Assembly (NCBI GenBank): GCA_002720865.1
Contig: PBIO01000018.1
Span: forward strand, 1-64,000
Length of the DNA: 64,000 nt
Reading direction: 5' to 3'
From: Halobacteriovorax sp.
GTDB taxonomy: Bacteria; Bdellovibrionota; Bacteriovoracia; Bacteriovoracales; Bacteriovoracaceae
The position numbers and the translations under genes were made by a program. This document shows, one piece after another, positions 1 through 64,000 of this stretch (positions within the stretch are counted from its first letter, which is position 1; every line of letters starts with the position of its first letter). The notes under the pieces are model-generated. The model was not told the origin of the DNA, made no database searches, and saw nothing but the letters and a program-made list of their open reading frames with translations.

Positions 1-361
1 AATCAACTGGACTGCACTAGGCAATCACAACAACATTTAACTGGTATCATCTACGGGATCTAAACTCGCCAGAGTTTAAAAAAAGTATGTGTTTAACATA
101 CAACCTTTCTCGTCTTGGTATCTACGGCTTAAAAAATAAGCCGAGAAACTTTGTTCATTTATTAAAATGTTAAAGATCTACTAAAAATATTTAAGTTTTT
201 AGTGACTTGTGTTCGCTTCCGAATTAGTCGTGAGGGGGAATATAGTTGTTCCACAAAGCAAGGTCAACTATTTTTTGTAAGATAAAGTTATATTTTTTTC
301 TATACAAATTAAAAAATTATGCTCTCCGCGTCATCAATAAAAAAGGAGTATACTTAAAACT
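1..361. other. Intergenic or gene-poor left edge
   Basis: No convincing gene was found. One plus-strand frame is open from about position 21 to a stop at 168 and could be the tail or remnant of a coding sequence, but it begins after an in-frame stop and I do not recognise it. The stretch from about 170 to 360 is very AT-rich. It holds a weak candidate promoter for the next gene: TTGTTC near 247, then a 17-nt gap, then TATTTT near 270. A ribosome-binding AGGAG lies at about 344-348. Confidence 0.3.
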
Positions 362-766
362 ATGCAGAACTGGGATATTCAGCTTTCAACCATATTAAAC
401 GACACTTTAAAACCGATGAAGTTCGCTTTGTTTTATAATGACAATAGCACAGACGACTATCAGCTTATTTTTAGTAATATGGAAAAATATGAGGGAAGTG
501 AGTATTGGGATCCCTATTCAATCCCTTCATTAATAAGAGTTCTAACCTTAAAAAATCAAATCGTTTCTGAAACATGTTTAGAGGGGTTTTATAAAGAGCC
601 AACAACAGAGGTTTGTTTTGTTCTTGAGTGGAGCCCTAAGGCCAGAAAAATTATGGTTTTTAATACTGAAAGAGCCAAGGTCTTTGAGCAAGAAGAATTC
701 ATAAACGCCATCAATAGCGAACAAGAGAATTTAAAGAAACTCTACAATAGGATTCTTCATTTATGA
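362..766 (+). CDS. Hypothetical protein upstream of a PilZ protein
   Basis: This 134-residue cytoplasmic protein has no signal peptide or membrane segment. I recognise no family. It is acidic and Trp/Tyr-containing, with a stretch VCFVLEWSPKARKIMVF near residues 85-101 that looks like paired beta strands, and a Lys/Leu-rich helical end. Its stop overlaps the start of the PilZ gene by 4 nt (ATGA), so the two are almost certainly co-transcribed and translationally coupled. By position it may be a partner of the PilZ protein. AGGAG lies 13 nt upstream of the ATG, a rather long spacing. Confidence 0.75.
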   Translation: MQNWDIQLSTILNDTLKPMKFALFYNDNSTDDYQLIFSNMEKYEGSEYWDPYSIPSLIRVLTLKNQIVSETCLEGFYKEPTTEVCFVLEWSPKARKIMVFNTERAKVFEQEEFINAINSEQENLKKLYNRILHL

Positions 767-1122
767 GTACCAATACAAGGATCTTTCCCCGTTACGAAAC
801 AGAAAATATGAAGATTCAGTTTATTGTCCCTTCTATTGAGGATAAAGAATTAAAAGTAGAAAATGTAAGCCTAGGAGGAATAAAGGTTTCTTCTCCTAAA
901 CCGATAAAATTCTCATCAAATTTTGAAACACTTTTAAAGCTTGGAAGCCAAGAGTTTAACCTTATGGCCTATACCGTATGGAAGTTAAATAAAGCGGGAG
1001 GCGAAGAAGAGAAATATAGCTACGGCTTTAGACTGGTCTTTTCAGAAGAAGACAACTACAGAAGATGGCTAACTTTTATGAAAGCTCTTCATCAACATCA
1101 AAAAAATCAAAAGAAAAAATAA
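763..1122 (+). CDS. PilZ domain protein (c-di-GMP receptor candidate)
   Basis: This 119-residue protein is essentially a single PilZ domain. The two hallmark c-di-GMP motifs are visible: an RxxxR pattern (R6 and R10, in RIFPR) and an N-x-S-x-G-G motif at residues 34-39 (NVSLGG). It ends in a basic Lys/Gln tail. PilZ domains bind cyclic di-GMP and pass the signal to motility, secretion or polysaccharide machinery; which target applies here cannot be told from sequence. It is the second gene of a coupled pair, overlapping the preceding gene by 4 nt, and converges on the radical SAM gene only 2 nt away. Confidence 0.85.
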   Translation: MSTNTRIFPRYETENMKIQFIVPSIEDKELKVENVSLGGIKVSSPKPIKFSSNFETLLKLGSQEFNLMAYTVWKLNKAGGEEEKYSYGFRLVFSEEDNYRRWLTFMKALHQHQKNQKKK

Positions 1123-1124
1123 GC

Positions 1125-2180
1125 CTAGAATTTATCTGAATGTTCTTTACGAATTTTAGCCACTTTAAGGGCCATGGGATCGCACCCAGTGTAATTCTCT
1201 GTATTCACAAAAGCGGAACCACTACTTCGATTACAGTAATGGCGAACTTCGCATTTAACACATTCTTTAAAATCACTCTGGGAGAGGTTTCTAATCTTTT
1301 TAAACTCTAAAGAATTATTCCAAATTTCTTCAAAGCTAGAATCTCTTAAATTACCAGACTTAATTGGGGCGCCAATACAAGGGAAAACCTCTCCATCAAG
1401 ACCAATGCCCACGACATTTCTAGCACAAGAACATTGGAAAGCTTCTTCAGAGTTATCGTGCCAAAACAATTCTTTATAAGGTCCATTTAAAAGGAGGTCA
1501 TATTGCTCTTTAGTAATTCCTAGCTCTTGTGAGTCTTCTGTTCCATCGTATCTAGAAGTGATTTCATCCGAGAATTGATAGGGAACACCGAGGCTCTCTG
1601 CCATTTTTATCATATTCCCAATATCGAGACAGTTACCACTATGGAGGATAAGATTTAACTGCACTTCCATATCTTCTGCGATGGCATTTCGAATTCCAGA
1701 AAGAACTGAAGCAAAACTTCCAACATCTCCGGCAAAGTCAGTATAAGTTTTTTCATCAGCTCCATAGACCGAAATATCAAGGGCACGGCAGCCCGAAGCG
1801 ACCAGTTTCTTACAAACCTCTGGAGTAAGTAAATGACCATTGGTCTTTAGACGAGACATGGACTTATTTTCTTGAACTCTAGAAATTAAATCGTAGAGAT
1901 GAGGATAAAGAAGAGCCTCTCCCCCAGTAAAAGAGATGTAGAGTGCTCCGGCCTTACACACTTGATCAATCGTAGTTAAAAACTCTTCTTTGCTAAGCGG
2001 CTCCCCTTTTAAAGAAGCCGGCATTGGTTTAGATCGATCAAAATTATAACAATGGACACATTTATAGTTACAACCAAGAGTCGTCTCAATTGTGACAAAA
2101 AGCGGGATGCAGGACTTATAAGCCGCCTCTATTGTTTGATTTAAGATTGAGGAATTCTCTCTTTTAAAGTCACGAACCAT
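1125..2180 (-). CDS. Radical SAM/SPASM enzyme of a RiPP-like cassette
   Basis: This 351-residue protein has the radical SAM CxxxCxxC motif at C37, C41 and C44 (GCNYKCVHC), followed by FTGGEALLYP, the usual SAM-binding GGE region. The C-terminal SPASM-type region holds cysteines at 250, 252, 268, 307, 310, 316 and 333, which are expected to bind auxiliary Fe-S clusters. SPASM enzymes commonly modify ribosomal peptides, for example with thioether or C-C crosslinks. It overlaps the preceding PqqD-like gene by 11 nt, so both are translated together. The likely substrate is the small peptide encoded at 5010-5195, which carries two Cys residues. That link, and the chemistry, are inference. Confidence 0.85.
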   Translation of the reverse strand: MVRDFKRENSSILNQTIEAAYKSCIPLFVTIETTLGCNYKCVHCYNFDRSKPMPASLKGEPLSKEEFLTTIDQVCKAGALYISFTGGEALLYPHLYDLISRVQENKSMSRLKTNGHLLTPEVCKKLVASGCRALDISVYGADEKTYTDFAGDVGSFASVLSGIRNAIAEDMEVQLNLILHSGNCLDIGNMIKMAESLGVPYQFSDEITSRYDGTEDSQELGITKEQYDLLLNGPYKELFWHDNSEEAFQCSCARNVVGIGLDGEVFPCIGAPIKSGNLRDSSFEEIWNNSLEFKKIRNLSQSDFKECVKCEVRHYCNRSSGSAFVNTENYTGCDPMALKVAKIRKEHSDKF

Positions 2181-2445
2181 GGAGAACTCCTAAGTCAATT
2201 AATTGCTCTACCAAAACGAGTAGATCGCTTTTTGCAACTTCTTCGTCTACCGAGAATTCTAAGCAGACCCTATCTAAAATAAGACTAAGGCTATTCTTTC
2301 CATCGAATAAAACCCAGATAAAGGAGCTCACAGAGTTTAAGCGATGAACCATTTTCTTTGATCCAAGATCCATTAGGATCACCTGGCCCTCAACTTCTTT
2401 CCATGCAACATCTGCTCTTTGTGTTAGAATTCTACTTAGACTCAT
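2170..2445 (-). CDS. PqqD-family peptide recognition protein 1
   Basis: This 91-residue protein is a PqqD-like winged-helix domain, the RiPP recognition element fold. It shows the family pattern of an early strand pair (VILMDLGSKKMVHRLN), then SSFIWVLFDGKNSL, then an acidic helix ending in LIDLGVL. Such proteins bind leader peptides and present them to the modifying enzyme. Its gene runs directly into the radical SAM gene with an 11-nt overlap, making it that enzyme's probable partner. It starts only about 20 nt from the divergent nucleotidyltransferase-fold gene. A second PqqD-like protein lies at 3824-4108. Confidence 0.8.
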   Translation of the reverse strand: MSLSRILTQRADVAWKEVEGQVILMDLGSKKMVHRLNSVSSFIWVLFDGKNSLSLILDRVCLEFSVDEEVAKSDLLVLVEQLIDLGVLHGS

Positions 2446-2464
2446 TAAATTATTCTAATTGTGG

Positions 2465-3439
2465 ATGAAACGAATGACAAAGGAATCTCTGTACCAGGGA
2501 CGAATCTTTAAAGATTACCTACTTAATCAGGAATACTTAGATTCAGAGGAAGGTCAACGTACCCTAAACGAGCATATGCTCCTGGGCTGGCTTGCCAATA
2601 AACAAGAGATTCAAGATAGCACCTTACAACCAATTGCTAAAAAAGAGTTTAAAAGACAATGGCATTTGAATCAAACTTATCAAGAAATACTTGTGGAGTT
2701 AGCTCCTAAGTTTGTAGAGGCTAATATTCGCCCCGTTTTACTCAAAGGAATAACCTTTTTAGATAAAATGTATAAAGATCTAGGTGACCGGTCCATGTCG
2801 GACATCGATATGTTCGTAAATCCAAATGAGCTCAACACCTGTGTCCTTCTTTTAGAATCGGCAGGCTTCACTAAATCTTCTTCTCAAAAATGGAGGGCCA
2901 ACTCCCACAAGCTTGAACTTATTAGGACATCTGAGGGGATTGAGACTGTTATTGAGCTTCATACAAAACTTTTTTATCATGTTGAAGAACCTAAGTGGAA
3001 TTTTAAATGTTTTTCCATTGAACCATATTTGAAGTTGGAAAGTGAAGATGAGTTTCTTTATCTTTGCACCCATGTAGGTTTTCAACATAGTTTTATGAAA
3101 CTTTTCTGGCTACTTGATTTGCATTTTATATTAAGCGGCTTAACGAACATCGATGAAAAGAAAGTTATAAACCTGGCCAAGGCTCATAAAGTGTATAGCT
3201 CATTTAGTATGACTCTTTATATTTTAAAAACATATTTTGGAACAGAACTAAATACTGAATTTAATCAAGTTCAAGAAAAACTCTCTGGCCTTAAAAAATC
3301 GCTCCTCTCAGTTTCTTATTTGATGAATCCAAAGAGTAGTATGCTTCAATACTTATCTATCAAGCATTTATGCAAAGATAGTTTTAGTGAGGCAATAAAT
3401 TATAATCTGGGCTGGATTAAAGATCGTTTTTCTTCTTAA
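2465..3439 (+). CDS. Nucleotidyltransferase-family protein of the RiPP-like cassette
   Basis: This protein of about 324 residues matches the uncharacterised nucleotidyltransferase family often found beside PqqD and HprK-like genes. The key stretch, at about residues 82-118, is LLKGITFLDKMY followed by DRSMSDIDMFV, where the S-D-I-D acidic pair is the metal-binding site of polymerase-beta-type transferases. A helical C-terminal half follows. The role of this family in peptide or polysaccharide clusters is unknown; nucleotidylation of a product or partner is plausible. It is the only plus-strand member of the cassette. Start choice is uncertain: TTG at 2459, ATG at 2465 or ATG at 2474 are all possible and none has a good ribosome-binding site. 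It overlaps the peptidase gene tail-to-tail by 23 nt. Confidence 0.7.
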   Translation: MKRMTKESLYQGRIFKDYLLNQEYLDSEEGQRTLNEHMLLGWLANKQEIQDSTLQPIAKKEFKRQWHLNQTYQEILVELAPKFVEANIRPVLLKGITFLDKMYKDLGDRSMSDIDMFVNPNELNTCVLLLESAGFTKSSSQKWRANSHKLELIRTSEGIETVIELHTKLFYHVEEPKWNFKCFSIEPYLKLESEDEFLYLCTHVGFQHSFMKLFWLLDLHFILSGLTNIDEKKVINLAKAHKVYSSFSMTLYILKTYFGTELNTEFNQVQEKLSGLKKSLLSVSYLMNPKSSMLQYLSIKHLCKDSFSEAINYNLGWIKDRFSS

Positions 3440-3839
3440 TTAAAAAAATTGAAAAAAGGTACATCAAAACCCGAGAAGTAAGTCTAGCTAACTTACCACT
3501 GACGGCCAATGATCGAGAAAGCACAATATACCAGGATAGGAAAAATGATTTGGTAAAATAATACTTATTCAATTTTCTCTTGAATCCAATCACAACGGCA
3601 AAAATATTTTCTTTAGGAATTTCTTCAAAAGAGCAAGACCAATCACCTTTAGTTACAAAAGGTCGATCGCTTATAAGCCTATGAACAATAAACTCTCCAT
3701 TGTCAGGGTCCTTAAAAAGTAAGATATCTCCAATCTCAAAATCTCCATCTTGCTCAATAGCAATCAACTCATCCCCTTCTGTAAGTAAGGGGGTCATGCT
3801 GATTCCTTTAAATGGAATATTTGCTAATTCTTTAGACAC
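3417..3839 (-). CDS. S26-type serine peptidase, SipW/ER-like (Ser-His)
   Basis: This 140-residue protein has the signal-peptidase fold signature. The nucleophile lies in GISMTPLL (S14), followed by GDILLFKD at about 38-44 and a second block, IVHRLI (H53), then TKGD at 63-66. Histidine instead of the bacterial LepB lysine is the mark of the SipW/ER-type S26B class. There is no N-terminal membrane anchor, but residues 97-135 are hydrophobic and could anchor the C-terminus. Peptidases of this class recur in lasso-type clusters and could remove the leader of the cassette peptide; that is inference. The gene overlaps the upstream PqqD-like gene by 16 nt. Confidence 0.75.
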   Translation of the reverse strand: MSKELANIPFKGISMTPLLTEGDELIAIEQDGDFEIGDILLFKDPDNGEFIVHRLISDRPFVTKGDWSCSFEEIPKENIFAVVIGFKRKLNKYYFTKSFFLSWYIVLSRSLAVSGKLARLTSRVLMYLFSIFLIKKKNDL

Positions 3840-4108
3840 AAAAGATCTTTTTTCTCAAAGGTACTTAAAATTTCAATGAGATCCGACCTAGCCTCAGTTT
3901 TACTAACTTCAAATTCATTAGTCATTTCCTCAAGAAGATCGATGAACTTAATTCTAGTTTGTAGCTTACTCCAAATAAAAGAACCCGTTGAGTTTAATTC
4001 GTGAGTGACTGGAGGATTAATATTCGTTTGAAGGACAATAATCTTTCCCCCAAGTTCTTTCCAAGTACATAACGGATTAGCTTGTATTTCCGATGTTTCA
4101 GATAACAT
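3824..4108 (-). CDS. PqqD-family peptide recognition protein 2
   Basis: This 94-residue protein has the same layout as the PqqD-like protein at 2170-2445: KIIVLQTNINPPVTHELN, then GSFIWSKLQ, then an acidic helix beginning FEVSKTEARSD. It is therefore a second recognition-element protein in one cassette. Its gene overlaps the HprK-like kinase gene by 11 nt and the peptidase gene by 16 nt, so it may serve the kinase or the protease rather than the radical SAM enzyme. The closest known setting is the set of PqqD proteins found beside HprK-related kinases in lasso-peptide and exopolysaccharide loci. Confidence 0.8.
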   Translation of the reverse strand: MLSETSEIQANPLCTWKELGGKIIVLQTNINPPVTHELNSTGSFIWSKLQTRIKFIDLLEEMTNEFEVSKTEARSDLIEILSTFEKKDLLCLKN

Positions 4109-5006
4109 TATTCCAACACTCCTTTGATTTGGTGAAATTGAGTTTATAAAAAGGGCAGCTACTTACGACCTTTGTGGCTAAATCAAGTAGCTCTTCTCTT
4201 TCCTTTGCGTCTAAATATTCCCAAAAAATATTTGCGAGTGAGGCCATAAATTTTGAAACCGCTGCTGCAACTTCTAAGTCTTCTTTTGAATCAATATGGG
4301 ATTGATTTAACCAATAAAACCCTGAGACAGGAAACTCTTTAGAAAAGTCAGTGCTATCAAAGCTAAGTCCACCAAGACCACCGGCCCTGGCATACACTTC
4401 GCCATTTTCATAGCGCATGATATTCATATCATCACCCAAGACCATTCGATCTTCTGCCATAGTCGCAATAGTTGATTTTCCGGCCCCTGAATGTCCAAGG
4501 AAAAACTGAGCTTTATTATTCGTTACCACGCATGAGCTATGCAAAAGAAAGTAACCCTTTGATAAAAGTCTTCTTGGTAAAAGCCATCTTAAACAATTAA
4601 AGATCCCATCGCTCTGTACTTCATCTAGGCTAACAAGAGCCTTTGCTACATTATCAATGCCCACGAAATCACGCTGAATGGCCGTCTCTCCAAGCTCAGT
4701 CTTTTTAATTAAGCAATCGGGATTCTCTTCTAAATCCCAATCTTCTCCCCAATTATTGGTTAAATAAATATCTAAGAAAGACTCTCCTTCTAGTGGTGTA
4801 TCTAGTTTCCAGGTTTGAGGTAAGTTACTTGTGATCTGTAAAACAAAGTTTTTGTCTCCATGAAATCTTAAACAAAAACCATGAAAGCGGTAGCTCACCA
4901 CCAAATCTGAGCAAGTTTTTTTCACAAAATCTAATTCTAATTTTTTTAAAAGATTTAACTTATTTTCAAGTAATCCCGAGTTTTGAAAATTCGGACTTAA
5001 TTCCAT
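4098..5006 (-). CDS. HPr-kinase-like (HprK-related) kinase
   Basis: This 302-residue protein has a C-terminal HPr kinase/phosphorylase-like P-loop domain. Walker A is GHSGAGKST at residues 171-179, preceded by a conserved-looking LLHSS (about 154-158) and followed by LGDDMN (190-195), which would hold the catalytic acid. The N-terminal 140 residues look like the divergent domain of HprK-related kinases in lasso clusters. Kinases of this class phosphorylate the C-terminal Ser of some lasso precursors (the paeninodin kinase is the known case). The candidate precursor here ends in Ser61. The gene starts 3 nt after the precursor stop, so it is coupled to it. Confidence 0.8.
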   Translation of the reverse strand: MELSPNFQNSGLLENKLNLLKKLELDFVKKTCSDLVVSYRFHGFCLRFHGDKNFVLQITSNLPQTWKLDTPLEGESFLDIYLTNNWGEDWDLEENPDCLIKKTELGETAIQRDFVGIDNVAKALVSLDEVQSDGIFNCLRWLLPRRLLSKGYFLLHSSCVVTNNKAQFFLGHSGAGKSTIATMAEDRMVLGDDMNIMRYENGEVYARAGGLGGLSFDSTDFSKEFPVSGFYWLNQSHIDSKEDLEVAAAVSKFMASLANIFWEYLDAKEREELLDLATKVVSSCPFYKLNFTKSKECWNNVI

Positions 5007-5009
5007 GAT

Positions 5010-5195
5010 TTATGATGTTAATTTTTTTGAGTTACAAAAATTTGGGCCGCCGGTACTTGCCTTTCTACCGCCTGAGGCTGAGCCATTGCAAAGAGCTCCA
5101 AAGGTTAACAGCTCTTCAGATTCCACCTCTGGCTTTTCATAAGGTCTCTTTTTAACCGTTGGCTTTTTTAAGTCTTCTTCTTTGTCCTTAGACAT
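5010..5195 (-). CDS. Candidate RiPP precursor peptide
   Basis: This 61-residue peptide is encoded first in the minus-strand cassette, with a GGAGAG ribosome-binding site and its own promoter. Residues 1-18 are charged. The motif YEKPEV at 19-24 fits the YxxP-hydrophobic pattern recognised by lasso-type PqqD/B1 proteins, followed at 27-33 by EELLTFG. The presumed core from about residue 34 is Gly/Ser/Asn-rich with two cysteines, C36 (ALCNG) and C54 (NFCNS), and a final SKKLTS ending in Ser61. It resembles proteins described as having a lasso-type leader, but no lasso cyclase or transglutaminase-like B2 gene is present. The product structure is unknown. Confidence 0.75.
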   Translation of the reverse strand: MSKDKEEDLKKPTVKKRPYEKPEVESEELLTFGALCNGSASGGRKASTGGPNFCNSKKLTS

Positions 5196-5226
5196 AATCT
5201 CTCCACTTTTGATAACAACTCATTTG

Positions 5227-5255
5227 ATTATAACTTAAAACTAAAAATATATTAA
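5227..5255 (-). promoter_or_regulatory. Promoter of the RiPP-like cassette
   Basis: On the minus strand a perfect TATAAT (5227-5232) is preceded by TTAATA (5250-5255) with exactly 17 nt between. Transcription would start about 25 nt before the precursor ATG, leaving room for its GGAGAG site. This implies the cassette is transcribed separately from the glycosyltransferase genes upstream. Confidence 0.55.
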
Positions 5256-5267
5256 ACCTATAAGTAC

Positions 5268-6425
5268 CTAAAAATACAAGCTTTCTAGCTTAAATAAGTC
5301 ACTCTCGGCCGATTCTTGGATAAATTGATAAGTTTTGTAACCGGCCTGGACTTCTTTATTCTTAAAGGAAGCATCCTCAATAAGGAGCCGAACTTTCTGA
5401 TAAAGACCGTCATAATCATTATTAAAATGTAGAAGGCCTGTATTGTTTGTCATTAATTCCCCTGCTCCACCTAGGCCCGTTGAAATACAGGGGATACTTT
5501 GTGAAAAAGACTCTAGGATTACTCTTCCAAAAGGCTCTGCTCTATTTGATAAGTGAAGCATTAAATCAATCGAAGAGTAGATCTCCTGAGGACTTACAAG
5601 CCCTTTATGTTCTATCAAGCTCGATTTAAAAAGCTTTTTTAAGCGGTTTAATTGAGCTTCATAATCTGAATGCTCCCCTTTTGTATGATAGATATTTTTT
5701 CCAAAGACTAAGATTTTCTCTACTCCTAAATCTTTCAATTCTTTTTCATACAGGGACGCCCAGAGGTAGAGCTCATGGAGACCCTTCCAAGGTACGCTCA
5801 TTCCCGCAAATCCCAAGACTTTAATTGAATCTTTGGGACTAATCTTGTTTTCATTAATGACTGGATTATAAATTCGAAGGGCCTTTATATCGGTAAAAAT
5901 ATCTTTAAAAGCACTTACTGTTGAATCTGAGTTTCCAATTAATACCAGATTAAACTTAGCAAAGTAACGATAGAGGAATTTTATCAATTTATTTAAACGC
6001 CCTACTTCAGGATAGTCTCTTAAATGCCAAAGAATTCGTCCTTCGTATCCAAATACAATTGCAGAGAGGAAAAGAGGAATGAAAACCTTATTTCCATTGC
6101 ACCAAATATTTTTATATTTTAAAAAGCCTTCAACCTTATAAGTAAGAACTTGCTCTAGCATTCCGAGTAGAACATTAATTAGATTTACTTTTTTTGAGGA
6201 TCGACTGGTTTTATATAAGTCTGAATTATACTTAAAACCTTTTGGCTGATCGAGCCCATTAGATTTTACGAATGACAAAGTTTCTTCTGACGCTTTTAAT
6301 CCCTCTATCTTTGGAAAATAAATATCGAATTTTTCCGGCGAATTTAAGATGCCTAACTGAGTAATAAAGCTTCTCTCAGCCCCGCCAAGTTCAGTGGTAT
6401 TTAAAAGACAGGCACAAGTTTTCAT
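5268..6425 (-). CDS. Glycosyltransferase family 4 protein
   Basis: This 385-residue GT-B enzyme has the GT4 donor-binding motif in the C-terminal domain (EPFGRVILESF followed by IPCISTGLGGAGELM), with the two glutamates seven residues apart. The N-terminus has the nucleotide-sugar GT start LNTTELGGAERSFI. It likely adds a sugar to a lipid-linked glycan on the cytoplasmic face. It overlaps the next upstream glycosyltransferase gene by 4 nt, so the two form one operon. Donor and acceptor cannot be predicted. Confidence 0.85.
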   Translation of the reverse strand: MKTCACLLNTTELGGAERSFITQLGILNSPEKFDIYFPKIEGLKASEETLSFVKSNGLDQPKGFKYNSDLYKTSRSSKKVNLINVLLGMLEQVLTYKVEGFLKYKNIWCNGNKVFIPLFLSAIVFGYEGRILWHLRDYPEVGRLNKLIKFLYRYFAKFNLVLIGNSDSTVSAFKDIFTDIKALRIYNPVINENKISPKDSIKVLGFAGMSVPWKGLHELYLWASLYEKELKDLGVEKILVFGKNIYHTKGEHSDYEAQLNRLKKLFKSSLIEHKGLVSPQEIYSSIDLMLHLSNRAEPFGRVILESFSQSIPCISTGLGGAGELMTNNTGLLHFNNDYDGLYQKVRLLIEDASFKNKEVQAGYKTYQFIQESAESDLFKLESLYF

Positions 6426-7441
6426 ATGCCCTCCACCAGGATCGCCTTGAAAAGTTTTTTATACAGATTTAGTCCATGACTGTTTATACTGTGGCTATAG
6501 GCATTTTTAGACCATTCACTATATTCATTAAGGGCGTGATCATAAAACTTAAGGATTGAGCTATCTAAAAAATTCTCTAAGACAAAGCCGTTAAATCTAT
6601 GATGAATATTTTCAGGTAAACCACCATAACATGAAACAATACTCGGTGTCTTAAAATGTCCGGCTTCAAGAGTGGTGAGGCCAAAGCCCTCGAAAAAACC
6701 CTTCTCGGAATGATCTAGGCTTAAGAGAAGATTAAAATGTGAATCCTGATAGACTTGTTGAAGCTCAGAATCTGATTTATTTAATAAGGGAATGACTTCT
6801 AATTTCTCGGTACTTTTAAAACGCGAACTCGTAATCGAAAGCTGCACCTTTCGATTTGTTAACCTGCCCAAGGACTTTGAAAAATTATAGATCCCATCAA
6901 AGTTTTTATGAGGAACATCTCTAGCAACTGAACAGAGTTTAATAACACCTTCAGAGTCAAACGTACTAGCTAAAGCTGAGTTTTCTATACCTTCAATTGA
7001 GCAGTTATAAACAAAGTCTCTTCCGTAATTTAACTGAAGGCCTTTTTCTTTTAATTTTTCCCTCGTAAAGTCTGATACAAAAAAGTTTGCCCTGGAATTT
7101 GAAAAGTAACTTAAGGTTTTTGCTTTTCCTAACTTTTTAATTAGTTTTTTTATTGGATTTGGCGAGGTGAATAAGATCTCAGATCCGTGACAAAAATTAA
7201 TCGTTTTATCCAAAGGAAAATTAGTAAGAAAGCCTCCCATATAATGGATATGAAAAAAGAAGTCTGCTTGAATATTTTCCTTTGAAAGATTTAATAGGTC
7301 TTTTGGTGATTTCCAATTAAACACTTCGACTAAAAAACCGAGTTCCTCTAAGACTTTTACGACATTTTTGCTAAAAGTGGAAAGCCCTCCTAATTTAGGC
7401 GGATAATCTGGAGTCGTAAGGTAGACTTTATAGTTTTGCAT
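6422..7441 (-). CDS. Glycosyltransferase family 4 protein
   Basis: This 339-residue protein starts with the typical GT4 opening TTPDYPPKLGGLSTF. It carries the C-terminal motif GFFEGFGLTTLEAGHFKTP, which includes the E-x7-E donor-binding pair. Probably a retaining glycosyltransferase of surface polysaccharide assembly. It overlaps the next gene by 4 nt and lies 47 nt downstream of the WecA-like transferase gene, fitting an operon in which sugars are added after the initiating step. Confidence 0.85.
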   Translation of the reverse strand: MQNYKVYLTTPDYPPKLGGLSTFSKNVVKVLEELGFLVEVFNWKSPKDLLNLSKENIQADFFFHIHYMGGFLTNFPLDKTINFCHGSEILFTSPNPIKKLIKKLGKAKTLSYFSNSRANFFVSDFTREKLKEKGLQLNYGRDFVYNCSIEGIENSALASTFDSEGVIKLCSVARDVPHKNFDGIYNFSKSLGRLTNRKVQLSITSSRFKSTEKLEVIPLLNKSDSELQQVYQDSHFNLLLSLDHSEKGFFEGFGLTTLEAGHFKTPSIVSCYGGLPENIHHRFNGFVLENFLDSSILKFYDHALNEYSEWSKNAYSHSINSHGLNLYKKLFKAILVEGI

Positions 7442-7488
7442 CTATTGTATTATATAGAATGGAGGGTAATTGAGGCAAAGGAAAAGAC

Positions 7489-8769
7489 TTAAGCAGCCTC
7501 TGAATCATCCTCTTCCTGCTCAGCTTTTTCGATTTCTTCTTTTAAAATAGTTAATTGAAAACTATCAATTTGCCCAGATTCGATAATAGTAACGTCTTTC
7601 TTTCTAAGAAAATTAATAATTGATCGAGGAGTAATCGTAATTGTATCTTCAGAGTTCCAGTATTTTTTTCCAATTAAAAAACAAATACCAGTTTGAGCAA
7701 CAATCAAAGCAACAAGAGCTAAATAAGGATGAGTCAAGATTTGAAGATAAAGAGTCCCAGCCATTGTGATTAGATACCCAAGGGCCATAATCGTCCCCAC
7801 TGATGAGGGAGTAAATCCATATTCTCGATTTAAAATATGATGAATATGGAGTTGGTCTCCTTTAAAAGGAGACTTCTTATTATAGACTCTTCTTAAGAAG
7901 CTAACACCTAGCTCTACCATAGGAAGTGTCAGAGGGATAATAGCAAGAACACCTGATCTAACGGGGCTAAAATTGTCAGCTCTTACGGCCTGCCATAAAA
8001 AGCTACTTAGAAGTAAAGTACTAAAACCAACCAAACTTCCACCAATCTCACCAAGATGAATTTTTGCAGGTTCTCTATTGAAGAAATAAAATGCGCCTAA
8101 GCAGGACATAAATAAGGCGGAGCAAATCACAATTTTAGGACTGTTATGATATGCTCCCAAGAACATAAAGGTTCCATAGGAAACCATTCCTAGTTTTAAA
8201 GTTAAGGTATCAAGTCCATCCAATAAGTTTGATCCATTGACAACTCCCAATCCCCAAAAACAAATTATGATGAATACAATCTGATTATGATGCATGGAAA
8301 GTAAATGTGAGCAAAGTGTGGCGTAAAGAACAACTGACGACACTTGTCCCATAAGCTTAACAATAGGCCTTAATTCAATTTTGTCATCAAGATAGCCATA
8401 AAGATTTATTAGAGCACCAGCGATTAAAAAATATTCGATCAAACGAATATCTTTTGCGTTAAAGACGTTAAAAAACTCAGGGAAAAATTTGCAGAAGAGT
8501 AAGCTAGCATAGATCCCTGCCCCAAGAGCAAGACCACCTAACTGAATAGCATTTGATTTAGACTTTCTTGCTGGCACATAAAAAAGCCTTTTTAAAAGCT
8601 GGTTTTGACTTCTTGATATAAGAAGTAAAACGCTAAAGAGCCCAGACGTCAGAACGAAGGAGCCTCCCATGGCCTTATATAAATTTGGATTCGAAAAAAT
8701 ATCTAAAATAAGGCCTCCATCGCCATACTTCTCATTACTTATCGGTCTTAAACTTAAGAAGTAAAACAC
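7489..8769 (-). CDS. WecA/MraY-type polyprenyl-phosphate glycosyl-1-phosphate transferase
   Basis: This 426-residue polytopic membrane protein is of the MraY/WecA superfamily. The signature motifs are present: GYLDDK at 125-130, NLLDGLD at 181-187, and HIHH at 308-311, the cytoplasmic loop motif of WecA-type members. It should transfer a sugar-1-phosphate to undecaprenyl phosphate and so initiate a lipid-linked polysaccharide. The C-terminal tail of about 65 residues is acidic and soluble, longer than in typical WecA. It heads the operon with the two GT4 genes and is divergent from another GT4 gene. Confidence 0.85.
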   Translation of the reverse strand: MFYFLSLRPISNEKYGDGGLILDIFSNPNLYKAMGGSFVLTSGLFSVLLLISRSQNQLLKRLFYVPARKSKSNAIQLGGLALGAGIYASLLFCKFFPEFFNVFNAKDIRLIEYFLIAGALINLYGYLDDKIELRPIVKLMGQVSSVVLYATLCSHLLSMHHNQIVFIIICFWGLGVVNGSNLLDGLDTLTLKLGMVSYGTFMFLGAYHNSPKIVICSALFMSCLGAFYFFNREPAKIHLGEIGGSLVGFSTLLLSSFLWQAVRADNFSPVRSGVLAIIPLTLPMVELGVSFLRRVYNKKSPFKGDQLHIHHILNREYGFTPSSVGTIMALGYLITMAGTLYLQILTHPYLALVALIVAQTGICFLIGKKYWNSEDTITITPRSIINFLRKKDVTIIESGQIDSFQLTILKEEIEKAEQEEDDSEAA

Positions 8770-8861
8770 TTGGGTATCGTTTCAAAAAATGAACATATTT
8801 TTCCTATTAAAGGTTAAAATAATAACAAGGAATTAGCCTTTCTGGAGTAAAACTATCGGGC

Positions 8862-10001
8862 ATGAAATTATGTTTTTTTGTACATGAATGCTTAATGGAG
8901 GCTGGTCACACTAGGGCCATGGTTGAGCTTATTAGGCATCTTCCAAAAGGAGCAATTGAAGAGCTCCACTTGGTCTATTTCGAAGGGGCCTCTAGCTTAG
9001 AGTTATTTCCAGAGTTTCACGGTAAAATTATCCACCACAAAGTTCCTTTTAAAGCTATCTTTCCCTTTCTCTTTAAAGCGATCTTCTTTCAGGTTTGGTG
9101 TTTTATCTTAATTAACCTCGTTCTCCCTCCTGGAATTAAAAAAATAGGAATAGGAACGGCCTGCCTTGATATCGATTTTTGTAATGTACAGTTTGTTCAA
9201 TCCCAGTGGGAGCCTTATTACTTTAAGGACAAAAGTTTCTTAAGTATTAAGACTATGTATAAGAAAATATTATTTTTCTATTTTAAGCTCTGTGAAAACT
9301 ACCTCTTTAGAAAAGAAGGCTTGAAAATATTGGCCTTAAGCGACTTTGTGAATTCCTATTTAGTTAATAAATTTAATATTAGCTCTAAAAATATCAAAAC
9401 CATATATAGCAGCGTTAATCTTAAACATTTCCCTTTGCCTAACCGGGAAAAAGTCATTGCTAAAGAAGAGCTCATTCAAGAGCATCAAGAGCTTTTAACA
9501 CTTGATTTAGAGCTACCCGTATATTTGTTTGTTGGAGCCTATGAACGTAAAGGATTAGCAAAAGCTATAAGCCTACTTATGGAGAAACCCGGAGCGCAGT
9601 TCATTATTATTGGAAAGCCAGAAAAAGGAAATAGTTTCCAATTCGATGATTCATTAAAAATATTTAAAATAGCTTTTACCACTCATATTCAAAAATTTTA
9701 TGAGTTAAGTGATGTTTTTATCTTTCCGACAATATATGAGCCTTATGGATTAGTTATTGCTGAAGCTGCCGCTATGGGAAATATCGTGTATGTTCCGAAA
9801 AATAATGTAGGAGCAAGTGAAATTCTTAAGGGACTAAAAAGCGTGAGGTTTTTAGAGGATATACAAGAGCTTCCTTTTTTAAAAGCTCCCCTTTCTAAAG
9901 ACGAAAGGATCTTGAATGCCCAAGAAGTAAGACAAAGACTTGAGGATTACAGCTGGGAAAAAGCCTCGAAGAAATTTCTTAGCTTTACCTATTCTTCTTA
10001 A
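8862..10001 (+). CDS. Glycosyltransferase family 4 protein
   Basis: This 379-residue GT-B protein has the GT4 donor motif EPYGLVIAEAAAMGN near residues 296-310 and an EAGHTRAMVELIRHL segment near the N-terminus. A hydrophobic stretch at about 67-90 may dip into the membrane. It is the only plus-strand gene of this locus, is divergent from the WecA-like gene with a 92-nt gap, and converges on the SLBB gene with a 17-nt overlap. It probably contributes to the same polysaccharide. Confidence 0.85.
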   Translation: MKLCFFVHECLMEAGHTRAMVELIRHLPKGAIEELHLVYFEGASSLELFPEFHGKIIHHKVPFKAIFPFLFKAIFFQVWCFILINLVLPPGIKKIGIGTACLDIDFCNVQFVQSQWEPYYFKDKSFLSIKTMYKKILFFYFKLCENYLFRKEGLKILALSDFVNSYLVNKFNISSKNIKTIYSSVNLKHFPLPNREKVIAKEELIQEHQELLTLDLELPVYLFVGAYERKGLAKAISLLMEKPGAQFIIIGKPEKGNSFQFDDSLKIFKIAFTTHIQKFYELSDVFIFPTIYEPYGLVIAEAAAMGNIVYVPKNNVGASEILKGLKSVRFLEDIQELPFLKAPLSKDERILNAQEVRQRLEDYSWEKASKKFLSFTYSS

Positions 10002-10551
10002 CTTCTCTGTAAAGCAAAATACTAGAAAGTACCGTGGCGACGACTCCGATTAGGCCAGTATAATAAGCTCTGTCTTCTTGCCAATAATCTTTTTCAACAA
10101 AGACCATATCGCCGGGTCTTAAGGTTTTTAGAGCAGCTTCGTTATTTCCACCTTTTTCAAGGTCATAAAATTTATTATCAAAACCTCCTTTATCCCCTTT
10201 TCGCATCAATTTGACATTATCAATTCTGGCCTGAGGGTTTGGGCCGCCGGCATAACTAATCCCTTCTAAGAGAGAAGTTTCTACGGGAACAAAATGAAGA
10301 CCTGGTCTTTGAAAGTAGCCCCAAAAATGAACAGGAATTAAAACCTTTCCTTTTATAGAAGGCGAGTAATAAACAGAACCCGCAGACTTTCCAATATTTT
10401 TAGTCTCAGACGGAAGAGCTAGTCGACTTAAATCATAATCAACATTGTCTGTTGGCTTTTTATTCTGAGCAAATACAGACCCGGAGCTAAGCAATAAAGA
10501 GAGGTTTAAAAGTAGAACTTTAAAGTGTTTCAATAGTGTTTTTTCAATCAT
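9985..10551 (-). CDS. SLBB-domain polysaccharide export-like protein, short
   Basis: This 188-residue protein has a signal peptide (hydrophobic 10-25, ending near VFAQ), an SLBB-like beta-grasp region at about 65-150 (VPVHFWGYFQRPGLHFVP, then SLLEGISYAGGP, then LRPGDMVFVEKDY), and a C-terminal membrane segment at about 163-180. The SLBB domain is the ring-forming part of Wza-type exporters. The N-terminal Poly_export domain of Wza is missing and the C-terminal helix anchors the protein differently, so it may be a periplasmic adaptor. It follows the O-antigen ligase gene in the same direction. Confidence 0.7.
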   Translation of the reverse strand: MIEKTLLKHFKVLLLNLSLLLSSGSVFAQNKKPTDNVDYDLSRLALPSETKNIGKSAGSVYYSPSIKGKVLIPVHFWGYFQRPGLHFVPVETSLLEGISYAGGPNPQARIDNVKLMRKGDKGGFDNKFYDLEKGGNNEAALKTLRPGDMVFVEKDYWQEDRAYYTGLIGVVATVLSSILLYREVKKNR

Positions 10552-10566
10552 TTTAATATGCTAGCA

Positions 10567-10584
10567 CCACCATTTTCATGGTGG
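10567..10584 (-). other. Perfect hairpin between ligase and SLBB genes
   Basis: A 7-bp perfect inverted repeat (CCACCAT and ATGGTGG) with a 4-nt loop sits in the 43-nt spacer before the SLBB gene. No T-run follows, so it is not a standard terminator. It could block exonucleases or tune translation of the downstream gene. Confidence 0.4.
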
Positions 10585-10594
10585 CAAGCAGGAT

Positions 10595-12154
10595 TTACGC
10601 ATTTTGTTGAAGCGTTATTTTCTTGGGATAGGCCTTATAAAAGCTGGTAAAGGCAATGGCCAAGTAAAGCCAATAAAACTGAAACTCTGGGGGAAATAGT
10701 ATTCCAATGGCCCCCCACTGACCTAAGGTTGTTGCGGTCACCATTACGAAGCAATAGCAGACTATCCTATAGACCATAAAGTTCTTTCGTCTTAAGGCGG
10801 TTATCATCAAGGAAGCGAGAATAAACGGAGTCACTATAACTGTAGAGATGATGAAGAGACTTCCTAATCCCATCTCTGTGGCCACATGAGCGAAAAAATT
10901 ATCCATGGTCCAATATAAATTTTGATCCACATCGACACTTTCTTTTCTTCTTTGACCATAAGCTTCAAGATAATTCGTGGCCATTCCAAGACCAAGGCCT
11001 AAGGGGTTTTCTAGTCTTCGACCGATTGCACCAAGACCAGCACTAAAAGAGGCCCTCCTACTGGCAGCTTTATCTAGGCTGTTTACGGCCTCATATCGAG
11101 CAACAACTTTTTCAACAGTCATATACTCACTCAGTCCCTTCGATTGACTTAATCCATAGGCCCCGAGGATGACAAAAGCTGCTATACCCACTGCAATACC
11201 TATAATTCTTTTAGCAACAAATCTGGTTCCTAGAATCGAGAAAAATAGACCAATAGAAATCACAAAGATTTCTTTAAAGAAGCTTGATCTCACCTGCGAT
11301 ATAAGAACGGCAAAAAGAGATAATACAGTAAAAGAAAAAATAAAAAGTTTTTTAGGAGTACTCAACTTCTGAGCTTCGTCCCCGCCGGGCTGAACTGACC
11401 AAAGAAAGATAAAAGCTGAAGATAAATAAAAATGAGAAGCATAGCCTCCAGGCTGGTCGGTCGTTCCCCAAGGCCTAAAGTGTTGAACGGAGGAGAAGTT
11501 TTTGTATTTTTCAAACAAAGTCGCATAATTATTGCTAATAGAGTACATAAACTCAGTCCCTTGGGTGGACTGAAAAATAGCCAATAAAGCCTCTAAAACT
11601 ATGAAGAACATAAAAGTCTTCAAGAAGTCTTTAAAAAGCCTTGAGGTAGGGTCTAATTCAAAATTTAAAATCGTAAAAAAATAGAAGATTGGTAGAATAT
11701 AAAACTTACCGGCCGCGAAGGAAGGTATAAAGCCCGCCCCTAGTGGATTAAAGAGACAAACAACAAACCATAAAAAATGGCCTAATAACATCCAAATAAA
11801 AAAGTTGGGTGTCCTATGAAAATTAATAATCCTACCTGTTTTAGCAAAACTTCTAAATACAAGGATAACAATTTGAAAATCACTTATTAGACGAAAAAAA
11901 GGATTATAGCCCCAGATCACTTTAATTTGTCCCGCCACGAGAGAATATAAAATCACAATAAAAAATGCCTGATCCCAGCGAAGGAAAATTACGGCTAAAA
12001 AAGAAACGATGGCTAAAACGGCACCTGAATAGAGAGTCATAGGAGAACCGAGAAAATTAAAGAGGAAATGTATGGTCATAAAAACCATAAAAGCACGGAG
12101 AAAATATATCTGCTCACCAAGTCTATGTGTGGTCTGCTCTACTACATTGTCCAA
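10595..12154 (-). CDS. O-antigen ligase/polymerase (Wzy/WaaL-type) membrane protein
   Basis: This 519-residue protein has about 11-12 hydrophobic segments and the large periplasmic loop typical of WaaL/Wzy enzymes, at about residues 330-420. That loop contains RRASFSAGLGAIGRRLENPLGLG, close to the usual pattern of a basic residue followed by NPLxGxG. It would join polysaccharide repeats or ligate them to an acceptor in the periplasm. It lies between the Wzz-like gene and the SLBB gene, all on the minus strand, forming a Wzy-dependent export set. Ligase and polymerase cannot be told apart by sequence alone. Confidence 0.75.
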   Translation of the reverse strand: MDNVVEQTTHRLGEQIYFLRAFMVFMTIHFLFNFLGSPMTLYSGAVLAIVSFLAVIFLRWDQAFFIVILYSLVAGQIKVIWGYNPFFRLISDFQIVILVFRSFAKTGRIINFHRTPNFFIWMLLGHFLWFVVCLFNPLGAGFIPSFAAGKFYILPIFYFFTILNFELDPTSRLFKDFLKTFMFFIVLEALLAIFQSTQGTEFMYSISNNYATLFEKYKNFSSVQHFRPWGTTDQPGGYASHFYLSSAFIFLWSVQPGGDEAQKLSTPKKLFIFSFTVLSLFAVLISQVRSSFFKEIFVISIGLFFSILGTRFVAKRIIGIAVGIAAFVILGAYGLSQSKGLSEYMTVEKVVARYEAVNSLDKAASRRASFSAGLGAIGRRLENPLGLGLGMATNYLEAYGQRRKESVDVDQNLYWTMDNFFAHVATEMGLGSLFIISTVIVTPFILASLMITALRRKNFMVYRIVCYCFVMVTATTLGQWGAIGILFPPEFQFYWLYLAIAFTSFYKAYPKKITLQQNA

Positions 12155-12226
12155 TTTAAATCCATGAATGGGTTCTCTAATAGAATATCAGAGAACCTAA
12201 AAAAAATAAGAATTTTAACGAATAAC

Positions 12227-13732
12227 CTAGTGAAAGTCGGGGGTATTTCCGATGATTTCTAAATCTTCGAAATTATTCTTAAGCTCGTATTCATCGTAAA
12301 TTCGGCCATCGAAAATATATCTTAAGATGACGATGAATAATAAAAGAAAGCAAGAAAAGAATATTGAAACAAAAATCATCTTAGTTTTCGCAATCTTTTT
12401 ATAACTAGATAATTCAGATTGATAGTTATCAAATACTAAGTCCGCAACAATCGTAGATTCAGCAAGCCTCAGTTGTACTAGTTTTTGCTCCAACAATTTA
12501 ATTAACTCTAGATTTGGTTGATATTCTTTAATTTGAACCTCTAGCTCAGTGCTCTCTTTTGTAAGTTTTTCTAGCTCTGTTCTAACTTTTTCAAATTCAA
12601 CACTTGTTTTAGAAAACTGATTTTTAATTACATTATAATTATGCTCACTTGTTGCCTTTGAGTTTTGCTTTCCTTTTGCAAAGCTCTCATCAACACCGTA
12701 TTTTTCCACATCACCAAGTGAAGCCAATTTTCTTTCATTAGTTTTAAGCTCTTGCTTAAGCTTTTTAGTAATCTCACTTCCATTAATTTGGTTTTGATTC
12801 TCAAAAGAAAGTTCAATACTAGCGATATCTTCTCTTAGTTGCTTTACTCGCTCTCTTAGCTTTTTTGCTTCAGTAACTTTAAAGAGCTCAGAATTCGTTG
12901 ATTTGTTTTTCTTCGCCAGAGTCTTTTTCGTTTGGCTAAGCTCAGTCTCAAGTCTATTTAGTCTAGATTTTTCACCGAAATAGTGCTGTCTAATCGAGTT
13001 AAGCCGGTTATTGGCCGTTTTAATCTTAACTTTAAACTGTGCTTGTTGATCTAGAAGACCTTTTATCATCTCTAGGTCCACTTCCTTTTTCTTTTTCTCT
13101 AAAAGCTCTTCAGAAATTTTAACTTGAGAAGTAACAAAATATCTAATTTGATTAAGCCTATCATTTTGTATGGCCTTAGAGACCACTTTTACTAGAGTAT
13201 CTGTCGTATTATGATCGAGTGATCTTACTGTGAGGCTATAACGATCTATCACATCATTTGACATATTTACTGAATAAAACTGACCTACTAGCCTAGCCAC
13301 TTTATCTCTTTCGCAGTCTTTATTACCGGAACAGGCCTTAAACATAGACTCAAATGTTTTTAGTTTTCGACTTCCAATAGAGTTGAAGTTTAGTTTTCTA
13401 AACTGATCTGACCTAATTAGCTCATCTGCAACTTTGTATTGAAAATCAACTGAATTCCCATAAGAGATAATTTCTGTCGGGTCCAAAGTAGAAGTTTTTT
13501 CACCTAGCATGGAAAAGATCATGCCGCTGGGTGAGTTACTAGCTTCATTTACATATTTAAAGCCAACCTTTCCACTATAAATTGTATTTTGCCCCATATA
13601 GGTATAGGAGGAATATGCAGCGGCTATAAGTGGAACTGAAATCGACAAAATCTTATATCGCTTCACCAGTTTCCACAAAAAAGGAAAGTTAATAATAGAT
13701 GTCTCATTTAAGACAATATTTAGCTTTTTCAT
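12227..13732 (-). CDS. Wzz/GumC-type chain-length determinant protein
   Basis: This protein of about 501 residues has N- and C-terminal membrane segments (about 28-45 and 455-477) flanking a long periplasmic region with extensive heptad-like coiled coil at about 190-440. This is the layout of Wzz and GumC co-polymerases. I place the start at 13732, where ATGA overlaps the upstream stop by 4 nt and GGAGG lies 8 nt before; a longer in-frame start at 13750 is less likely. Cys residues at about 133 and 138 may form a disulfide. It is coupled to the degenerate BY-kinase-like genes, the normal cytoplasmic partners of such proteins. Confidence 0.8.
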   Translation of the reverse strand: MKKLNIVLNETSIINFPFLWKLVKRYKILSISVPLIAAAYSSYTYMGQNTIYSGKVGFKYVNEASNSPSGMIFSMLGEKTSTLDPTEIISYGNSVDFQYKVADELIRSDQFRKLNFNSIGSRKLKTFESMFKACSGNKDCERDKVARLVGQFYSVNMSNDVIDRYSLTVRSLDHNTTDTLVKVVSKAIQNDRLNQIRYFVTSQVKISEELLEKKKKEVDLEMIKGLLDQQAQFKVKIKTANNRLNSIRQHYFGEKSRLNRLETELSQTKKTLAKKNKSTNSELFKVTEAKKLRERVKQLREDIASIELSFENQNQINGSEITKKLKQELKTNERKLASLGDVEKYGVDESFAKGKQNSKATSEHNYNVIKNQFSKTSVEFEKVRTELEKLTKESTELEVQIKEYQPNLELIKLLEQKLVQLRLAESTIVADLVFDNYQSELSSYKKIAKTKMIFVSIFFSCFLLLFIVILRYIFDGRIYDEYELKNNFEDLEIIGNTPDFH

Positions 13733-14577
13733 CCGAAAATCCTCCACCAAGGTTTCTTAAGTTTTTCCTCGGCTTCCTCTTCTTTAAGTTTTTGTTTTGT
13801 ATCAAATAATAAACCTTTTAAATTAATTCCATACCCCATAAAGAAGTTTTGAACTTCTTTTACATCTTTTGAGTTGCTTAATGATTGAGCCACAATAATG
13901 GATAGGCTTTCAAACTTCATAATAACGGGGAAATACTTCTCTGAATCCTTCTTAATCTTATGCAATTCTGGGACATCCCAAAAAATCAGATCATAGTTAT
14001 CAACTAAGTTATCAAATACTTCATCGTAACTAGCTGAAGACTCATCATTTGAGATTTCAAGCAGATTATCTAAATCAAAAAAATCAAAATGTCCGTAAAA
14101 TTGAAAATAGTCGCAGGGCTCTTCTCCCTCACCAATTTCAAGTTTTGCCTTCTTCGAAATCGAAACAATATCCTTGAATGCACCTTCGTTTAAATTATCT
14201 GAAACAATAGCTATCTTTAAATCATCTTTATGATCAAAGAAACTAGCTAATCCTAAAATACTTGTTTGTTGACTTGTTTGATATCCTGTTGAGGAAACGG
14301 CAAAGGATTTGACCCCACATTTATAGTCCTCATAAAAGCTACTCCCAATCTTAAAGAGTTCATGATGGTTACTCACTTTATAGAAGTACTTATTGGATCT
14401 TTTTTTATCTTTACTAGTAGTTTCGGGGCTAGGTCCTGGCTGACCAACTTGAACAGCAATTAAAAGTTCCGGCTTTGGGAGCCCAACTTTAGCCTCAGGA
14501 ACCTGACCTACAGACTCCTCCGGCTTCTCTACAGAAGAGAGCTGATTCTCTTTGAATTTCAGCTTCAATCCTGCCAC
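13729..14577 (-). CDS. BY-kinase/ParA-like protein lacking Walker A (copy B)
   Basis: This 282-residue protein has a Pro/Lys-rich N-terminus of about 75 residues, then a fold like the cytoplasmic BY-kinase (CpsD/Wzc-C) domain. At the P-loop position it reads FAVSSTGYQTSQQTSILGLASFF, with no GKS/T. The later YDLIFWDVPEL matches the Walker B region, YDxVIIDTPP, but with altered chemistry. There is no Tyr cluster at the C-terminus, which ends KKPWWRIFG. ATP binding is therefore doubtful and it may be a structural partner of the Wzz-like protein. It is a paralog of the neighbouring gene, immediately downstream of it and abutting. Confidence 0.65.
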   Translation of the reverse strand: MAGLKLKFKENQLSSVEKPEESVGQVPEAKVGLPKPELLIAVQVGQPGPSPETTSKDKKRSNKYFYKVSNHHELFKIGSSFYEDYKCGVKSFAVSSTGYQTSQQTSILGLASFFDHKDDLKIAIVSDNLNEGAFKDIVSISKKAKLEIGEGEEPCDYFQFYGHFDFFDLDNLLEISNDESSASYDEVFDNLVDNYDLIFWDVPELHKIKKDSEKYFPVIMKFESLSIIVAQSLSNSKDVKEVQNFFMGYGINLKGLLFDTKQKLKEEEAEEKLKKPWWRIFG

Positions 14578-15984
14578 TTATGCACCCTTCTTCTTATATT
14601 CAGTTCCATCTGGATTATATAAAAGCCCTTTAATCTCTACTTGGTATCTCTTGTAATACCCTACGAGTTCATGGACTTCTTTAATTTTAGTTTTATCTTT
14701 AGCAACGATTAGCGATACGCTATCGAGAGATCTAATGATTGGAAAATAAACTTCTTTTTGGTTATCAAGAACACTCACCTCAGGCATATCCCATAAGATC
14801 AGGTCATAGCTATCAACTAAAAAGTCTACAAAGTCCTCAAAATCGAAAGTTCTAATTTTTCTAGAAACCTTTCGAAGTTGTTCAAAATCCATTAGCTCAA
14901 TGCCATTGGTAACACCTACGTCATAAGTAATATCTTCATCAAATACCTGACGAGATTCATTTTTCTCAATGCCCATATATTCATTGTAAAAAGAATGAGC
15001 GACACCTTCACTAACGATTAAGGTTTTGACGTCGGTGTGATAATTAAAGAAAGTTGAAACGCCGAAAACTGTTTTTTGCCTTATTAAATCTAAATCGTAG
15101 CTACTAAAAGCAAAGCTTTTTAGGCCCTCTTTAAAATCTTTTAAATACTGACTACCAGTTTTAAAAAGTTCAACATGATCTTTTGCTTTATAATAAAAGC
15201 CATTATGCTGCTTACCTCTTTTCTTTGAGAGGGTATGTTTTTCATATGAAAGTTTTTTAAGTTCTTTTTCTTCATCTGATGCTTCAAATTTACTAATCTG
15301 ACCGTCTACTTCATTTTCGAGCTTCTCTTCTTCAGAAAACTTACTCTTAAATACAAATTTTTTGTCTGATTTTTCTTCAAATTCCTTATTGAAATTTAGG
15401 TGACTTTCAGGCTTCTCTTTTATTTCATCACGTTTTTCATTTTTTATTTCTGGACTGCTCTGAAGAAATTCTGAATTTAGCTCACGATCAAGCTCTTTAA
15501 AATCAATTTTGATTTCTCTAGGTCTGTGAGTTTCCTGCTCTTCAGAAATATAATCCACATCGCTTCTGCGAGTATAATTGAATTTTTTAAATTTTTGTTC
15601 TTCAACTTCGCTTGGTTTTTTCTTGTCGTAAAGAACCTCTACTCGATTGGCCTCTTCAACGCCGATTTTTTCAACAACTACTTTTCTAATATCAGTATTG
15701 TTTTTAATAAAATCATTCAAATCTGCTGGATCAACTTTTTTTATGTCCTTGTCCGTGTAGACTGTGACATTAGTGACTTCAGGCTGATTCTTTTCTTCTT
15801 CCGTAAGAGGTCTAACTTTAATTGGTGCCTCAGAAAATTCTGAATGCACATTGAAGCCCTCAAGAGGATCAGGTCCTCCATCTTGAACTTCTGTCTTCGC
15901 TCTTTTTTCAGGACGTTTGTACTGTTCTTCGTCCTCGATAATTACGAAGTTTTGTGAATCTTTTTTCTTGAGACTGTTTCCCAT
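14578..15984 (-). CDS. BY-kinase/ParA-like protein lacking Walker A (copy A)
   Basis: This 468-residue protein has an extremely charged, Lys/Glu-rich, probably disordered N-terminal half (about residues 1-260), followed by a domain paralogous to the downstream gene. Matching blocks include HVELFKTGSQYLKDFKEGLK, SFAFSSYDLDLIRQKTVFGV and YDLILWDMPEVS. As in the paralog, the P-loop lacks GKS/T. It is the first gene of the operon that continues with copy B, the Wzz-like gene, the ligase and the SLBB gene. It may be a scaffold that senses or holds the export complex rather than a kinase. Confidence 0.65.
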   Translation of the reverse strand: MGNSLKKKDSQNFVIIEDEEQYKRPEKRAKTEVQDGGPDPLEGFNVHSEFSEAPIKVRPLTEEEKNQPEVTNVTVYTDKDIKKVDPADLNDFIKNNTDIRKVVVEKIGVEEANRVEVLYDKKKPSEVEEQKFKKFNYTRRSDVDYISEEQETHRPREIKIDFKELDRELNSEFLQSSPEIKNEKRDEIKEKPESHLNFNKEFEEKSDKKFVFKSKFSEEEKLENEVDGQISKFEASDEEKELKKLSYEKHTLSKKRGKQHNGFYYKAKDHVELFKTGSQYLKDFKEGLKSFAFSSYDLDLIRQKTVFGVSTFFNYHTDVKTLIVSEGVAHSFYNEYMGIEKNESRQVFDEDITYDVGVTNGIELMDFEQLRKVSRKIRTFDFEDFVDFLVDSYDLILWDMPEVSVLDNQKEVYFPIIRSLDSVSLIVAKDKTKIKEVHELVGYYKRYQVEIKGLLYNPDGTEYKKKGA

Positions 15985-16094
15985 AAAATTTAATTAGTCC
16001 AAGTTTTGGACGTTATACCTCATCTTCTTTTCGACATTTTGAGGAAAAAAGTTAGCGCTCTGGTTAACTAATTTTAGCGGAAATAATTGCAATC

Positions 16095-16130
16095 CGAGTA
16101 AAGTTATCTACATAATAGGATAACTACTCG
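16095..16130. repeat. Inverted repeat between pheT and the polysaccharide operon
   Basis: CGAGT and AGTTATC on the left pair with GATAACT and ACTCG on the right, giving 12 bp with a 2-nt bulge around a 10-nt AT-rich loop. It lies 25 nt past the pheT stop and about 110 nt upstream of the 14578-15984 gene. No T-run follows on either strand, so it could be an unusual pheT terminator or an operator for the polysaccharide operon. Confidence 0.45.
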
Positions 16131-16155
16131 AATCGAAAGGAACTCTTAAGAAAAA

Positions 16156-18567
16156 TTACCCCTGCTTTAAGAGGTAACCAGCTGATTCTAAAGCACCGAT
16201 TATGGCCACTTCTGAGGCCTTTATAAGCTCTCCATCTAGAGTCTTATCTGGGTCCAAAAAGGTAGACCTAAGAGTAACGGATTTTCGGTCACTTGCGTGG
16301 GCATAAACATCAACTATTTTATGAGAAACAATTTCTTTTATTTTTAATTTCTTAAGAGGTTCTAAAAGTTTTGCAGCTTCTATTCCTGACTCTACGTCTA
16401 AAGTATAGTCAAAAGTTGCTTCAGGAAACTTTGGAAGTGGATGGTATTTTGTCTTATCCTTAATTGCTCTTCCCTCAAAACTGGAAAGGTCGAGTAAGGC
16501 CATTGATAGCTGTCCCTTAATTTTATTATTTTTTAATAAAAGAGGATGAATGCTAAAAATACTTCCATGGGGTTTACCCATAATTCTAATATTTTTAAAT
16601 TCAAATGGGTGCAGCCCACTCCAGTCTTCATTGACGGCCAATGATTTAAATTTAGGGTGTTTATCAATAATCTCACCTGGAAGTGATAATGCCTGGCAAA
16701 GTCTTTCCATAGTGTTTAAAAGTTTTAAGAAAGGACTTTTATTTTTTGAATAGTACATCACGGCTAAAACAGAATGCTCTTTTTCAAAGTCTGGATAAAC
16801 TCTTCCTAACTCAAAACACTTAAACTCCTCATAGTTCTTTGCATTTTTACTAGCAGCTTCAAGTAGAGTTGGAATTAAGCTATCTCTCATTCGATCATGA
16901 TCTTTTGAAATTGAATTTAAGATTTTTAATGAGGAGTCGGCAGGCCAATCGGCCTTCTTAAGAAGCTTCTCCCCTACCAAAGGATAAGTCATTACCTCAA
17001 ATGCTTCGGCATTCATGCTTAAAAAAGTTCTTATTTTCCTATGAAGTTTTTGAGCTTCACTTAGCCTTACGGGTTCAACCGAAAGTTTTGGTCCTTCTGG
17101 GGTAATATTATCGTAACCAATAACTCTTCCAATTTCTTCAATTAGGTCCGCGCCGCAGTCTATATCTTTCGTCGATCTATAGCTTGGAACTAAGACAGTA
17201 AGATCATCTCCATTTTCTGTAACTTTAAAGTCTAATCGAGATAGAATTGAAACAATCTTAGGCTGGTCTAAGGACTTTCCTAGAACCTTACTAATATGAG
17301 AGGCCTTAATATTTAACTGTAGGGGTTCAAAGGAATTTAAATCTTCCCCAGCGTACTCAGGCTTACCAATAACTTTTGCTTCAGGGCAAAGCTCTTTAAC
17401 AAGCTCAAGAATTCTAAGTAGAGTTCTATATGTTAGCTGGCTGTCCAAAGTCTTTTCAAATCTTTGTGAAGAATCTGATCTAAGCCCCAATCGGGTCGAC
17501 GTTCTTCTAACTAGGGCAGGCTTCCAATTTGCCACCTCAATAAATATATTCTCGGTCTTTTCAGTGACTCCTGAATTCAAGCCCCCCATTATCCCCGCCA
17601 AGACTAGAGTCTTCTTTCCATCAGCAATAACTGTATCTGTTGGGAGTAAATCTCTTTCTTGCTCATCTAACGTAACAAATTTTTCTTTTTCAGAAAGTTT
17701 GATAATAATTTTTGAATCTTCAATTTCGTCCCTATCAAAAATATGATTGGGCATTCCAAGTTCCGTCATAACGTAATTTGAGATATCGACGATATTATTA
17801 ATAGGTCTAAGCCCAACAGCTTTTAATCTTCTTTGCATCCAAGTCGGACTTGGGCCGACTTTTACACCGCTTAATGAAAGTCCCCAATAGGCCGTACAGG
17901 AGGTTCCTTCTTCTATTTTTGGTGTAATAGGTGAAGCATCATTACTGAATGTAGCCTCAAGTACCTGTTTCCACTTTTCATCAAAAGGATTTTTTAGATC
18001 GCATTCATAAAGGGCCGCGAACTCTCTAGCGATACCATAATGTCCCCAAAGATCAGGTCTATGGGTAAGCGATTTATTATCGACGTCCAATAAAACGTCA
18101 CTGGTTTCTTTTAGATACTCACCTAAGGTTGTTCCGACAACTGATTCTTGAGGAAGGTCACAAATCCCTTCTGAGCTTTCACTAAGTCCAAGCTCTTCTT
18201 CCGAGCAAAGCATGCCTTCTGACAAAATGCCTCGAATCTTTTTAGGCTCAAGGGTAAACCCAATAGGAAGAGTGGTTCCTATGGGAGCATAATGTGTTTT
18301 TAAACCAACACGAACATTGCTAGCACCGCAAACAACTCGAGCATTTTCTTTTCCACCAAAATTGAATGTTACCAAATTAAGCTTATCCGCTTCTGGATGT
18401 TTCTCTATACTAACAATCTCAGCGATCTTAATCTTTTTTAAGTATTCACCAGACTCGATGACATCTTCGACCTCTGCAGTTCCTAGGGTAAAACGCACCC
18501 CCAAATCTTTAGGTGATACATCAGGTAGGTCAACAAAATCAGAAATCCATTCAGTAGAAATAAGCAT
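16156..18567 (-). CDS. pheT: Phenylalanine--tRNA ligase beta subunit
   Basis: At 803 residues this is the normal length for bacterial PheT. The domain order is intact: a tRNA-binding EMAP-like domain at about 40-150 (KIAEIVSIEKHPEADKLNLV), the B3/B4 editing region with PINNIVDISNYVM, the B5 domain, the catalytic-like core with GRVIGYDNI, and a C-terminal FDX-type anticodon-binding domain (FPEATFDYTL). It forms a heterotetramer with PheS to charge tRNA-Phe. It starts 9 nt after pheS and is clearly co-transcribed with it. Confidence 0.97.
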   Translation of the reverse strand: MLISTEWISDFVDLPDVSPKDLGVRFTLGTAEVEDVIESGEYLKKIKIAEIVSIEKHPEADKLNLVTFNFGGKENARVVCGASNVRVGLKTHYAPIGTTLPIGFTLEPKKIRGILSEGMLCSEEELGLSESSEGICDLPQESVVGTTLGEYLKETSDVLLDVDNKSLTHRPDLWGHYGIAREFAALYECDLKNPFDEKWKQVLEATFSNDASPITPKIEEGTSCTAYWGLSLSGVKVGPSPTWMQRRLKAVGLRPINNIVDISNYVMTELGMPNHIFDRDEIEDSKIIIKLSEKEKFVTLDEQERDLLPTDTVIADGKKTLVLAGIMGGLNSGVTEKTENIFIEVANWKPALVRRTSTRLGLRSDSSQRFEKTLDSQLTYRTLLRILELVKELCPEAKVIGKPEYAGEDLNSFEPLQLNIKASHISKVLGKSLDQPKIVSILSRLDFKVTENGDDLTVLVPSYRSTKDIDCGADLIEEIGRVIGYDNITPEGPKLSVEPVRLSEAQKLHRKIRTFLSMNAEAFEVMTYPLVGEKLLKKADWPADSSLKILNSISKDHDRMRDSLIPTLLEAASKNAKNYEEFKCFELGRVYPDFEKEHSVLAVMYYSKNKSPFLKLLNTMERLCQALSLPGEIIDKHPKFKSLAVNEDWSGLHPFEFKNIRIMGKPHGSIFSIHPLLLKNNKIKGQLSMALLDLSSFEGRAIKDKTKYHPLPKFPEATFDYTLDVESGIEAAKLLEPLKKLKIKEIVSHKIVDVYAHASDRKSVTLRSTFLDPDKTLDGELIKASEVAIIGALESAGYLLKQG

Positions 18568-18576
18568 TATAAAATC

Positions 18577-19641
18577 CTAAAAAGTTTTAAATTGTTCAGA
18601 GAAACGAAGATCAGCTCCGTGAAGATGTCTAATATCATCAATATGATATCTCATCATCACAAGTCGATCTAAACCAAGCCCAAAAGCAAATCCATTAAAT
18701 TCCTCTGGGTCAATGCCCCCGGCTTTTAATACATTTGGGTGAACCATTCCACAGGGAAGAAGCTCTACCCAACCTACCTGCTTACAAACACTACAACCTT
18801 TGCCAGAGCAAATAAGACATTTAATATCGAGTTCAAAACCTGGCTCTACAAATGGAAAGAATCCTGGTCTTAGCCTAACCTCAACATCTTTTTTAAATAT
18901 TTCACTTAAAAGTGATTTCATAAAATAGATCAGATTAGAGACGGAAATATCTTTTCCAACCATCATGCCTTCTAATTGATGAAAAACCATTTCATGAGAA
19001 GCATCCGTTCGTTCACAGCGAAAAACTTTTCCAGGGGCGATAAATCTAAATGGCGGCTTTCTTGAAGTCATGCCTCTTACTTGAATCGTGGAGGTATGAG
19101 TTCTTAATAAAAATTTCTTCTCATCAGTTTCAGCATGAGGATCATGAAACCAAAAAGTATCTTGCATATCTCTTGCGGGATGATCGGAAGGAATATTAAG
19201 GGCCTCAAAATTATGAAATTCATCTTCAATATGTGGTCCATCTAAAATATCAAATCCCATAGAGAGAAAGATATCTTCAATTTCAGTTTGAATTAATGTG
19301 ACTGGATGAATACCACCGTGATGATTATTTGAAGCCATAACTGAGTCAGTTAAGCTTAAGTCTTCCCTTTCACTGGCAAGCTTCTCATTTATGGCATCAA
19401 TCTCAAGTTTTTGAAGTTTTGAATTTATAAGTTCTTGAATTTTATTTTTTACATCATTGGCCGCAGGACCAAGCTGCTTTTTCTCCTCAGGAGTACAGTC
19501 CCTTAGCCCTGCTAAGATTCCTGAGATTGCCCCTTTTTTTCCAAGGTATTCAGACTTTAAATTTAAAATTTCGGCTTCTTTTGAAAGTGCTTCAAGAGCG
19601 GAGGTAAACTCTTCAAATAACTTTTCTAACTTTTCTAACAC
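18577..19641 (-). CDS. pheS: Phenylalanine--tRNA ligase alpha subunit
   Basis: This 354-residue protein has an N-terminal coiled coil (1-90) and a class II synthetase core. Motif 2 is visible as KVFRCERTDASHEMVFHQLEG and motif 3 as FAFGLGLDRLVMM. It activates phenylalanine within the PheS2-PheT2 complex. The start is GTG, with a strong GGAAGGGGAG ribosome-binding site. The CxxC-type pair in CLICSGKGCSVCK at about residues 276-288 is a zinc-knuckle-like insertion. Only 37 nt separate the GTG from the terminator of the structured RNA upstream, so transcription of pheS may depend on readthrough or a very short promoter there. Confidence 0.97.
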   Translation of the reverse strand: MLEKLEKLFEEFTSALEALSKEAEILNLKSEYLGKKGAISGILAGLRDCTPEEKKQLGPAANDVKNKIQELINSKLQKLEIDAINEKLASEREDLSLTDSVMASNNHHGGIHPVTLIQTEIEDIFLSMGFDILDGPHIEDEFHNFEALNIPSDHPARDMQDTFWFHDPHAETDEKKFLLRTHTSTIQVRGMTSRKPPFRFIAPGKVFRCERTDASHEMVFHQLEGMMVGKDISVSNLIYFMKSLLSEIFKKDVEVRLRPGFFPFVEPGFELDIKCLICSGKGCSVCKQVGWVELLPCGMVHPNVLKAGGIDPEEFNGFAFGLGLDRLVMMRYHIDDIRHLHGADLRFSEQFKTF

Positions 19642-19678
19642 GGGGCTCCCCTTCCTTATAGATGCCCGCTATTTTGAC

Positions 19679-19708
19679 AAAAAAAAAGGGGATGAACAAG
19701 CATCCCCC
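19679..19708 (-). terminator. Intrinsic terminator of the structured RNA
   Basis: On the minus strand a GC-rich stem, GGGGATG with CATCCCC around a 6-nt loop, is followed by nine T residues. It ends the RNA at about 19679 and lies 38 nt upstream of the pheS GTG. Confidence 0.85.
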
Positions 19709-20082
19709 GAATATAAAAATCTAGACTGATAGTTAGAAGTTTACACGCTTATAGCGTTGTTTCCCTCGACCCCTACGGCACTTGTGAAAATTACTCCTTG
19801 ATGGCAACCAAGCTTCACCGGCTATCCATGAGGTCCGTCATGGAAAATAAAAATGAATTTTAGAACGGCCTAGTTAAGGACCCATTTTCCTCCCAAAGAC
19901 TCTCACCCTCCCTCCAAGAAACGCTCTCCACGCAACTTGACCCGTTCGTCATCTGGCAATGCCAGCAAGGGGGCGGCCTTCTCCGCTACGGCAACCAACA
20001 ACCCATCCGGAAACCGGGTCAGGGCGGTGGCTTTGCTCGAGGGGACTTTCGAATCCCTCTCGCCTTTATCCACGGGGTTTAT
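19679..20082 (-). ncRNA. Structured RNA with a c-di-GMP-I-like aptamer (merRNA-like)
   Basis: This is a non-coding transcript of about 404 nt bounded by a sigma70-like promoter and an intrinsic terminator. On the minus strand the first 60 nt read GATAAAGGC, then a hairpin capped by CGAAAG, then GCAAAGCCACCG. These are the hallmark segments of the class-I c-di-GMP (GEMM) aptamer: the GNRA-capped helix and the GCAAAGCC junction that stacks between the guanines. GGTTGCCG follows at about 19989-19996 as a possible P3 end. The rest is GC-richer than the surroundings and folds into further hairpins, for example CCATGA with TCATGG. Bdellovibrio merRNA is an abundant, stand-alone RNA of similar size with this aptamer type. 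It could instead be a pheST leader. Confidence 0.65.
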
Positions 20083-20088
20083 GTTTAA

Positions 20089-20117
20089 ATATTAATGCTG
20101 AGCGCAAAATGGATCAA
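20089..20117 (-). promoter_or_regulatory. Strong sigma70-like promoter of the structured RNA
   Basis: TTGATC (20112-20117) and TAATAT (20089-20094) are separated by exactly 17 nt on the minus strand. The expected start is near 20082. This near-consensus promoter fits high expression. Confidence 0.65.
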
Positions 20118-20323
20118 GCTTCCAGGGCCTAGAAATTATAAGAAGTGCAATAATCTCGTGATTAAAGAAACTTATAGATTCATTTTCTTTTTATTCCGAA
20201 ACAATCCCTTCTGGGGGTTAATATTCCATCAAAGTACATAAGAGGTTTAAATCAGCTAAAACCACTACATGCGCTAGGGTCTGTGACCATAAATTTTGTC
20301 AGTTCTTAGGATTTGGTGCTGCC
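20118..20323. other. Spacer between heptose kinase gene and structured RNA
   Basis: No open reading frame or clear RNA gene was seen. A weak CCCCC/GGG imperfect hairpin near 20203-20215 is the only structure. It may hold the transcription end of the upstream operon and control sites for the RNA promoter, but nothing definite can be claimed. Confidence 0.3.
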
Positions 20324-21349
20324 TTATTTATAGCGGGCCTGAAGCCTTTGATAAAAATCAGTTAGCTCTTGAAGATCAACAGTGGCCGTTCCTCGTTTAC
20401 CAACAACAACTCCAGCACCGCAGTTTCCTATCCAGGCCGCTTCTTCAAGACTTGCTCCGGATTTAAGGGCAATGGTTAACAAAGTGATACTTGTGTCCCC
20501 TGCACCAGAGACATCAAAGACTTCTGGGGCCACGGTGGGAATTCGTTTTAAGTCCATATCATCTTTACTTAATAGGGCCATACCCTCAGCTCCGAGAGTG
20601 ATGATGACTTGCTTTAAATTTAATTTATCTAAGAGAATCTCACCCATCTCTTTAATGTTTTTTGTAGAGCCAGAAAATCCAAGAGCTTCTATCATTAACA
20701 TCGATTCAGCTAGGTTTGGTTTTAATAAATCTGCTCCCCTATAGATAAGAGGATCGGAGTTTCTTCCGGGATCTACCGTTACTAAAATATTTTTTTCTTT
20801 GGCCTTTGATATAGAGTGCTGAACAAGCTCTTCATTTAAAAGTCCTTTTGAGTAATCTTCTATGATTAAGGCACTATGACCTTCAATCAAATCATCTATT
20901 CTTTTTTTAAACTTATCACAGACGTCTTTCGTGATTTCTTCAGTGCTCTCATAATCAATTCTACAAATTTGCTGAGCGGCAGTTGTCGCTCGTTCTTTAT
21001 AAGTAGTCATTCTACCTGGGACTCTTACCATCCCCCATGTTTTCAATTCACACTCTTCAAGAAGATTGTCTAACTGATCAGCAAATTTATCATCACCTGC
21101 CATTCCACATAGAGTGCTGTCAACATTTAGTGTTTTTAAATTATGAGAGATATTGGCAGCGAGACCTAGTTTCTCCCATTCCTTTGTGACCCTAAGAACT
21201 GGAACTGGAGCTTCAGGGGAAATTCTTCCAACGGTACCAAAAGTATATTTATCTAAACCGACATCCCCTAAAACAAATACCGGGTCTAGGTTTTTAAATT
21301 TCTCTGTTATTACTTTAAAACGATTTGCTTCAATTAGTGGTGCTGTCAT
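20324..21349 (-). CDS. rfaE1: D-glycero-beta-D-manno-heptose-7-phosphate kinase
   Basis: This 341-residue PfkB-family sugar kinase opens with VFVLGDVGLDKYTFGTVGR and SPEAPVPVL, the diagnostic start of the HldE kinase domain, and has the PfkB signature DVSGAGDT near residue 285. It makes heptose-1,7-bisphosphate in the ADP-heptose pathway for LPS inner core. Only the kinase domain is present; the cytidylyltransferase half of bifunctional HldE is absent and must be encoded elsewhere. It follows the GT9 gene by 3 nt, and both lie behind cmk in one operon. Confidence 0.9.
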   Translation of the reverse strand: MTAPLIEANRFKVITEKFKNLDPVFVLGDVGLDKYTFGTVGRISPEAPVPVLRVTKEWEKLGLAANISHNLKTLNVDSTLCGMAGDDKFADQLDNLLEECELKTWGMVRVPGRMTTYKERATTAAQQICRIDYESTEEITKDVCDKFKKRIDDLIEGHSALIIEDYSKGLLNEELVQHSISKAKEKNILVTVDPGRNSDPLIYRGADLLKPNLAESMLMIEALGFSGSTKNIKEMGEILLDKLNLKQVIITLGAEGMALLSKDDMDLKRIPTVAPEVFDVSGAGDTSITLLTIALKSGASLEEAAWIGNCGAGVVVGKRGTATVDLQELTDFYQRLQARYK

Positions 21350-21352
21350 TTT

Positions 21353-22441
21353 TTATCCTAAAAATTCTTCTACAGAATTATAAACATCCTCAACTTCTAT
21401 TTTAGCCATACATTCAAAATAGGGACAGGTTCTTCCTGAGCATTCAAATTGTTCGCCGCAAACTACATCGGGAACGATGACTTTTGTTTTTTCATTTCTA
21501 TCAAACGGTCCCCACCTCAAGGCACTTTGCACTTTAATTGGGGAATATAGTCCAATTAAATTGATCCCTAGAGTGTTGGCAATATGGGTGGTTCCAGTGC
21601 TTGGACCAATAAAAAGGTCGGCCTTTGAAAGAACTGCCATATAATCACTTAGCCCCCGAATTAATCCATTAAAAAAATGAACTTTATGTTCAAGGAACTT
21701 GTAATCATCTCTGGCCAGTTGATCTCTAAGTCCAGTTAAAAATTTCTCATCACCTGGAGTGTAACTAATAAGAAAGGTACAAAGCCCAGGTTTTTCTTTT
21801 TCTATTCGGCTAATGATACGAGCGTAATTGCGGCTACTCCAATTTAAAGTATGTCCCATCATACCAGGATGGATCACCACTAACTTTTCCTTTAGCTCTA
21901 CTCCACCTTTGTACAAGTCTTCCTTAAGATTATTAAAAGCTTTTTCCTTTTGCTCTTCTGAAATATTAATTTTAGGAGCATAACGCTCTCTTTTATCGCT
22001 TTTATAAGTGATTCCAAGGGGACCAAGGAGATTTAAGTTGTAATCAGACTCGTGCATACTAACGAGGCTTCGGCTCTGCCTGACGGCCTTATTTAAAAAG
22101 ACAAAAGATTGCCATTTTGACTTTAGCCCGCCTCTAAATTTAATTCCTTTTTTCCATGCGCAATAAGAAGGTAAATGGGAACCTCCCACATGAAAATAAG
22201 CATCGGCTTTAAATTCTTCGTATTTATTTTTTAAAAAGGACATCTTCTTAAAATATGAAAGCTTATGATCCAAGACCCAGCATTCATCAACGTAGGGGTG
22301 ATCGTTAAAGAGATCTAAACATTTTGGAGAAACGATAAATGCAACCTTGGCATCGGTATAATTTTCTTTGATAAATTTGGCCATAGGTAGGGTTAATAAA
22401 GTATCACCTATGGCGTCTGTTCGATTTATTATGACTCTCAA
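21353..22441 (-). CDS. Glycosyltransferase family 9 (heptosyltransferase-like)
   Basis: This 362-residue protein has the GT9 opening INRTDAIGDTLLTLPMAKFI and the donor-site region LFIGPSTGTTHIANTLG. Family 9 contains the LPS heptosyltransferases. The adjacent heptose kinase supports an LPS inner-core role. The C-terminal segment has Cys residues (VVCGEQFECSGRTCPYFEC), common in this family. It overlaps cmk by 4 nt and is followed 3 nt later by the kinase. Confidence 0.9.
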   Translation of the reverse strand: MRVIINRTDAIGDTLLTLPMAKFIKENYTDAKVAFIVSPKCLDLFNDHPYVDECWVLDHKLSYFKKMSFLKNKYEEFKADAYFHVGGSHLPSYCAWKKGIKFRGGLKSKWQSFVFLNKAVRQSRSLVSMHESDYNLNLLGPLGITYKSDKRERYAPKINISEEQKEKAFNNLKEDLYKGGVELKEKLVVIHPGMMGHTLNWSSRNYARIISRIEKEKPGLCTFLISYTPGDEKFLTGLRDQLARDDYKFLEHKVHFFNGLIRGLSDYMAVLSKADLFIGPSTGTTHIANTLGINLIGLYSPIKVQSALRWGPFDRNEKTKVIVPDVVCGEQFECSGRTCPYFECMAKIEVEDVYNSVEEFLG

Positions 22442-23127
22442 AGGTTAATCCCCGAGGCTATCGCTTTTTCCTTAACCAACTTAGTTAAAGTTGAAAGGGT
22501 ATCATCGAGACTAGACCCGTTTTCAACTAATATTGCATCTTCAGTTTGAATAAGTGGAGAATGAGAACGATTGCGATCCGTAGCATCTCTTTCCTCGATA
22601 TCTTTAATTATCGTCTCCAGTGTTAGGTCGGTTTCACCTTTCTCCTTAAGCTCTTCTAATCTTCTTCGGGCCCTTTCTTCAGGAGCAGTCGTTATAAAAA
22701 ATTTACAAAAAGCATTGGGAAAAACAACCGAGCCTATATCTCGCCCTTCCATAACACATACCTTGGTCGTGGCCAGAGTTCTTTGAAAATCCACGAGAAA
22801 CTCTCTCACTATCGGAATTTGAGATATAGTGCTAGCGAGCTTTGAAACTTCATGCTCGCGTATTTTTTGAGTTAAGTCTGTTCCGTCAATTTGAATAAGA
22901 ACCTGGTCGCTAACACCATACTCTAGATTAAGGGTGTTAAGAAGTGATTGGACCTTACTTTCATCATCAAGGGGAACAGATTGTTCCTTGGCCCAAAACC
23001 CGAGGGCCCGGTACATGGCACCCGTATCAATATAAAGAAGATCTAAATTCTTTGCCAAAAGTTTCGCACAAGTACTTTTTCCACTACCACTTGGTCCATC
23101 GATGGCTATGACCCATTGCTTCCCCAA
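22438..23127 (-). CDS. cmk: Cytidylate kinase
   Basis: This 229-residue P-loop kinase has Walker A GPSGSGKST at 11-19, YIDTGAMYRALG right after, and MEGRDIGSVVFP in the middle. All are standard for bacterial CMP kinases, which phosphorylate CMP and dCMP. It heads an operon that continues with the GT9 gene (4-nt overlap) and the heptose kinase. This pairing of a housekeeping kinase with LPS genes would couple CMP supply and LPS transcription. Confidence 0.95.
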   Translation of the reverse strand: MGKQWVIAIDGPSGSGKSTCAKLLAKNLDLLYIDTGAMYRALGFWAKEQSVPLDDESKVQSLLNTLNLEYGVSDQVLIQIDGTDLTQKIREHEVSKLASTISQIPIVREFLVDFQRTLATTKVCVMEGRDIGSVVFPNAFCKFFITTAPEERARRRLEELKEKGETDLTLETIIKDIEERDATDRNRSHSPLIQTEDAILVENGSSLDDTLSTLTKLVKEKAIASGINL

Positions 23128-23192
23128 TTGGGACTCCTTTACTTAAAAATTTAAATGATTTTAGCAAATCTTTCTACAGGTGTAACAGTGAT

Positions 23193-23834
23193 TTATATAA
23201 TCTTAACGCTATCAGCCTTTGCCATTTGTTTCGAGCGCTGGAGCCTAAAAACTAAATACTGATATCTTTTTTGAATATTGGTCCAATACTTCATTTTTGG
23301 CACCCCTGACTTTCTAATCCTTCTAAGCAATCCCACTCTTCCAAGATTATATGCCATACTAGCGAGTTGATGATTCCCTTTAAATTTATGAAAGAGGTTT
23401 TTAAGATAAAAACTACCAAGCTCGATATTTCTTGCGGGCTGATACCAAGGGATATTTTCTTTTTTTGGAAGCTTTATCAAAACCTCCTTAGCGGTAGCGG
23501 GCATGAGCTGCATAAGACCTCTAGCCCCTTTGTAGCTAATTGCTTTTTTATTAAAACTTGATTCTGTCCATATAAGCGCCGTGATCCAAAGTGGATCAAG
23601 TCTTTGGCTTAAGCTTATATCAACTATTTTTTTGGCAAGCTTTGGATCACCTTTCTTAAATTTTTCTTCTATCAAGGACTCAATGCCATTGATCAATTCA
23701 AAATAGGTAAACTGACTTACACCCATCCATTTTGTTTGATGAAGAGAGAAGAAACGTGTCTCAGGTCCTTCACTAAGTGAAAAACTAAAGAAAATGGTTA
23801 ACACACATAGCGTTATTTGAATTTTATTTTGCAT
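23193..23834 (-). CDS. Lytic transglycosylase (SLT domain)
   Basis: This 213-residue secreted protein has a signal peptide at 1-21. The SLT/goose-lysozyme-like catalytic domain carries the Glu in WTESSFN (E91), the ARGLMQLMPAT motif at about 104-114 and SMAYNLG near 165, the standard set for family 1 enzymes. It cleaves peptidoglycan glycan strands with formation of anhydro-muropeptides. It lies 65 nt upstream of cmk on the same strand and diverges from the DUF255 gene. Confidence 0.9.
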   Translation of the reverse strand: MQNKIQITLCVLTIFFSFSLSEGPETRFFSLHQTKWMGVSQFTYFELINGIESLIEEKFKKGDPKLAKKIVDISLSQRLDPLWITALIWTESSFNKKAISYKGARGLMQLMPATAKEVLIKLPKKENIPWYQPARNIELGSFYLKNLFHKFKGNHQLASMAYNLGRVGLLRRIRKSGVPKMKYWTNIQKRYQYLVFRLQRSKQMAKADSVKII

Positions 23835-23959
23835 CCGACAACTGTTTTGCCCTTTCCTAAAGGGGCAGTCAACAGTTGACGCAACTCAAATCAATAAGCT
23901 TTGCGGTAGCGTAAGGCCTTAATTACAATATCTCCACTATTTAACTTAACGGATTGATA

Positions 23960-26038
23960 ATGAGTAATAATTCTAGTGAAACATCTTTTAATCGATTAGC
24001 TGACGAGAAGTCCGCCTATCTTCTTCAACATAAAGACAACCCTGTTCATTGGTGGCCCTTCGGACCAGAAGCGCTCTTAAAAGCAAAAGAAGAAAATAAG
24101 CCCATCTTCTTATCTGTCGGTTATTCTTCATGTCACTGGTGCCATGTTATGGCCCACGAGTCTTTCGAAGATCAAGAAACTGCCGATCTTATGAATGAGA
24201 AATTTATTAATATAAAAGTAGACCGAGAAGAATTCCCAGACATTGATTCTTATTATCAGCAGGCCTGCCAATTATTTATTCAGCAAGGCGGATGGCCTCT
24301 TTCAGTATTTTTACTTCCAGACTTAAAGCCATACTTTGCTGGAACATATTTTCCCCTACATGGAAAGGAGGGGCACGCCAGTTTCAAACAAGTCCTTACG
24401 GAGCTTTCAAGGGCCTATAGTGAAGATAGTGAAACTGTTTTAAAAAATGCCAATGAAGTAACCGAAAAAATAAAAGAAGGGTTTGTTCCAAATGAAAAGG
24501 TAGAGTTTGAAGGTCACTTCCCTCATCCTTCTTCAATAGCCGAAGCTTTAAAGCAATACGAAGATGCCGAAGGTGGAGGATATGGGACTCATCCTAAATT
24601 CCCACATTTTCCCTTTTTAACTTGGGCCAGTGAGCAAATGCTTGAGGGAATGATAAATAAAGAACAAGGTGGAAACCATATCGTGACCACCTTTGAAAAA
24701 ATGCTTATGGGTGGTTTAAATGATCACGCCAGAGGTGGCTTTCATAGATACAGCGTCGACAATAACTGGAAAGTCCCACATTTTGAGAAAATGCTCTATG
24801 ATCAAGCTGGTCTACTAAGTGCTCTTTCTAAGTTTAGCTTGCTCTACCCCTCTCCTCTCGTCTATGACACCATAATTAATACTTTAGATTATCTTGAGTC
24901 TGAAATGTTTAGCGAAGAGGGCTACTTCTTTTCCGCCCAAGACGCTGATAGTGAAGGACAAGAAGGACTTTACTTTACTTTTACGGAAGAAGAGTTTGAA
25001 GATCTGGTAAATAAGTGCCCAGAAGAAGTTTCAAATAAAATGGATGACCTGAAGAAATGGTTCGAAATCTCCAAAGAAGGAAATTTTGAGAATGGTCTCT
25101 CGGTTATTTCTCTAAACCATAAACATTCTAATGAAATTTTTACTCAAGAAGGCTGGGAGGCCATTAGAGAAGTTAGAAAACAAATCTTAGAAGAGAGAAA
25201 GAATAGGATTCCTCCTGCCACTGATAGCAAAGGTGTGGCCAGTTGGAACTTTATGATGATCACGGCCCTAGTAGATACTATGCAGTACGTGCAAATTGAC
25301 GTAATTAAAAAAATGGCCAGCCGAATTTTTAATAATGCCGTCGAAGGTACTTATAAAAATTTCCTCGCATCAAAAGATGAATCAGGAATGCGCTTAAGAC
25401 ATACGACAACAAAGGATAAAACTCTCCCTTATTTTGAAGATTATGTTTTCTTCACCGAGGCGCAGCTTCGTATCTATGAAATTACGGGAAATCCTGTGTT
25501 TAAAGATAATGTTGTAGAGACTCTTCATTTTATTCTTAAAGAATTTATAGATAGTGGGAAGGCCCTAACCAGAGCAAAATCCACCAATGATTTTGAGCTT
25601 TATCCCAATCAAGATCAAAACTCTTTTGACAATTCTTTTAAGTCACCTCTTTCCACTTTGACTGGGTTGATTAGAAGAGTCTCTGTTCTGGCCCCGGATG
25701 AAGAATTTTCCGAGAGTGCAAAGGAGCTTGTTGAGCTTGTTACACATGAATGTTTAAAGAACCCACTTGCAGCGGGTGAGGCCTTAAGAAGCTTAACCTA
25801 TCCTGAACAGGCCTATAGAGTTGTAAAATTACCAAAGACCTGGTTAGCGCAAGATAAATTTATCGGCTTTATGAATTATTTTCTACCTCGTTTTGTTCTT
25901 AGTTATCATGAAGACGGGGACGATTGGCAGATTTGTAATTCTAATAGCTGTGAGCTTCAAGGAACGGGTCTAGATAATTTTATTGAGACATTAAGGCCAA
26001 GTCCCCCAGAAGAAAGTAGCTCTGATGACCCTTCCTAA
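23960..26038 (+). CDS. DUF255 thioredoxin-domain protein (YyaL/SSP411 family)
   Basis: This 692-residue protein has an N-terminal thioredoxin-like domain with the family signature NPVHWWPFG and a CxxC site at C58 and C61 (SSCHWCHVM). A long C-terminal alpha/alpha-barrel-like region follows, similar to N-acylglucosamine 2-epimerase folds, with [13 protein letters not shown] and [13 protein letters not shown] blocks. The biochemical role of the family is not established. I use the ATG at 23960; a TTG lies two codons earlier. The 3' end overlaps the CoA-transferase-like gene by 14 nt. Confidence 0.9.
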
Positions 26039-26918
26039 GGACTTTAAAGTCGTAGACCTTACTCATCGTCTTCCGGGTCCTACCGCCGGGAAGATCTTTT
26101 GCGACTTAGGTGCAAAAGTCATTAAAATTGAAGATGAAAAATTTAAAGATCCTTTTTTAAGCGGCCTCTTTAATGATTCCGATGATCATTTTACAAAATG
26201 GTATCGTGAATTGAACTCTAAGAAAGAACTTCTTCGGTTTGATTTTAAGGCTGCTTCGGCAAAACAAACCTTATATGAACAATTACAAGATTCACATATT
26301 CTCCTAATCGCAGGGCCTTCGAAAATTTATGAAAATTTAGGGGTTAGCAAAAATCTCCTAAGTTCACATTTCCCTAGTTTAACAGTTATTGAGCTCAAGG
26401 CTGGCTCTGGAAAGTTTAAAAATCTTCATGACCTTAATGCCCTTGCTAATGCCGGTCTACTTGATATGCACGTAGAATCTAAAAGCGAGAGTATAATACG
26501 TCCCCCATTTCTACCAATTGCCGGAATTACTTTTGGTCATTGGGTTGTAACAAAAGCCCTTGCCGCTAAATTAGCAAATAATAATTGGCTCGAAGCGAGT
26601 CTTGAAGAAGCTACAGAAACTATTTTAGTCCCCTTCAAGAGTTCGGGAGAAGGCACACCAAGATACCTTCATAACGGAAAATTTCCTTGTTATTGTTTGT
26701 ACAAAACTTTTGATTCCCGTGCTCTTGCCATTGCAGCAGTGGAGGATAAATTTTGGAGTAGGTTTTTAGAACTCTTTGAATTAAAACTTACCATGGAAGA
26801 TCGCTTTGATACTTCAGAGCGAGTCTTTAAAATTATTTCGAAAAAAATCTCTCAATTAAATTCTAATGAAATTTTATCGGTTTTAGAGAATGAAGATATT
26901 TGTATCTCACTTGTTTAG
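26025..26918 (+). CDS. Short family III CoA-transferase-like protein (CaiB/BaiF)
   Basis: This 297-residue protein starts with the CaiB/BaiF signature ([21 protein letters not shown] and AKVIKIED) and includes [12 protein letters not shown], equivalent to the GxD-x-x-x-x-x-x-G-x-L segment of the family. Typical members are 360-400 residues, so the C-terminal portion is shortened by about 80. Many members are racemases or CoA transferases; the substrate here is unknown. It overlaps the DUF255 gene by 14 nt and the convergent glycosyltransferase gene by 12 nt. Confidence 0.8.
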
Positions 26919-28037
26919 AATTTCAGAATAAATTCTTTCAAGCTCTTGGTTCATTTTGGAGTGACTATGTTCCTTCATAATATAATCGCTAGCCCCTGCT
27001 TTGAATGCTAAAACATTATCCACCGGATAGTTAATGGCCATCTTAATTTTTTCAGCTAATAAAATGGACGCATCAGAACGAAAAGAATCATATATAAAGT
27101 TTTTACCACCTGGAAAATGAGAGAAAAAGTCAGCGACACCGCCATGAATACTGGCCAAGACCAAGGCTCCATGCCCCAGTCCTTCTGCCACCACTAGACC
27201 AAAACTTTCTGGGATAACAGCTGAATGGATAAGTAGATCTGCCGTATTATAATATGCACTTACTTCTTTTTGATTTCCTAAAAATTCTATACTTTCAGTA
27301 AGGTTAAGCTCTTCGATTCTTCTCTTTAGTTTCTTAAAATATTCCTCATCTTCTTCATTTGAGGGTGAACCAACCACAAGCATTTTAAAGGGCAATTCCT
27401 TTTTGAGTAGTCCCAGAGCTTCTATGGTAAGGTGTAGACCTTTCCCAAAGCTAATACGACCGACCCATAGCAAAAGGCTTTCATCCTTTTTAACAAACTT
27501 TCCTTTATCAAAATTGACGTTCTTATTTATATCTACCCCAAGAGGCAAAACTTCTTCATCCATGAGATGATTCGGTCCAAAAATAAATTTTTGTTGGTTC
27601 ATTAAAAAAGAGGAATTAAATAATATTTTTCTTGAAGGAATAAATTTTCCAACTTTGTCCCACAGATTTCCAACGGGCCCGTGTTGAAACCAAACTTCAG
27701 GAATCTTTGATAGGTATGCTGCTGGAGCCCCTAATAAATGGGCGTAGGACATAGTTGAATGAACCAGCTCGATATTCTCGCTTCTAATAATTTTTAAAAT
27801 AAAACCTAGGGCCCTAATAAAACTAAAAGGGTTTCGCATTCTAAGTGGGAAAGGAAGTATATAGGTTGGAATCCCTAGTTTTTTCGTTTCCTCTGCAATT
27901 GGCCCATTATTAAGGAAAAGGACTACGGGAGTAAAAAGACCTGACCTTTGGTGGAGCAGTAAGTTCTCAAGGACAAACTTCTCAGCTCCTCCCCAAAATC
28001 CATTTGGGCTAATATAGAGAATTTTGTTGTAATTCAC
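26907..28037 (-). CDS. Glycosyltransferase family 4 protein
   Basis: This 376-residue GT-B enzyme starts YISPNGFWGGAEKFVLENLL and carries the donor motif ESFGLVVAEGLGHGALVLA near residues 282-300. HSTMSYAHLLG in the N-terminal half is typical of GT4 acceptor regions. It is monocistronic and separate from the other polysaccharide genes, with about 200 nt of non-coding DNA upstream. It probably acts in LPS or capsule assembly. Confidence 0.85.
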   Translation of the reverse strand: MNYNKILYISPNGFWGGAEKFVLENLLLHQRSGLFTPVVLFLNNGPIAEETKKLGIPTYILPFPLRMRNPFSFIRALGFILKIIRSENIELVHSTMSYAHLLGAPAAYLSKIPEVWFQHGPVGNLWDKVGKFIPSRKILFNSSFLMNQQKFIFGPNHLMDEEVLPLGVDINKNVNFDKGKFVKKDESLLLWVGRISFGKGLHLTIEALGLLKKELPFKMLVVGSPSNEEDEEYFKKLKRRIEELNLTESIEFLGNQKEVSAYYNTADLLIHSAVIPESFGLVVAEGLGHGALVLASIHGGVADFFSHFPGGKNFIYDSFRSDASILLAEKIKMAINYPVDNVLAFKAGASDYIMKEHSHSKMNQELERIYSEILNK

Positions 28038-28228
28038 CTAATAATCTTAGCACGTCCTATGAACTTGGGTACTTATGGCACCTTCAAAAAGTAGCAATTT
28101 GACCCTAGGTGCACATTGTCATTATCCCCCCAAGGAATTTCAATGACTTAGCCTCTTGTCTCCCTTAGTAAAATTGGCATGGGAATTGGATATAAGTAAT
28201 CAGTATCGGACTTAAAAGGAGTTTAAGT

Positions 28229-28291
28229 TTGAAGAGACACGGATGTTTGGACGCGGATCAGGTGCACGGAGAATTAACAGGCGCCTCTTAA
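28229..28291 (+). other. Possible 20-codon leader ORF
   Basis: A TTG-started frame of 20 codons is preceded by AAAAGGAG with a 6-nt spacing and ends 14 nt before the ATG of the secreted protein at 28306. Translation could control the downstream gene. Part of the frame can pair with itself (AAGAG near the start with CTCTT near the end). It could equally be chance. Confidence 0.3.
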
Positions 28292-28305
28292 AAAAGGATT
28301 TCATT

Positions 28306-28719
28306 ATGAAAAAGATCCTCCAAATCATAACTCTAGCAATTATCGGAATGCTAATCACTGGAGCATCTGAAGCACAAGGGGCTTCAAGCTACAAAAAAGT
28401 AACTGAGATTGTTAAAGTAGAAACTAAAAAAGTAACAAAAAGTACAAAGGCCGCTGGTCTTGAGCTTGAAAGTGGAAGAAAGATTCACTTAGACCGAGTT
28501 GTTAAAAGACGATTTAAGAAGAAGAGAATCTCTGAAATCTTAAGAAGAGATCAAATTGAACTAACTAACGGCGAGATCATCTATCCTGAAGAAGTACAAT
28601 TTGCTCTTGTTCCTGAAACAAGACTTATTAGAGTTCAAATGGAAGGTAAAGCCCCTAGAGGTGATGATGAAAGAGCACCACGTGGTGATGATGAAAGAGC
28701 ACCTCAAGAGAATGATTAG
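28306..28719 (+). CDS. Small basic secreted protein with C-terminal acidic repeats
   Basis: This 137-residue protein has a signal peptide of about 22 residues (KKILQIITLAIIGMLITGAS), a Lys/Arg-rich body, and a tail containing two copies of the nonapeptide APRGDDERA-type unit encoded by 27-nt repeats at about 28650-28705. I place the start at 28306, where GGA lies 8 nt before the ATG and a true signal peptide begins; an in-frame upstream ATG at 28243 would bury the signal. No family is recognised. An intrinsic terminator follows. Confidence 0.7.
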   Translation: MKKILQIITLAIIGMLITGASEAQGASSYKKVTEIVKVETKKVTKSTKAAGLELESGRKIHLDRVVKRRFKKKRISEILRRDQIELTNGEIIYPEEVQFALVPETRLIRVQMEGKAPRGDDERAPRGDDERAPQEND

Positions 28720-28795
28720 AAGGCCCTAAACTCTTCCTCAGCATTACCCCCGAGGAAGAGAAAATAATAAGCGAAAATATGTTTCCTAGAATAAG

Positions 28796-28818
28796 CCCCA
28801 CCTCAAGGTGGGGTTTTT
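28796..28818 (+). terminator. Intrinsic terminator after the repeat-tail protein gene
   Basis: CCCCACC and GGTGGGG form a 7-bp stem around TCAA, followed by TTTTT. It lies 77 nt past the stop codon and directly abuts the promoter of the next gene. Confidence 0.85.
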
Positions 28819-28822
28819 CTGT

Positions 28823-28828
28823 TATAAT
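28823..28828 (+). promoter_or_regulatory. TATAAT -10 box seven bases before a GTG start
   Basis: A perfect -10 hexamer ends 6 nt before the GTG at 28835, putting the expected transcription start at or next to the start codon. No ribosome-binding site fits between, so a leaderless mRNA is likely. The -35 region would lie in the preceding terminator stem. Confidence 0.5.
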
Positions 28829-28834
28829 TTTAGA

Positions 28835-29761
28835 GTGATACAAAAAATTACTCTTTTCCTACTTCTTTCATCGGGTTTATGGGCGCAAGAGCCTGAACCA
28901 AGCTCCGTTAAAGATATTCTTAAGAAGTATAAAAATATTCGACAAGAAATTAAAGATAGAAAGGCAATTATCAAAACAAATGATGCCATTATCTTTGCTG
29001 ATGTTGGTCTTCGTTATCCAGTTCATGAAATTGCAAAAGGTACTTTAATTAACTTAGCAAACTTTGAAGTAAAGCTTGAAAATGTGTTTCCTGTATTAAT
29101 TAACGGCGGTGTTGGTTATATTAGGGCCGGCGATATTGAAGTCCAAAAGATTTTTTCAAACCGAGCAGCCTCTAGATTAGACCAACATAGTGTAGATTAC
29201 CAATTTCAAAAATCAGCCTCCACTCTAGATGGGCGAACAAATTTCGTTGCTAAATATGCCAATTTTTCACCGGGAACAAATTGGTCTGATTTTAATGACC
29301 TCGCCGGTGATAGCGCTCAAAGTATAACTGGATATCAATTTTTAGTGGAATTTCATCCTCGAAATAAGAAGATTGGTTTTGGGGTTGGTCCAAGCATTTA
29401 TAAGGTTGAACAATCTAAAATTAGCATGTCCACTTGGGCATTCGAAGGGCAGCTATTTTATAGTCCAGCCAAATGGGATTTCTTCCAATGGGATATCAAC
29501 GTAGGGGCTGGGTTCTCTAGTGGAATTACAATTGAAATTACGGGGGTTGAAGGCGTAAACTCTGGCTATTTTTATTCTTGGAATATTGGCACAAGCCTTA
29601 GGTTTTTACCGGATTACAAAATTGGCGGTATTCTAGGCTTTAATTATCGAACCTGGAATATTTCTGGCATGAAAGACGTTGTTTTCCAAAATGGTACTCT
29701 CGCCGACTTGAATGGGTTTTCTGGAAGCGATTTCTTTTTAGGTCTTACCTATAAGTTTTAA
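28835..29761 (+). CDS. Secreted SH3-like/outer-membrane beta-barrel protein (paralog 1)
   Basis: This 308-residue protein has a signal peptide (ITLFLLLSSGLWAQ). An N-terminal strand-rich domain at about 45-100 resembles SH3-like modules, followed by a C-terminal barrel-like part ending in an aromatic residue (LGLTYKF), usual for outer-membrane proteins. It is a paralog of the protein at 35110-35973: aligned blocks include GTNWSDFNDLAGDSA against QNWTNLSEQAGDTS, and a shared GFG.G.SIY. pattern. I choose the GTG at 28835 as start. It is followed 15 nt later by the acyltransferase gene. Function unknown. Confidence 0.75.
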   Translation: MIQKITLFLLLSSGLWAQEPEPSSVKDILKKYKNIRQEIKDRKAIIKTNDAIIFADVGLRYPVHEIAKGTLINLANFEVKLENVFPVLINGGVGYIRAGDIEVQKIFSNRAASRLDQHSVDYQFQKSASTLDGRTNFVAKYANFSPGTNWSDFNDLAGDSAQSITGYQFLVEFHPRNKKIGFGVGPSIYKVEQSKISMSTWAFEGQLFYSPAKWDFFQWDINVGAGFSSGITIEITGVEGVNSGYFYSWNIGTSLRFLPDYKIGGILGFNYRTWNISGMKDVVFQNGTLADLNGFSGSDFFLGLTYKF

Positions 29762-29776
29762 TAAGAGGATTTCTAT

Positions 29777-30898
29777 ATGACAAATAAGAAAATTATGGAA
29801 ATTGAAAGACTTAGAGGTGTCGCAGTTTTAATGGTTTTATTTGTTCATGCAGACTTCTTCAACCAAAAACTACCCTTCTGGGTTAAACAAACCTGGTCTG
29901 GAGTCGATCTATTTTTCGTTATTTCTGGTTATATTGTTAGTTTTTCACTCTTTAAGTACCTCCCTACTTATTCATCTGATGAAAACATCTTCATGAGATT
30001 TAAGAAAACGATTCCAACTTTAAAAGAGTTTTACAAAAGAAGAATATATCGAATCTTCCCGCTCTCTTTTTTTTGGGCAATAGTTCCCCTCACTCTTGCC
30101 TATGCATTAAATGCAAATATCGGTTTTCCTGGAATAAGCAGATACACAGTTATGCAGGAGATCTTTAGCGTTCTTACCTTTCAGTACAATTTTGCGGCTG
30201 CCAATAATCTAATACCAGGGTTTTTAGGAAATTATTGGAGCCTAAGTGTAGAGGAACAGTTTTACTTCCTACTTCCGATTTTACTCATCTGGTTTCCAAC
30301 AGATCAAAAAAGAATCAAATTCTTTTTGATAGTAAGTGCTATTACGGCATTTTTCGTTAGACCATTTATCCCATATACCGGTGCACCCGAATACGAGGAT
30401 GTATGGATTAGATTCACTTCCTACCTACGGTTTGATTCCATTTTTATGGGGGTTTGTTTATTTATCTTAAAGCACAATTCTAAGCTCGAAATAAATAACT
30501 TAAAGAAACCTATGGCCCACCTATGGACTTTACTTTTTATCGGCATCCTATGGCTTCTACCCGGAATATTAATTCATGGTGCCTTTAACAGAAGTATTTA
30601 TACGGTCCTGACGATTGCTTCTTTAGGCCTTGTACTGCTTGCTAGTGAAGATAAGGACTATGTCTTAGATATCCCTATAGTTAAAACAGTTCTAGAGTAT
30701 GTTGGAACCAGGAGCTTTGCACTCTATGTAATTAACTTTATAAGCCTTAAGTTTCTTAAAGAATTTCAAACTTCTCTTAACTATTCTGACTTTACAATGG
30801 GTCTAATTTGGCTTGCGCTCACTTTTATCTTAGCAGAGTTATCATTTCGATTTATTGAAACCCCTTTTATAAAGTTAGGTAGAAAAACAATATCCTAG
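29777..30898 (+). CDS. Acyltransferase 3 family membrane protein
   Basis: This 373-residue polytopic protein has the acyltransferase-3 start EIERLRGVAVLMVLFVHADF with the catalytic-type His, then GVDLFFVISGYIVS, the basic block KEFYKRRIYRIFP, and NYWSLSVEEQFYFLLPI. Members O-acetylate or O-acylate surface sugars. The location among glycosyltransferase, methyltransferase and flippase genes supports modification of a polysaccharide. GAGG lies upstream of its ATG. Confidence 0.9.
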   Translation: MTNKKIMEIERLRGVAVLMVLFVHADFFNQKLPFWVKQTWSGVDLFFVISGYIVSFSLFKYLPTYSSDENIFMRFKKTIPTLKEFYKRRIYRIFPLSFFWAIVPLTLAYALNANIGFPGISRYTVMQEIFSVLTFQYNFAAANNLIPGFLGNYWSLSVEEQFYFLLPILLIWFPTDQKRIKFFLIVSAITAFFVRPFIPYTGAPEYEDVWIRFTSYLRFDSIFMGVCLFILKHNSKLEINNLKKPMAHLWTLLFIGILWLLPGILIHGAFNRSIYTVLTIASLGLVLLASEDKDYVLDIPIVKTVLEYVGTRSFALYVINFISLKFLKEFQTSLNYSDFTMGLIWLALTFILAELSFRFIETPFIKLGRKTIS

Positions 30899-30992
30899 TT
30901 TTTGCCTCTGCATTATCAAACTATCAGCGAAAAAGTTAAAACTCCGCTATAATTAACTTAATTATAATTTTAATGACTAAAGAGATTCACAT

Positions 30993-32120
30993 TTGAAAAT
31001 TTGTCTAATTTCTCCCCATTTTCCGCCTATGAGTTATCCTTGTGGTGCTTCTCATTTTGCGTCAATGTATGCAAAAAACCTGGCGGACGCTGGCCATGAA
31101 GTTACAGTTCTTACTTCTAATACAAGTAGTACTGAGAACCAAGAATCTTTTAAAGTTAAGATCATTCCTGGAAATTGGAATCTATCCCATGTTCTAAAAG
31201 TATCAAAATTTTTGAATTCAGAAGGATTTGATCTTTTTGATATTCAATTTGAAACCTATATGTATGGAGCTAAGGGTGGGGTGCTATTACTACCCTATTT
31301 AGTAAAAAATAAAATTCATCCCATATTAACCATGCATTCTGAAGCACTACCGAAATTTGGTGGAAGACTTTGGCGAATGATCCAATATACTGCATTTAAA
31401 AAAGTTATCTTTTACTCTAAGGCATTTCAACAGAACGCTTTAAATCGTTTCCCTAAGAGAAAAGAAGACTTTTATCAACTTGGCTTTCCAAGTAATATCT
31501 CAAAAGTACATTATTCTGAACTTCAAAAGTTTACTCAAAAAATAAAAGCTAAAGAATTTAGCAACTCTCCAGTGGCTATTTATTTTGGACATATCAACAA
31601 TAATAGGGGTATCGAAGATCTGTTATTTGTCGTAAAAAAATTAAAGGAAACGGGAAAAGAGTTCAAGCTAATCTTAATGAGTCAATTTACTCCAGATAAA
31701 AACCAATACCATAGAGATCTCTTGAGTGAAATAGATAGCCTTGGAATTAAAGAGAATATTGCTTTTACCGACAGAGTCGACGATGAACTAGTCTCTCTTT
31801 TTTTCCAGTCTGCAGACTTTGCCATTCTCCCATTTACTGATGGAGCAAGTTTTAAAAATGGTTCACTTGCCACAGCTGTGATTCATAGCCTACCAATGAT
31901 TACAACACTGAATGAAAAGACAGAAACTGAACTTCAAAACTGTAGTGGGATAAAGTTCTATCCTACTGGTGACAGGGCCAAGCTCGAAGAAGTTCTTATG
32001 GAGTTCTTTAAGGATAGATCTCTATGGACGACCTACTCTAAAGAGATTGAAAAATTAGGTCATATTTATTCATGGAATAACTATATTGAAGTAAGAAATA
32101 AAATATATGGAGTTACATAA
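30993..32120 (+). CDS. Glycosyltransferase family 4 protein
   Basis: This 375-residue GT-B protein starts at TTG with the usual KICLISPHFPPMSYPCGASHF opening. The C-terminal domain has FAILPFTDGASFKNGSLATA, where the E-x7-E motif of other family members is replaced, so it is a more divergent GT4. It is followed without a gap by the methyltransferase and flippase genes, forming a polysaccharide operon. The AT-rich 94-nt upstream region has TATAAT-like sequences that could be its promoter. Confidence 0.8.
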   Translation: MKICLISPHFPPMSYPCGASHFASMYAKNLADAGHEVTVLTSNTSSTENQESFKVKIIPGNWNLSHVLKVSKFLNSEGFDLFDIQFETYMYGAKGGVLLLPYLVKNKIHPILTMHSEALPKFGGRLWRMIQYTAFKKVIFYSKAFQQNALNRFPKRKEDFYQLGFPSNISKVHYSELQKFTQKIKAKEFSNSPVAIYFGHINNNRGIEDLLFVVKKLKETGKEFKLILMSQFTPDKNQYHRDLLSEIDSLGIKENIAFTDRVDDELVSLFFQSADFAILPFTDGASFKNGSLATAVIHSLPMITTLNEKTETELQNCSGIKFYPTGDRAKLEEVLMEFFKDRSLWTTYSKEIEKLGHIYSWNNYIEVRNKIYGVT

Positions 32121-32855
32121 ATGCTAAAAGTTCTGAGCAATCAAGGTCAAATAAATAGTGCAAGAGAGGAACTTAATAAGCTTGGAGCTGACACTTCAAC
32201 AGGCTGGAGAAGGTCGCTTTTCAAAATCTTATATGGGATTAGATACCGCTCCCCCGCTCAACCGGTTAGTATTAATAAGTCTTGGGACACTTTGGTCATC
32301 CTAAAAATGATTGAAGAGCACTTTCCTGATAAACTAAATACCTCTATCTTTGAAATGGGATCCTACAACTCAGAAATTCCCGTTAGTCTTTGGAATAGAG
32401 GCTATAGAAAGATCCGAGCCTCTGACTTTAACCCTAAAGGGCAATGTATTAACTACTATGCCAATAGTATTGATTTTCACGTAGAAGACTTTTACGCTCC
32501 AGCTATTCCAGAAGAAAGCTTAGATGTCATGACGGCCCTTTCAGTAATTGAGCATGGGTACGATCAAAAAAAATTCCTAAGGGCTTGTCAGAAATACTTA
32601 AAGCCTGGGGGAATGGTCATCTTTACGACTGACTACCATAAAGAAAAGCTTTCTATCCCTGAAGATTATAGGTTATTTGATCTAACTTATATGATTTTTT
32701 CAAAAGAAGAGATTGAAAACCTCCTAGAAGAAGCTAAAAAATATGATTTAGAACTTGTTTCTGACGTTCAATGGGGAGACTCTGAATATCCGATTGAGTT
32801 TTTAGGTCACAATATGACTTTTATTCTTATTGCCTTTAGAAAAAAGGCTAAGTAA
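32121..32855 (+). CDS. SAM-dependent methyltransferase
   Basis: This 244-residue protein has a class I methyltransferase core. FEMGSYNSEIPVSLW stands at motif I in altered form, followed by DFNPKGQ, LDVMTALSVIEHGY (motif IV, type-11 methyltransferase) and LKPGGMVIFTTDY. It begins directly after the stop of the glycosyltransferase gene and precedes the flippase gene. It likely methylates a sugar or lipid-linked intermediate of this locus. Confidence 0.8.
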   Translation: MLKVLSNQGQINSAREELNKLGADTSTGWRRSLFKILYGIRYRSPAQPVSINKSWDTLVILKMIEEHFPDKLNTSIFEMGSYNSEIPVSLWNRGYRKIRASDFNPKGQCINYYANSIDFHVEDFYAPAIPEESLDVMTALSVIEHGYDQKKFLRACQKYLKPGGMVIFTTDYHKEKLSIPEDYRLFDLTYMIFSKEEIENLLEEAKKYDLELVSDVQWGDSEYPIEFLGHNMTFILIAFRKKAK

Positions 32856-32859
32856 AACT

Positions 32860-34377
32860 GTGAAAAGTCGACTGGATAACTTTGCCTTAAATTTTTCCTC
32901 TTCTGGATTTAAATTTGTTATCTCAACTCTACTTGGCTTTGTCCTTACTCCAATAATAATAAAGAACGTTGGAGTAGAAGCTTTCGGGCTCTTTAAAACA
33001 CTACAGGACTATATCGCCTATTTATTATTATTAGAATTCGGCCTTTATGGAGCTCTTCTTGCTACTTTTAACAAAATAATTAATCTCGATTCTAACGAGA
33101 AGTTACAAACTTTTTGGGTAAGTATCAGCAGTTATATCAAAGTAGCACTTGGTAGTTTTTTTATTGGGCTTTTGATCCTACCCTTCATAACGAGCTTAAT
33201 TAAAAACGACCATCTTTTAGATCACAGTTTTTACTACTCTTATATTGCACTACTTTTAGGTTTCGTAACTCTTCCCTTTTTAAGCTTTAAAGCTTATTTA
33301 GAAGCTTCGCAAAAAGGCTATTTAGTAAGTGTCGGCTTAACTATCCAAATAGTGGCTAATGCAATCTTGATAGGAATCTCACTTTATTTTAAATTAGGTG
33401 TTCCTGGTCTTTGTACGGCACTGCTTCTTTCAAATTGTTTAAGCTCTCTTTGGTATTTTTATTCTTCAGATATCAAACTTTCAGATATTATCGCTCAAAA
33501 AAAAGAATCTTTGGCCAATAGCTCTCTCATTGGACAAATTACGAAAATGAGAAAAGCTATGTTTTTTACGGACCTAGCTGGAAAAGTTTGTTTGTTCACG
33601 GATAATATAGTCATCGGCTATCTTCTTGGCGCAAAATTTGTCACTCCATTTTTTGTAACTCAAAAACTCTCTTTAGTTATTCAAACGCAGCTGCAATATT
33701 TTTCAAACTCAAGCTGGGCCGGACTAGGTGAGATTTATCATAAAGACTCTCCAGAGGCCTTAGGTCAGAGTATTGTTGACCTGACCAAATGGATTGGAAT
33801 ATTAGGAGTGGTAGCTCTCGTTCCTCTCATCACTTACAATCGATTTTTTATTGAGCTTTGGACAGGACCAGCTACTTACGCAGGTTTTTCAGTAACTTTA
33901 GTCGCATGCTTAAACGCATTTTTTCTAGGTATATTAACTCTTTGGGGTTGGTGCTTTACTGCTACTTCAAAAATAGACCTTCTCGTCCCTCTCAACTGGA
34001 CTCAAACTATATGTAATTTAACATTAAATATTGTGTTGACCTATAAGTACGGAATTGTGGGACCAATCTTGGCCACATTAATATGTTATGTTCTGATTAA
34101 TATGACCTGGCTTGGGTCTCTTATTAAAAGAGAGTTCAAGACCAGCTTTCTCAAGCTTCAAGCGAGTTGGATTCTACCTCTATCCTATGGCATTATTTTT
34201 TATTTTACTTGGACTTATCTAAGAGGACCTATTGAAAGTTTGGGTTGGTTTAGACTGATTTTAGAAATGTCTTTAGAGGCATCCCTATTGCTGATATTTA
34301 GTTTTTTATTAGTGATGAATAATCAAGAAAGAAGAGCCTCATACAATAGATTGATGAAGCTCCTCAAAAGAAAATAA
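32860..34377 (+). CDS. Wzx-type polysaccharide flippase (MOP superfamily)
   Basis: This protein of about 505 residues has 12-14 membrane segments and the family opening SSSGFKFVISTLLGFVLTPII with VGVEAFGLFKTLQDYIAYL. It would flip lipid-linked oligosaccharide units to the periplasm. I place the start at GTG 32860, 5 nt after the methyltransferase stop, preceded by AAGGCTAAGT; a longer frame reaching back to 32830 overlaps the upstream gene. It ends only 1 nt before the convergent next gene. No polymerase lies beside it, so the ligase/polymerase at 10.6-12.2 kb may serve this system too. Confidence 0.85.
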   Translation: MKSRLDNFALNFSSSGFKFVISTLLGFVLTPIIIKNVGVEAFGLFKTLQDYIAYLLLLEFGLYGALLATFNKIINLDSNEKLQTFWVSISSYIKVALGSFFIGLLILPFITSLIKNDHLLDHSFYYSYIALLLGFVTLPFLSFKAYLEASQKGYLVSVGLTIQIVANAILIGISLYFKLGVPGLCTALLLSNCLSSLWYFYSSDIKLSDIIAQKKESLANSSLIGQITKMRKAMFFTDLAGKVCLFTDNIVIGYLLGAKFVTPFFVTQKLSLVIQTQLQYFSNSSWAGLGEIYHKDSPEALGQSIVDLTKWIGILGVVALVPLITYNRFFIELWTGPATYAGFSVTLVACLNAFFLGILTLWGWCFTATSKIDLLVPLNWTQTICNLTLNIVLTYKYGIVGPILATLICYVLINMTWLGSLIKREFKTSFLKLQASWILPLSYGIIFYFTWTYLRGPIESLGWFRLILEMSLEASLLLIFSFLLVMNNQERRASYNRLMKLLKRK

Positions 34378-34378
34378 A

Positions 34379-34963
34379 TTATTTTACTTCAAATTTTAAC
34401 GAATTCTTTAGAAATTTTTCGAAACGAATATTATAACTTCTATTTGCTTCTACGACTTCACCAGACATTGTTACGTCATCAGAAGAAACTCTATCTTGGC
34501 GAAACTCAACCATAAAAACTTCTCTTTGACCGCTTGAAAGTCTTGCGGCTTTCTTGAAGTTAAATCGAATACTTTTATTACGAGTTACCATTACAGATTC
34601 AGTGCGAACACATCTTCTTTCTGTAGTGTAATAACCTGGTCTCCAAACATTTCTACAGATTGTTCTCGTGTTACCGTTTCTATCTGTAGTCGTGTGGCAA
34701 ACTCTATCGTAATGACCTGGATGCCAAACTTGCTCGTATCTATACTCAACGCATACTTGCTCGCTTTCCTTTACTGTATAGCTCACATCTACTTTTTTAG
34801 GCGTCTTTTTAGTTCTAATGACTTCAACTCTATCTAGTGCTGCAGATCTAGTTGCTTGTCTTAATGCCCCATAGTTAACATCTTTGCTGTTAAGTTCTAG
34901 TGGTTGACCACCGAAGGCCGTCGCTGAAACTAAGGCCAAAGCTGCGATAATTAATGCTTTCAT
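34379..34963 (-). CDS. Small secreted Cys-containing protein
   Basis: This 194-residue protein has a signal peptide (ALIIAALALVSATAFGG) and a central region with two related blocks, WHPGHYDRVCHTT and WRPGYYTTERRC, each with Trp-x-Pro-Gly-x-Tyr and a nearby Cys. The four Cys in this region suggest disulfides. It ends in a strand-rich domain (IRFNFKKAARLSSGQREVF). No family recognised. It probably resides in the periplasm or on the surface. Confidence 0.75.
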   Translation of the reverse strand: MKALIIAALALVSATAFGGQPLELNSKDVNYGALRQATRSAALDRVEVIRTKKTPKKVDVSYTVKESEQVCVEYRYEQVWHPGHYDRVCHTTTDRNGNTRTICRNVWRPGYYTTERRCVRTESVMVTRNKSIRFNFKKAARLSSGQREVFMVEFRQDRVSSDDVTMSGEVVEANRSYNIRFEKFLKNSLKFEVK

Positions 34964-35071
34964 AGTATTCTCCCTTTTGAATTTCTCATTCTTTTGAACA
35001 ATCCTACCTTAAGTAATTTCTTCTTGTAAGGCCTTCAAAGCCACTTCTATAGAAATTACCAAAAAAGAAGC

Positions 35072-35100
35072 TTCCAGAGTGTAGCGCCCTTTGTTATAAT
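35072..35100 (+). promoter_or_regulatory. Promoter giving a leaderless mRNA
   Basis: TTCCAG (35072-35077) and a perfect TATAAT (35095-35100) are 17 nt apart. The expected start lies near 35107, about 3 nt from the ATG at 35110, with no space for a ribosome-binding site. Confidence 0.5.
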
Positions 35101-35109
35101 AAAAACAAG

Positions 35110-35973
35110 ATGAAGCTTTTAATATTATTAACATTCTGCATTGCATCATTCACTGCTTCAGCTGCAAGAGTGGCCGTTGTTAATTCAGAGCGGGCCACAA
35201 TTTTTTCAGATATGACCATGGACTCACCAATTGGCTTTGTTCGAGGCGGAAAAGTCATCAAGGTAGGAGAAAAGGCCAGGATGAAAGGAACCATCGTTCC
35301 GATAATAGTTTCTGGTCGAATCGCTTATATTCAAATTAAAGACTTAAGGTTTGTTGAAGATGAAGATCAGATTTATAGCCCAAAAATTACAGAACATAAT
35401 ATAGATAATTCTCAGTTTCATGTGGAAGATTCTCTCAAGGATAATAATCACGTCATTATTCAAATGGGGCAATACTCTCTAGGGCAGAACTGGACAAATC
35501 TAAGTGAACAGGCCGGCGATACTTCAACCTCGGCTTTAACTTATTACAATATTATGTTGGAGCATCGATCCCCTCTCAAATCTTTTGGTTTTGGGTTTGG
35601 CGGATCAATCTATTCAGTAAGTCAGCCCAAAGTTCAAATGGCAGCATTTTCTTTTAACGGTCAAATTTATTGGAGTCCTTTGAAGTTTTCTTGGTTTAGC
35701 GTTGATCTTCTTCTAGGAGGAATGGTTTCACTAGATACAAGAGTTAAAGTTACCGAAGTAGCAGGAACCACTCAAGGGAACTTTTATGGCTGGTTCTTTG
35801 GGCCACAAGCTAGGATTTTTCCTGAAAAAAAGATCGGTTTTACTCTAGGCTTTGGCTATAAGAGGATTGTTGTTTCTGGAATAAAGAAAATCATTTTAGC
35901 TGATAATAGTGAGGGCTCACTTGACTTACTTTCTGGGGCCCATGCCTATGGCGGAATGAGCTATAGGTTTTAA
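35110..35973 (+). CDS. Secreted SH3-like/outer-membrane beta-barrel protein (paralog 2)
   Basis: This 287-residue protein has a signal peptide (LLILLTFCIASFTASAA). An SH3-like strand-rich segment follows at about 20-80 (VVNSERATIFSDM, then IVSGRIAYIQIKDL), then a barrel-like half ending in YGGMSYRF. It is a clear paralog of the 28835-29761 protein, with aligned GNF/GYF-YGW-YSW and F.GQ.YWSP-type blocks. Both are preceded by a TATAAT at the start codon. Function unknown; a porin-like or cell-surface role is plausible. Confidence 0.8.
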   Translation: MKLLILLTFCIASFTASAARVAVVNSERATIFSDMTMDSPIGFVRGGKVIKVGEKARMKGTIVPIIVSGRIAYIQIKDLRFVEDEDQIYSPKITEHNIDNSQFHVEDSLKDNNHVIIQMGQYSLGQNWTNLSEQAGDTSTSALTYYNIMLEHRSPLKSFGFGFGGSIYSVSQPKVQMAAFSFNGQIYWSPLKFSWFSVDLLLGGMVSLDTRVKVTEVAGTTQGNFYGWFFGPQARIFPEKKIGFTLGFGYKRIVVSGIKKIILADNSEGSLDLLSGAHAYGGMSYRF

Positions 35974-37245
35974 TTACTCTCTAAGAACAGAGTCATCATC
36001 ATCAATATTATGACCTCCATCCTTCGCTTTTTGTAAAAAGAATTTTATTTTTTCTTCTTCAGAATTAAATTTTCCATCTACATTATCCAGATTACGTTTT
36101 CTTTCGACATTTCTCTCGGTCTCCAGCTCTTCAGCTGTCTTTCTTTCAAGCCTTTTCTGAGCCGTCTCTTTTCGCGTTTTTGAATCTTTTGAATAATTAC
36201 TACCATACTTTCTATAGGCATATTCATATAGAGGTTGAAGATGCACTATATTTTCTTTACCTCGCTCTAGAAATTGAATCATCTCCTTAAGAAAACTTTC
36301 GTTATCCAAATTATGAGTCCAAGCGGCAAAGAGATAAACCATACCTTCTTGATCAATCCTTTTTTCATAACTAAGTTTTTTATATTCATTGTAAATTGGA
36401 ATTGAATCTTCTGGCATAGAAACTTTGTAGTTTACTTGAACAAAAAAACGTTTTCTAAGGGCTTCTGTAATAAGGTCGTAAGATTTGGTTTTTAACAATA
36501 TTCTGTGAACAATTCCCTTATTTAAAATATATAAATACTCGGAACGAAAGTTATCCTTAACTACAGAATCTGTCTCTTCTTCGATTTCAACCACACCAAT
36601 AGACCTTGAACCAAAGTAACTTATTTTTACCGTCTCCTTTGGAAATAATTTTTTGCGCATATTCAGTATAAAAAGATTATAAACCAGCTCCTTATAGGGA
36701 GCGGTTGATAATGTTCCAGTATCGAAAAGGGAGAAGTTTTTTATATTAATATCCTTTTGAAAAATATCTTTCCAAATCTCCTTCTGCTTCTTTTTTAAAA
36801 TATGATTTTTAAAAGCAGGCAAATTAAAAATTTTATGAGTTTCAAAAGCCAGCACAAAGTCTAGATCACTTTTAGTATGAAAACTTGCCCTAAAATCTTT
36901 GGATTGATCTAACATTCTAACCCCCATTTCTGGCGGTTCATAATTAGCCTTTAAGTCGGGTACAACGAGATAGTAAGGATGGTGAACGGGAAGCGGAACT
37001 TCAAAGTGAAAGAAATGAAATTTCTTCCAAATATCCTGCTCTTCTGCGTAAACTCCCTCAACTCGATCCCAGTCATAGTCACCGCCCTTCGAGAAGGCTT
37101 TTCCTAACTTCGGCATTTTTAAATACGTAGAATCCACCCCTTCACTAATGGCCATTGAATAAAAGTGAAAGGGAGCCATGGCCAGTAGATAACCCGACAA
37201 TAGGAGCACGAAACTGACCAATACTAAAGAAATAGCGATTCTCAT
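35974..37245 (-). CDS. Hypothetical membrane-anchored protein
   Basis: This 423-residue protein has one N-terminal membrane segment (about 4-24, ISLVLVSFVLLLSGYLLAM) and a large soluble domain probably in the periplasm. The C-terminal 60 residues are highly charged (KTRKETAQKRLERKTAEELE). No family is recognised. It ends directly at the convergent barrel gene, with 0 nt between stops. Confidence 0.75.
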   Translation of the reverse strand: MRIAISLVLVSFVLLLSGYLLAMAPFHFYSMAISEGVDSTYLKMPKLGKAFSKGGDYDWDRVEGVYAEEQDIWKKFHFFHFEVPLPVHHPYYLVVPDLKANYEPPEMGVRMLDQSKDFRASFHTKSDLDFVLAFETHKIFNLPAFKNHILKKKQKEIWKDIFQKDINIKNFSLFDTGTLSTAPYKELVYNLFILNMRKKLFPKETVKISYFGSRSIGVVEIEEETDSVVKDNFRSEYLYILNKGIVHRILLKTKSYDLITEALRKRFFVQVNYKVSMPEDSIPIYNEYKKLSYEKRIDQEGMVYLFAAWTHNLDNESFLKEMIQFLERGKENIVHLQPLYEYAYRKYGSNYSKDSKTRKETAQKRLERKTAEELETERNVERKRNLDNVDGKFNSEEEKIKFFLQKAKDGGHNIDDDDSVLRE

Positions 37246-37352
37246 ATACGACTTTTCGACAACTTAGCCATAAGCTTAAGAAATTTCTAAATATCCGCTC
37301 AAAAAAGCCCGAAAAGCCAGTAGACGAGTTTAATAAACCGAGGGTTTTTGTC

Positions 37353-38021
37353 ATGAAGAATTTAATAAGACTAATGTTTCTAGTGCTTTTAGTTGCGGCC
37401 ATGGGCTGTGAGGGTCCTAGAGATGCTAGAAGTCGTAGAGGAGCTTCTTCAGATGCCTTCACAGACTCTAATGACTATTCAAATACTGGAAGTGGTAGTG
37501 GAGATACAGTCACTGTAGTTGACGACACTGGTTCAGGAACTGGCTCTAATATTCCTGCTGAGATACGAAGTTGCCAATGGAGTACTGATGGGAATACGGG
37601 ATTCCAATCTACTAGTTCTCATTTAGGTTCTTATACTTTATGTCAATCAAGTACAACTGAGACTGATGTCTATTTACAAATAAGAACTCCTGTAAATGAC
37701 TCACAGATTTGTGTTATTCCAACCTTTAATAATGGTGCTACATCTATCTACATAGGTGAACCGAGATGTTTGACTGCCGTAGATAATAAAAAGATTTATA
37801 AAATTGGCCTTTTAAAGAATCGTCCTGGTTATTCTAACTTTGCAATAACTGGTGCCATGGTTATGAAGGATAAGGCTTTCTTCTACCCAGCGCCTTTTTA
37901 TCAATACGTCCTTTCCCCTGACGCCTATATCTTTTGTTCGAATTTTTTAGATCAGTATGGAGATGGAAGCTATTGTCAGGCATTTAAGACGGTTGGTGAA
38001 TACCAATACCACCAATTTTAG
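37353..38021 (+). CDS. Hypothetical lipoprotein
   Basis: This 222-residue protein has a lipoprotein signal (LMFLVLLVAAMGC, Cys 19). A Ser/Gly/Asp-rich linker of about 55 residues follows, then a globular domain with several Cys (CQWS, CQSS, CVIP, RCLT). Likely outer-membrane attached. No family recognised. It ends 4 nt into the convergent zinc-binding gene. Confidence 0.75.
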   Translation: MKNLIRLMFLVLLVAAMGCEGPRDARSRRGASSDAFTDSNDYSNTGSGSGDTVTVVDDTGSGTGSNIPAEIRSCQWSTDGNTGFQSTSSHLGSYTLCQSSTTETDVYLQIRTPVNDSQICVIPTFNNGATSIYIGEPRCLTAVDNKKIYKIGLLKNRPGYSNFAITGAMVMKDKAFFYPAPFYQYVLSPDAYIFCSNFLDQYGDGSYCQAFKTVGEYQYHQF

Positions 38022-38917
38022 TTTTTTAAAGCGCCCGTAACTTTTACACCTCGCTTATAAATATCGTAGATCTCTCCATCTAAACTTGGGAAAGTTATAA
38101 TTGGCAATAAGGTCTCGATACCTTCCTTTAGTGCTTTTTCATATTTCATGCAAACACAAAAATAATAAAAACTTATACCGTTTAACTCATGAGCTTTTAT
38201 ATAGGTTAGGATTGTATCCCCTTCCTCGTCCTTATCTTTATAAACTTCATCTGGTTGCTGTAAGGTATCTTCCACAAACTCGTCGTACATACTAAATTTT
38301 TCAATTGGAATATCTGAAGGACTTCTCTCTTCTAAAAGGTTTGCCAAAAGCTGAGACTTTTTAAGCTCGATGGCCTCTAAAAGCTCTTCTTCAATCTCTA
38401 CAGTTTGAAATCCCTCTTGCACTTCGTTTAAATCTTCACTTGTTTCAACAATATTATTGTCGAGCTTTTTTTCAACTCTATACTTTTCGAGTAAAGCCTC
38501 ATCTCTCGTGGCCGTGGCACTTAAAATAAAGCTAGGCTTATTATCAAAGATCAAACAATTTATAACGAGGTAGAAAGGGTCTTCACCTTTTTGAGTGACT
38601 TTTCTAATAAAGCAAAAATATTCTTCTTGAATCTCATTGCTCGTATGCCAAATTTCGCTTGGTGAAGATAAGACCATCTCCATCAACTTTGGTTTACCAA
38701 CAAACTTCAAACATGTTTCTTCAGTTAAATCTAGTTCTTCTCTGAGTTTTTTATCTTGATTTTCAAAGTGGTCGACTAAATGCTGATAAAATTTTTCAAT
38801 ACATTCTTCACTACAAAAACTTTTACTACTTCCCTCTTCAACAAAAAGGAGGTCCTCTAATTCTTTAAGAAAAGTTTTACAATGATTACAATAATAGATT
38901 TTATCTATATCACTCAA
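38018..38917 (-). CDS. Hypothetical protein with a treble-clef-like zinc site
   Basis: This 299-residue cytoplasmic protein begins with CNHC (C10, C13) and CSEEC (C35, C39), a CxxC...CxxxC arrangement suited to binding zinc. A long acidic middle region and a C-terminal domain of mixed strands and helices follow. There is no signal peptide. The family is not recognised; a zinc-dependent regulator or scaffold is possible. It starts 7 nt from the adjacent barrel gene on the same strand, so the two may be co-transcribed. Confidence 0.7.
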   Translation of the reverse strand: MSDIDKIYYCNHCKTFLKELEDLLFVEEGSSKSFCSEECIEKFYQHLVDHFENQDKKLREELDLTEETCLKFVGKPKLMEMVLSSPSEIWHTSNEIQEEYFCFIRKVTQKGEDPFYLVINCLIFDNKPSFILSATATRDEALLEKYRVEKKLDNNIVETSEDLNEVQEGFQTVEIEEELLEAIELKKSQLLANLLEERSPSDIPIEKFSMYDEFVEDTLQQPDEVYKDKDEEGDTILTYIKAHELNGISFYYFCVCMKYEKALKEGIETLLPIITFPSLDGEIYDIYKRGVKVTGALKN

Positions 38918-38924
38918 TTTTTTC

Positions 38925-39860
38925 TCATAATGAAATTGAGAGTCCAGCGACTACACTAGAGCCATAAGCTCCCTTGAGATCATATAATCTAGCATCTACT
39001 ACGGAGTCATTCCCTAAACGCTTTGTTCTAAAGATTGCACCAAGATCAAGCGACACTGATGGAGAAAGAGCTAAATGTAAGTTCGGGGCAGCGTAGCCAA
39101 AAGAAGTTTTTTCATCAAGTGCGTAACTTCCTTCACCCATTCCTAGCTTATAAGTTCCAGCTTCAAAAGAGAACCTAATGTCAGGTGTCGCCATCCAACC
39201 TAAAACAGCATAAAGCTTTTGAATATTCCCAATGCTTAACTCCGTTTCTGTTGTAGGTGAACCTGTGATTCGATACTCATAGCCAAGACCTAAAACCATT
39301 GAGGCTATTTTTTTAGTAGTTTCAACTCCAAATATTTTATCCGTTCTAGTTGAGGCAAAATCAGAATTACTTTGTCCAAAACTAGCTCCTGCCAAAATAT
39401 CAATAGTAGCAGCTTCTGCTCCGCCGCCAATTCTTAGCCAATTAAAGCCAATCATTACTTTGGGATTACCATGCTGCATTCCCGACTCAACAGCTAAGTC
39501 TGAACTTTCGCTAGAGGCCATAAAGTGATTAGCTGTTAAATAAAAGCCATAGTTCGTTTGAAAATGTCCATTAAAATGCCAAGAATCAACTTTTCCGCTT
39601 TTATTACCTACCTCGACACCATTTGATTGATAACTTGTCCCAATTGAAAAGTCACCTATTGAGGCACCTGAGCTAGAGCTTCTTGAAGGAGCACTAGACC
39701 TAATTGAATTTCCAGGTCTCTTGTTTATTTTAATCCTATTTTTCTTTTTAGGAGCCGGCGCTACATCTTCTGAATCAGAATAATCAACCAAGGCCATAGC
39801 TTGAGTAGCAAAGAGTAAATAGCCGAGGAGTAAAATCAGACTTGCTTTTAGAAATTTCAT
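38925..39860 (-). CDS. Outer-membrane beta-barrel protein
   Basis: This protein of about 311 residues has a signal peptide (KFLKASLILLLGYLLFATQA), a basic/Ser-rich stretch at about 25-65, and alternating strands typical of a barrel, ending LSISL. I set the start at 39860, with AAGGA 6 nt upstream; an earlier in-frame start near 39932 would hide the signal peptide. A TATAAT-like box lies about 17 nt upstream. Family not identified. Confidence 0.75.
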   Translation of the reverse strand: MKFLKASLILLLGYLLFATQAMALVDYSDSEDVAPAPKKKNRIKINKRPGNSIRSSAPSRSSSSGASIGDFSIGTSYQSNGVEVGNKSGKVDSWHFNGHFQTNYGFYLTANHFMASSESSDLAVESGMQHGNPKVMIGFNWLRIGGGAEAATIDILAGASFGQSNSDFASTRTDKIFGVETTKKIASMVLGLGYEYRITGSPTTETELSIGNIQKLYAVLGWMATPDIRFSFEAGTYKLGMGEGSYALDEKTSFGYAAPNLHLALSPSVSLDLGAIFRTKRLGNDSVVDARLYDLKGAYGSSVVAGLSISL

Positions 39861-40083
39861 CATCAATCCTTGATTATAATTTCGGGAAAATCCTGTTCCC
39901 ATATAGATAATTGTATCAATTTGAAGCATCAATTTCCAGCATTTACCGAATGGAGTATTTTGCTCCAGTACCTTCTAAGTGTCTGTTTACTCGTACATTG
40001 GAAAAGCTTACCCGCTCAAAAAGAACAGGGAACTCACGTACTATAGAAGAGTGTTGGTGTTAACTTTTTAGGAGGGTTAAGCT

Positions 40084-40389
40084 TTGGAATTTTATGACAG
40101 AAACGATAGATCGATTAAATCACTGGTAGAGCTAGGTACAAAAGGATTTTTCCCTCTCTTTGACAACAACTGGCTCAACGATTTTTACGCCGAAAAACCA
40201 AAAAAGCTAACAGGAAATGAAAAAGTTAAGGCCAAAAAACTTTTAAAAAGAGTTTCTAAACATAGAAGTTTAGAAAGAAAAAAAACAGTAATCCTTTCAA
40301 TGAATGCTGAAGAAAGACATCTTATCTTAAAGGCTTTCTTCAAGATGGTTGAGAATAAGATTCTCGATACTAAACCCGAGATACAATAG
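40084..40389 (+). CDS. Small basic protein, first gene of a three-gene operon
   Basis: This 101-residue protein is rich in Lys and Arg and starts at TTG with a strong AGGAGGG site. It appears mostly helical (KKLTGNEKVKAKKLLKRVSK). No known domain is visible. It is followed 3 nt later by a small secreted protein and then by the coiled-coil/small-heat-shock fusion. Its role is presumably linked to these. It might bind nucleic acid because of its basicity, but no motif supports this. Confidence 0.7.
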   Translation: MEFYDRNDRSIKSLVELGTKGFFPLFDNNWLNDFYAEKPKKLTGNEKVKAKKLLKRVSKHRSLERKKTVILSMNAEERHLILKAFFKMVENKILDTKPEIQ

Positions 40390-40392
40390 ACT

Positions 40393-40704
40393 ATGTTTCT
40401 AAAAAACACTGCCATTGGCTTTATTCTGTTTAATTTTTTAATGATCCTTTTCATTGGAAGAGCACAAGCTGAATATCGCGTTTATCAATACAGTGTTAAA
40501 TATAAAAAATTATACGAAGTAGATACAAAACCTTATTTAGTAACTTCAACTCTCGACCCCGTTAGTTATGTTGCCTACCATGGAGGTAGTCAAACCATGG
40601 CCATAGATCTTCTTAGATCATGGGTTTGCAAAGGACATACAGGTCAATTAAAAGCACACTGCCCTTCTCCCTACGAAAAGGCAAAAGAAGTAAAAGGCTT
40701 CTAG
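40393..40704 (+). CDS. Small secreted protein, second gene of the operon
   Basis: This 103-residue protein has a strong signal peptide (IGFILFNFLMILFIGRAQA) and a mature part of about 75 residues with two Cys (WVCKGH and AHCPSP). It begins 3 nt after the first gene and ends 8 nt before the third. Function unknown. The repeated Tyr in its early mature part (EYRVYQYSVKYKKLYEV) suggests a strand-rich fold. Confidence 0.75.
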   Translation: MFLKNTAIGFILFNFLMILFIGRAQAEYRVYQYSVKYKKLYEVDTKPYLVTSTLDPVSYVAYHGGSQTMAIDLLRSWVCKGHTGQLKAHCPSPYEKAKEVKGF

Positions 40705-40712
40705 GAGAACTA

Positions 40713-41894
40713 TTGAAAGTAAGACCAGTCGAAGAACTTTCATGGCATAAAAGTAAGCTCAAGCAGCTTAAGAAAGATCGTCAACGTCAAATTGAGGAGC
40801 AAGAAAAGCAAACTCAACTAATCAGAAAAGACTATCAAAATAAAAAAGCACAGGTTCAAATTCAAGGTGAAGAAGACCTCCATGTCGCCGTTACAAATAA
40901 TAGGCAAGAAATTGACAAGGCCATGGCAGGTAAGAAAGAAAAATTAGAGAAATTCAAAACTGAGAATATTAAGCATCAAAAAGTTCTTGAGGATCAAAGA
41001 CTTGATCTAGATAAATATAACGACCTACGCTCTACTGATATGAACACCCAATTTGAAGAAAAGTACAACAACCTTTTCCAAGAAGGTAATGAGAAAGTAC
41101 AAAACTTTGAAGAAGAGATTAATAGAAGAATTGCAAATATTAATGAGGATTCAAATTTAGAAGTTAGTCATTATCGCGCAGATATGAATGCTAAACTCGA
41201 AGATTCGGCCAATGACTTTGGTTCAAGAGTTAAAGATAAGCAAGATGTTCATAAAGATATGCTACGAAGAAACGATATTAAGCACTCTGCAGAAGTAGGT
41301 AGAAAAAGACTTGAGCATAGAGACAGTACCTCAAAACTACTCTTAACTCAGAGGAACGAGACTCAATCTAGAAATATTTTACATGGTGAGAAGCTTAAAA
41401 CAATGGATGACCATCATGCCGAACAAATAAAATCCAAGCAAAAAGCTTTTGAGTTAAAAACGAAAAGAATGGATGAGGAGCACTTAACGGTTCTAGAGTT
41501 AATGAAAGAACGTTTTGCCCAAAGATTAAATGCCCTTAAAGACGGTTTCTCTAAGAAGAAGACAATGGTTGAGAATAAGAACTCTGATAGTTTTTATAAT
41601 GTTGGAAAGATCTCTCCTACCATTAAAGAGAACGTAGATTCTTACGTTGTTTCAATGAAAGTTCCCGAACATGAAAAAGAAAATATTACTATTTCTCCTC
41701 GAAATAGATATATCAAAATAACCTATCATAGAAAGCATTCTGCTCGAGTTGAAGAGCAAGATGGCAGCGCTCACACTTCAAAGCGAACAGAGTTAATGAC
41801 AAAGCAAATTCCTACGACCGAAATCTTAAATCATAAGGGCGTGACTCAAAAATATGAGAATGGTGTGCTGATGTTTAAAGTTTTAAAAGCCTAA
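40713..41894 (+). CDS. Coiled-coil protein with C-terminal Hsp20-like domain
   Basis: This protein of about 393 residues is almost entirely Lys/Glu/Gln-rich coiled coil for about 300 residues, followed by an alpha-crystallin/Hsp20-like domain of about 90 residues. Recognisable features are VSMKVPEHEKENITI near the start of the domain and KYENGVLMFKVLKA at the end, equal to the NGVLxIxxPK consensus. There is no signal peptide, so it acts in the cytoplasm. I choose TTG 40713, with TAGGAG upstream; a longer frame from 40620 runs through the previous gene. The fusion is unusual and is last in its operon. Confidence 0.7.
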   Translation: MKVRPVEELSWHKSKLKQLKKDRQRQIEEQEKQTQLIRKDYQNKKAQVQIQGEEDLHVAVTNNRQEIDKAMAGKKEKLEKFKTENIKHQKVLEDQRLDLDKYNDLRSTDMNTQFEEKYNNLFQEGNEKVQNFEEEINRRIANINEDSNLEVSHYRADMNAKLEDSANDFGSRVKDKQDVHKDMLRRNDIKHSAEVGRKRLEHRDSTSKLLLTQRNETQSRNILHGEKLKTMDDHHAEQIKSKQKAFELKTKRMDEEHLTVLELMKERFAQRLNALKDGFSKKKTMVENKNSDSFYNVGKISPTIKENVDSYVVSMKVPEHEKENITISPRNRYIKITYHRKHSARVEEQDGSAHTSKRTELMTKQIPTTEILNHKGVTQKYENGVLMFKVLKA

Positions 41895-42619
41895 GAGTTA
41901 GAATCTTCTGAATAATCTTCGTTACTCGCAAAGTGATAATTTACTTTTTTAACCTGAATAATAGTTCCAAGTTCCTCCATAAGCATGGGGACTCTTCTAG
42001 GATGAAGCGTGATATAAATATTTAGTAATCTTTGATTAGAGTTGGGGTCCACAATTTTTTCATAAATTTCATGAATAACATCAACTTCTTGCAGTACAAC
42101 TTCTTTAACTGAGTTTTTGACTCCCCCTTTAGATAAAATCTCAAGATGAACTGTTTTTTCATCACCCTTTCTCTCTAGAAGCGTGTAAATTGGCCCAATA
42201 AAAGTAAGAACTAATAATACAGTTACAGTAAAAATAGTTGCTACCACGGGATAACCCATTCCTACGACCATTCCTATCGCGGCCACAAGCCAAATTGTCG
42301 CTGCAGTTGTCATTCCAACCACAGAGCCACGAGATTGAATTATCGCCCCCGCCCCAAGAAAACCAATCCCGCTAACGATCTGAGCCGCAGTTCTATTTGG
42401 GTCTGCCGTGGCCACATCGCCGGAAGCAATTAGACTTACAGCAGTATACATACATGCACCCAGGCAGATTAGCATATTGGTTTTTAAGCCAGCCGACTTC
42501 ATCTTCTTTTCTCGGTCATAGCCAATAAGAAGACCGAGTATAGTGGCAGTAATAATTTTTATTCCAAAGCCATAATAAAGGCTGACTGGACCGAGAAATT
42601 CAATAAACATTTGCTTCAT
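41891..42619 (-). CDS. MgtC/SapB family membrane protein
   Basis: This 242-residue protein has about four N-terminal membrane segments with the family pattern: LLIGYDREKK near residue 32, KTNMLICLGACMYT and VSGIGFLGAGAIIQ, and a soluble C-terminal domain of about 90 residues. The conserved SGIGFLGAG block is diagnostic. Relatives are linked to magnesium limitation and ATPase interactions, but the role here is unknown. It overlaps the convergent heat-shock-like gene by 4 nt. Confidence 0.9.
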   Translation of the reverse strand: MKQMFIEFLGPVSLYYGFGIKIITATILGLLIGYDREKKMKSAGLKTNMLICLGACMYTAVSLIASGDVATADPNRTAAQIVSGIGFLGAGAIIQSRGSVVGMTTAATIWLVAAIGMVVGMGYPVVATIFTVTVLLVLTFIGPIYTLLERKGDEKTVHLEILSKGGVKNSVKEVVLQEVDVIHEIYEKIVDPNSNQRLLNIYITLHPRRVPMLMEELGTIIQVKKVNYHFASNEDYSEDSNS

Positions 42620-42675
42620 AATGATGTACCTTATAATAAGTATAACCCAAAACCTTAATAAGTTAAAAATACTTT

Positions 42676-43836
42676 ATGAAAAGACCCCATCTTGTCCATT
42701 TTCTTTCGATTATTACTGACGAATACATCGCTATAAAAGCTTCAGTAACAATGAAGGAAAATAGTTTGGCTCAAGGTAATAATCCTGTAGATCTAGAAAA
42801 GCTAGCTCCTAGCTTTCCTATTCAGGCCTTTCGTCTTTTGAATGCCTATGAATTCAAGCTTAAAATCGTTGGGCTGGACGAAAATCAAAATGAAATTTAT
42901 AAAAAGGTTTTTGATTCCGACTCTTACGGAAACTTTAATTTCAAAATTCCTTTAAGGGATGAGACAGGAGATGTTGTTATTCTTCAGCTCTATGAAATTG
43001 GAAAGGAACCAGGCTTAGAAATTCATCTTGGAACAGCTATTCCCCTTAAGATTACGGACCCAAAAAAAATCGTTATTTGCGACTTTGATAAAACTTTAGT
43101 GGATACGAGATACTCTACCACTCGTGAGGTGTATAACTCTCTTACAAAACCACTCGATTCCTTTCCTACCTTGGTTAAAAGTGTCGATATTTTGCAAGCT
43201 GTTATCCGAGAAGGTTATCATCCTTTTATTTTGTCTGCCTCCCCGCATTTTTATGAGGATGCGATGAGAGATTGGTTATACCAAAATCATATTTATACGG
43301 CAGGTATTTTTCTTAAAGATTACCGTAAGATATTTAGTTTTTTAGAAGCGGACTTAACTCCTAAAGACTTAAAGATACAAGGACTCTATAAGCTTAACCA
43401 CCTCCTTGATATTCTTTTAATGACCGGTATTCCAAGAGAGCTGGTTCTCATGGGAGATAATTTTGAATCTGATCCTATTATCTACTTAACGATGGCCATG
43501 GTTCTAAAACAAGATCACGAACCCTGGAAACTTTGGAAAATTGTTAAAAGCCAGGATTCCTTTCAATTGAATAAAAAACAAAATAGCCAGTTTTTAAACA
43601 AGATCTATCAACTCAACAATATGATTACGAGACTAGATTATGAACCTTCTTTAAAGATCTATATTCGTAAAAAAGCTATGGAAACCCAAATCAAAGTTCC
43701 CCACGCTTTCGAGGGAAGACTTCCTTTAATTGAACTTTATGACGGGATGCCTTTATTAGCCAAGCAAGATACTGGGGGCGAAAAAGACGATATAACCGAC
43801 GCTAAAATAGAGTCCCATCCGGTGGAATCGAACTAA
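42676..43836 (+). CDS. App1-like phosphatidate phosphatase (DUF2183/HAD)
   Basis: This 386-residue protein has an N-terminal strand-rich domain (1-125) and a HAD-type phosphatase core starting at CDFDKTLVDT, with the nucleophile and general acid at D136 and D138. FILSASPHFYED and VLMGDNFESDPIIY follow, matching later HAD motifs. This layout fits the App1/DUF2183 family, known from phosphatidate phosphatases; the substrate is inference. Its last 80 nt overlap a small gene on the opposite strand. Confidence 0.8.
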   Translation: MKRPHLVHFLSIITDEYIAIKASVTMKENSLAQGNNPVDLEKLAPSFPIQAFRLLNAYEFKLKIVGLDENQNEIYKKVFDSDSYGNFNFKIPLRDETGDVVILQLYEIGKEPGLEIHLGTAIPLKITDPKKIVICDFDKTLVDTRYSTTREVYNSLTKPLDSFPTLVKSVDILQAVIREGYHPFILSASPHFYEDAMRDWLYQNHIYTAGIFLKDYRKIFSFLEADLTPKDLKIQGLYKLNHLLDILLMTGIPRELVLMGDNFESDPIIYLTMAMVLKQDHEPWKLWKIVKSQDSFQLNKKQNSQFLNKIYQLNNMITRLDYEPSLKIYIRKKAMETQIKVPHAFEGRLPLIELYDGMPLLAKQDTGGEKDDITDAKIESHPVESN

Positions 43837-43995
43837 CCTCTCATCTCCTGACCTATTTCCTAAGCTTTTAGTGATGGGAAGAGACATAAAATCAAAACCG
43901 ATAATCTCCAGATAGATTCTAAAAACAGCAAAGATTAAACAAAAGATAATCAATCCTTCATTGCTAGCCATTTCATTCCAGTTTAAAATAGACAT
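43756..43995 (-). CDS. Small membrane protein, opposite-strand overlap
   Basis: This 79-residue protein has two clear membrane segments at about 14-34 (LIIFCLIFAVFRIYLEIIGF) and 61-77. It starts with ATG immediately beside the divergent Ntn hydrolase gene and overlaps the end of the App1-like gene by 80 nt. Family unknown. The hydrophobic pattern and start position make it plausible, though no homology can be checked here. Confidence 0.55.
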   Translation of the reverse strand: MSILNWNEMASNEGLIIFCLIFAVFRIYLEIIGFDFMSLPITKSLGNRSGDERLVRFHRMGLYFSVGYIVFFAPSILLG

Positions 43996-44022
43996 TTGAA
44001 TCCCCTTGCACAGGTTTGTTTT

Positions 44023-45651
44023 ATGACAAGAAATTCAGCGGATTTTCCTATCACCAAACTTATCGGGGACCCCCTTGAGAACTTTTATCAACTTGGCTTA
44101 AAAGACAAAGACCGGCATAAAGTAGTCCTTGATCACATAAATAACTTGATTAAAACACCCTGGAAATCCCTCGATCTTGTTGCTGGTGAGGTTTTAAAGC
44201 AAGTTCTAAGTAGGACTTTAGCCAGTTCTCCGGAGTTTCAAAAAAACATAGGGGCCTATGCGGAAGGACTCTCAAGGCCAACTGATGAAGTGGCCAGAGG
44301 TCTATTAACCCCTGAGCTTTTAAGCTTTATGAGCCGATGGATTCCAGGCATACCTCCAGGTCTACTCGGTTGCTCCAGCTATTTTTCTTGGGATGAAGAT
44401 GCGGACTCTCCTATTCATGCCAGGATCTTAGATTTTCCCCTTCTGGATAGTTACGATAAAGAAGAAAGAATTTTACTAACAAAATTTAAAGGTCAACCTC
44501 AGATACTCTCTTATGGTACCCATGGCATGCCTTACCCAGGGCTCACGGCCATGAATAGTGAGGGAGTCAGCTTTGCCCTTCATCAAAAATTTACTGAGCG
44601 TCTAAACTCAAAAGGAACTCCAATCTTTGAGCTTGTTTATCAATTTATGAAAGAAGTTGGCGATAAAAATTCAGCGCTCAAATTTCTAAAAGCGAATCAA
44701 TCCCTAACAACATGGGGATTAAATATTGGCTTCAAAAATGGCGAAGTTCTAATGGCCGATATTTCTGGAGAAGAGTTTTATTATAGGGAGTTTCAACTCG
44801 AACCTGGCAAGGTCCTTTATGTAAATAATAAGCTTGAGAATAAAGAACTTGATCAGTCAAAATTTTATCCTTACGGCTTTAGTGAGTTTAATGATTTAAG
44901 GGAAGAAGTTGCCAATGAAAAGATTAAAAAATATCTGCTCGGTAAAAAAATCACCTCAAAGAACTTGTTGGCAACTGTTGCTACCCCCCTAGATTCCAAA
45001 AAGCTAAAAAGTCTAAGACCAGATCCTGCCACAATGTCCTCTCTTGGAATTTCTACAATGAACCCTACCACGGGAGAATTTCTCTTTATAGATGGTCCAG
45101 CTCCAAAGTATTTTGAAGGGAGTGCATTAGAAGTAAGTAAAGTTTGGGATACTCCGGCCGTAGAAAAAATAAAGATAAAAAAGAAAGAAGTATCTTCAAA
45201 ATTCAAATCCGGCTTTAGGCATTTGATGCAAGCACAGGTGGCCTTTGATTTATGTAAAAAGCAAGATATCTATCATCATTTGCAAATGTCGATTGAGCTT
45301 CTAGATGGGTATAAAGAGCAGGCCTTATCCGAATTTTATTTTCTCGTTTTTCAATACATGGAAGAAAAACATGATAAAACTCGGAGTCACTTACTTGATA
45401 AATTTAAACTCTTAGAAGGGAAATTGACTCCCTATCTAGAAGAAAATCGTAAACTCTTTATCTATAGGCTCGAAAGACTGACCAAAGTTGGAATTACGAT
45501 TAAAGAAGAAGATTTTCTCTTAGAAAACTTCAAAACATTGTTTCTTGAAGAGGAAAAGATACCCAATTTTCTACTCTACAAGGCCACCACCATTTTGCTC
45601 AATCCGAGGATTGATATGTGGGATATCGTCCACGCCCACGTAAAGGCTTAA
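44023..45651 (+). CDS. C45-type Ntn-hydrolase-like acylase
   Basis: This protein of about 542 residues has the candidate nucleophile Cys in LLGCSSYFSW (about residue 117 from this ATG), followed by HARILDFPLLDSYDKEE and GLTAMNSEGVSFALH, the layout of the penicillin-V/6-APA acyltransferase-like Ntn fold. Such enzymes often mature by cleavage before Cys. There is no signal peptide. Whether it hydrolyses acyl amides, ceramides or lactones is unknown. A TTG at 43996 is an alternative start; the ATG at 44023 has a weak AGG upstream. Confidence 0.7.
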   Translation: MTRNSADFPITKLIGDPLENFYQLGLKDKDRHKVVLDHINNLIKTPWKSLDLVAGEVLKQVLSRTLASSPEFQKNIGAYAEGLSRPTDEVARGLLTPELLSFMSRWIPGIPPGLLGCSSYFSWDEDADSPIHARILDFPLLDSYDKEERILLTKFKGQPQILSYGTHGMPYPGLTAMNSEGVSFALHQKFTERLNSKGTPIFELVYQFMKEVGDKNSALKFLKANQSLTTWGLNIGFKNGEVLMADISGEEFYYREFQLEPGKVLYVNNKLENKELDQSKFYPYGFSEFNDLREEVANEKIKKYLLGKKITSKNLLATVATPLDSKKLKSLRPDPATMSSLGISTMNPTTGEFLFIDGPAPKYFEGSALEVSKVWDTPAVEKIKIKKKEVSSKFKSGFRHLMQAQVAFDLCKKQDIYHHLQMSIELLDGYKEQALSEFYFLVFQYMEEKHDKTRSHLLDKFKLLEGKLTPYLEENRKLFIYRLERLTKVGITIKEEDFLLENFKTLFLEEEKIPNFLLYKATTILLNPRIDMWDIVHAHVKA

Positions 45652-45787
45652 ATTGACTCAAAATATTGCCACTTAAACTCATAGTAAACTCAATTAATTC
45701 AAGTACTTAACTAAATATTTAGGGAATATTTAAACTCCCCCTAATAATAAAGATATTCCTCTTTCTTGCCGAAAAGAAGTTGAGAGA

Positions 45788-47974
45788 ATGTTTTGGAGGA
45801 CCGGTATTTTTAAGGCCATTTTTACCCATATTTTTCTATTGTTAATATTCGCTAGTCCATCGGCGTTAGCCTGCCCTGGTGCAGCCGATGCTATGAATAA
45901 GATTGTTAACGCTGCTGTTGATGGTAAAAAAACTCCAAATATAAATGCCAAAGTCTTTTCTAATGCTACAGATGATTTAGGTGAATTTACCGAAGTTCTT
46001 GTTGAAGGAAATAAGCTCAAGATGTACAAGAACGGACGATTAGTTGACGTTGATCCAAAAGACGTAAAAACGATAAGGGCTTTTGCAAAAGATGCACAGG
46101 GAAGAAGAGTTCATACCTTTGTGGCTTCACAAGAGAAAGGCCAAGAAGCAGTATCTAGTTTTTTTAAGAATATTGATTCTGGAAAAATTTCTCCTGATGA
46201 TGCTAGGGCCCTCGGAAATAATTTTCAAAAAATGTCTGAAGCCGATCAGGCCACCCTCGTCGGGGGAATCGAGAATAAACTTCGCCGAGGAGAGCAAATT
46301 ACTGAGGCAGAATTTCTCATCGCCGTTAAAGGAACCCCTGGATTTCGAACTGTTCCAGGACCTCCACCTCATCTCGCAGATATTCAAAAAGCATTTAGAT
46401 CTGGAAATTTAGACGAAGCAGTAGATATCTTAGCAAAGTCTTGGAAAGTCCATGATGCTTCAACTGAAACACAAGGTAGAGTGGCAAGAATAGCAAAGCT
46501 TCTTGCGGACAATAAAGGTAATCGCCCTGTAAGTGCTTTAACCGATTTAGGATCTTCGGGTAAACTGCCAGCTAAAGCTGGAGGTGCAGTAGACAATCCA
46601 CCCGCCATCATACCTGGGAAGGGTGTCGCTCCTACACAAACAAAAGCTCCAGCACTAGGAAAGCCTCCTGGAAAAGGCGTCGAGCCCTATGTGCATAATG
46701 GCCAAGTTATGCCAAGAGACAATCCTGTTGAGGTTTTTGTACCAAAAGCAAAACTTGAAAGTCCTGCTATCGATGGCAAGTTTACAGTAGTCGACGATCC
46801 AGCACTTGTTCTCAAAGCAGATAACGCCAAACCAGTTGGAGGAAATGTTCCACCAAAACTGGTCGCTCCTGAGCAACCAAAACTTTTACCTGCACCAAAA
46901 TCGCCGCCTCCTCCACCAATAAAGCCGGTTCCATATATTAAACCTAACCCTCCAGCTGAAATAATTCGGCCAGTTTTATACTCTCCTAGTGGCGCTGCCA
47001 TAAAACCGTCATTTACATCAAGATACTTAGCGTACTTAAAAAAGAATAAAATAAAGTTAGCTAAAATCGGAGCTGGAATTGCTGGTACTATATTGGCTGC
47101 ATGTATAATAAATAAAAAGGTGTATGATAAAGAATGTATTGATAGAACAACTCGTTATGTAAAAGATCCTGCCAATTCAAAAGAAGATAGGTTAAAAGGT
47201 GCTAAAATTGTTATCACGACTACTAAAAATGAGGACAGGTCTGTTTCTTGCGAATGGAGTATCGTAGTTAAAGGTGAAGATGGTGAAGATGGACCTGTAA
47301 ATCTTACTTCTGATTTATTTAACCAGTTAGAGGCCAATCATCCCAAACCTGCCAAGTTCACTTGGGGAGATCTAACAGTCGGAAAAGAAAAAGACACTGA
47401 TAAAGAACTAACAAAAGAAGAAGTGGATTCAATAATTTTAAATGCAGAAAGTTTAGTTACAAATGAGGAAGGAAACTCGGTTGGTGTAAGCTGTATGAAA
47501 GGTGACATTCCCGACCAACCTTGCGTGCTTCCTGAGGCGATTGCGGTCTATAGTAGCGCGAAGCTTGTTATGCCGGCCTCCTTAAAAGGTCCAGGGGGAG
47601 AAGAAATTGATTCAAGTAATGAGTGTAATAATAGATTAGAAAAAGATCCAAAACCAAGAGTTGAAGACCCAAAACCTGCAGCTACTTCGCCCTCTAGCAC
47701 TAATGATCTTCCACCAGGAAAAAAAGAAGAGAAAAAAGAAGAGAAAGAAGAAGAAAAAGAAGAGGATGAGTGTGAAACCACTGATACTGATAGTGACTTG
47801 CCTTGGTATGAAGCAGAAAAGGAAAACTGCGAAAAACCACCGGCTCAGAGAGTGATTGATCCATTCAATATTCTTCAAGGTAACGATGGGGTTAAACAAC
47901 CGCTAGTACCGCCGCAACCCATCGTTGTACCACCGAGCAATTTCCCGCCCTACGTGACACCGGGATATTATTGA
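45788..47974 (+). CDS. Large secreted Pro- and Glu/Lys-rich protein
   Basis: This 728-residue protein has a signal peptide (about 1-28, ending SALAC) and a globular first part to about 250 with no recognised domain. A Pro/Lys-rich linker at about 270-405 follows, then a membrane-like segment near 425-443 (IGAGIAGTILAACIINK). A Cys-bearing second part to about 640 precedes a Lys/Glu low-complexity run of about 25 residues (KKEEKKEEKEEEKEEDE) and a Pro-rich end. The N-terminal Cys could be lipid-modified, although LAC is not an ideal lipobox. It is probably a multi-domain surface protein. Confidence 0.75.
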   Translation: MFWRTGIFKAIFTHIFLLLIFASPSALACPGAADAMNKIVNAAVDGKKTPNINAKVFSNATDDLGEFTEVLVEGNKLKMYKNGRLVDVDPKDVKTIRAFAKDAQGRRVHTFVASQEKGQEAVSSFFKNIDSGKISPDDARALGNNFQKMSEADQATLVGGIENKLRRGEQITEAEFLIAVKGTPGFRTVPGPPPHLADIQKAFRSGNLDEAVDILAKSWKVHDASTETQGRVARIAKLLADNKGNRPVSALTDLGSSGKLPAKAGGAVDNPPAIIPGKGVAPTQTKAPALGKPPGKGVEPYVHNGQVMPRDNPVEVFVPKAKLESPAIDGKFTVVDDPALVLKADNAKPVGGNVPPKLVAPEQPKLLPAPKSPPPPPIKPVPYIKPNPPAEIIRPVLYSPSGAAIKPSFTSRYLAYLKKNKIKLAKIGAGIAGTILAACIINKKVYDKECIDRTTRYVKDPANSKEDRLKGAKIVITTTKNEDRSVSCEWSIVVKGEDGEDGPVNLTSDLFNQLEANHPKPAKFTWGDLTVGKEKDTDKELTKEEVDSIILNAESLVTNEEGNSVGVSCMKGDIPDQPCVLPEAIAVYSSAKLVMPASLKGPGGEEIDSSNECNNRLEKDPKPRVEDPKPAATSPSSTNDLPPGKKEEKKEEKEEEKEEDECETTDTDSDLPWYEAEKENCEKPPAQRVIDPFNILQGNDGVKQPLVPPQPIVVPPSNFPPYVTPGYY

Positions 47975-48384
47975 GAAATTTCTTTTAAGGTTGAAACCTC
48001 TAAGTTTAATTTCTCAATTTTCTCTTTGAGCTCAATAATTTTATTATTAAACAAATCCACCTGAGCCTGAATTGAGTTAGTCTCTTCTTTTTTGACGTAG
48101 TCAGATACTTTGGAGTTTTCAATTGCTTTTTCAAGCTTTGAGACGTCTGACTTCCACTCTTCCTTAAGCTTTTTCTCTAAGTCTTTAAGCTTTTTATCGA
48201 AGTCCTTTTCCATTTTTTTATGTAATGTTCCTATATTGCTAGAAAGCTTCGAAAGATAACCTTCAAGCTTTTCAATTCTTTCAAATTTAGTTTCACCTGC
48301 ATTCGATCTATCTTTGTATGAAAGATCATTTGCTTTAGAAGTAAAAGGAAGAAAAAGAAGAACTGAGATTATTAAAAACTTCAT
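47968..48384 (-). CDS. Small secreted coiled-coil protein
   Basis: This protein of about 138 residues has a signal peptide (KFLIISVLLFLPFTSKA), then almost continuous coiled coil. It ends in EISQ and overlaps the convergent large secreted protein by 7 nt. I choose the start at 48384 rather than an upstream in-frame ATG that would precede the signal peptide. It may sit in the periplasm. Function unknown. Confidence 0.7.
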   Translation of the reverse strand: MKFLIISVLLFLPFTSKANDLSYKDRSNAGETKFERIEKLEGYLSKLSSNIGTLHKKMEKDFDKKLKDLEKKLKEEWKSDVSKLEKAIENSKVSDYVKKEETNSIQAQVDLFNNKIIELKEKIEKLNLEVSTLKEISQ

Positions 48385-48472
48385 AAAAGCTCCAATTATT
48401 AACTCTACGCTCCTATAATATAACCTTCTCTTCAATTAAAATACTAGGAAATAGAAGATACCGGAGTAAGTT

Positions 48473-49216
48473 TTGGATGTAATGAAGCAAGAACTGGAAT
48501 CAAACTTAAAACTTGATAATAGTGTTTTTAGAAATAAAATCCGCTCAGAAAAAATTCCTAAGTATTATTTCGGCCCACTTCACGTGCTCTTTAATGCAGC
48601 TTTATTATTCGGATCAATTATTTTCCATGCAAAAAGCTTACAAGCACCAGAGTTAATACACTTTACTCCATTTATTATCATTATCTTTTTAGGAAACCTC
48701 GCTGTATTTTTTATTCACAAATACCCTCTACATGGAAGATTTAAATGGAATTCTTATGCCTATGCAAACCACACTAAAACACACCATGTTTTTTACACCG
48801 AAGAAAATGTAACATGGAAGGATACTAGAGACTGGTACACCATGTTTTTCCCCCCAGAAATTGTTTTTGCTTTTATCGTTTTATATCACCCAATATTTTA
48901 TTATCTATTAAAACCAGTTATTGGTAGCAATACCACTCATACTTTTCTAATGGCATCATCGTGCTATTTTATTCTTTACGAAATTATTCATTTTACTAGC
49001 CATCTTCCAAGTAAACACCCTTTACTCAAAATACCTTTTTTAAGAATGATGAGAAGGCACCATCAAATACATCATAGTCCTAGATTAATGGGTCATTACA
49101 ATTTTTGTATTGTTTTTCCACTTGTTGATCATTTACTCGGAACCTTTGTTGACGACAATAGATATAAGGTTCTCACTGGAAAAGACGCCCCTGGGAATGG
49201 GGATACACCTAACTAA
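48473..49216 (+). CDS. Sterol desaturase/fatty-acid hydroxylase family protein
   Basis: This 247-residue protein has about four membrane segments and the histidine clusters of the di-iron hydroxylase superfamily: HTKTHHVFY near 101 and RRHHQIHHSP near 196, plus HFTSHL near 176. These enzymes hydroxylate or desaturate lipids using oxygen. The substrate is unknown but could be membrane lipid or hopanoid. The TTG start at 48473 has GGAG 6 nt upstream; an ATG nine bases later is an alternative. Confidence 0.8.
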   Translation: MDVMKQELESNLKLDNSVFRNKIRSEKIPKYYFGPLHVLFNAALLFGSIIFHAKSLQAPELIHFTPFIIIIFLGNLAVFFIHKYPLHGRFKWNSYAYANHTKTHHVFYTEENVTWKDTRDWYTMFFPPEIVFAFIVLYHPIFYYLLKPVIGSNTTHTFLMASSCYFILYEIIHFTSHLPSKHPLLKIPFLRMMRRHHQIHHSPRLMGHYNFCIVFPLVDHLLGTFVDDNRYKVLTGKDAPGNGDTPN

Positions 49217-49335
49217 GAGGTACGCGCCTGTATAGAATTTAGTCAGCTAGGTCATTACTCCCCCTGTTATTTCAATATGTTACACTGGCTTAACTCTTGC
49301 AATATTTAAAAGAAAACTAAAATAAGGAAAGACCC

Positions 49336-49752
49336 ATGAAAATCATGACCATACTGATATCTGCATTTTTTATTTTCACTTCAATTGCTAACGCCGCCAT
49401 CATAAAGAAGTTTGATGAAGCTGGTGAATGTACAAGGTTTAGTCTTAGACATGCTCCAAACGGTGGAAAAGTAAAACTTGAAGCTGGCGAAAAGCTACAT
49501 ATGAAAGGTACTATCTATGGTTTTACTTTTAGAGACCCTAAAGTAGATTTTGAAGACCGTTCAATTTCTGTAAGAGCTGAAGTTTTAAAGTTTGGCTTTA
49601 ATAAGGACTTAAAGAAAAAGGTTGTTTTAAGGTCTGATAAAGTTGATTTAGATAAGGCCCTTAATCAAGTTAACAGGAAAATCTCAACAATTGATGAAGT
49701 TTGCATTAATTCTGAAGGCGAATTAGTGGATTTTGTACTACCTAAGAACTAG
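49336..49752 (+). CDS. Hypothetical secreted protein
   Basis: This 138-residue protein has a signal peptide (IMTILISAFFIFTSIANA) and a compact, Lys-rich mature domain with two Cys (ECTR, VCIN). No family is recognised. It is preceded by an AGGAAAGA ribosome-binding site and a 119-nt intergenic region. It ends 8 nt before the convergent alpha/beta-hydrolase gene. Confidence 0.7.
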   Translation: MKIMTILISAFFIFTSIANAAIIKKFDEAGECTRFSLRHAPNGGKVKLEAGEKLHMKGTIYGFTFRDPKVDFEDRSISVRAEVLKFGFNKDLKKKVVLRSDKVDLDKALNQVNRKISTIDEVCINSEGELVDFVLPKN

Positions 49753-49760
49753 AAATTATA

Positions 49761-50984
49761 CTATTTGGAGTCAAAGCTTAGATCAAAAAAACGATCAAAC
49801 CAGGCTCCAAATCCTCTAATTCCCCAGTGCCCACCAAATGGGATTAAGTATAGACGCTCTTCTTCTAGGTCTAGTCTATTAAAGACCTCGGGAACATTTA
49901 AAAAATCATCTAAGCTAGAGACAATTCTTGTTTTATTATAGCCATTTTCTTTAGCTAAATTTACCCAAGTATCAATTCTCCCCCATTTAGATTTAATAAG
50001 ACTTAGTCCCCTAGGATTATATTTTCTATAAAAATTAGAGAAGTTCATATTCTTTCTCCATTTCTTATAACCTTTTTTTGGAACTGAATTTAAGTTATTC
50101 AACTCATCAAAGAGTTCAATGCTTTTAATCATATGTTTATGAAAACCGCCATAGATAGTAAGGAATTTTGCATTTTCAAAAAGTTTTGAGTCGTATTCAG
50201 ACTGATTCTCTTTTTTACATATTTTCCAGAAAATCGGCGCGATTTTCACTAAGCTCGTATTCAATCTTTCTTTTACATCGGTCATAAGTTTATCTAAATA
50301 AACAATAGTTTCCGACCATATCATTGGGGCCGCTATAGATGTTGCATATCCAGTTAAGATTGGTGCACCAGAAATTGAATCCATTCCGGCCACCATTGCA
50401 GTAATATAACCACCACCGCTTATTCCCATGACCGAAATTTCATCCTCTAAAAAATTGAGGCTACTTAATCTTTCATAAGCAGAACGCATGGCCATATAGA
50501 TGGCTTCCCCTTCTTTTACAAAAGAGCCCATAGTGAAAAATGGTCTTTCTCCTACGAACTCAACTCCCCAAGGGTTTGGAAGTGTAACGACATGGTAGCC
50601 TTTTTTATAAAAAAGTTCGGCCATTCTTATTGGCTGTTCAGACTTAGTTGTGGTGAAGGCCCCAGGAAGGACAAACATAAGAGGAGCTTTTTTAGGCACA
50701 CCGTTTTCATTTTGTAGAACGAAGACGGACGGCAACCTACCGCTATTCATAGTATCTACTCTCACTCTTTTATGTTGGACTACGGCCCCGTCTATATCTT
50801 TATATTTAATTTTCTTTGCCTTACAAACCCCGATCATGGTCGAGGCAAAAGGATTAGAAAATGTTGTATTAAGGGTCAGGAGGTGATCTCTTGATTCATC
50901 CGACCACCAACGACTGGCGTTAGCAGCTGAACTAATGCAAAAAAGCAGTAGAAATACTGAAACAGTTTTCAAAATAGACCCCAA
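49761..50984 (-). CDS. Secreted alpha/beta-hydrolase-fold protein
   Basis: This 407-residue protein has a signal peptide (KTVSVFLLLFCISSAANA). The hydrolase-type nucleophile elbow GISGGGY lies near residue 192, downstream of PLMFVLPGAF, the usual oxyanion region. A catalytic His candidate is in FGGHWG near 389. Substrate unknown. It is divergent from the beta-lactamase-like gene. Confidence 0.8.
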   Translation of the reverse strand: MGSILKTVSVFLLLFCISSAANASRWWSDESRDHLLTLNTTFSNPFASTMIGVCKAKKIKYKDIDGAVVQHKRVRVDTMNSGRLPSVFVLQNENGVPKKAPLMFVLPGAFTTTKSEQPIRMAELFYKKGYHVVTLPNPWGVEFVGERPFFTMGSFVKEGEAIYMAMRSAYERLSSLNFLEDEISVMGISGGGYITAMVAGMDSISGAPILTGYATSIAAPMIWSETIVYLDKLMTDVKERLNTSLVKIAPIFWKICKKENQSEYDSKLFENAKFLTIYGGFHKHMIKSIELFDELNNLNSVPKKGYKKWRKNMNFSNFYRKYNPRGLSLIKSKWGRIDTWVNLAKENGYNKTRIVSSLDDFLNVPEVFNRLDLEEERLYLIPFGGHWGIRGFGAWFDRFFDLSFDSK

Positions 50985-51020
50985 AAAATTTGTTAAGTTC
51001 GCTTAACATAAATCTAACCC

Positions 51021-51050
51021 TTGAACATGGCAACACTAGGCGGCTAGAAT
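51021..51050 (+). promoter_or_regulatory. Promoter giving a near-leaderless mRNA
   Basis: TTGAAC (51021-51026) and TAGAAT (51045-51050) are 18 nt apart. The expected start lies near 51057, only 3 nt from the ATG at 51060. Confidence 0.45.
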
Positions 51051-51059
51051 AGAGATATT

Positions 51060-52139
51060 ATGAAAACTTTACTGCTCTTTTTTATTATATTTCAGGCACA
51101 TGGCGCTTCGCACAAATGGTCCTATGCAGACCCCTCTACGAAGGGGGTAGATCCCGTTAAATGGAATAAGTTCCTAGAATTTGCCCGCGATACCAAGAGC
51201 GGTCATTCAACCAACGCGCTCTTTATCTATTACGATGGAGCAGTCATTCATCATTCAACCTACAATGGCTTTAAAAAGAATCAACCTCATCGGCAATGGT
51301 CAATTAGCAAGAGCTTTACGAGTGCTCTTGTTGGGATAGCCGTCCAAAAGAAGATCATTGATATAGAAACCCCTGTTAAAAAATTTTACTCATTACATAA
51401 GAATACAAAGTTCGGCCCTACCTTAAAAGACCTTCTTGGTATGAGTAGTGGGCTGGACTGGAATGAAGGTTACGAAGGAAGCCCCTTAAAAAGTAATGTG
51501 ATCGCCATGCTTTACACTGAGGGTTTTAACGATATGGCAACCTATACGGCCAGTCGTCCAAGCAAATCAATCCCAGGAGAGAAGTTTTATTATTCTAGCG
51601 GAGAAACTAATCTTATTATGGGTATGCTTAAAAAAAGTCTTGGAATAAATGATTACGCTAGTTTTCCTTGGACGGCCTTATTTGACCCCCTTGGAATTAA
51701 GACGGCAACTTGGGAAAAAGATCAATCTGGAACTTTTGTTGGATCCTCTTACCTATATATGTCACCAGAGGATTTAGCTAAATTTGGTTTACTTTACCTT
51801 AAGAAGGGAAAATTTTTAGGAAAGAAAATTTTAGATCCAGAATGGGTCGAGTTCTCCCATACCTTAGCCCCTCCTTTTTATAAGATGAAGATTGAAGGCA
51901 AAGAAAAAGTTGAGACTTATGGAGCCCAGTGGTGGCTAAACCTTGATCTTCCAGGAAAGAAAAACACTAGGTCTTATCCTGGTTTTCCTACTGACGCCTA
52001 TATGGCCCTAGGACACCATGGACAAATATTGGCCATAGTTCCAAGTAAAAAATTAATAATTGTTAGAAATGGAGCAGACAAAGACGAAAGATTAGATAAG
52101 ATTAAATTCTTCAAGCTCCTCGTGGAGGCTTTACCATGA
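51060..52139 (+). CDS. Serine hydrolase, beta-lactamase/PBP-like
   Basis: This 359-residue protein has a signal peptide (TLLLFFIIFQAHGA). The SxxK active site is S81 and K84 (QWSISKSFTS), and the second motif is a Tyr in FYYSSGETN near 180. This fold covers class C beta-lactamases, DD-peptidases and esterases; a true resistance enzyme is not indicated. It overlaps the next lipoprotein gene by 4 nt. Confidence 0.85.
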   Translation: MKTLLLFFIIFQAHGASHKWSYADPSTKGVDPVKWNKFLEFARDTKSGHSTNALFIYYDGAVIHHSTYNGFKKNQPHRQWSISKSFTSALVGIAVQKKIIDIETPVKKFYSLHKNTKFGPTLKDLLGMSSGLDWNEGYEGSPLKSNVIAMLYTEGFNDMATYTASRPSKSIPGEKFYYSSGETNLIMGMLKKSLGINDYASFPWTALFDPLGIKTATWEKDQSGTFVGSSYLYMSPEDLAKFGLLYLKKGKFLGKKILDPEWVEFSHTLAPPFYKMKIEGKEKVETYGAQWWLNLDLPGKKNTRSYPGFPTDAYMALGHHGQILAIVPSKKLIIVRNGADKDERLDKIKFFKLLVEALP

Positions 52140-52408
52140 GACATTTATTCTTAGTAATACTTCTATTTTCTTTATCTGGTTGTAAGTTCCCAAAGGTCGT
52201 TTCAGCCTTTTATGCCAAAGAAGTTTGCTCTTGCTTATTTGTTGAAAAACAAAAAGAGGAGTATTGCCATGAGTATGGAAAACAAATTATTCCTATATGG
52301 ACTAAAGAGATTGATTACAAAAATAAGAGCGTTAAAGCCTTTGGTCTATGGAAGAGTACTGAAGCTAGCTTTATTTCCTTGCGAAGTGGCTGTCAGATAG
52401 TAAAATAA
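52136..52408 (+). CDS. Small lipoprotein
   Basis: This 90-residue protein has a lipoprotein signal (LVILLFSLSGC, Cys 16) and four more Cys in the mature part (CSC, YCHEY, SGCQ), perhaps forming disulfides. It overlaps the beta-lactamase-like gene by 4 nt and is followed by the CPBP gene 3 nt later, so these three form an operon. No family is recognised. Confidence 0.7.
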   Translation: MRHLFLVILLFSLSGCKFPKVVSAFYAKEVCSCLFVEKQKEEYCHEYGKQIIPIWTKEIDYKNKSVKAFGLWKSTEASFISLRSGCQIVK

Positions 52409-52411
52409 AAT

Positions 52412-53164
52412 ATGAGCAAAATATTAAGGCAATACTTACCAGATATATTTTTTGAAAAGAAAGGAGTTAGATCTGCATCCACGATCCTCCTAATTGCTTT
52501 GATAATGCTTGTCGTTGAATACTATGGCTGGCAAGGCCCATTTTTTAATTTTGCAAAAAGCTCCCCTCTTTTGAGGTTTGAAGATAAAAATATGGTCTTT
52601 TTTATGGCCCAAGTTTTTACTTCATCAAGCTTCGCTCTCTTTTTCTTTTTAATTCCACTTTGTTTCAACTTCTTTTTACCAATCGATCCGGACAATAACC
52701 AAGTGGGTTTATCTCTACCAAAGAAAGGCACTCTTCTTAAAGACTATGCCCCTCTAGTTATCATAATGATTCCTGTACTGTGGATTGCTTGTTCAAATCC
52801 TTCTTTTTATAAATTTTATCCACTTTATAAACCCACCAGTTTAAAGATGCTTCTCTTATACGAAATTGTTTATCTTACCCAATTTGTTTCGGTTGAGTTC
52901 TTCTTTAGAGGTTTTGGGATTTTTCGTTTAGAAAAACTTTGTCCAGGATATGGAGTTCTACTTATGGTAATTCCCTATTCTTTTGTTCATATACATAAAC
53001 CCTTTGGTGAGGCTCTAGGAAGTATAATTGCTGGTGTCATCTTAGGAAGGCTGGCCCTTAAATCTAATTCCATTTGGCCAGGAGTTTTAGTCCATGCTTG
53101 TATAGCCTTATCAGCGGACCTCTTTAGTCTTTATCATTCAGGAAGATTAGCTCAGCTCTTTTAG
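52412..53164 (+). CDS. CPBP-family intramembrane metalloprotease
   Basis: This 250-residue polytopic protein has the CPBP motif in VEFFFRGFGIF (ExxxR) near residue 165, HIHKPFGEALGS near 190, and LVHACIALSADLF near 228. These are the conserved blocks of the Rce1/Abi family. Members are membrane proteases or protective proteins. It is the last gene of the operon with the serine hydrolase and lipoprotein and overlaps the Rieske gene tail-to-tail by 18 nt. Confidence 0.85.
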   Translation: MSKILRQYLPDIFFEKKGVRSASTILLIALIMLVVEYYGWQGPFFNFAKSSPLLRFEDKNMVFFMAQVFTSSSFALFFFLIPLCFNFFLPIDPDNNQVGLSLPKKGTLLKDYAPLVIIMIPVLWIACSNPSFYKFYPLYKPTSLKMLLLYEIVYLTQFVSVEFFFRGFGIFRLEKLCPGYGVLLMVIPYSFVHIHKPFGEALGSIIAGVILGRLALKSNSIWPGVLVHACIALSADLFSLYHSGRLAQLF

Positions 53165-54223
53165 AAAACTTTTCTTTAATAGCTTATGAAAACTGTACAT
53201 AGGTGCTTCAAATTGAGGAGCGTAGACGCCGCAATCATAAACTCCAGAGTTAAGGCCTGTTTGAACCATATCGCAAATATCAATATCTTCTAGTTGAACT
53301 TTCTCGCTGGCCTTTAAAGCGTCATCAACGTCTTCTACTTTCTCTTCATGAAAATAGTCGAAGACAACCTTACAGCGGTTCTCATTGATAGGTATAACCC
53401 AGTTTGTGTCCATCCATTTACCATATCGATTGATCATAAAATTGGGATATACCCAGGTGTACTCTGCTTCACCTTCTACCCGGCCTTGAACCTCATCGCC
53501 TTTTACTTCTGAGGCCTCACCGGCGCATCGTTGTACGCTGAAAGTTTCATTTATTTCTGTCTTATAAGAAGAAATATCTAATTGAGTACTAAGCCCTGGG
53601 TGCATATGGGGAACATGATAACCACCATCAAGATAATTATCTACATACACTTTCCAGTTACATGAAATTTCATACTCAATCCTTTTAATAAAATGAAGGC
53701 CACTATATTGGCCCTGTTCAAAAAAGTTTAGAAGCTTAGGTGAAACTTCCTGTGCCTTACCCCCAAAAAACAAAAAGATAAAAGGTCCGATTAACTTCAG
53801 TGGAATTTCTTTTAAGTTAAGATCTTTCGAGTGGACTTCTTTTATGGCCCCAGCTTTTGGTATTTTCTTAAGTTTTCCTTCTAGGGAATACTCCCATCCG
53901 TGGTATGGGCAAGTTAACTTTTCAGCTTTTCCTTTTCCTCGAGCAACACAAGTTCCATGGTGTGAACAAATATTATAGTAGGCTTTTACGTCCTCTCCCT
54001 TACGTAAAACGACAAAAGGCTTATTAAGGAGTTTTCCTGTAAAGTAGTCCCCTTCTTTTTGCACGTCACTAAGGTGTCCAACAAAGTTCCATTCATTTTG
54101 AAAGACGGCCCTTTTCTCCAAATCCAAAAAACTTTTTTCTACATACCAAGAAGCAGGAGGCGTAAATGCGTTATCTACTTTTTGTGAGTCATCAAATTTT
54201 TGAATTTCTTTTATTAAATTCAC
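53147..54223 (-). CDS. Rieske ring-hydroxylating-type oxygenase, alpha subunit-like
   Basis: This 358-residue protein has a Rieske [2Fe-2S] site, C86-x-H88 and C105-x-x-H108 (CSHHG and CPYHG). Its C-terminal catalytic domain contains NYLDGGYHVPHMHPGL, matching the non-heme iron ligands. The family hydroxylates aromatic or quaternary-amine substrates with electrons from a reductase; none is encoded beside it. The nearest analogues are choline monooxygenase-like and carnitine- or glycine-betaine-type enzymes, so the substrate is uncertain. Confidence 0.85.
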   Translation of the reverse strand: MNLIKEIQKFDDSQKVDNAFTPPASWYVEKSFLDLEKRAVFQNEWNFVGHLSDVQKEGDYFTGKLLNKPFVVLRKGEDVKAYYNICSHHGTCVARGKGKAEKLTCPYHGWEYSLEGKLKKIPKAGAIKEVHSKDLNLKEIPLKLIGPFIFLFFGGKAQEVSPKLLNFFEQGQYSGLHFIKRIEYEISCNWKVYVDNYLDGGYHVPHMHPGLSTQLDISSYKTEINETFSVQRCAGEASEVKGDEVQGRVEGEAEYTWVYPNFMINRYGKWMDTNWVIPINENRCKVVFDYFHEEKVEDVDDALKASEKVQLEDIDICDMVQTGLNSGVYDCGVYAPQFEAPMYSFHKLLKKSFLKELS

Positions 54224-54267
54224 AGGATCTACCTTCTCTTTAAAAGAAGATATTATAGGACAGGGTT

Positions 54268-54468
54268 CTAGAGTATATCCAGCTTTTTGAGTTTTGCTCT
54301 TTTCGTCATTTCTTTAGAAGAAGAAAGTAACAGTAAATGTGCGTCAGAGTCCTCTAGGGATGCTTGCTCTTGCTCACCATTAGGCGACGGACTAGGAGCT
54401 GCAGGAGCTTTTGGGTCAGTCCAATCTGGTGCTTTAGGTCCTTCAAAAGGCACTATATTCAAAGCCAT
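54268..54468 (-). CDS. Small hypothetical protein
   Basis: This 66-residue protein has an ACGGAGG ribosome-binding site shortly before its ATG. Its first half is Pro/Ala-rich, followed by an acidic part and a basic end (TKRAKLKKLDIL). No domain is recognised. It lies 44 nt before the Rieske gene on the same strand and may be co-transcribed. The good ribosome-binding site argues for a real gene, but no homolog can be checked. Confidence 0.5.
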   Translation of the reverse strand: MALNIVPFEGPKAPDWTDPKAPAAPSPSPNGEQEQASLEDSDAHLLLLSSSKEMTKRAKLKKLDIL

Positions 54469-54535
54469 AAAAAAAGCCTCCGTAACTCTTATTTTATCAC
54501 GAAGGCCGATATTCTTATAAAATGTTTAATTTCAA

Positions 54536-56179
54536 TTAGTTAAAGCTAATTTTCATACTCGGATCTCCAAAAAGGTGATACCAGATCAAGTTCTCTTCAG
54601 CAGCTTCTCTATCATCATAGGTTTCTAGTAAATGAAGCTGTCCTTTAAGAAGAGCCTCTCCTAAGGTATTAAACCCGTCTTTTGCAATAGCCTTATTAAT
54701 CCCTTTGGCCATTACCGCTGGGGGATGCCATGAAATATCAACTGATCCACCGTAGTAAGCAACAGCTCCAATTGGTTGCCCATTTTTCGTTTCGTTCATA
54801 AACCTTTCACCTAGACGACCTTCATATGAAAATCTCCCATTCTGGCAGGCAACGTCGATAATGACTGGCTTAACAATTCCAGGGTTAAGGTCTTTAATAT
54901 GAGCAGAGTTATAGTCACCCCTGTTAACTGATGACCATGAGTCCCCTGAACCATGTCCAATATAAGACAGCCAATGAGCTCCCTCATTAAGCGCCTTATT
55001 AATATTTCTCGAGTTTGAGTTTGATCTTTCTTGTAAATAGAGACTAGCTTTTGTTCCAAACACGTCTTTAAATTCTGCATGGTAACTTTCCATATATTCA
55101 ACATCAGAAGGGTTTGATCCTTCATCACTAGCAATACCTACAAAGTGATTACGTCCTCGATTTTGAGCATAAGATTTTGAATCATATTCTTTAATTTTCT
55201 TTAACTGGTTAAGAACATCTTTCTCCGTATCGGCTACGATTCTTCCATAAAAGACATCAGGAATAATATCTCCGCTTCCACCCATGGTGAAATAAGCTGT
55301 ATCACTTGGAGTTTCTGCATCTGAAGAAGTGCTCTTATATTCAGTTGGCATAGTTTCTTCATGACCTATCAGTAAAGCAAAGCTATACCCATTTCTTCTA
55401 TATTCTTCATGTAAGAATGACTTTAATTTTTCTGATGTCTTCCCTACTGTTTTAAGATCTACGACTTTAACTTTAAAACCTTGTGATCTTTTATAATCTG
55501 CGAGCTTGTTGGTTGCTTTTACAAGGTGAGAAGCCGCTACCATAAGATAATTTTTGTTTGAGGAAACTTCTTTACCCGCTTCTTCAGTATTAAAATTTAT
55601 TCCTCCACCTCTGACTTTAGTCAAACTAAACTCTAGCTCAGGATAGATTTCAAATTTACTATCTTTATATTTCGCTGGCGAGATCGTTACTTTTGAAAGT
55701 TTTTCTCCTCTAAAATCACCGAGATATTCTATCTTATAAAGAGCTCTTCCTTCTTCATATTTTAAGATATCAATATTTGGATCTAGGTTCTTATCTTTAG
55801 CACAACGACATGGAAGCTCTCTTGCTGGTGTCGGCTTAAGTCCCTTTACTGTAAATGCTTTTCCCTTTTTTAAGTTAACTTTAAAGTCACTAGGAGCCCC
55901 TTTTACAATAAAACTATGATAAGGAAGTGAAGGCTTCGATACTTCCTTTGTGTTTTCCATTCCTTCAACCACTACGGAGCTAAACTCATCCTTTAAAATT
56001 CCATAAGCCTTATCTTCTTCAGAACTAAATGAAGGAATTAAAAATTTAACCTTTATTGATTGATTCGTTTGAGTCCTCTCAACAACTTCACCTCTTAAGA
56101 GGCTTGTTTCAAGGAGTTGATATACTTTCGCTTCTGTGGCGAACGAAAGCATTAGCAATAGCCATATAAAGTTTTTCAT
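54536..56179 (-). CDS. Gingipain-type peptidase C25 family protein
   Basis: This 547-residue protein has a signal peptide (about 1-17), an N-terminal propeptide-like region to about 205, and a C25 catalytic domain. The catalytic pair is H409 (YIGHGSGD) and C445 (DVACQNGRF), each in its expected context. VPDVFYGR-like IPDVFYGRIVAD near 306 and LFGDPSMKI at the end also fit the family. No type-IX sorting domain follows; it stops right after the protease. It may be a secreted virulence-type or processing protease. Confidence 0.85.
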   Translation of the reverse strand: MKNFIWLLLMLSFATEAKVYQLLETSLLRGEVVERTQTNQSIKVKFLIPSFSSEEDKAYGILKDEFSSVVVEGMENTKEVSKPSLPYHSFIVKGAPSDFKVNLKKGKAFTVKGLKPTPARELPCRCAKDKNLDPNIDILKYEEGRALYKIEYLGDFRGEKLSKVTISPAKYKDSKFEIYPELEFSLTKVRGGGINFNTEEAGKEVSSNKNYLMVAASHLVKATNKLADYKRSQGFKVKVVDLKTVGKTSEKLKSFLHEEYRRNGYSFALLIGHEETMPTEYKSTSSDAETPSDTAYFTMGGSGDIIPDVFYGRIVADTEKDVLNQLKKIKEYDSKSYAQNRGRNHFVGIASDEGSNPSDVEYMESYHAEFKDVFGTKASLYLQERSNSNSRNINKALNEGAHWLSYIGHGSGDSWSSVNRGDYNSAHIKDLNPGIVKPVIIDVACQNGRFSYEGRLGERFMNETKNGQPIGAVAYYGGSVDISWHPPAVMAKGINKAIAKDGFNTLGEALLKGQLHLLETYDDREAAEENLIWYHLFGDPSMKISFN

Positions 56180-56462
56180 AAACTCTCCGCAGGTTTAAAT
56201 GGGGTATGAAGACTTAACGGTGAGTTTTTATGGAGACGTGATTTTCTAAAGCTTATGAGTATCTGACAGGCAGTAATTCCCAGCAACGCACGGCACTATC
56301 TGCCGAGTCACTTTCGTCATGCGTCTAGTAACTGAAATCTGGCGAATTTTCTCACGAAATTTTAACAATATCCGAGTCACAAGCTCGGTATTTTATGCTA
56401 CATTCCCGTCCACTAAACATATTCAAAATTGAACAGTTTTCATAACTTAAGGAGAAGCCCCC
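56180..56462. other. Intergenic control region between C25 peptidase and phnD-like gene
   Basis: This 283-nt divergent region holds no convincing gene. Around 56270-56300 a GGCAG repeat pairs with CTGCC about 28 nt apart, and CCGAG pairs with CTCGG at about 56371-56387, with an AT-rich TATTTTATG segment after the second. The pattern may be structured mRNA leader or operator; neither promoter is confidently placed. An AAGGAG site precedes the ATG at 56463. Confidence 0.35.
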
Positions 56463-57368
56463 ATGCTAACTAGAATCTGTGCCATCGTGTTCATCGCTGC
56501 GACTTTGGTCTCTTGTGTAAAAGACGACAAACTCGGAAGTAAGAACAACCCAGTTAAACTTTATTTCACTCCGTCAGTTGATAGCGACACTATCGCTTCA
56601 AACTCTACAGACTTTTTAAAATTTCTAGAAAAAGAAACGGGACTGGTTTTTAAAACAGGTATCCCTACTAACTATATTGCCGTTGTTGAAGCCTTTGGTT
56701 CAAAAAGAGCTGATATCGGAGTTATGAACTCATTCGGCTATATTATGGCCAACTCTAAATACGGGGCTGAAGCAAAATTAAGAGTTATTCGCTACGGACA
56801 TGATTACTACCAAGGACAAATTATCGCCCATGTAGACAGTGGTATTAAAAGTATTGAAGACTTAGAAGGAAAGAAATTTGCTTTTACTGACCCTTCATCA
56901 ACTTCCGGTTATATGTTTCCTCTTAAAATAATGAAAGATGCCAAAGTTAATCCAAGCAACACAACTTTTGCAATTAAGCACGATAACGTTGTTACTATGG
57001 TTTACCAAAAGCAAGTAGATGCCGGTGCAACTTATTATTCTGCCCCGTCTTCTTCCGGAGAAATCAGAGACGCTCGTTCTAGAGTAAAAACTCAATTCCC
57101 TGATGTAGAAGACAAAGTAAAAATTATTACAACTACTGAAAAAATTCCAAATGACCCATTTGTCTTTAGAAAAGACCTTCCAGCTGAAATAACAACTAAG
57201 TTCATTGCAGCTCTTAAAAAGTACATCGCGACCGAAGCCGGTAAAACAGTTTTCAAAAATATCTATTCGGTAGATGGAATTATTGAAACAAGTGATTCTG
57301 ACTACAATGGTCTTAGAGAGATGATTAGGTCAGTTGATATCGATATTGAAAAACAACTTAAAAACTAA
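56463..57368 (+). CDS. phnD: Phosphonate/phosphite ABC transporter substrate-binding lipoprotein
   Basis: This 301-residue lipoprotein (signal ending VSC, Cys 18) has a PhnD-type binding domain with RADIGVMNSFGYI and KFAFTDPSSTSGYMFP, typical of this family. It would bind a phosphonate or phosphite ligand at the outer face of the inner membrane. It is followed by the matching ATPase and permease genes. No C-P lyase genes are present nearby, so the ligand may be another phosphorus compound. Confidence 0.85.
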   Translation: MLTRICAIVFIAATLVSCVKDDKLGSKNNPVKLYFTPSVDSDTIASNSTDFLKFLEKETGLVFKTGIPTNYIAVVEAFGSKRADIGVMNSFGYIMANSKYGAEAKLRVIRYGHDYYQGQIIAHVDSGIKSIEDLEGKKFAFTDPSSTSGYMFPLKIMKDAKVNPSNTTFAIKHDNVVTMVYQKQVDAGATYYSAPSSSGEIRDARSRVKTQFPDVEDKVKIITTTEKIPNDPFVFRKDLPAEITTKFIAALKKYIATEAGKTVFKNIYSVDGIIETSDSDYNGLREMIRSVDIDIEKQLKN

Positions 57369-57391
57369 TTCCTAAGTAAGGATTTTAAAAA

Positions 57392-58150
57392 ATGTTAGAG
57401 ATTACAGATCTACAAAAAGTTTATCCCAACGGAACTCACGCTCTTAAAGGGGTAAGCTTTGGTGTTAATAAAGGAGAATTCCTTGTTATTATCGGCCTTT
57501 CAGGTTCCGGTAAGTCAACTCTCCTTCGTTGTATAAACCGTCTTCACGAACCAACTTCAGGAAGTATAAAGTTTGAAGGTGAAGAAACTATTACTAAAAG
57601 AGGAAAAGAGCTTCGAAGCCTAAGGGCGAGAATTGGAATGATTTTCCAGCACTTTAATCTTATCCCAAGAAGGTCAGTTTTAACGAACGTTCTTTCCGGA
57701 ACTTTGGCCAGAACTGGTGTTTTTAATTCTCTCTTAGGAATATATTCTGAAGAAGAAAAGAAAAAAGCTATGGAGTATATCGAAATCGTTGGTCTGACAG
57801 GAAAGGAGAACCAACGTGCCGATAACCTTTCTGGTGGTCAGCAACAAAGAGTTGCTATTGCTAGAGCTCTTATGCAAAACCCTAAAATCTTACTTGCTGA
57901 TGAGCCAGTTGCTTCACTTGATCCGGCAACCTCTCATTCAGTTATGAAGTACCTTAAGAAAATTAATGAAGAACTTGGTGTTACTGTTGTCTGTAACCTT
58001 CACTTTCTTTCTCTTGTTCGACAGTACGCTGGTCGTGTGGTGGCACTGAAAGATGGTAAATTAATTTACGAAGGCTCACCTCTAGAGATTGATGAGGAAT
58101 GGTTTCAAACAATTTACGGTGAAGATGCCGTTGAAGTAACGATCAATTAA
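57392..58150 (+). CDS. phnC: Phosphonate-type ABC transporter ATP-binding protein
   Basis: This 252-residue ABC ATPase has Walker A GLSGSGKS at 35-42, the signature LSGGQQQRVAIARAL near 145 and Walker B ILLADEPVASLD near 167. The NLIPRRSVLTNVLSG segment is typical of PhnC. It sits 23 nt after the binding protein and 13 nt before the permease gene. Confidence 0.9.
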   Translation: MLEITDLQKVYPNGTHALKGVSFGVNKGEFLVIIGLSGSGKSTLLRCINRLHEPTSGSIKFEGEETITKRGKELRSLRARIGMIFQHFNLIPRRSVLTNVLSGTLARTGVFNSLLGIYSEEEKKKAMEYIEIVGLTGKENQRADNLSGGQQQRVAIARALMQNPKILLADEPVASLDPATSHSVMKYLKKINEELGVTVVCNLHFLSLVRQYAGRVVALKDGKLIYEGSPLEIDEEWFQTIYGEDAVEVTIN

Positions 58151-58163
58151 GGAATAGATAAAG

Positions 58164-59231
58164 ATGGCAACAAAAACAGAAAGACTTCCTCACGAACCGA
58201 CAAATATGCAGCTTGTTCAAAAAACAGGACAAGCCTTTTGCCTAGATGTTTTTCTATGGTTTTATGTGGTTCTAGCAAGTCATAAGATTGTATACGAAAA
58301 GATTATATTAGGCTTACGTTACCCAGACTTCCATTGGAACCAACCGCTAACTGCACTTGGTGTAGGTATCGTGGTTGCACTAGCCTTGTTCTTTACAAGG
58401 CTTTCAATTGGTAAGGCTTGTTTTGGTTTATATGAGCGTGATCCTAATTACCCAATAATGAAGGAGCCCTTTTCATTACTTGGTGTTTTTATACTAATTA
58501 TTACTATTATTTCTGGGGTTTTTATTACCCAAATTAGTATTAGAGAGTTTCTTTCAGAGTCAGGCCTTCAAGGTGCCAGAAGAATTTTCACGGCACTCTT
58601 TCAGCCAAATATGGCCATTTTTGAAGCTGCTCTCTTTGCTGCGATTGAAACCATCTATATGGCCTTCATCGCAACAATAGCTGCACTTCCTTTTGCTTTT
58701 CTCTTCGGTTTTTTCGCCGCGAGAAACTTAATGGCAGATTCTAAGTTCTTTTTTACGATCTATGTTCTTATTAGATTTTTTCTAAATATGACTCGTTCAA
58801 TTGAACCTTTAGTATGGGCCATCATCTTCTCAGTTTGGGTTGGGATTGGACCTTTCGCAGGTATGTTAGCCTTAAGTTTACATTCGGTTTCATCACTAGC
58901 GAAACTTTATTCAGAACAGATTGAGAATATCTCTGATGGACCAATTGAAGCTATTAAAGCGACTGGAGCCCATCCTATTCAAGTTGTATGGTATGGAGTT
59001 GTGCCTCAAATTGTACTACCGTACCTATCATTCACAATCTATAGGTGGGATATCAACGTCCGTATGGCCACAGTTATTGGTCTAGTTGGAGGCGGTGGTA
59101 TTGGTACAATGCTTATGCAGTACCAAGGCTTAGCGAAATGGAATGAAGTAGGACTTCTTGTTCTTGTCATTGCGGCTATCGTTTGGGTAATGGATTACAG
59201 CTCTTCAAAAATTAGAGAAGCTATAAAATAA
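58164..59231 (+). CDS. phnE: Phosphonate-type ABC transporter permease
   Basis: This 355-residue permease has about six membrane segments and the coupling motif EAIKATGAHPIQVVWYGVVPQ near 267. The RSIEPLVWAIIF and NVRMATVIGLVGGGGIG segments are typical of PhnE. The N-terminus extends the usual 260-280-residue PhnE by about 80, with two added hydrophobic stretches at about 33-48 and 62-80. An intrinsic terminator follows. Confidence 0.9.
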   Translation: MATKTERLPHEPTNMQLVQKTGQAFCLDVFLWFYVVLASHKIVYEKIILGLRYPDFHWNQPLTALGVGIVVALALFFTRLSIGKACFGLYERDPNYPIMKEPFSLLGVFILIITIISGVFITQISIREFLSESGLQGARRIFTALFQPNMAIFEAALFAAIETIYMAFIATIAALPFAFLFGFFAARNLMADSKFFFTIYVLIRFFLNMTRSIEPLVWAIIFSVWVGIGPFAGMLALSLHSVSSLAKLYSEQIENISDGPIEAIKATGAHPIQVVWYGVVPQIVLPYLSFTIYRWDINVRMATVIGLVGGGGIGTMLMQYQGLAKWNEVGLLVLVIAAIVWVMDYSSSKIREAIK

Positions 59232-59261
59232 TAATTCTGTAGGAATTATATAGAAAAACGA

Positions 59262-59287
59262 AAAGGTCCTTCGGGACCTTTTTTTTT
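59262..59287 (+). terminator. Intrinsic terminator of the phnDCE-like operon
   Basis: AAGGTCC and GGACCTT pair perfectly around TTCG and are followed by seven T residues, starting 31 nt after the permease stop. Confidence 0.9.
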
Positions 59288-59306
59288 GTAAACAAGGAAG
59301 TAGTTT

Positions 59307-61349
59307 ATGAAACTTGGAAACTATGTTCAGGGCGCTTGGACAGAAGGAACATCAAACTTTGCACCGCTTTTCGATGCCTCTACTGGTGAAACAATTGCCG
59401 AGGCATCCACCGAAGGAATCGATTTTGGTGAAATGCTTGGGTATGCAAGAACAATTGGCTCCCCTGCTCTTAGAAAACTAACATTTCATGAAAGAGCGCG
59501 AATGCTTAAAGCTTTAGCTCTACATTTAAATTCTAAGAAGGATGAGTTTTATAAAATTAGCTTTAAGTCTGGAGCAACCAAAATTGACTCCTGGATTGAT
59601 ATAGAAGGGGGTTTTGGAAATCTCTTTACCTATTCCTCCATCGGCAGAAGGCAGATGCCAAATACTCCTCATTATGTAGATGGCAGCTATGTCCCTCTGT
59701 CAAAAGAAGGAAGCTTTGGAGGACACCATATTCATGTTCCTAAAGAAGGTGTGGCCATTCATATTAACGCCTTTAACTTTCCTGTTTGGGGAATGTTAGA
59801 GAAAATTGCCGTAAACCTTTTAGCAGGGGTTCCAGCAGTGGTGAAGCCCGCAACCTTAACCAGCTACTTAACAGAAGCGGTAGTTCGAGAGATTATTTCC
59901 TCTAAAATACTTCCAGAAGGATCACTTCAACTTATCTGTGGAAGTGCTCGAGGAATTCTAGATCACGTGGAGTCCCAAGACGTCGTGACCTTTACTGGTT
60001 CAGCAACAACTGGAAAAATGTTAAAGTCACATAAAAATATCGTCGATCATGCAGTTCCATTTAATATGGAAGCTGACTCACTCAATTGCTCTATTTTAGG
60101 CCTCGATGCCAAGCCAGATACTGAAGAGTTTAAAATCTTTATTAAGGAAGTGGCAAAAGAGATGACGGTAAAGGCGGGACAAAAATGTACGGCCATTAGA
60201 AGAATAATCGTTCCTGAAAATTATATTGAAGAAGTTCATCTTGGTCTAAAGGATAGACTTTCCAAAACTACCATAGGTAATCCAGCCACTGATGATGTTC
60301 GTATGGGGCCTCTTGCTGGTAAATCTCAGCAAAAAGAAGTGATGGAAAAAATTGAAGAGCTTTCTAAATGTTGTAATATTCTCGTTGATGGACGTGAAAA
60401 TATAAATTTGGTTAGCGGAGATATTGAGAAAGGCTCATTTCTCTCTCCTACCCTTCTACACTGCCCTCACCCACTAACATCAAGTGCCCCTCACGATATT
60501 GAGGCGTTTGGTCCTGTTTCTACAATTATGGGGTATAAAGACGCTCAAGAAGCGATCACCCTTGCTAAGCTTGGCAAAGGATCCCTTGTTGGTTCAATTG
60601 TTACAGCTGACGATAATTTTGCGACTGAGGTTGTATTAGGAAGTGCAAGTCACCATGGAAGAATGATGGTCCTTAATAAAGATTCCGCTAAGGAGTCAAC
60701 GGGTCATGGCTCCCCAATGCCGCATTTAGTTCACGGAGGACCCGGAAGAGCCGGTGGCGGTGAAGAGATGGGAGGAATGAGAGGTGTTTTTCATTATATG
60801 CAAAGAACCGCCATTCAAGGACATCCCACGACTTTGTCTAAGATCACCGGAGTTTACCAGCCAGGAGCAGCACAACCTGAGCCCGAGGTTCATCCTTTTA
60901 GAAAGTATTTTGAAGAAATCGAAGTGGGCGATACTTTAGTAACCGGTACTCGCGATATTACAAAAGAAGTTATTGATGAGTTCGCCGAGTTAAGCGGCGA
61001 TCATTTCTATGCCCATAAGTCAGATAGTGACTTTGAAGGCACTCTTTTTGATTCACAAGTTGCCCATGGTTATTTTTTAATTTCTGCCGCCGCTGGACTA
61101 TTCGTAGACCCTCCAAAGGGACCGGTTCTGGCCAACTACGGAATTGATGAACTTCGATTTATAAAGCCCGTCTACGTAGGCTCGAAAATTCACGTGAGAT
61201 TTACTTGTAAAGAAAAAATAGACCAAGAGCCCAGAGAAGATGAAGTTCCAAGAGGCGTTGTTAAGTGGCAGGTTGATATTAGAGACGAAGAGAATGAGTC
61301 TGTGGCCCTAGCAACGATCTTAACTTTAGTAGCCAATAAACCTAACTAG
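59307..61349 (+). CDS. paaZ: PaaZ-type aldehyde dehydrogenase/enoyl hydratase fusion
   Basis: This 680-residue protein has the standard length and layout of PaaZ. The N-terminal aldehyde dehydrogenase (to about 525) has the catalytic Cys C294 in VKAGQKCTAI and the general base E255 in FNMEADS. The C-terminal MaoC-type hydratase (about 535-680) has DITKEVIDEFAELSGD and SQVAHGYF. Known PaaZ enzymes open oxepin-CoA in phenylacetate breakdown. No other paa genes are nearby, so its substrate may differ. It follows the transporter terminator. Confidence 0.9.
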   Translation: MKLGNYVQGAWTEGTSNFAPLFDASTGETIAEASTEGIDFGEMLGYARTIGSPALRKLTFHERARMLKALALHLNSKKDEFYKISFKSGATKIDSWIDIEGGFGNLFTYSSIGRRQMPNTPHYVDGSYVPLSKEGSFGGHHIHVPKEGVAIHINAFNFPVWGMLEKIAVNLLAGVPAVVKPATLTSYLTEAVVREIISSKILPEGSLQLICGSARGILDHVESQDVVTFTGSATTGKMLKSHKNIVDHAVPFNMEADSLNCSILGLDAKPDTEEFKIFIKEVAKEMTVKAGQKCTAIRRIIVPENYIEEVHLGLKDRLSKTTIGNPATDDVRMGPLAGKSQQKEVMEKIEELSKCCNILVDGRENINLVSGDIEKGSFLSPTLLHCPHPLTSSAPHDIEAFGPVSTIMGYKDAQEAITLAKLGKGSLVGSIVTADDNFATEVVLGSASHHGRMMVLNKDSAKESTGHGSPMPHLVHGGPGRAGGGEEMGGMRGVFHYMQRTAIQGHPTTLSKITGVYQPGAAQPEPEVHPFRKYFEEIEVGDTLVTGTRDITKEVIDEFAELSGDHFYAHKSDSDFEGTLFDSQVAHGYFLISAAAGLFVDPPKGPVLANYGIDELRFIKPVYVGSKIHVRFTCKEKIDQEPREDEVPRGVVKWQVDIRDEENESVALATILTLVANKPN

Positions 61350-61442
61350 TTAAATATTGGTTTAATTACGCTTGGCAGAAAAATTGATTTTAAGTACTGC
61401 CCTAGATATACATGGGGCGTAAGATAAATGATTGGGGGTCAA

Positions 61443-62159
61443 ATGAGATTATTAATTATCATTGGTTTTTTTATGGTGTCGACAGTCCATGCAAAAAACT
61501 CAGTAAATGGAACACTATCAAAAATTAATTCCTTTCTTAATAAGAAAGAAAACTACCTACAAACTTCGCTTGGTTTTGGTATGGGAAAGTTTTCAAGAGG
61601 AAAGAAATTTGACGATAAATATAGTGCCAATCAAACAACAGTGGAAGGTGGTCTTACTGTAGGTCTCCCAATTAAAAACTTCTCAACAACAACACTTTTG
61701 GGTTTTTCTTTAATTAACTTTAACGACAAAGACCTTCTAAAAGGACAGCAAAAATTTACTGCCGGTTCAGAGGTAGATAAACATAATGCTCGAGAGTTTT
61801 CAATCAGACAAAGGCTACACTATGACCTTTATATTAAAAAGATTACAGTTCGACCTTTTTTAGAGTTAGGTTACGGTTTCGGAGATTATGATTACTCAGT
61901 TAAAAATCCGTCCAAGAATTTAGATACCGAAGTTGATACAGGTTATACTCGTTTAATTGTGGGTATGGGCGCTCAAGCAGAATATAAAAACTTTTTACCT
62001 TTTATGAAACTTGAACTGGCCAATATGAATTATTCAGATGAGTCGGAAGTAAGTACTAAAAATGGGGCTAAAATACAAAATACTACTCCAACAACTAAAT
62101 CAGACCTTGAAGAGGGTAACTCTTTTATTATCTCTACTGGTTTAGGATATAAGTTTTAA
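61443..62159 (+). CDS. Secreted outer-membrane beta-barrel protein
   Basis: This protein of about 238 residues has a signal peptide (RLLIIIGFFMVSTVHA) and alternating strands ending GLGYKF, the usual terminal aromatic of outer-membrane barrels. I use ATG 61443, with GGGGG just upstream; an in-frame ATG at 61428 adds five residues. Family not recognised, though its FLELGYGFGDYDY-type strands resemble OmpW/OmpA-like barrels. Confidence 0.75.
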   Translation: MRLLIIIGFFMVSTVHAKNSVNGTLSKINSFLNKKENYLQTSLGFGMGKFSRGKKFDDKYSANQTTVEGGLTVGLPIKNFSTTTLLGFSLINFNDKDLLKGQQKFTAGSEVDKHNAREFSIRQRLHYDLYIKKITVRPFLELGYGFGDYDYSVKNPSKNLDTEVDTGYTRLIVGMGAQAEYKNFLPFMKLELANMNYSDESEVSTKNGAKIQNTTPTTKSDLEEGNSFIISTGLGYKF

Positions 62160-62671
62160 AGACAGCTTTTATTGACTTCCGGATAAGTTACGACCCACGA
62201 CTTTTTTAAGTTGTGGGCACGTCTTATTTCGCAGGAGTTTTTAGACATATCTTTTTTCTCCCTTCCGCTATAATACTCCCAAAGTATATCGTCGTAGGTT
62301 CTAACGCTAACTATGGCGATTTGGTTTTTTAATAGACTTTTAATATTTTCATCAAAGTATTCAGGAAGAGAAGATAGGTTTTCCTTACAATTATCTTTGA
62401 TATTCGCTACAAACTCTTTAAACTGTTCACTTGAATTAAAATCATTTCCAACGATCGTAGGGATATGTCCAGTGCCATTAGTTTTAGGGAATTGAATTAG
62501 ATTTCCAGACTTTAATTTTTGTTTAGAACCTATTCTTACTTTTCCTTTATCTGTTAAAGAACACCAAAGTTTAAAGCTAGGACCGACAAAGACCTTTCTT
62601 CCTTCAGTCATTTTATAATTATCTGAAGATAGTAAAAAAGGTGAAATAATTAAGAATAATAAAGCTCTCAT
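62156..62671 (-). CDS. Small secreted hypothetical protein
   Basis: This protein of about 171 residues has a signal peptide (RALLFLIISPFLLS) and a mature part with four Cys (WCSL, DNCKEN, NSCEI, KSCL). Family unknown. I place the start at 62671, where the signal begins, since the longer in-frame version adds a non-signal stretch. It overlaps the barrel gene tail-to-tail by 4 nt. Confidence 0.65.
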   Translation of the reverse strand: MRALLFLIISPFLLSSDNYKMTEGRKVFVGPSFKLWCSLTDKGKVRIGSKQKLKSGNLIQFPKTNGTGHIPTIVGNDFNSSEQFKEFVANIKDNCKENLSSLPEYFDENIKSLLKNQIAIVSVRTYDDILWEYYSGREKKDMSKNSCEIRRAHNLKKSWVVTYPEVNKSCL

Positions 62672-62730
62672 AAAACTATTGTAGTTGATACAGAGCGCTA
62701 GTGTTTTCAAGGGCATACTCTTCCTATACA

Positions 62731-63309
62731 ATGCTTCCCATGGGACTTTTATATCCATTTCCGGCCAGTGAACAAGAAGTTGATCGAATTGCACAAACTA
62801 AAGATTCGATTACTCTAAAAACCTACGGTCTCCCTATGATTTTCTGGGGATACTTAGCTGCATTTCTTGTGGTGATTTTTGCCATGGTTTTGGCCATTAA
62901 AGGTCCACTTATGACCATGATGAGTAGTGATGATCCCATCAATACAAAGCTAGCATATCTAGTTTTGGCCACTCTCTTTATTCTGCCATTTACTGCACTA
63001 GCTGCCTTCTTCTATGAAAAATGGTTACATAAATCTGGAGATCAGCTCACTATTATCCATCGAGTCTTTTTTCTTCCAGTTCTTAAAAAGTCATATTTAC
63101 TCGACTCAAAAACTCCATTTCTTGTAGAGCATTTTATGGATTCACCCAATATTGCTAAGCTAGAAAAAAAGCCTGAAATGCGTGCTTTTGAAAATCAAGG
63201 GCATTTTCTACTCCACGCTCATTTAAGTGATGGTAGTTTTTTAACGATCGATAGACACTCTAGAAAAGCGGACTTAGACAAGATAAACGAACTACTTAGT
63301 AAATTTTAA
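62731..63309 (+). CDS. Hypothetical two-segment membrane protein
   Basis: This protein of about 192 residues has two strong membrane segments (about 37-59 FWGYLAAFLVVIFAMVLAI and 78-97 LVLATLFILPFTALAAFF) and a soluble C-terminal domain of about 95 residues. No family is recognised. Start choice is uncertain among ATG 62731, ATG 62740 and a GTG at 62701. It precedes the VOC protein gene by 14 nt. Confidence 0.65.
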   Translation: MLPMGLLYPFPASEQEVDRIAQTKDSITLKTYGLPMIFWGYLAAFLVVIFAMVLAIKGPLMTMMSSDDPINTKLAYLVLATLFILPFTALAAFFYEKWLHKSGDQLTIIHRVFFLPVLKKSYLLDSKTPFLVEHFMDSPNIAKLEKKPEMRAFENQGHFLLHAHLSDGSFLTIDRHSRKADLDKINELLSKF

Positions 63310-63323
63310 CATAGGTTTCAGGT

Positions 63324-63695
63324 ATGGCCATTACAGGAATAAGAAGCTTTCACTACTCCACCAATAAGCTAGAAGAGGCTAAGAAATTTTATATAGAGGC
63401 CCTAGGCTTTGAGTTAGATTATGAGCAACCTGGTTGGTGCGCTTTAAAAATGGGCGGCGTGCAAGTTGCTCTTCACCCTGAAGAAGAACCTATTCCTGAA
63501 GTACCTAGAGACTCCCATGGACCAATGACAGGCGGCTGCTTAACTCTTAAGTCAGATAATATTCCAGAGGACAAAGCATTACTTGAAAAGCATGGGGCAA
63601 AAATTTTGGGAGATAATGATATGCCCTGGGGGCATATGCTTGTTTTTGAAGATCTAGATAAGAACGTTCTGATTCTTATGAATGCAAAATACTAG
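63324..63695 (+). CDS. VOC/glyoxalase-family protein
   Basis: This 123-residue protein is a single vicinal-oxygen-chelate module. FHYSTNKLEEAKKFYIEALGF, GWCALKMGGVQVALHP and MPWGHMLVFEDLDKNVL are the three strand-loop blocks of the fold. Substrate and metal use are unknown; relatives include glyoxalase I and antibiotic-binding proteins. It overlaps the partial gene at the window end by 4 nt on the opposite strand. Confidence 0.8.
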   Translation: MAITGIRSFHYSTNKLEEAKKFYIEALGFELDYEQPGWCALKMGGVQVALHPEEEPIPEVPRDSHGPMTGGCLTLKSDNIPEDKALLEKHGAKILGDNDMPWGHMLVFEDLDKNVLILMNAKY

Positions 63696-64000
63696 ATAGA
63701 ACAAACGTTTTTCCAATTCGGTATTTCTGTTAAGATTTTTTTCATATCATCAGCACATTTTGGCGTATAAGAATAATAAAGAGCTCCGTCTTTTAGGGCA
63801 TCTGCTACGCTTCTAAACTCGTCGGGGTGAAAGGCAGGACATCCATAACTTCTTCCCATTTGATCACCTTGGTTATACCAAGCTCCATGCATAACGACAC
63901 CATTAGATTTAGCTTTGTCATTAACGCCTTTATTTAGACCATCCATCCGAATACCATTATGACCGTTTGGATACCCACTTCCAAGATAAGGCCAACCATA
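63692..64000 (-). CDS. Partial murein L,D-transpeptidase-like protein (cut by window end)
   Basis: About 102 C-terminal residues are visible and the frame stays open to the window edge. The catalytic HG...SYGCPAF pattern appears (HGAW near the front, then GRSYGCPAF), matching the His and Cys of the L,D-transpeptidase-like family that crosslinks or cleaves peptidoglycan. An internal ATG at 63946 is unlikely to be the true start. The N-terminus is outside the window. Confidence 0.8.
   Translation of the reverse strand, partial: YGWPYLGSGYPNGHNGIRMDGLNKGVNDKAKSNGVVMHGAWYNQGDQMGRSYGCPAFHPDEFRSVADALKDGALYYSYTPKCADDMKKILTEIPNWKNVCSI

Follow-up and report, generated by a model that had tools for sequence, protein, structure and literature searches.

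The window analysed here, a 64,000-nucleotide stretch of Halobacteriovorax sp. DNA, carries a Bdellovibrionota cassette which, with a probability of roughly 0.6, specifies a radical SAM-modified and C-terminally phosphorylated RiPP acting jointly with a giant C25 protein at the cell surface. What we infer are the chemical steps, the site of cleavage and the shared function with the giant protein. The genes, their conservation, the catalytic residues and the co-occurrence with the giant protein are directly established. Seven open reading frames, among them one for a 61-residue precursor, span positions 1125-5195, exactly where the preliminary description of this DNA had located them; they are given below together with an adjacent gene:

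763..1122 (+): PilZ-like protein (c-di-GMP receptor family) beside the cassette; PF07238 E 5.5e-4, just under the cut-off
1125..2180 (-): 351-aa radical SAM/SPASM enzyme of clade A; PF04055 E 2.4e-21, PF13186 E 9.3e-12
2170..2445 (-): PqqD-like RiPP recognition protein 2, adjoining the radical SAM gene; PF05402 E 2.7e-13
2459..3439 (+): NTP_transf_5 nucleotidyltransferase-fold protein; PF14907 E 2.4e-29
3417..3839 (-): S26 (Sec11/SipW-type) peptidase with Ser-His dyad; NCBIfam sigpep_I_arch E 2.9e-7, Pfam S26 weak (0.015)
3824..4108 (-): PqqD-like RiPP recognition protein 1, extra copy; PF05402 E 2e-10
4098..5006 (-): HprK/PEPCK-fold kinase, 302 aa; PEPCK_ATP E 2.5e-6 and HprK_rel_A E 2.5e-4 (weak), and fold
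5010..5195 (-): precursor peptide, 61 aa; open reading frame, homologues, alignment and purifying selection

The nucleotidyltransferase gene lies on the strand opposite to the other six cassette genes and is convergent with the peptidase gene, while the left flank of the cassette is missing because the window begins at the contig end. The PilZ-like protein, homologues of which are present at six loci, is a possible regulator whose belonging to the system is uncertain.

Distribution and gene content of the cassette

Homologues of the precursor occur in 35 of 369 Bdellovibrionota genomes, at 36 loci distributed over 23 genera, and nearly always as one gene copy per genome. The absence of a small peptide gene from homologous cassettes had been set beforehand as a refuter; such a gene was found to be conserved across these 36 loci. 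All six protein types stand together in 26 of the 36, and none of the 30 uncut loci lacks the precursor, kinase, PqqD protein or radical SAM enzyme. Counted from the locus map, S26 domains, either separate or fused, occur in 26 of the 30 uncut loci, the S26 profile count of 34 being inflated by absorption of a kinase-S26 fusion; natural fusions join the kinase to S26 at locus L055 and the radical SAM enzyme to S26 at locus L051. Both S26 and NTP_transf_5 are absent from four intact-looking loci (L061, L113, L119 and L127), so that the core pathway cannot require either of them unless another locus provides it, and the extra PqqD (PqqD 1 of the window) occurs in few cassettes. A profile search of contigs with a subset of the precursor alignment retrieved seven named Bdellovibrionota MAGs; two Paenimyroides matches to the same profile, which lack a cassette, are due to chance.

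The precursor peptide

The precursor consists of a leader (residues 1-35), which carries Y19xxP22xV24, and a predicted core (residues 36-61), CNGSASGGRKASTGGPNFCNSKKLTS. It is a genuine gene and no chance open reading frame, as indicated by its RBS-like GGAGAG, its homologues and the comparison of the whole precursor with a same-genus relative (pS 0.77, pN 0.20); against Pfam and NCBIfam it had no match at E up to 1. The YxxPx[IVL] leader motif is present in 36/36 precursors, and the spacing between the leader Tyr and the invariant Cys is exactly 17 residues in 30 of them. Every precursor has at least two Cys in its core, usually in the pattern CNG...GGRK...C...LxS, and within the 26 residues of the core the first Cys is invariant, together with Lys10 and the second Cys (Cys19 in the window's precursor). 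In the 35 complete precursors the C-terminal residue is always Ser (33) or Thr (2), with a variable residue at -2. In the same-genus comparison the core is the part of the cassette under the strongest conservation and purifying selection, with a pN of 0.07 as compared to 0.30 for the leader and a dN of 0.26-0.57 for the cassette enzymes, which makes a fixed surface function likelier than that of a variable bacteriocin.

Tailoring enzymes and proposed maturation

In the proposed pathway, the PqqD protein or proteins would bind the YxxPx[IVL] leader and hand the precursor to the SPASM radical SAM enzyme, which would modify the 26-residue core, with a thioether or some different C-H crosslink as the most likely outcome. 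The combination that is characteristic of sactipeptides and ranthipeptides, a SPASM radical SAM enzyme with a Cys-containing core, is present. The best PDB relatives of the enzyme are SkfB and PqqE; against NCBIfam, 73 families match partially and none near its cut-off, while the best partial matches of the cassette radical SAM enzymes mix heme, PQQ and peptide maturases and mostly represent the shared radical SAM domain, so that no function is drawn from them. Two widely separated radical SAM clades, with the window's enzyme in clade A, serve one precursor family, and the chemistry may thus differ among cassettes. Clean inheritance of the two types is not favoured: the kinase tree implies about four changes between types A and B, of which its starred branches force only one; swapping of radical SAM enzymes between cassettes is suggested rather than shown.

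The kinase would phosphorylate the invariant C-terminal Ser/Thr. Its family assignment is weak from sequence and is confirmed via the modelled fold, as the AlphaFold model (pLDDT 91) matches PEPCK (Z 15, rmsd 5.1, 250 residues) and also the HPr kinase fold. In the kinase alignment (A3), R112, D113, H156, G171, S173, G176, K177 and D193 are invariant and D192 is nearly so. Characterised lasso kinases are only very distantly related to the window kinase, and a plasmid collection searched with the latter yielded short weak matches alone, such as Paracoccus serine kinases. Here an HprK-like kinase in which His-Lys-Asp-Asp is conserved accompanies a substrate ending in Ser/Thr; the C-terminal Ser of the precursor is proposed as the kinase target, and the terminal residue of the peptide is probably phosphorylated.

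Where present, the NTP_transf_5 protein would attach a sugar or nucleotide to this phosphate, kinase and nucleotidyltransferase being comparable to PsmK and PsmN on the lasso peptide pseudomycoidin; a PsmN-like action on the phospho-Ser is proposed for it. Its alignment (A5) retains K96, G97, R111, D115, D117, K151, E166 and H168 as invariant residues. The AlphaFold model (pLDDT 88) has ANT(2'')/LnuA among its best, weak fold matches and no relative was found among PDB sequences, so that a PsmN-like activity is assigned by family only; a literature search found no paper on PF14907. The S26 protein, the profile of which matches Sec11, is a candidate leader peptidase that may release the core at the leader-Cys boundary, and its alignment (A4) shows G12, S14, M15, H53, R54, G65 and D66 to be invariant. 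Catalytic residues are thus retained in the kinase, the nucleotidyltransferase and the peptidase, and homology together with the invariant terminal Ser/Thr suggests that the peptide may be phosphorylated and nucleotidylated or glycosylated.

Association with a giant PorU-like C25 protein

The strongest partner of the cassette lies outside 1125-5195 and is a giant secreted PorU-like C25 protein of about 2,500-3,300 aa. Its gene is adjacent to the precursor in many genomes, often on the same strand and less than 20 nt away, and half of the mapped cassettes adjoin it. Among 369 genomes, 27 have both cassette and giant, eight the cassette only, four the giant only and 330 neither (p 9.6e-30, or 6.5e-20 by genus, with related genomes treated as independent). 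This co-occurrence of giant and precursor holds even where the genes are unlinked, as in the window's genus; the window's own genome encodes two giant C25 proteins on other contigs.

The likeness to PorU, the type IX secretion sortase of gingipain family C25, concerns the C-terminal region of the giant (PorU models E 4e-48 and 2e-40; Peptidase_C25 1e-58). The giant differs in its long repetitive N-terminal part and its Cys-TM-basic tail, and it reaches 164 of the 420 bits required by the NCBIfam PorU model NF033707. In 13 complete tails, judged by eye, a Cys signature, a TM helix and a basic end can be recognised, as would be looked for in MYXO-CTERM, but the matches listed for the L052 giant at E up to 1 include no MYXO-CTERM model. 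No paper linking C25/PorU proteins with radical SAM RiPPs was found in a literature search. The peptide product would act at the cell surface jointly with this protein. It is conceivable, if doubtful, that the giant contains the radical SAM-modified and C-terminally phosphorylated and glycosylated RiPP as a built-in part or acts on it as a substrate. The peptide might for instance be a linker which the C25 domain attaches to surface proteins or glycans via gingipain-type cutting at the conserved Gly-Arg-Lys, in a system that members of this predatory phylum would use for cell-surface assembly or prey contact.

Comparison with known systems

The cassette resembles the phosphorylated or glycosylated lasso clusters (paeninodin with PadeK, pseudomycoidin with PsmK/PsmN, and Bradymonas bsf) in its YxxPx[LIV] leader, PqqD-type RRE, HprK-like kinase and nucleotidyltransferase (PMC9266682, PMC10368454). 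The lasso leader of BsfA carries Tyr(-17)/Pro(-14)/Leu(-12), the position of its Tyr being equal to the 17-residue Tyr-to-Cys spacing of the cassette precursors (PMC10368454). It has been demonstrated that PadeK and ThcoK phosphorylate the C-terminal Ser of lasso peptides and that PsmN attaches hexoses to C-terminal phospho-Ser (PMC9266682), and that BsfK, one characterised relative, phosphorylates an internal Ser (PMC10368454), a point against the proposed terminal phosphorylation; a conserved C-terminal Ser is common to the cassette and the paeninodin and pseudomycoidin clusters but not to Bradymonas bsf (PMC9266682, PMC10368454). On the other hand, the cassette lacks the B2 protease and the lasso cyclase and has a SPASM radical SAM enzyme, an S26 peptidase and two conserved core Cys: a whole-genome search for B2 (PF13471) gave nothing above the cut-off (best E 0.061), and no asparagine-synthetase-like cyclase lies within the cassette. 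Domain matches, the genome B2 search and the locus map thereby bear out the earlier view of a RiPP-type cassette that combines a SPASM radical SAM enzyme with a lasso-type kinase, PqqD, nucleotidyltransferase and peptidase and is devoid of B2. The leader motif, the terminal Ser/Thr, the catalytic residues and the absence of B2 make a non-lasso RiPP with lasso-type tail tailoring well supported, and it is its chemistry that we infer.

SynChlorMet (NCBIfam TIGR04248-TIGR04251: ScmC, the PqqD-like ScmD, and the rSAM/SPASM proteins ScmE/ScmF) likewise combines kinase-like, PqqD-like and SPASM proteins, and ScmC matches the window kinase weakly. However, the matches to ScmD (29 of 100 bits), ScmC (20 of 125) and ScmF (87 of 400) stay far below the cut-offs, and none of the named Scm models matched stands for S26, NTP_transf_5 or a giant C25 protein; no paper on SynChlorMet was found in a literature search. 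The PqqE/SkfB-type maturases of PQQ, sporulation killing factor and subtilosin share the radical SAM and SPASM domains, but the cassette enzyme falls below every equivalog cut-off and two clades serve one precursor family.

Alternative explanations

It is unlikely that the peptide matures into a pheromone or redox cofactor, small and conserved like PQQ or mycofactocin, which the kinase and nucleotidyltransferase decorate or activate, with the giant merely as its enzyme or receptor. The PqqD and SPASM architecture resembles that of PQQ and mycofactocin, and the nearly always single gene copy and a core better conserved than leader and enzymes also speak for such a product; yet conservation extends beyond one or two residues to the full 26-residue core including its C-terminus, and no dedicated dehydrogenase stands among the conserved neighbours.

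An ordinary sactipeptide- or ranthipeptide-type antimicrobial with optional tailoring is quite improbable, despite the partial similarity of the radical SAM enzyme to SkfB, StsB and AlbA, the two conserved core Cys and an ABC-2 exporter pair near about 16 of the relatives' loci. This exporter was looked for and not found in the window's genus, no immunity gene was seen, one motif under the cassette's strongest purifying selection is common to 23 genera, and the association with the giant surface protein is tight.

The preliminary description held up in its view of a RiPP cassette with lasso-type companions but not in that of a general exopolysaccharide association. Polysaccharide genes adjoin the cassette at 5268-15984 in the window and likewise in the same-genus relative, and glycosyltransferases lie near 12 of the 36 loci, so the link is occasional. 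An accessory set in which kinase, PqqD and nucleotidyltransferase serve polysaccharide assembly or regulation, with the peptide as primer or anchor, is very unlikely, as half of the mapped cassettes adjoin the giant C25 gene instead and the precursor carries a full RiPP leader.

A divergent lasso cluster with its protease and cyclase elsewhere in the genome is barely credible: the leader with its motif and spacing, the terminal Ser, the kinase, the PqqD protein and the nucleotidyltransferase all agree with lasso clusters, but the window's genome has no B2 homologue above cut-off, uncut cassettes carry the radical SAM enzyme instead, and the core has Gly-Gly-Arg where lasso macrolactams require Asp/Glu (about core position 7-9).

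Concluding remarks

The cassette unites two RiPP logics that are usually described apart: in one, the leader and the tailoring of the tail are of lasso type, and in the other a radical SAM enzyme modifies the core. The unusual conservation of the precursor suggests that its product probably has one fixed job across Bdellovibrionota, a largely predatory phylum, and the giant PorU-like surface protein, with which it co-occurs almost exclusively, provides a concrete handle on what that job is. If confirmed, the radical SAM-modified, C-terminally phosphorylated peptide and its giant partner would represent a peptide-based surface system outside the type IX world of Bacteroidota.

Gene content and placement of the cassette

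The seven genes which the preliminary description had assigned to a candidate RiPP set are present as open reading frames at 1125-5195 of the window, and their naming agrees with Pfam and NCBIfam:

1125-2180 (-), rSAM/SPASM enzyme
2170-2445 (-), PqqD-like protein
2459-3439 (+), NTP_transf_5 nucleotidyltransferase, on the strand opposite to the remaining cassette genes
3417-3839 (-), S26-like protein
3824-4108 (-), PqqD-like protein
4098-5006 (-), HprK-like kinase
5010-5195 (-), precursor, an ORF to which Pfam and NCBIfam searches matched no family

The window starts at the contig end, so that the left flank of the cassette is outside view. A PilZ-like protein (763-1122, +) adjoins it and hints at c-di-GMP control; six loci have a homologue next to or close to the cassette. 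Also adjoining is a polysaccharide locus (5268-15984; by eye, glycosyltransferases, a polymerase-like membrane protein, and export and chain-length proteins), which also accompanies the cassette in L050, a relative of the same genus. A lasso peptide assignment was rejected, since a search of the window's genome gave no lasso protease B2 match above cut-off and no cyclase is encoded within the cassette; membership of SynChlorMet was likewise rejected, with matches below cut-offs.

Recurrence across the Bdellovibrionota

When kinase and precursor were used as separate queries, nearly identical genome sets were recovered among the strong matches. The precursor profile finds matches in 35 of 369 genomes of the phylum, spanning 23 genera and several families. 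Those carriers that have names are Bdellovibrionota MAGs, including Halobacteriovorax, Bacteriovoracaceae and Bdellovibrionales. All six protein types occur in 26/36 mapped loci, those with fewer being mostly interrupted by contig ends, and precursor, kinase, PqqD and rSAM are together in every uncut locus (30/30). S26 and NTP_transf_5 are found in 26 of these 30 and are both absent from the same four (L061, L113, L119 and L127); thus, they probably represent a single optional step or, at these four loci, act in trans. S26 is naturally fused to the kinase in L055 and to the rSAM in L051.

Divergent arrangements were also observed. In L127:3600-8196, three rSAM/SPASM genes accompany a kinase, a single PqqD and a Ser-terminated precursor with three core Cys. 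L066:8081-14408 is a distantly paralogous cassette that encodes a kinase, an rSAM, a PqqD and S26/NTP_transf_5-like proteins; its possible precursor is a different one and ends in TPS. The window's own genome encodes at least six SPASM-domain proteins within 44 kb (C14, 481-528 kb; L148 and L149), interspersed with genes for transporters and sugar-nucleotide functions; this region appears to be a locus for surface glycan and not a RiPP cluster.

Precursor peptide and predicted maturation enzymes

All 36 precursors possess Y-x-x-P-x-[IVL] upstream of a core initiated by an invariant Cys, with a Tyr-to-Cys distance of 17 in 30/36. For BsfA, a lasso precursor, binding of the PqqD-type protein B1 is ascribed to Tyr(-17), Pro(-14) and Leu(-12) of the leader (PMC10368454), and applying this spacing rule would place the core start of the window precursor at Cys36 (CNGSASGGRKASTGGPNFCNSKKLTS). 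Alignment of the first 16 precursors revealed (nearly) invariant core residues Cys1, Gly3, Gly7, Gly8, Lys10, Cys19 and the last residue. The latter is Ser (33) or Thr (2) in 35/35 complete precursors, the lone apparent exception being cut by a contig end, and the penultimate position accepts eight identities. Between the window and a same-genus relative, core pN is 0.07 at pS 0.77, versus 0.30 for the leader and dN of 0.26-0.57 for the cassette enzymes; the core is therefore the slowest-changing portion of the cassette.

The kinase is predicted to adopt an HprK/PEPCK fold (pLDDT 91; Z 15 and rmsd 5.1 over 250 residues against PEPCK), and its His, P-loop Lys and Asp are invariant among aligned homologues. 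Known HprK-like lasso kinases phosphorylate the C-terminal Ser, a residue whose conservation in kinase-bearing clusters is described as extreme, and PsmN, annotated as a nucleotidyltransferase, places hexoses on phospho-Ser (PMC9266682). Residues typical of the nucleotidyltransferase fold (KG, R and D-x-D) are retained in the NTP_transf_5 protein, and the Sec11/SipW-type G-x-S-M and H-R motifs in the S26 protein. The rSAMs form two clades, A (including the window) and B, serving the same core motif; NCBIfam comparison matched neither at the level of a known equivalog.

A co-occurring giant PorU-like C25 protein

Flank comparison revealed that 18 loci encode, next to the cassette, a giant secreted protein (about 2,500-3,300 aa) with a C-terminal Peptidase_C25 domain (1e-58), a relation to the PorU sortase that is below cut-off (4e-48), and mostly GGGC[ST]-TM-basic tails. 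In eight loci its gene directly adjoins that of the precursor, in the same orientation and at a spacing of -29 to +19 nt, so that it is probably the first operon gene there. Among the 369 genomes, cassette and giant are both present in 27, cassette only in 8, giant only in 4 and neither in 330 (p 9.6e-30), several exceptions being incomplete drafts or carriers of the most divergent precursors; of 182 genera, 23 have the cassette and 21 the giant, with 19 having both (p 6.5e-20). The window's genome has two giants, on contigs other than the window's. In genome G272, a giant C25 gene (C90:1477-4506) contains an internal TAA and no precursor was detected, possibly reflecting joint decay. About 16 loci have an ABC-2 ATPase/permease pair nearby, although a search for its permease in the window's genus gave no match.

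PorU has an implicated sortase role in Porphyromonas, cutting cargo and joining it to anionic LPS (PMC7468200), and MYXO-CTERM tails, with their invariant Cys, undergo myxosortase cleavage for surface anchoring (PMC11980579); these precedents offer leads on function but do not test it. A third C25 (gingipain-family) protein is encoded in the window itself, 49 kb from the cassette (54536-56179, -); it is a small peptidase (547 aa) whose N-terminus looks signal-like. At 52412-53164 (+) there is, by eye, a CPBP-like intramembrane protease (EFFFRG motif), and because CPBP proteins include myxosortases, this protease is a candidate for processing the giants' tails.

Proposed pathway

What the analysis shows is which genes the cassette holds, how conserved they are, that catalytic residues are kept and that cassette and giant co-occur; the reactions, the cut site and the joint function are inferred. 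In the proposed pathway, PqqD would present the leader, the rSAM would modify the two-Cys core, the kinase would phosphorylate the terminal Ser/Thr, NTP_transf_5 would extend the phosphorylated terminus and S26 might cut before Cys36, yielding a product that may act jointly with the giant surface protein. The cassette would operate like lasso tail-tailoring systems, but coupled with SPASM RiPP maturation, and may be linked to a PorU-like surface system.
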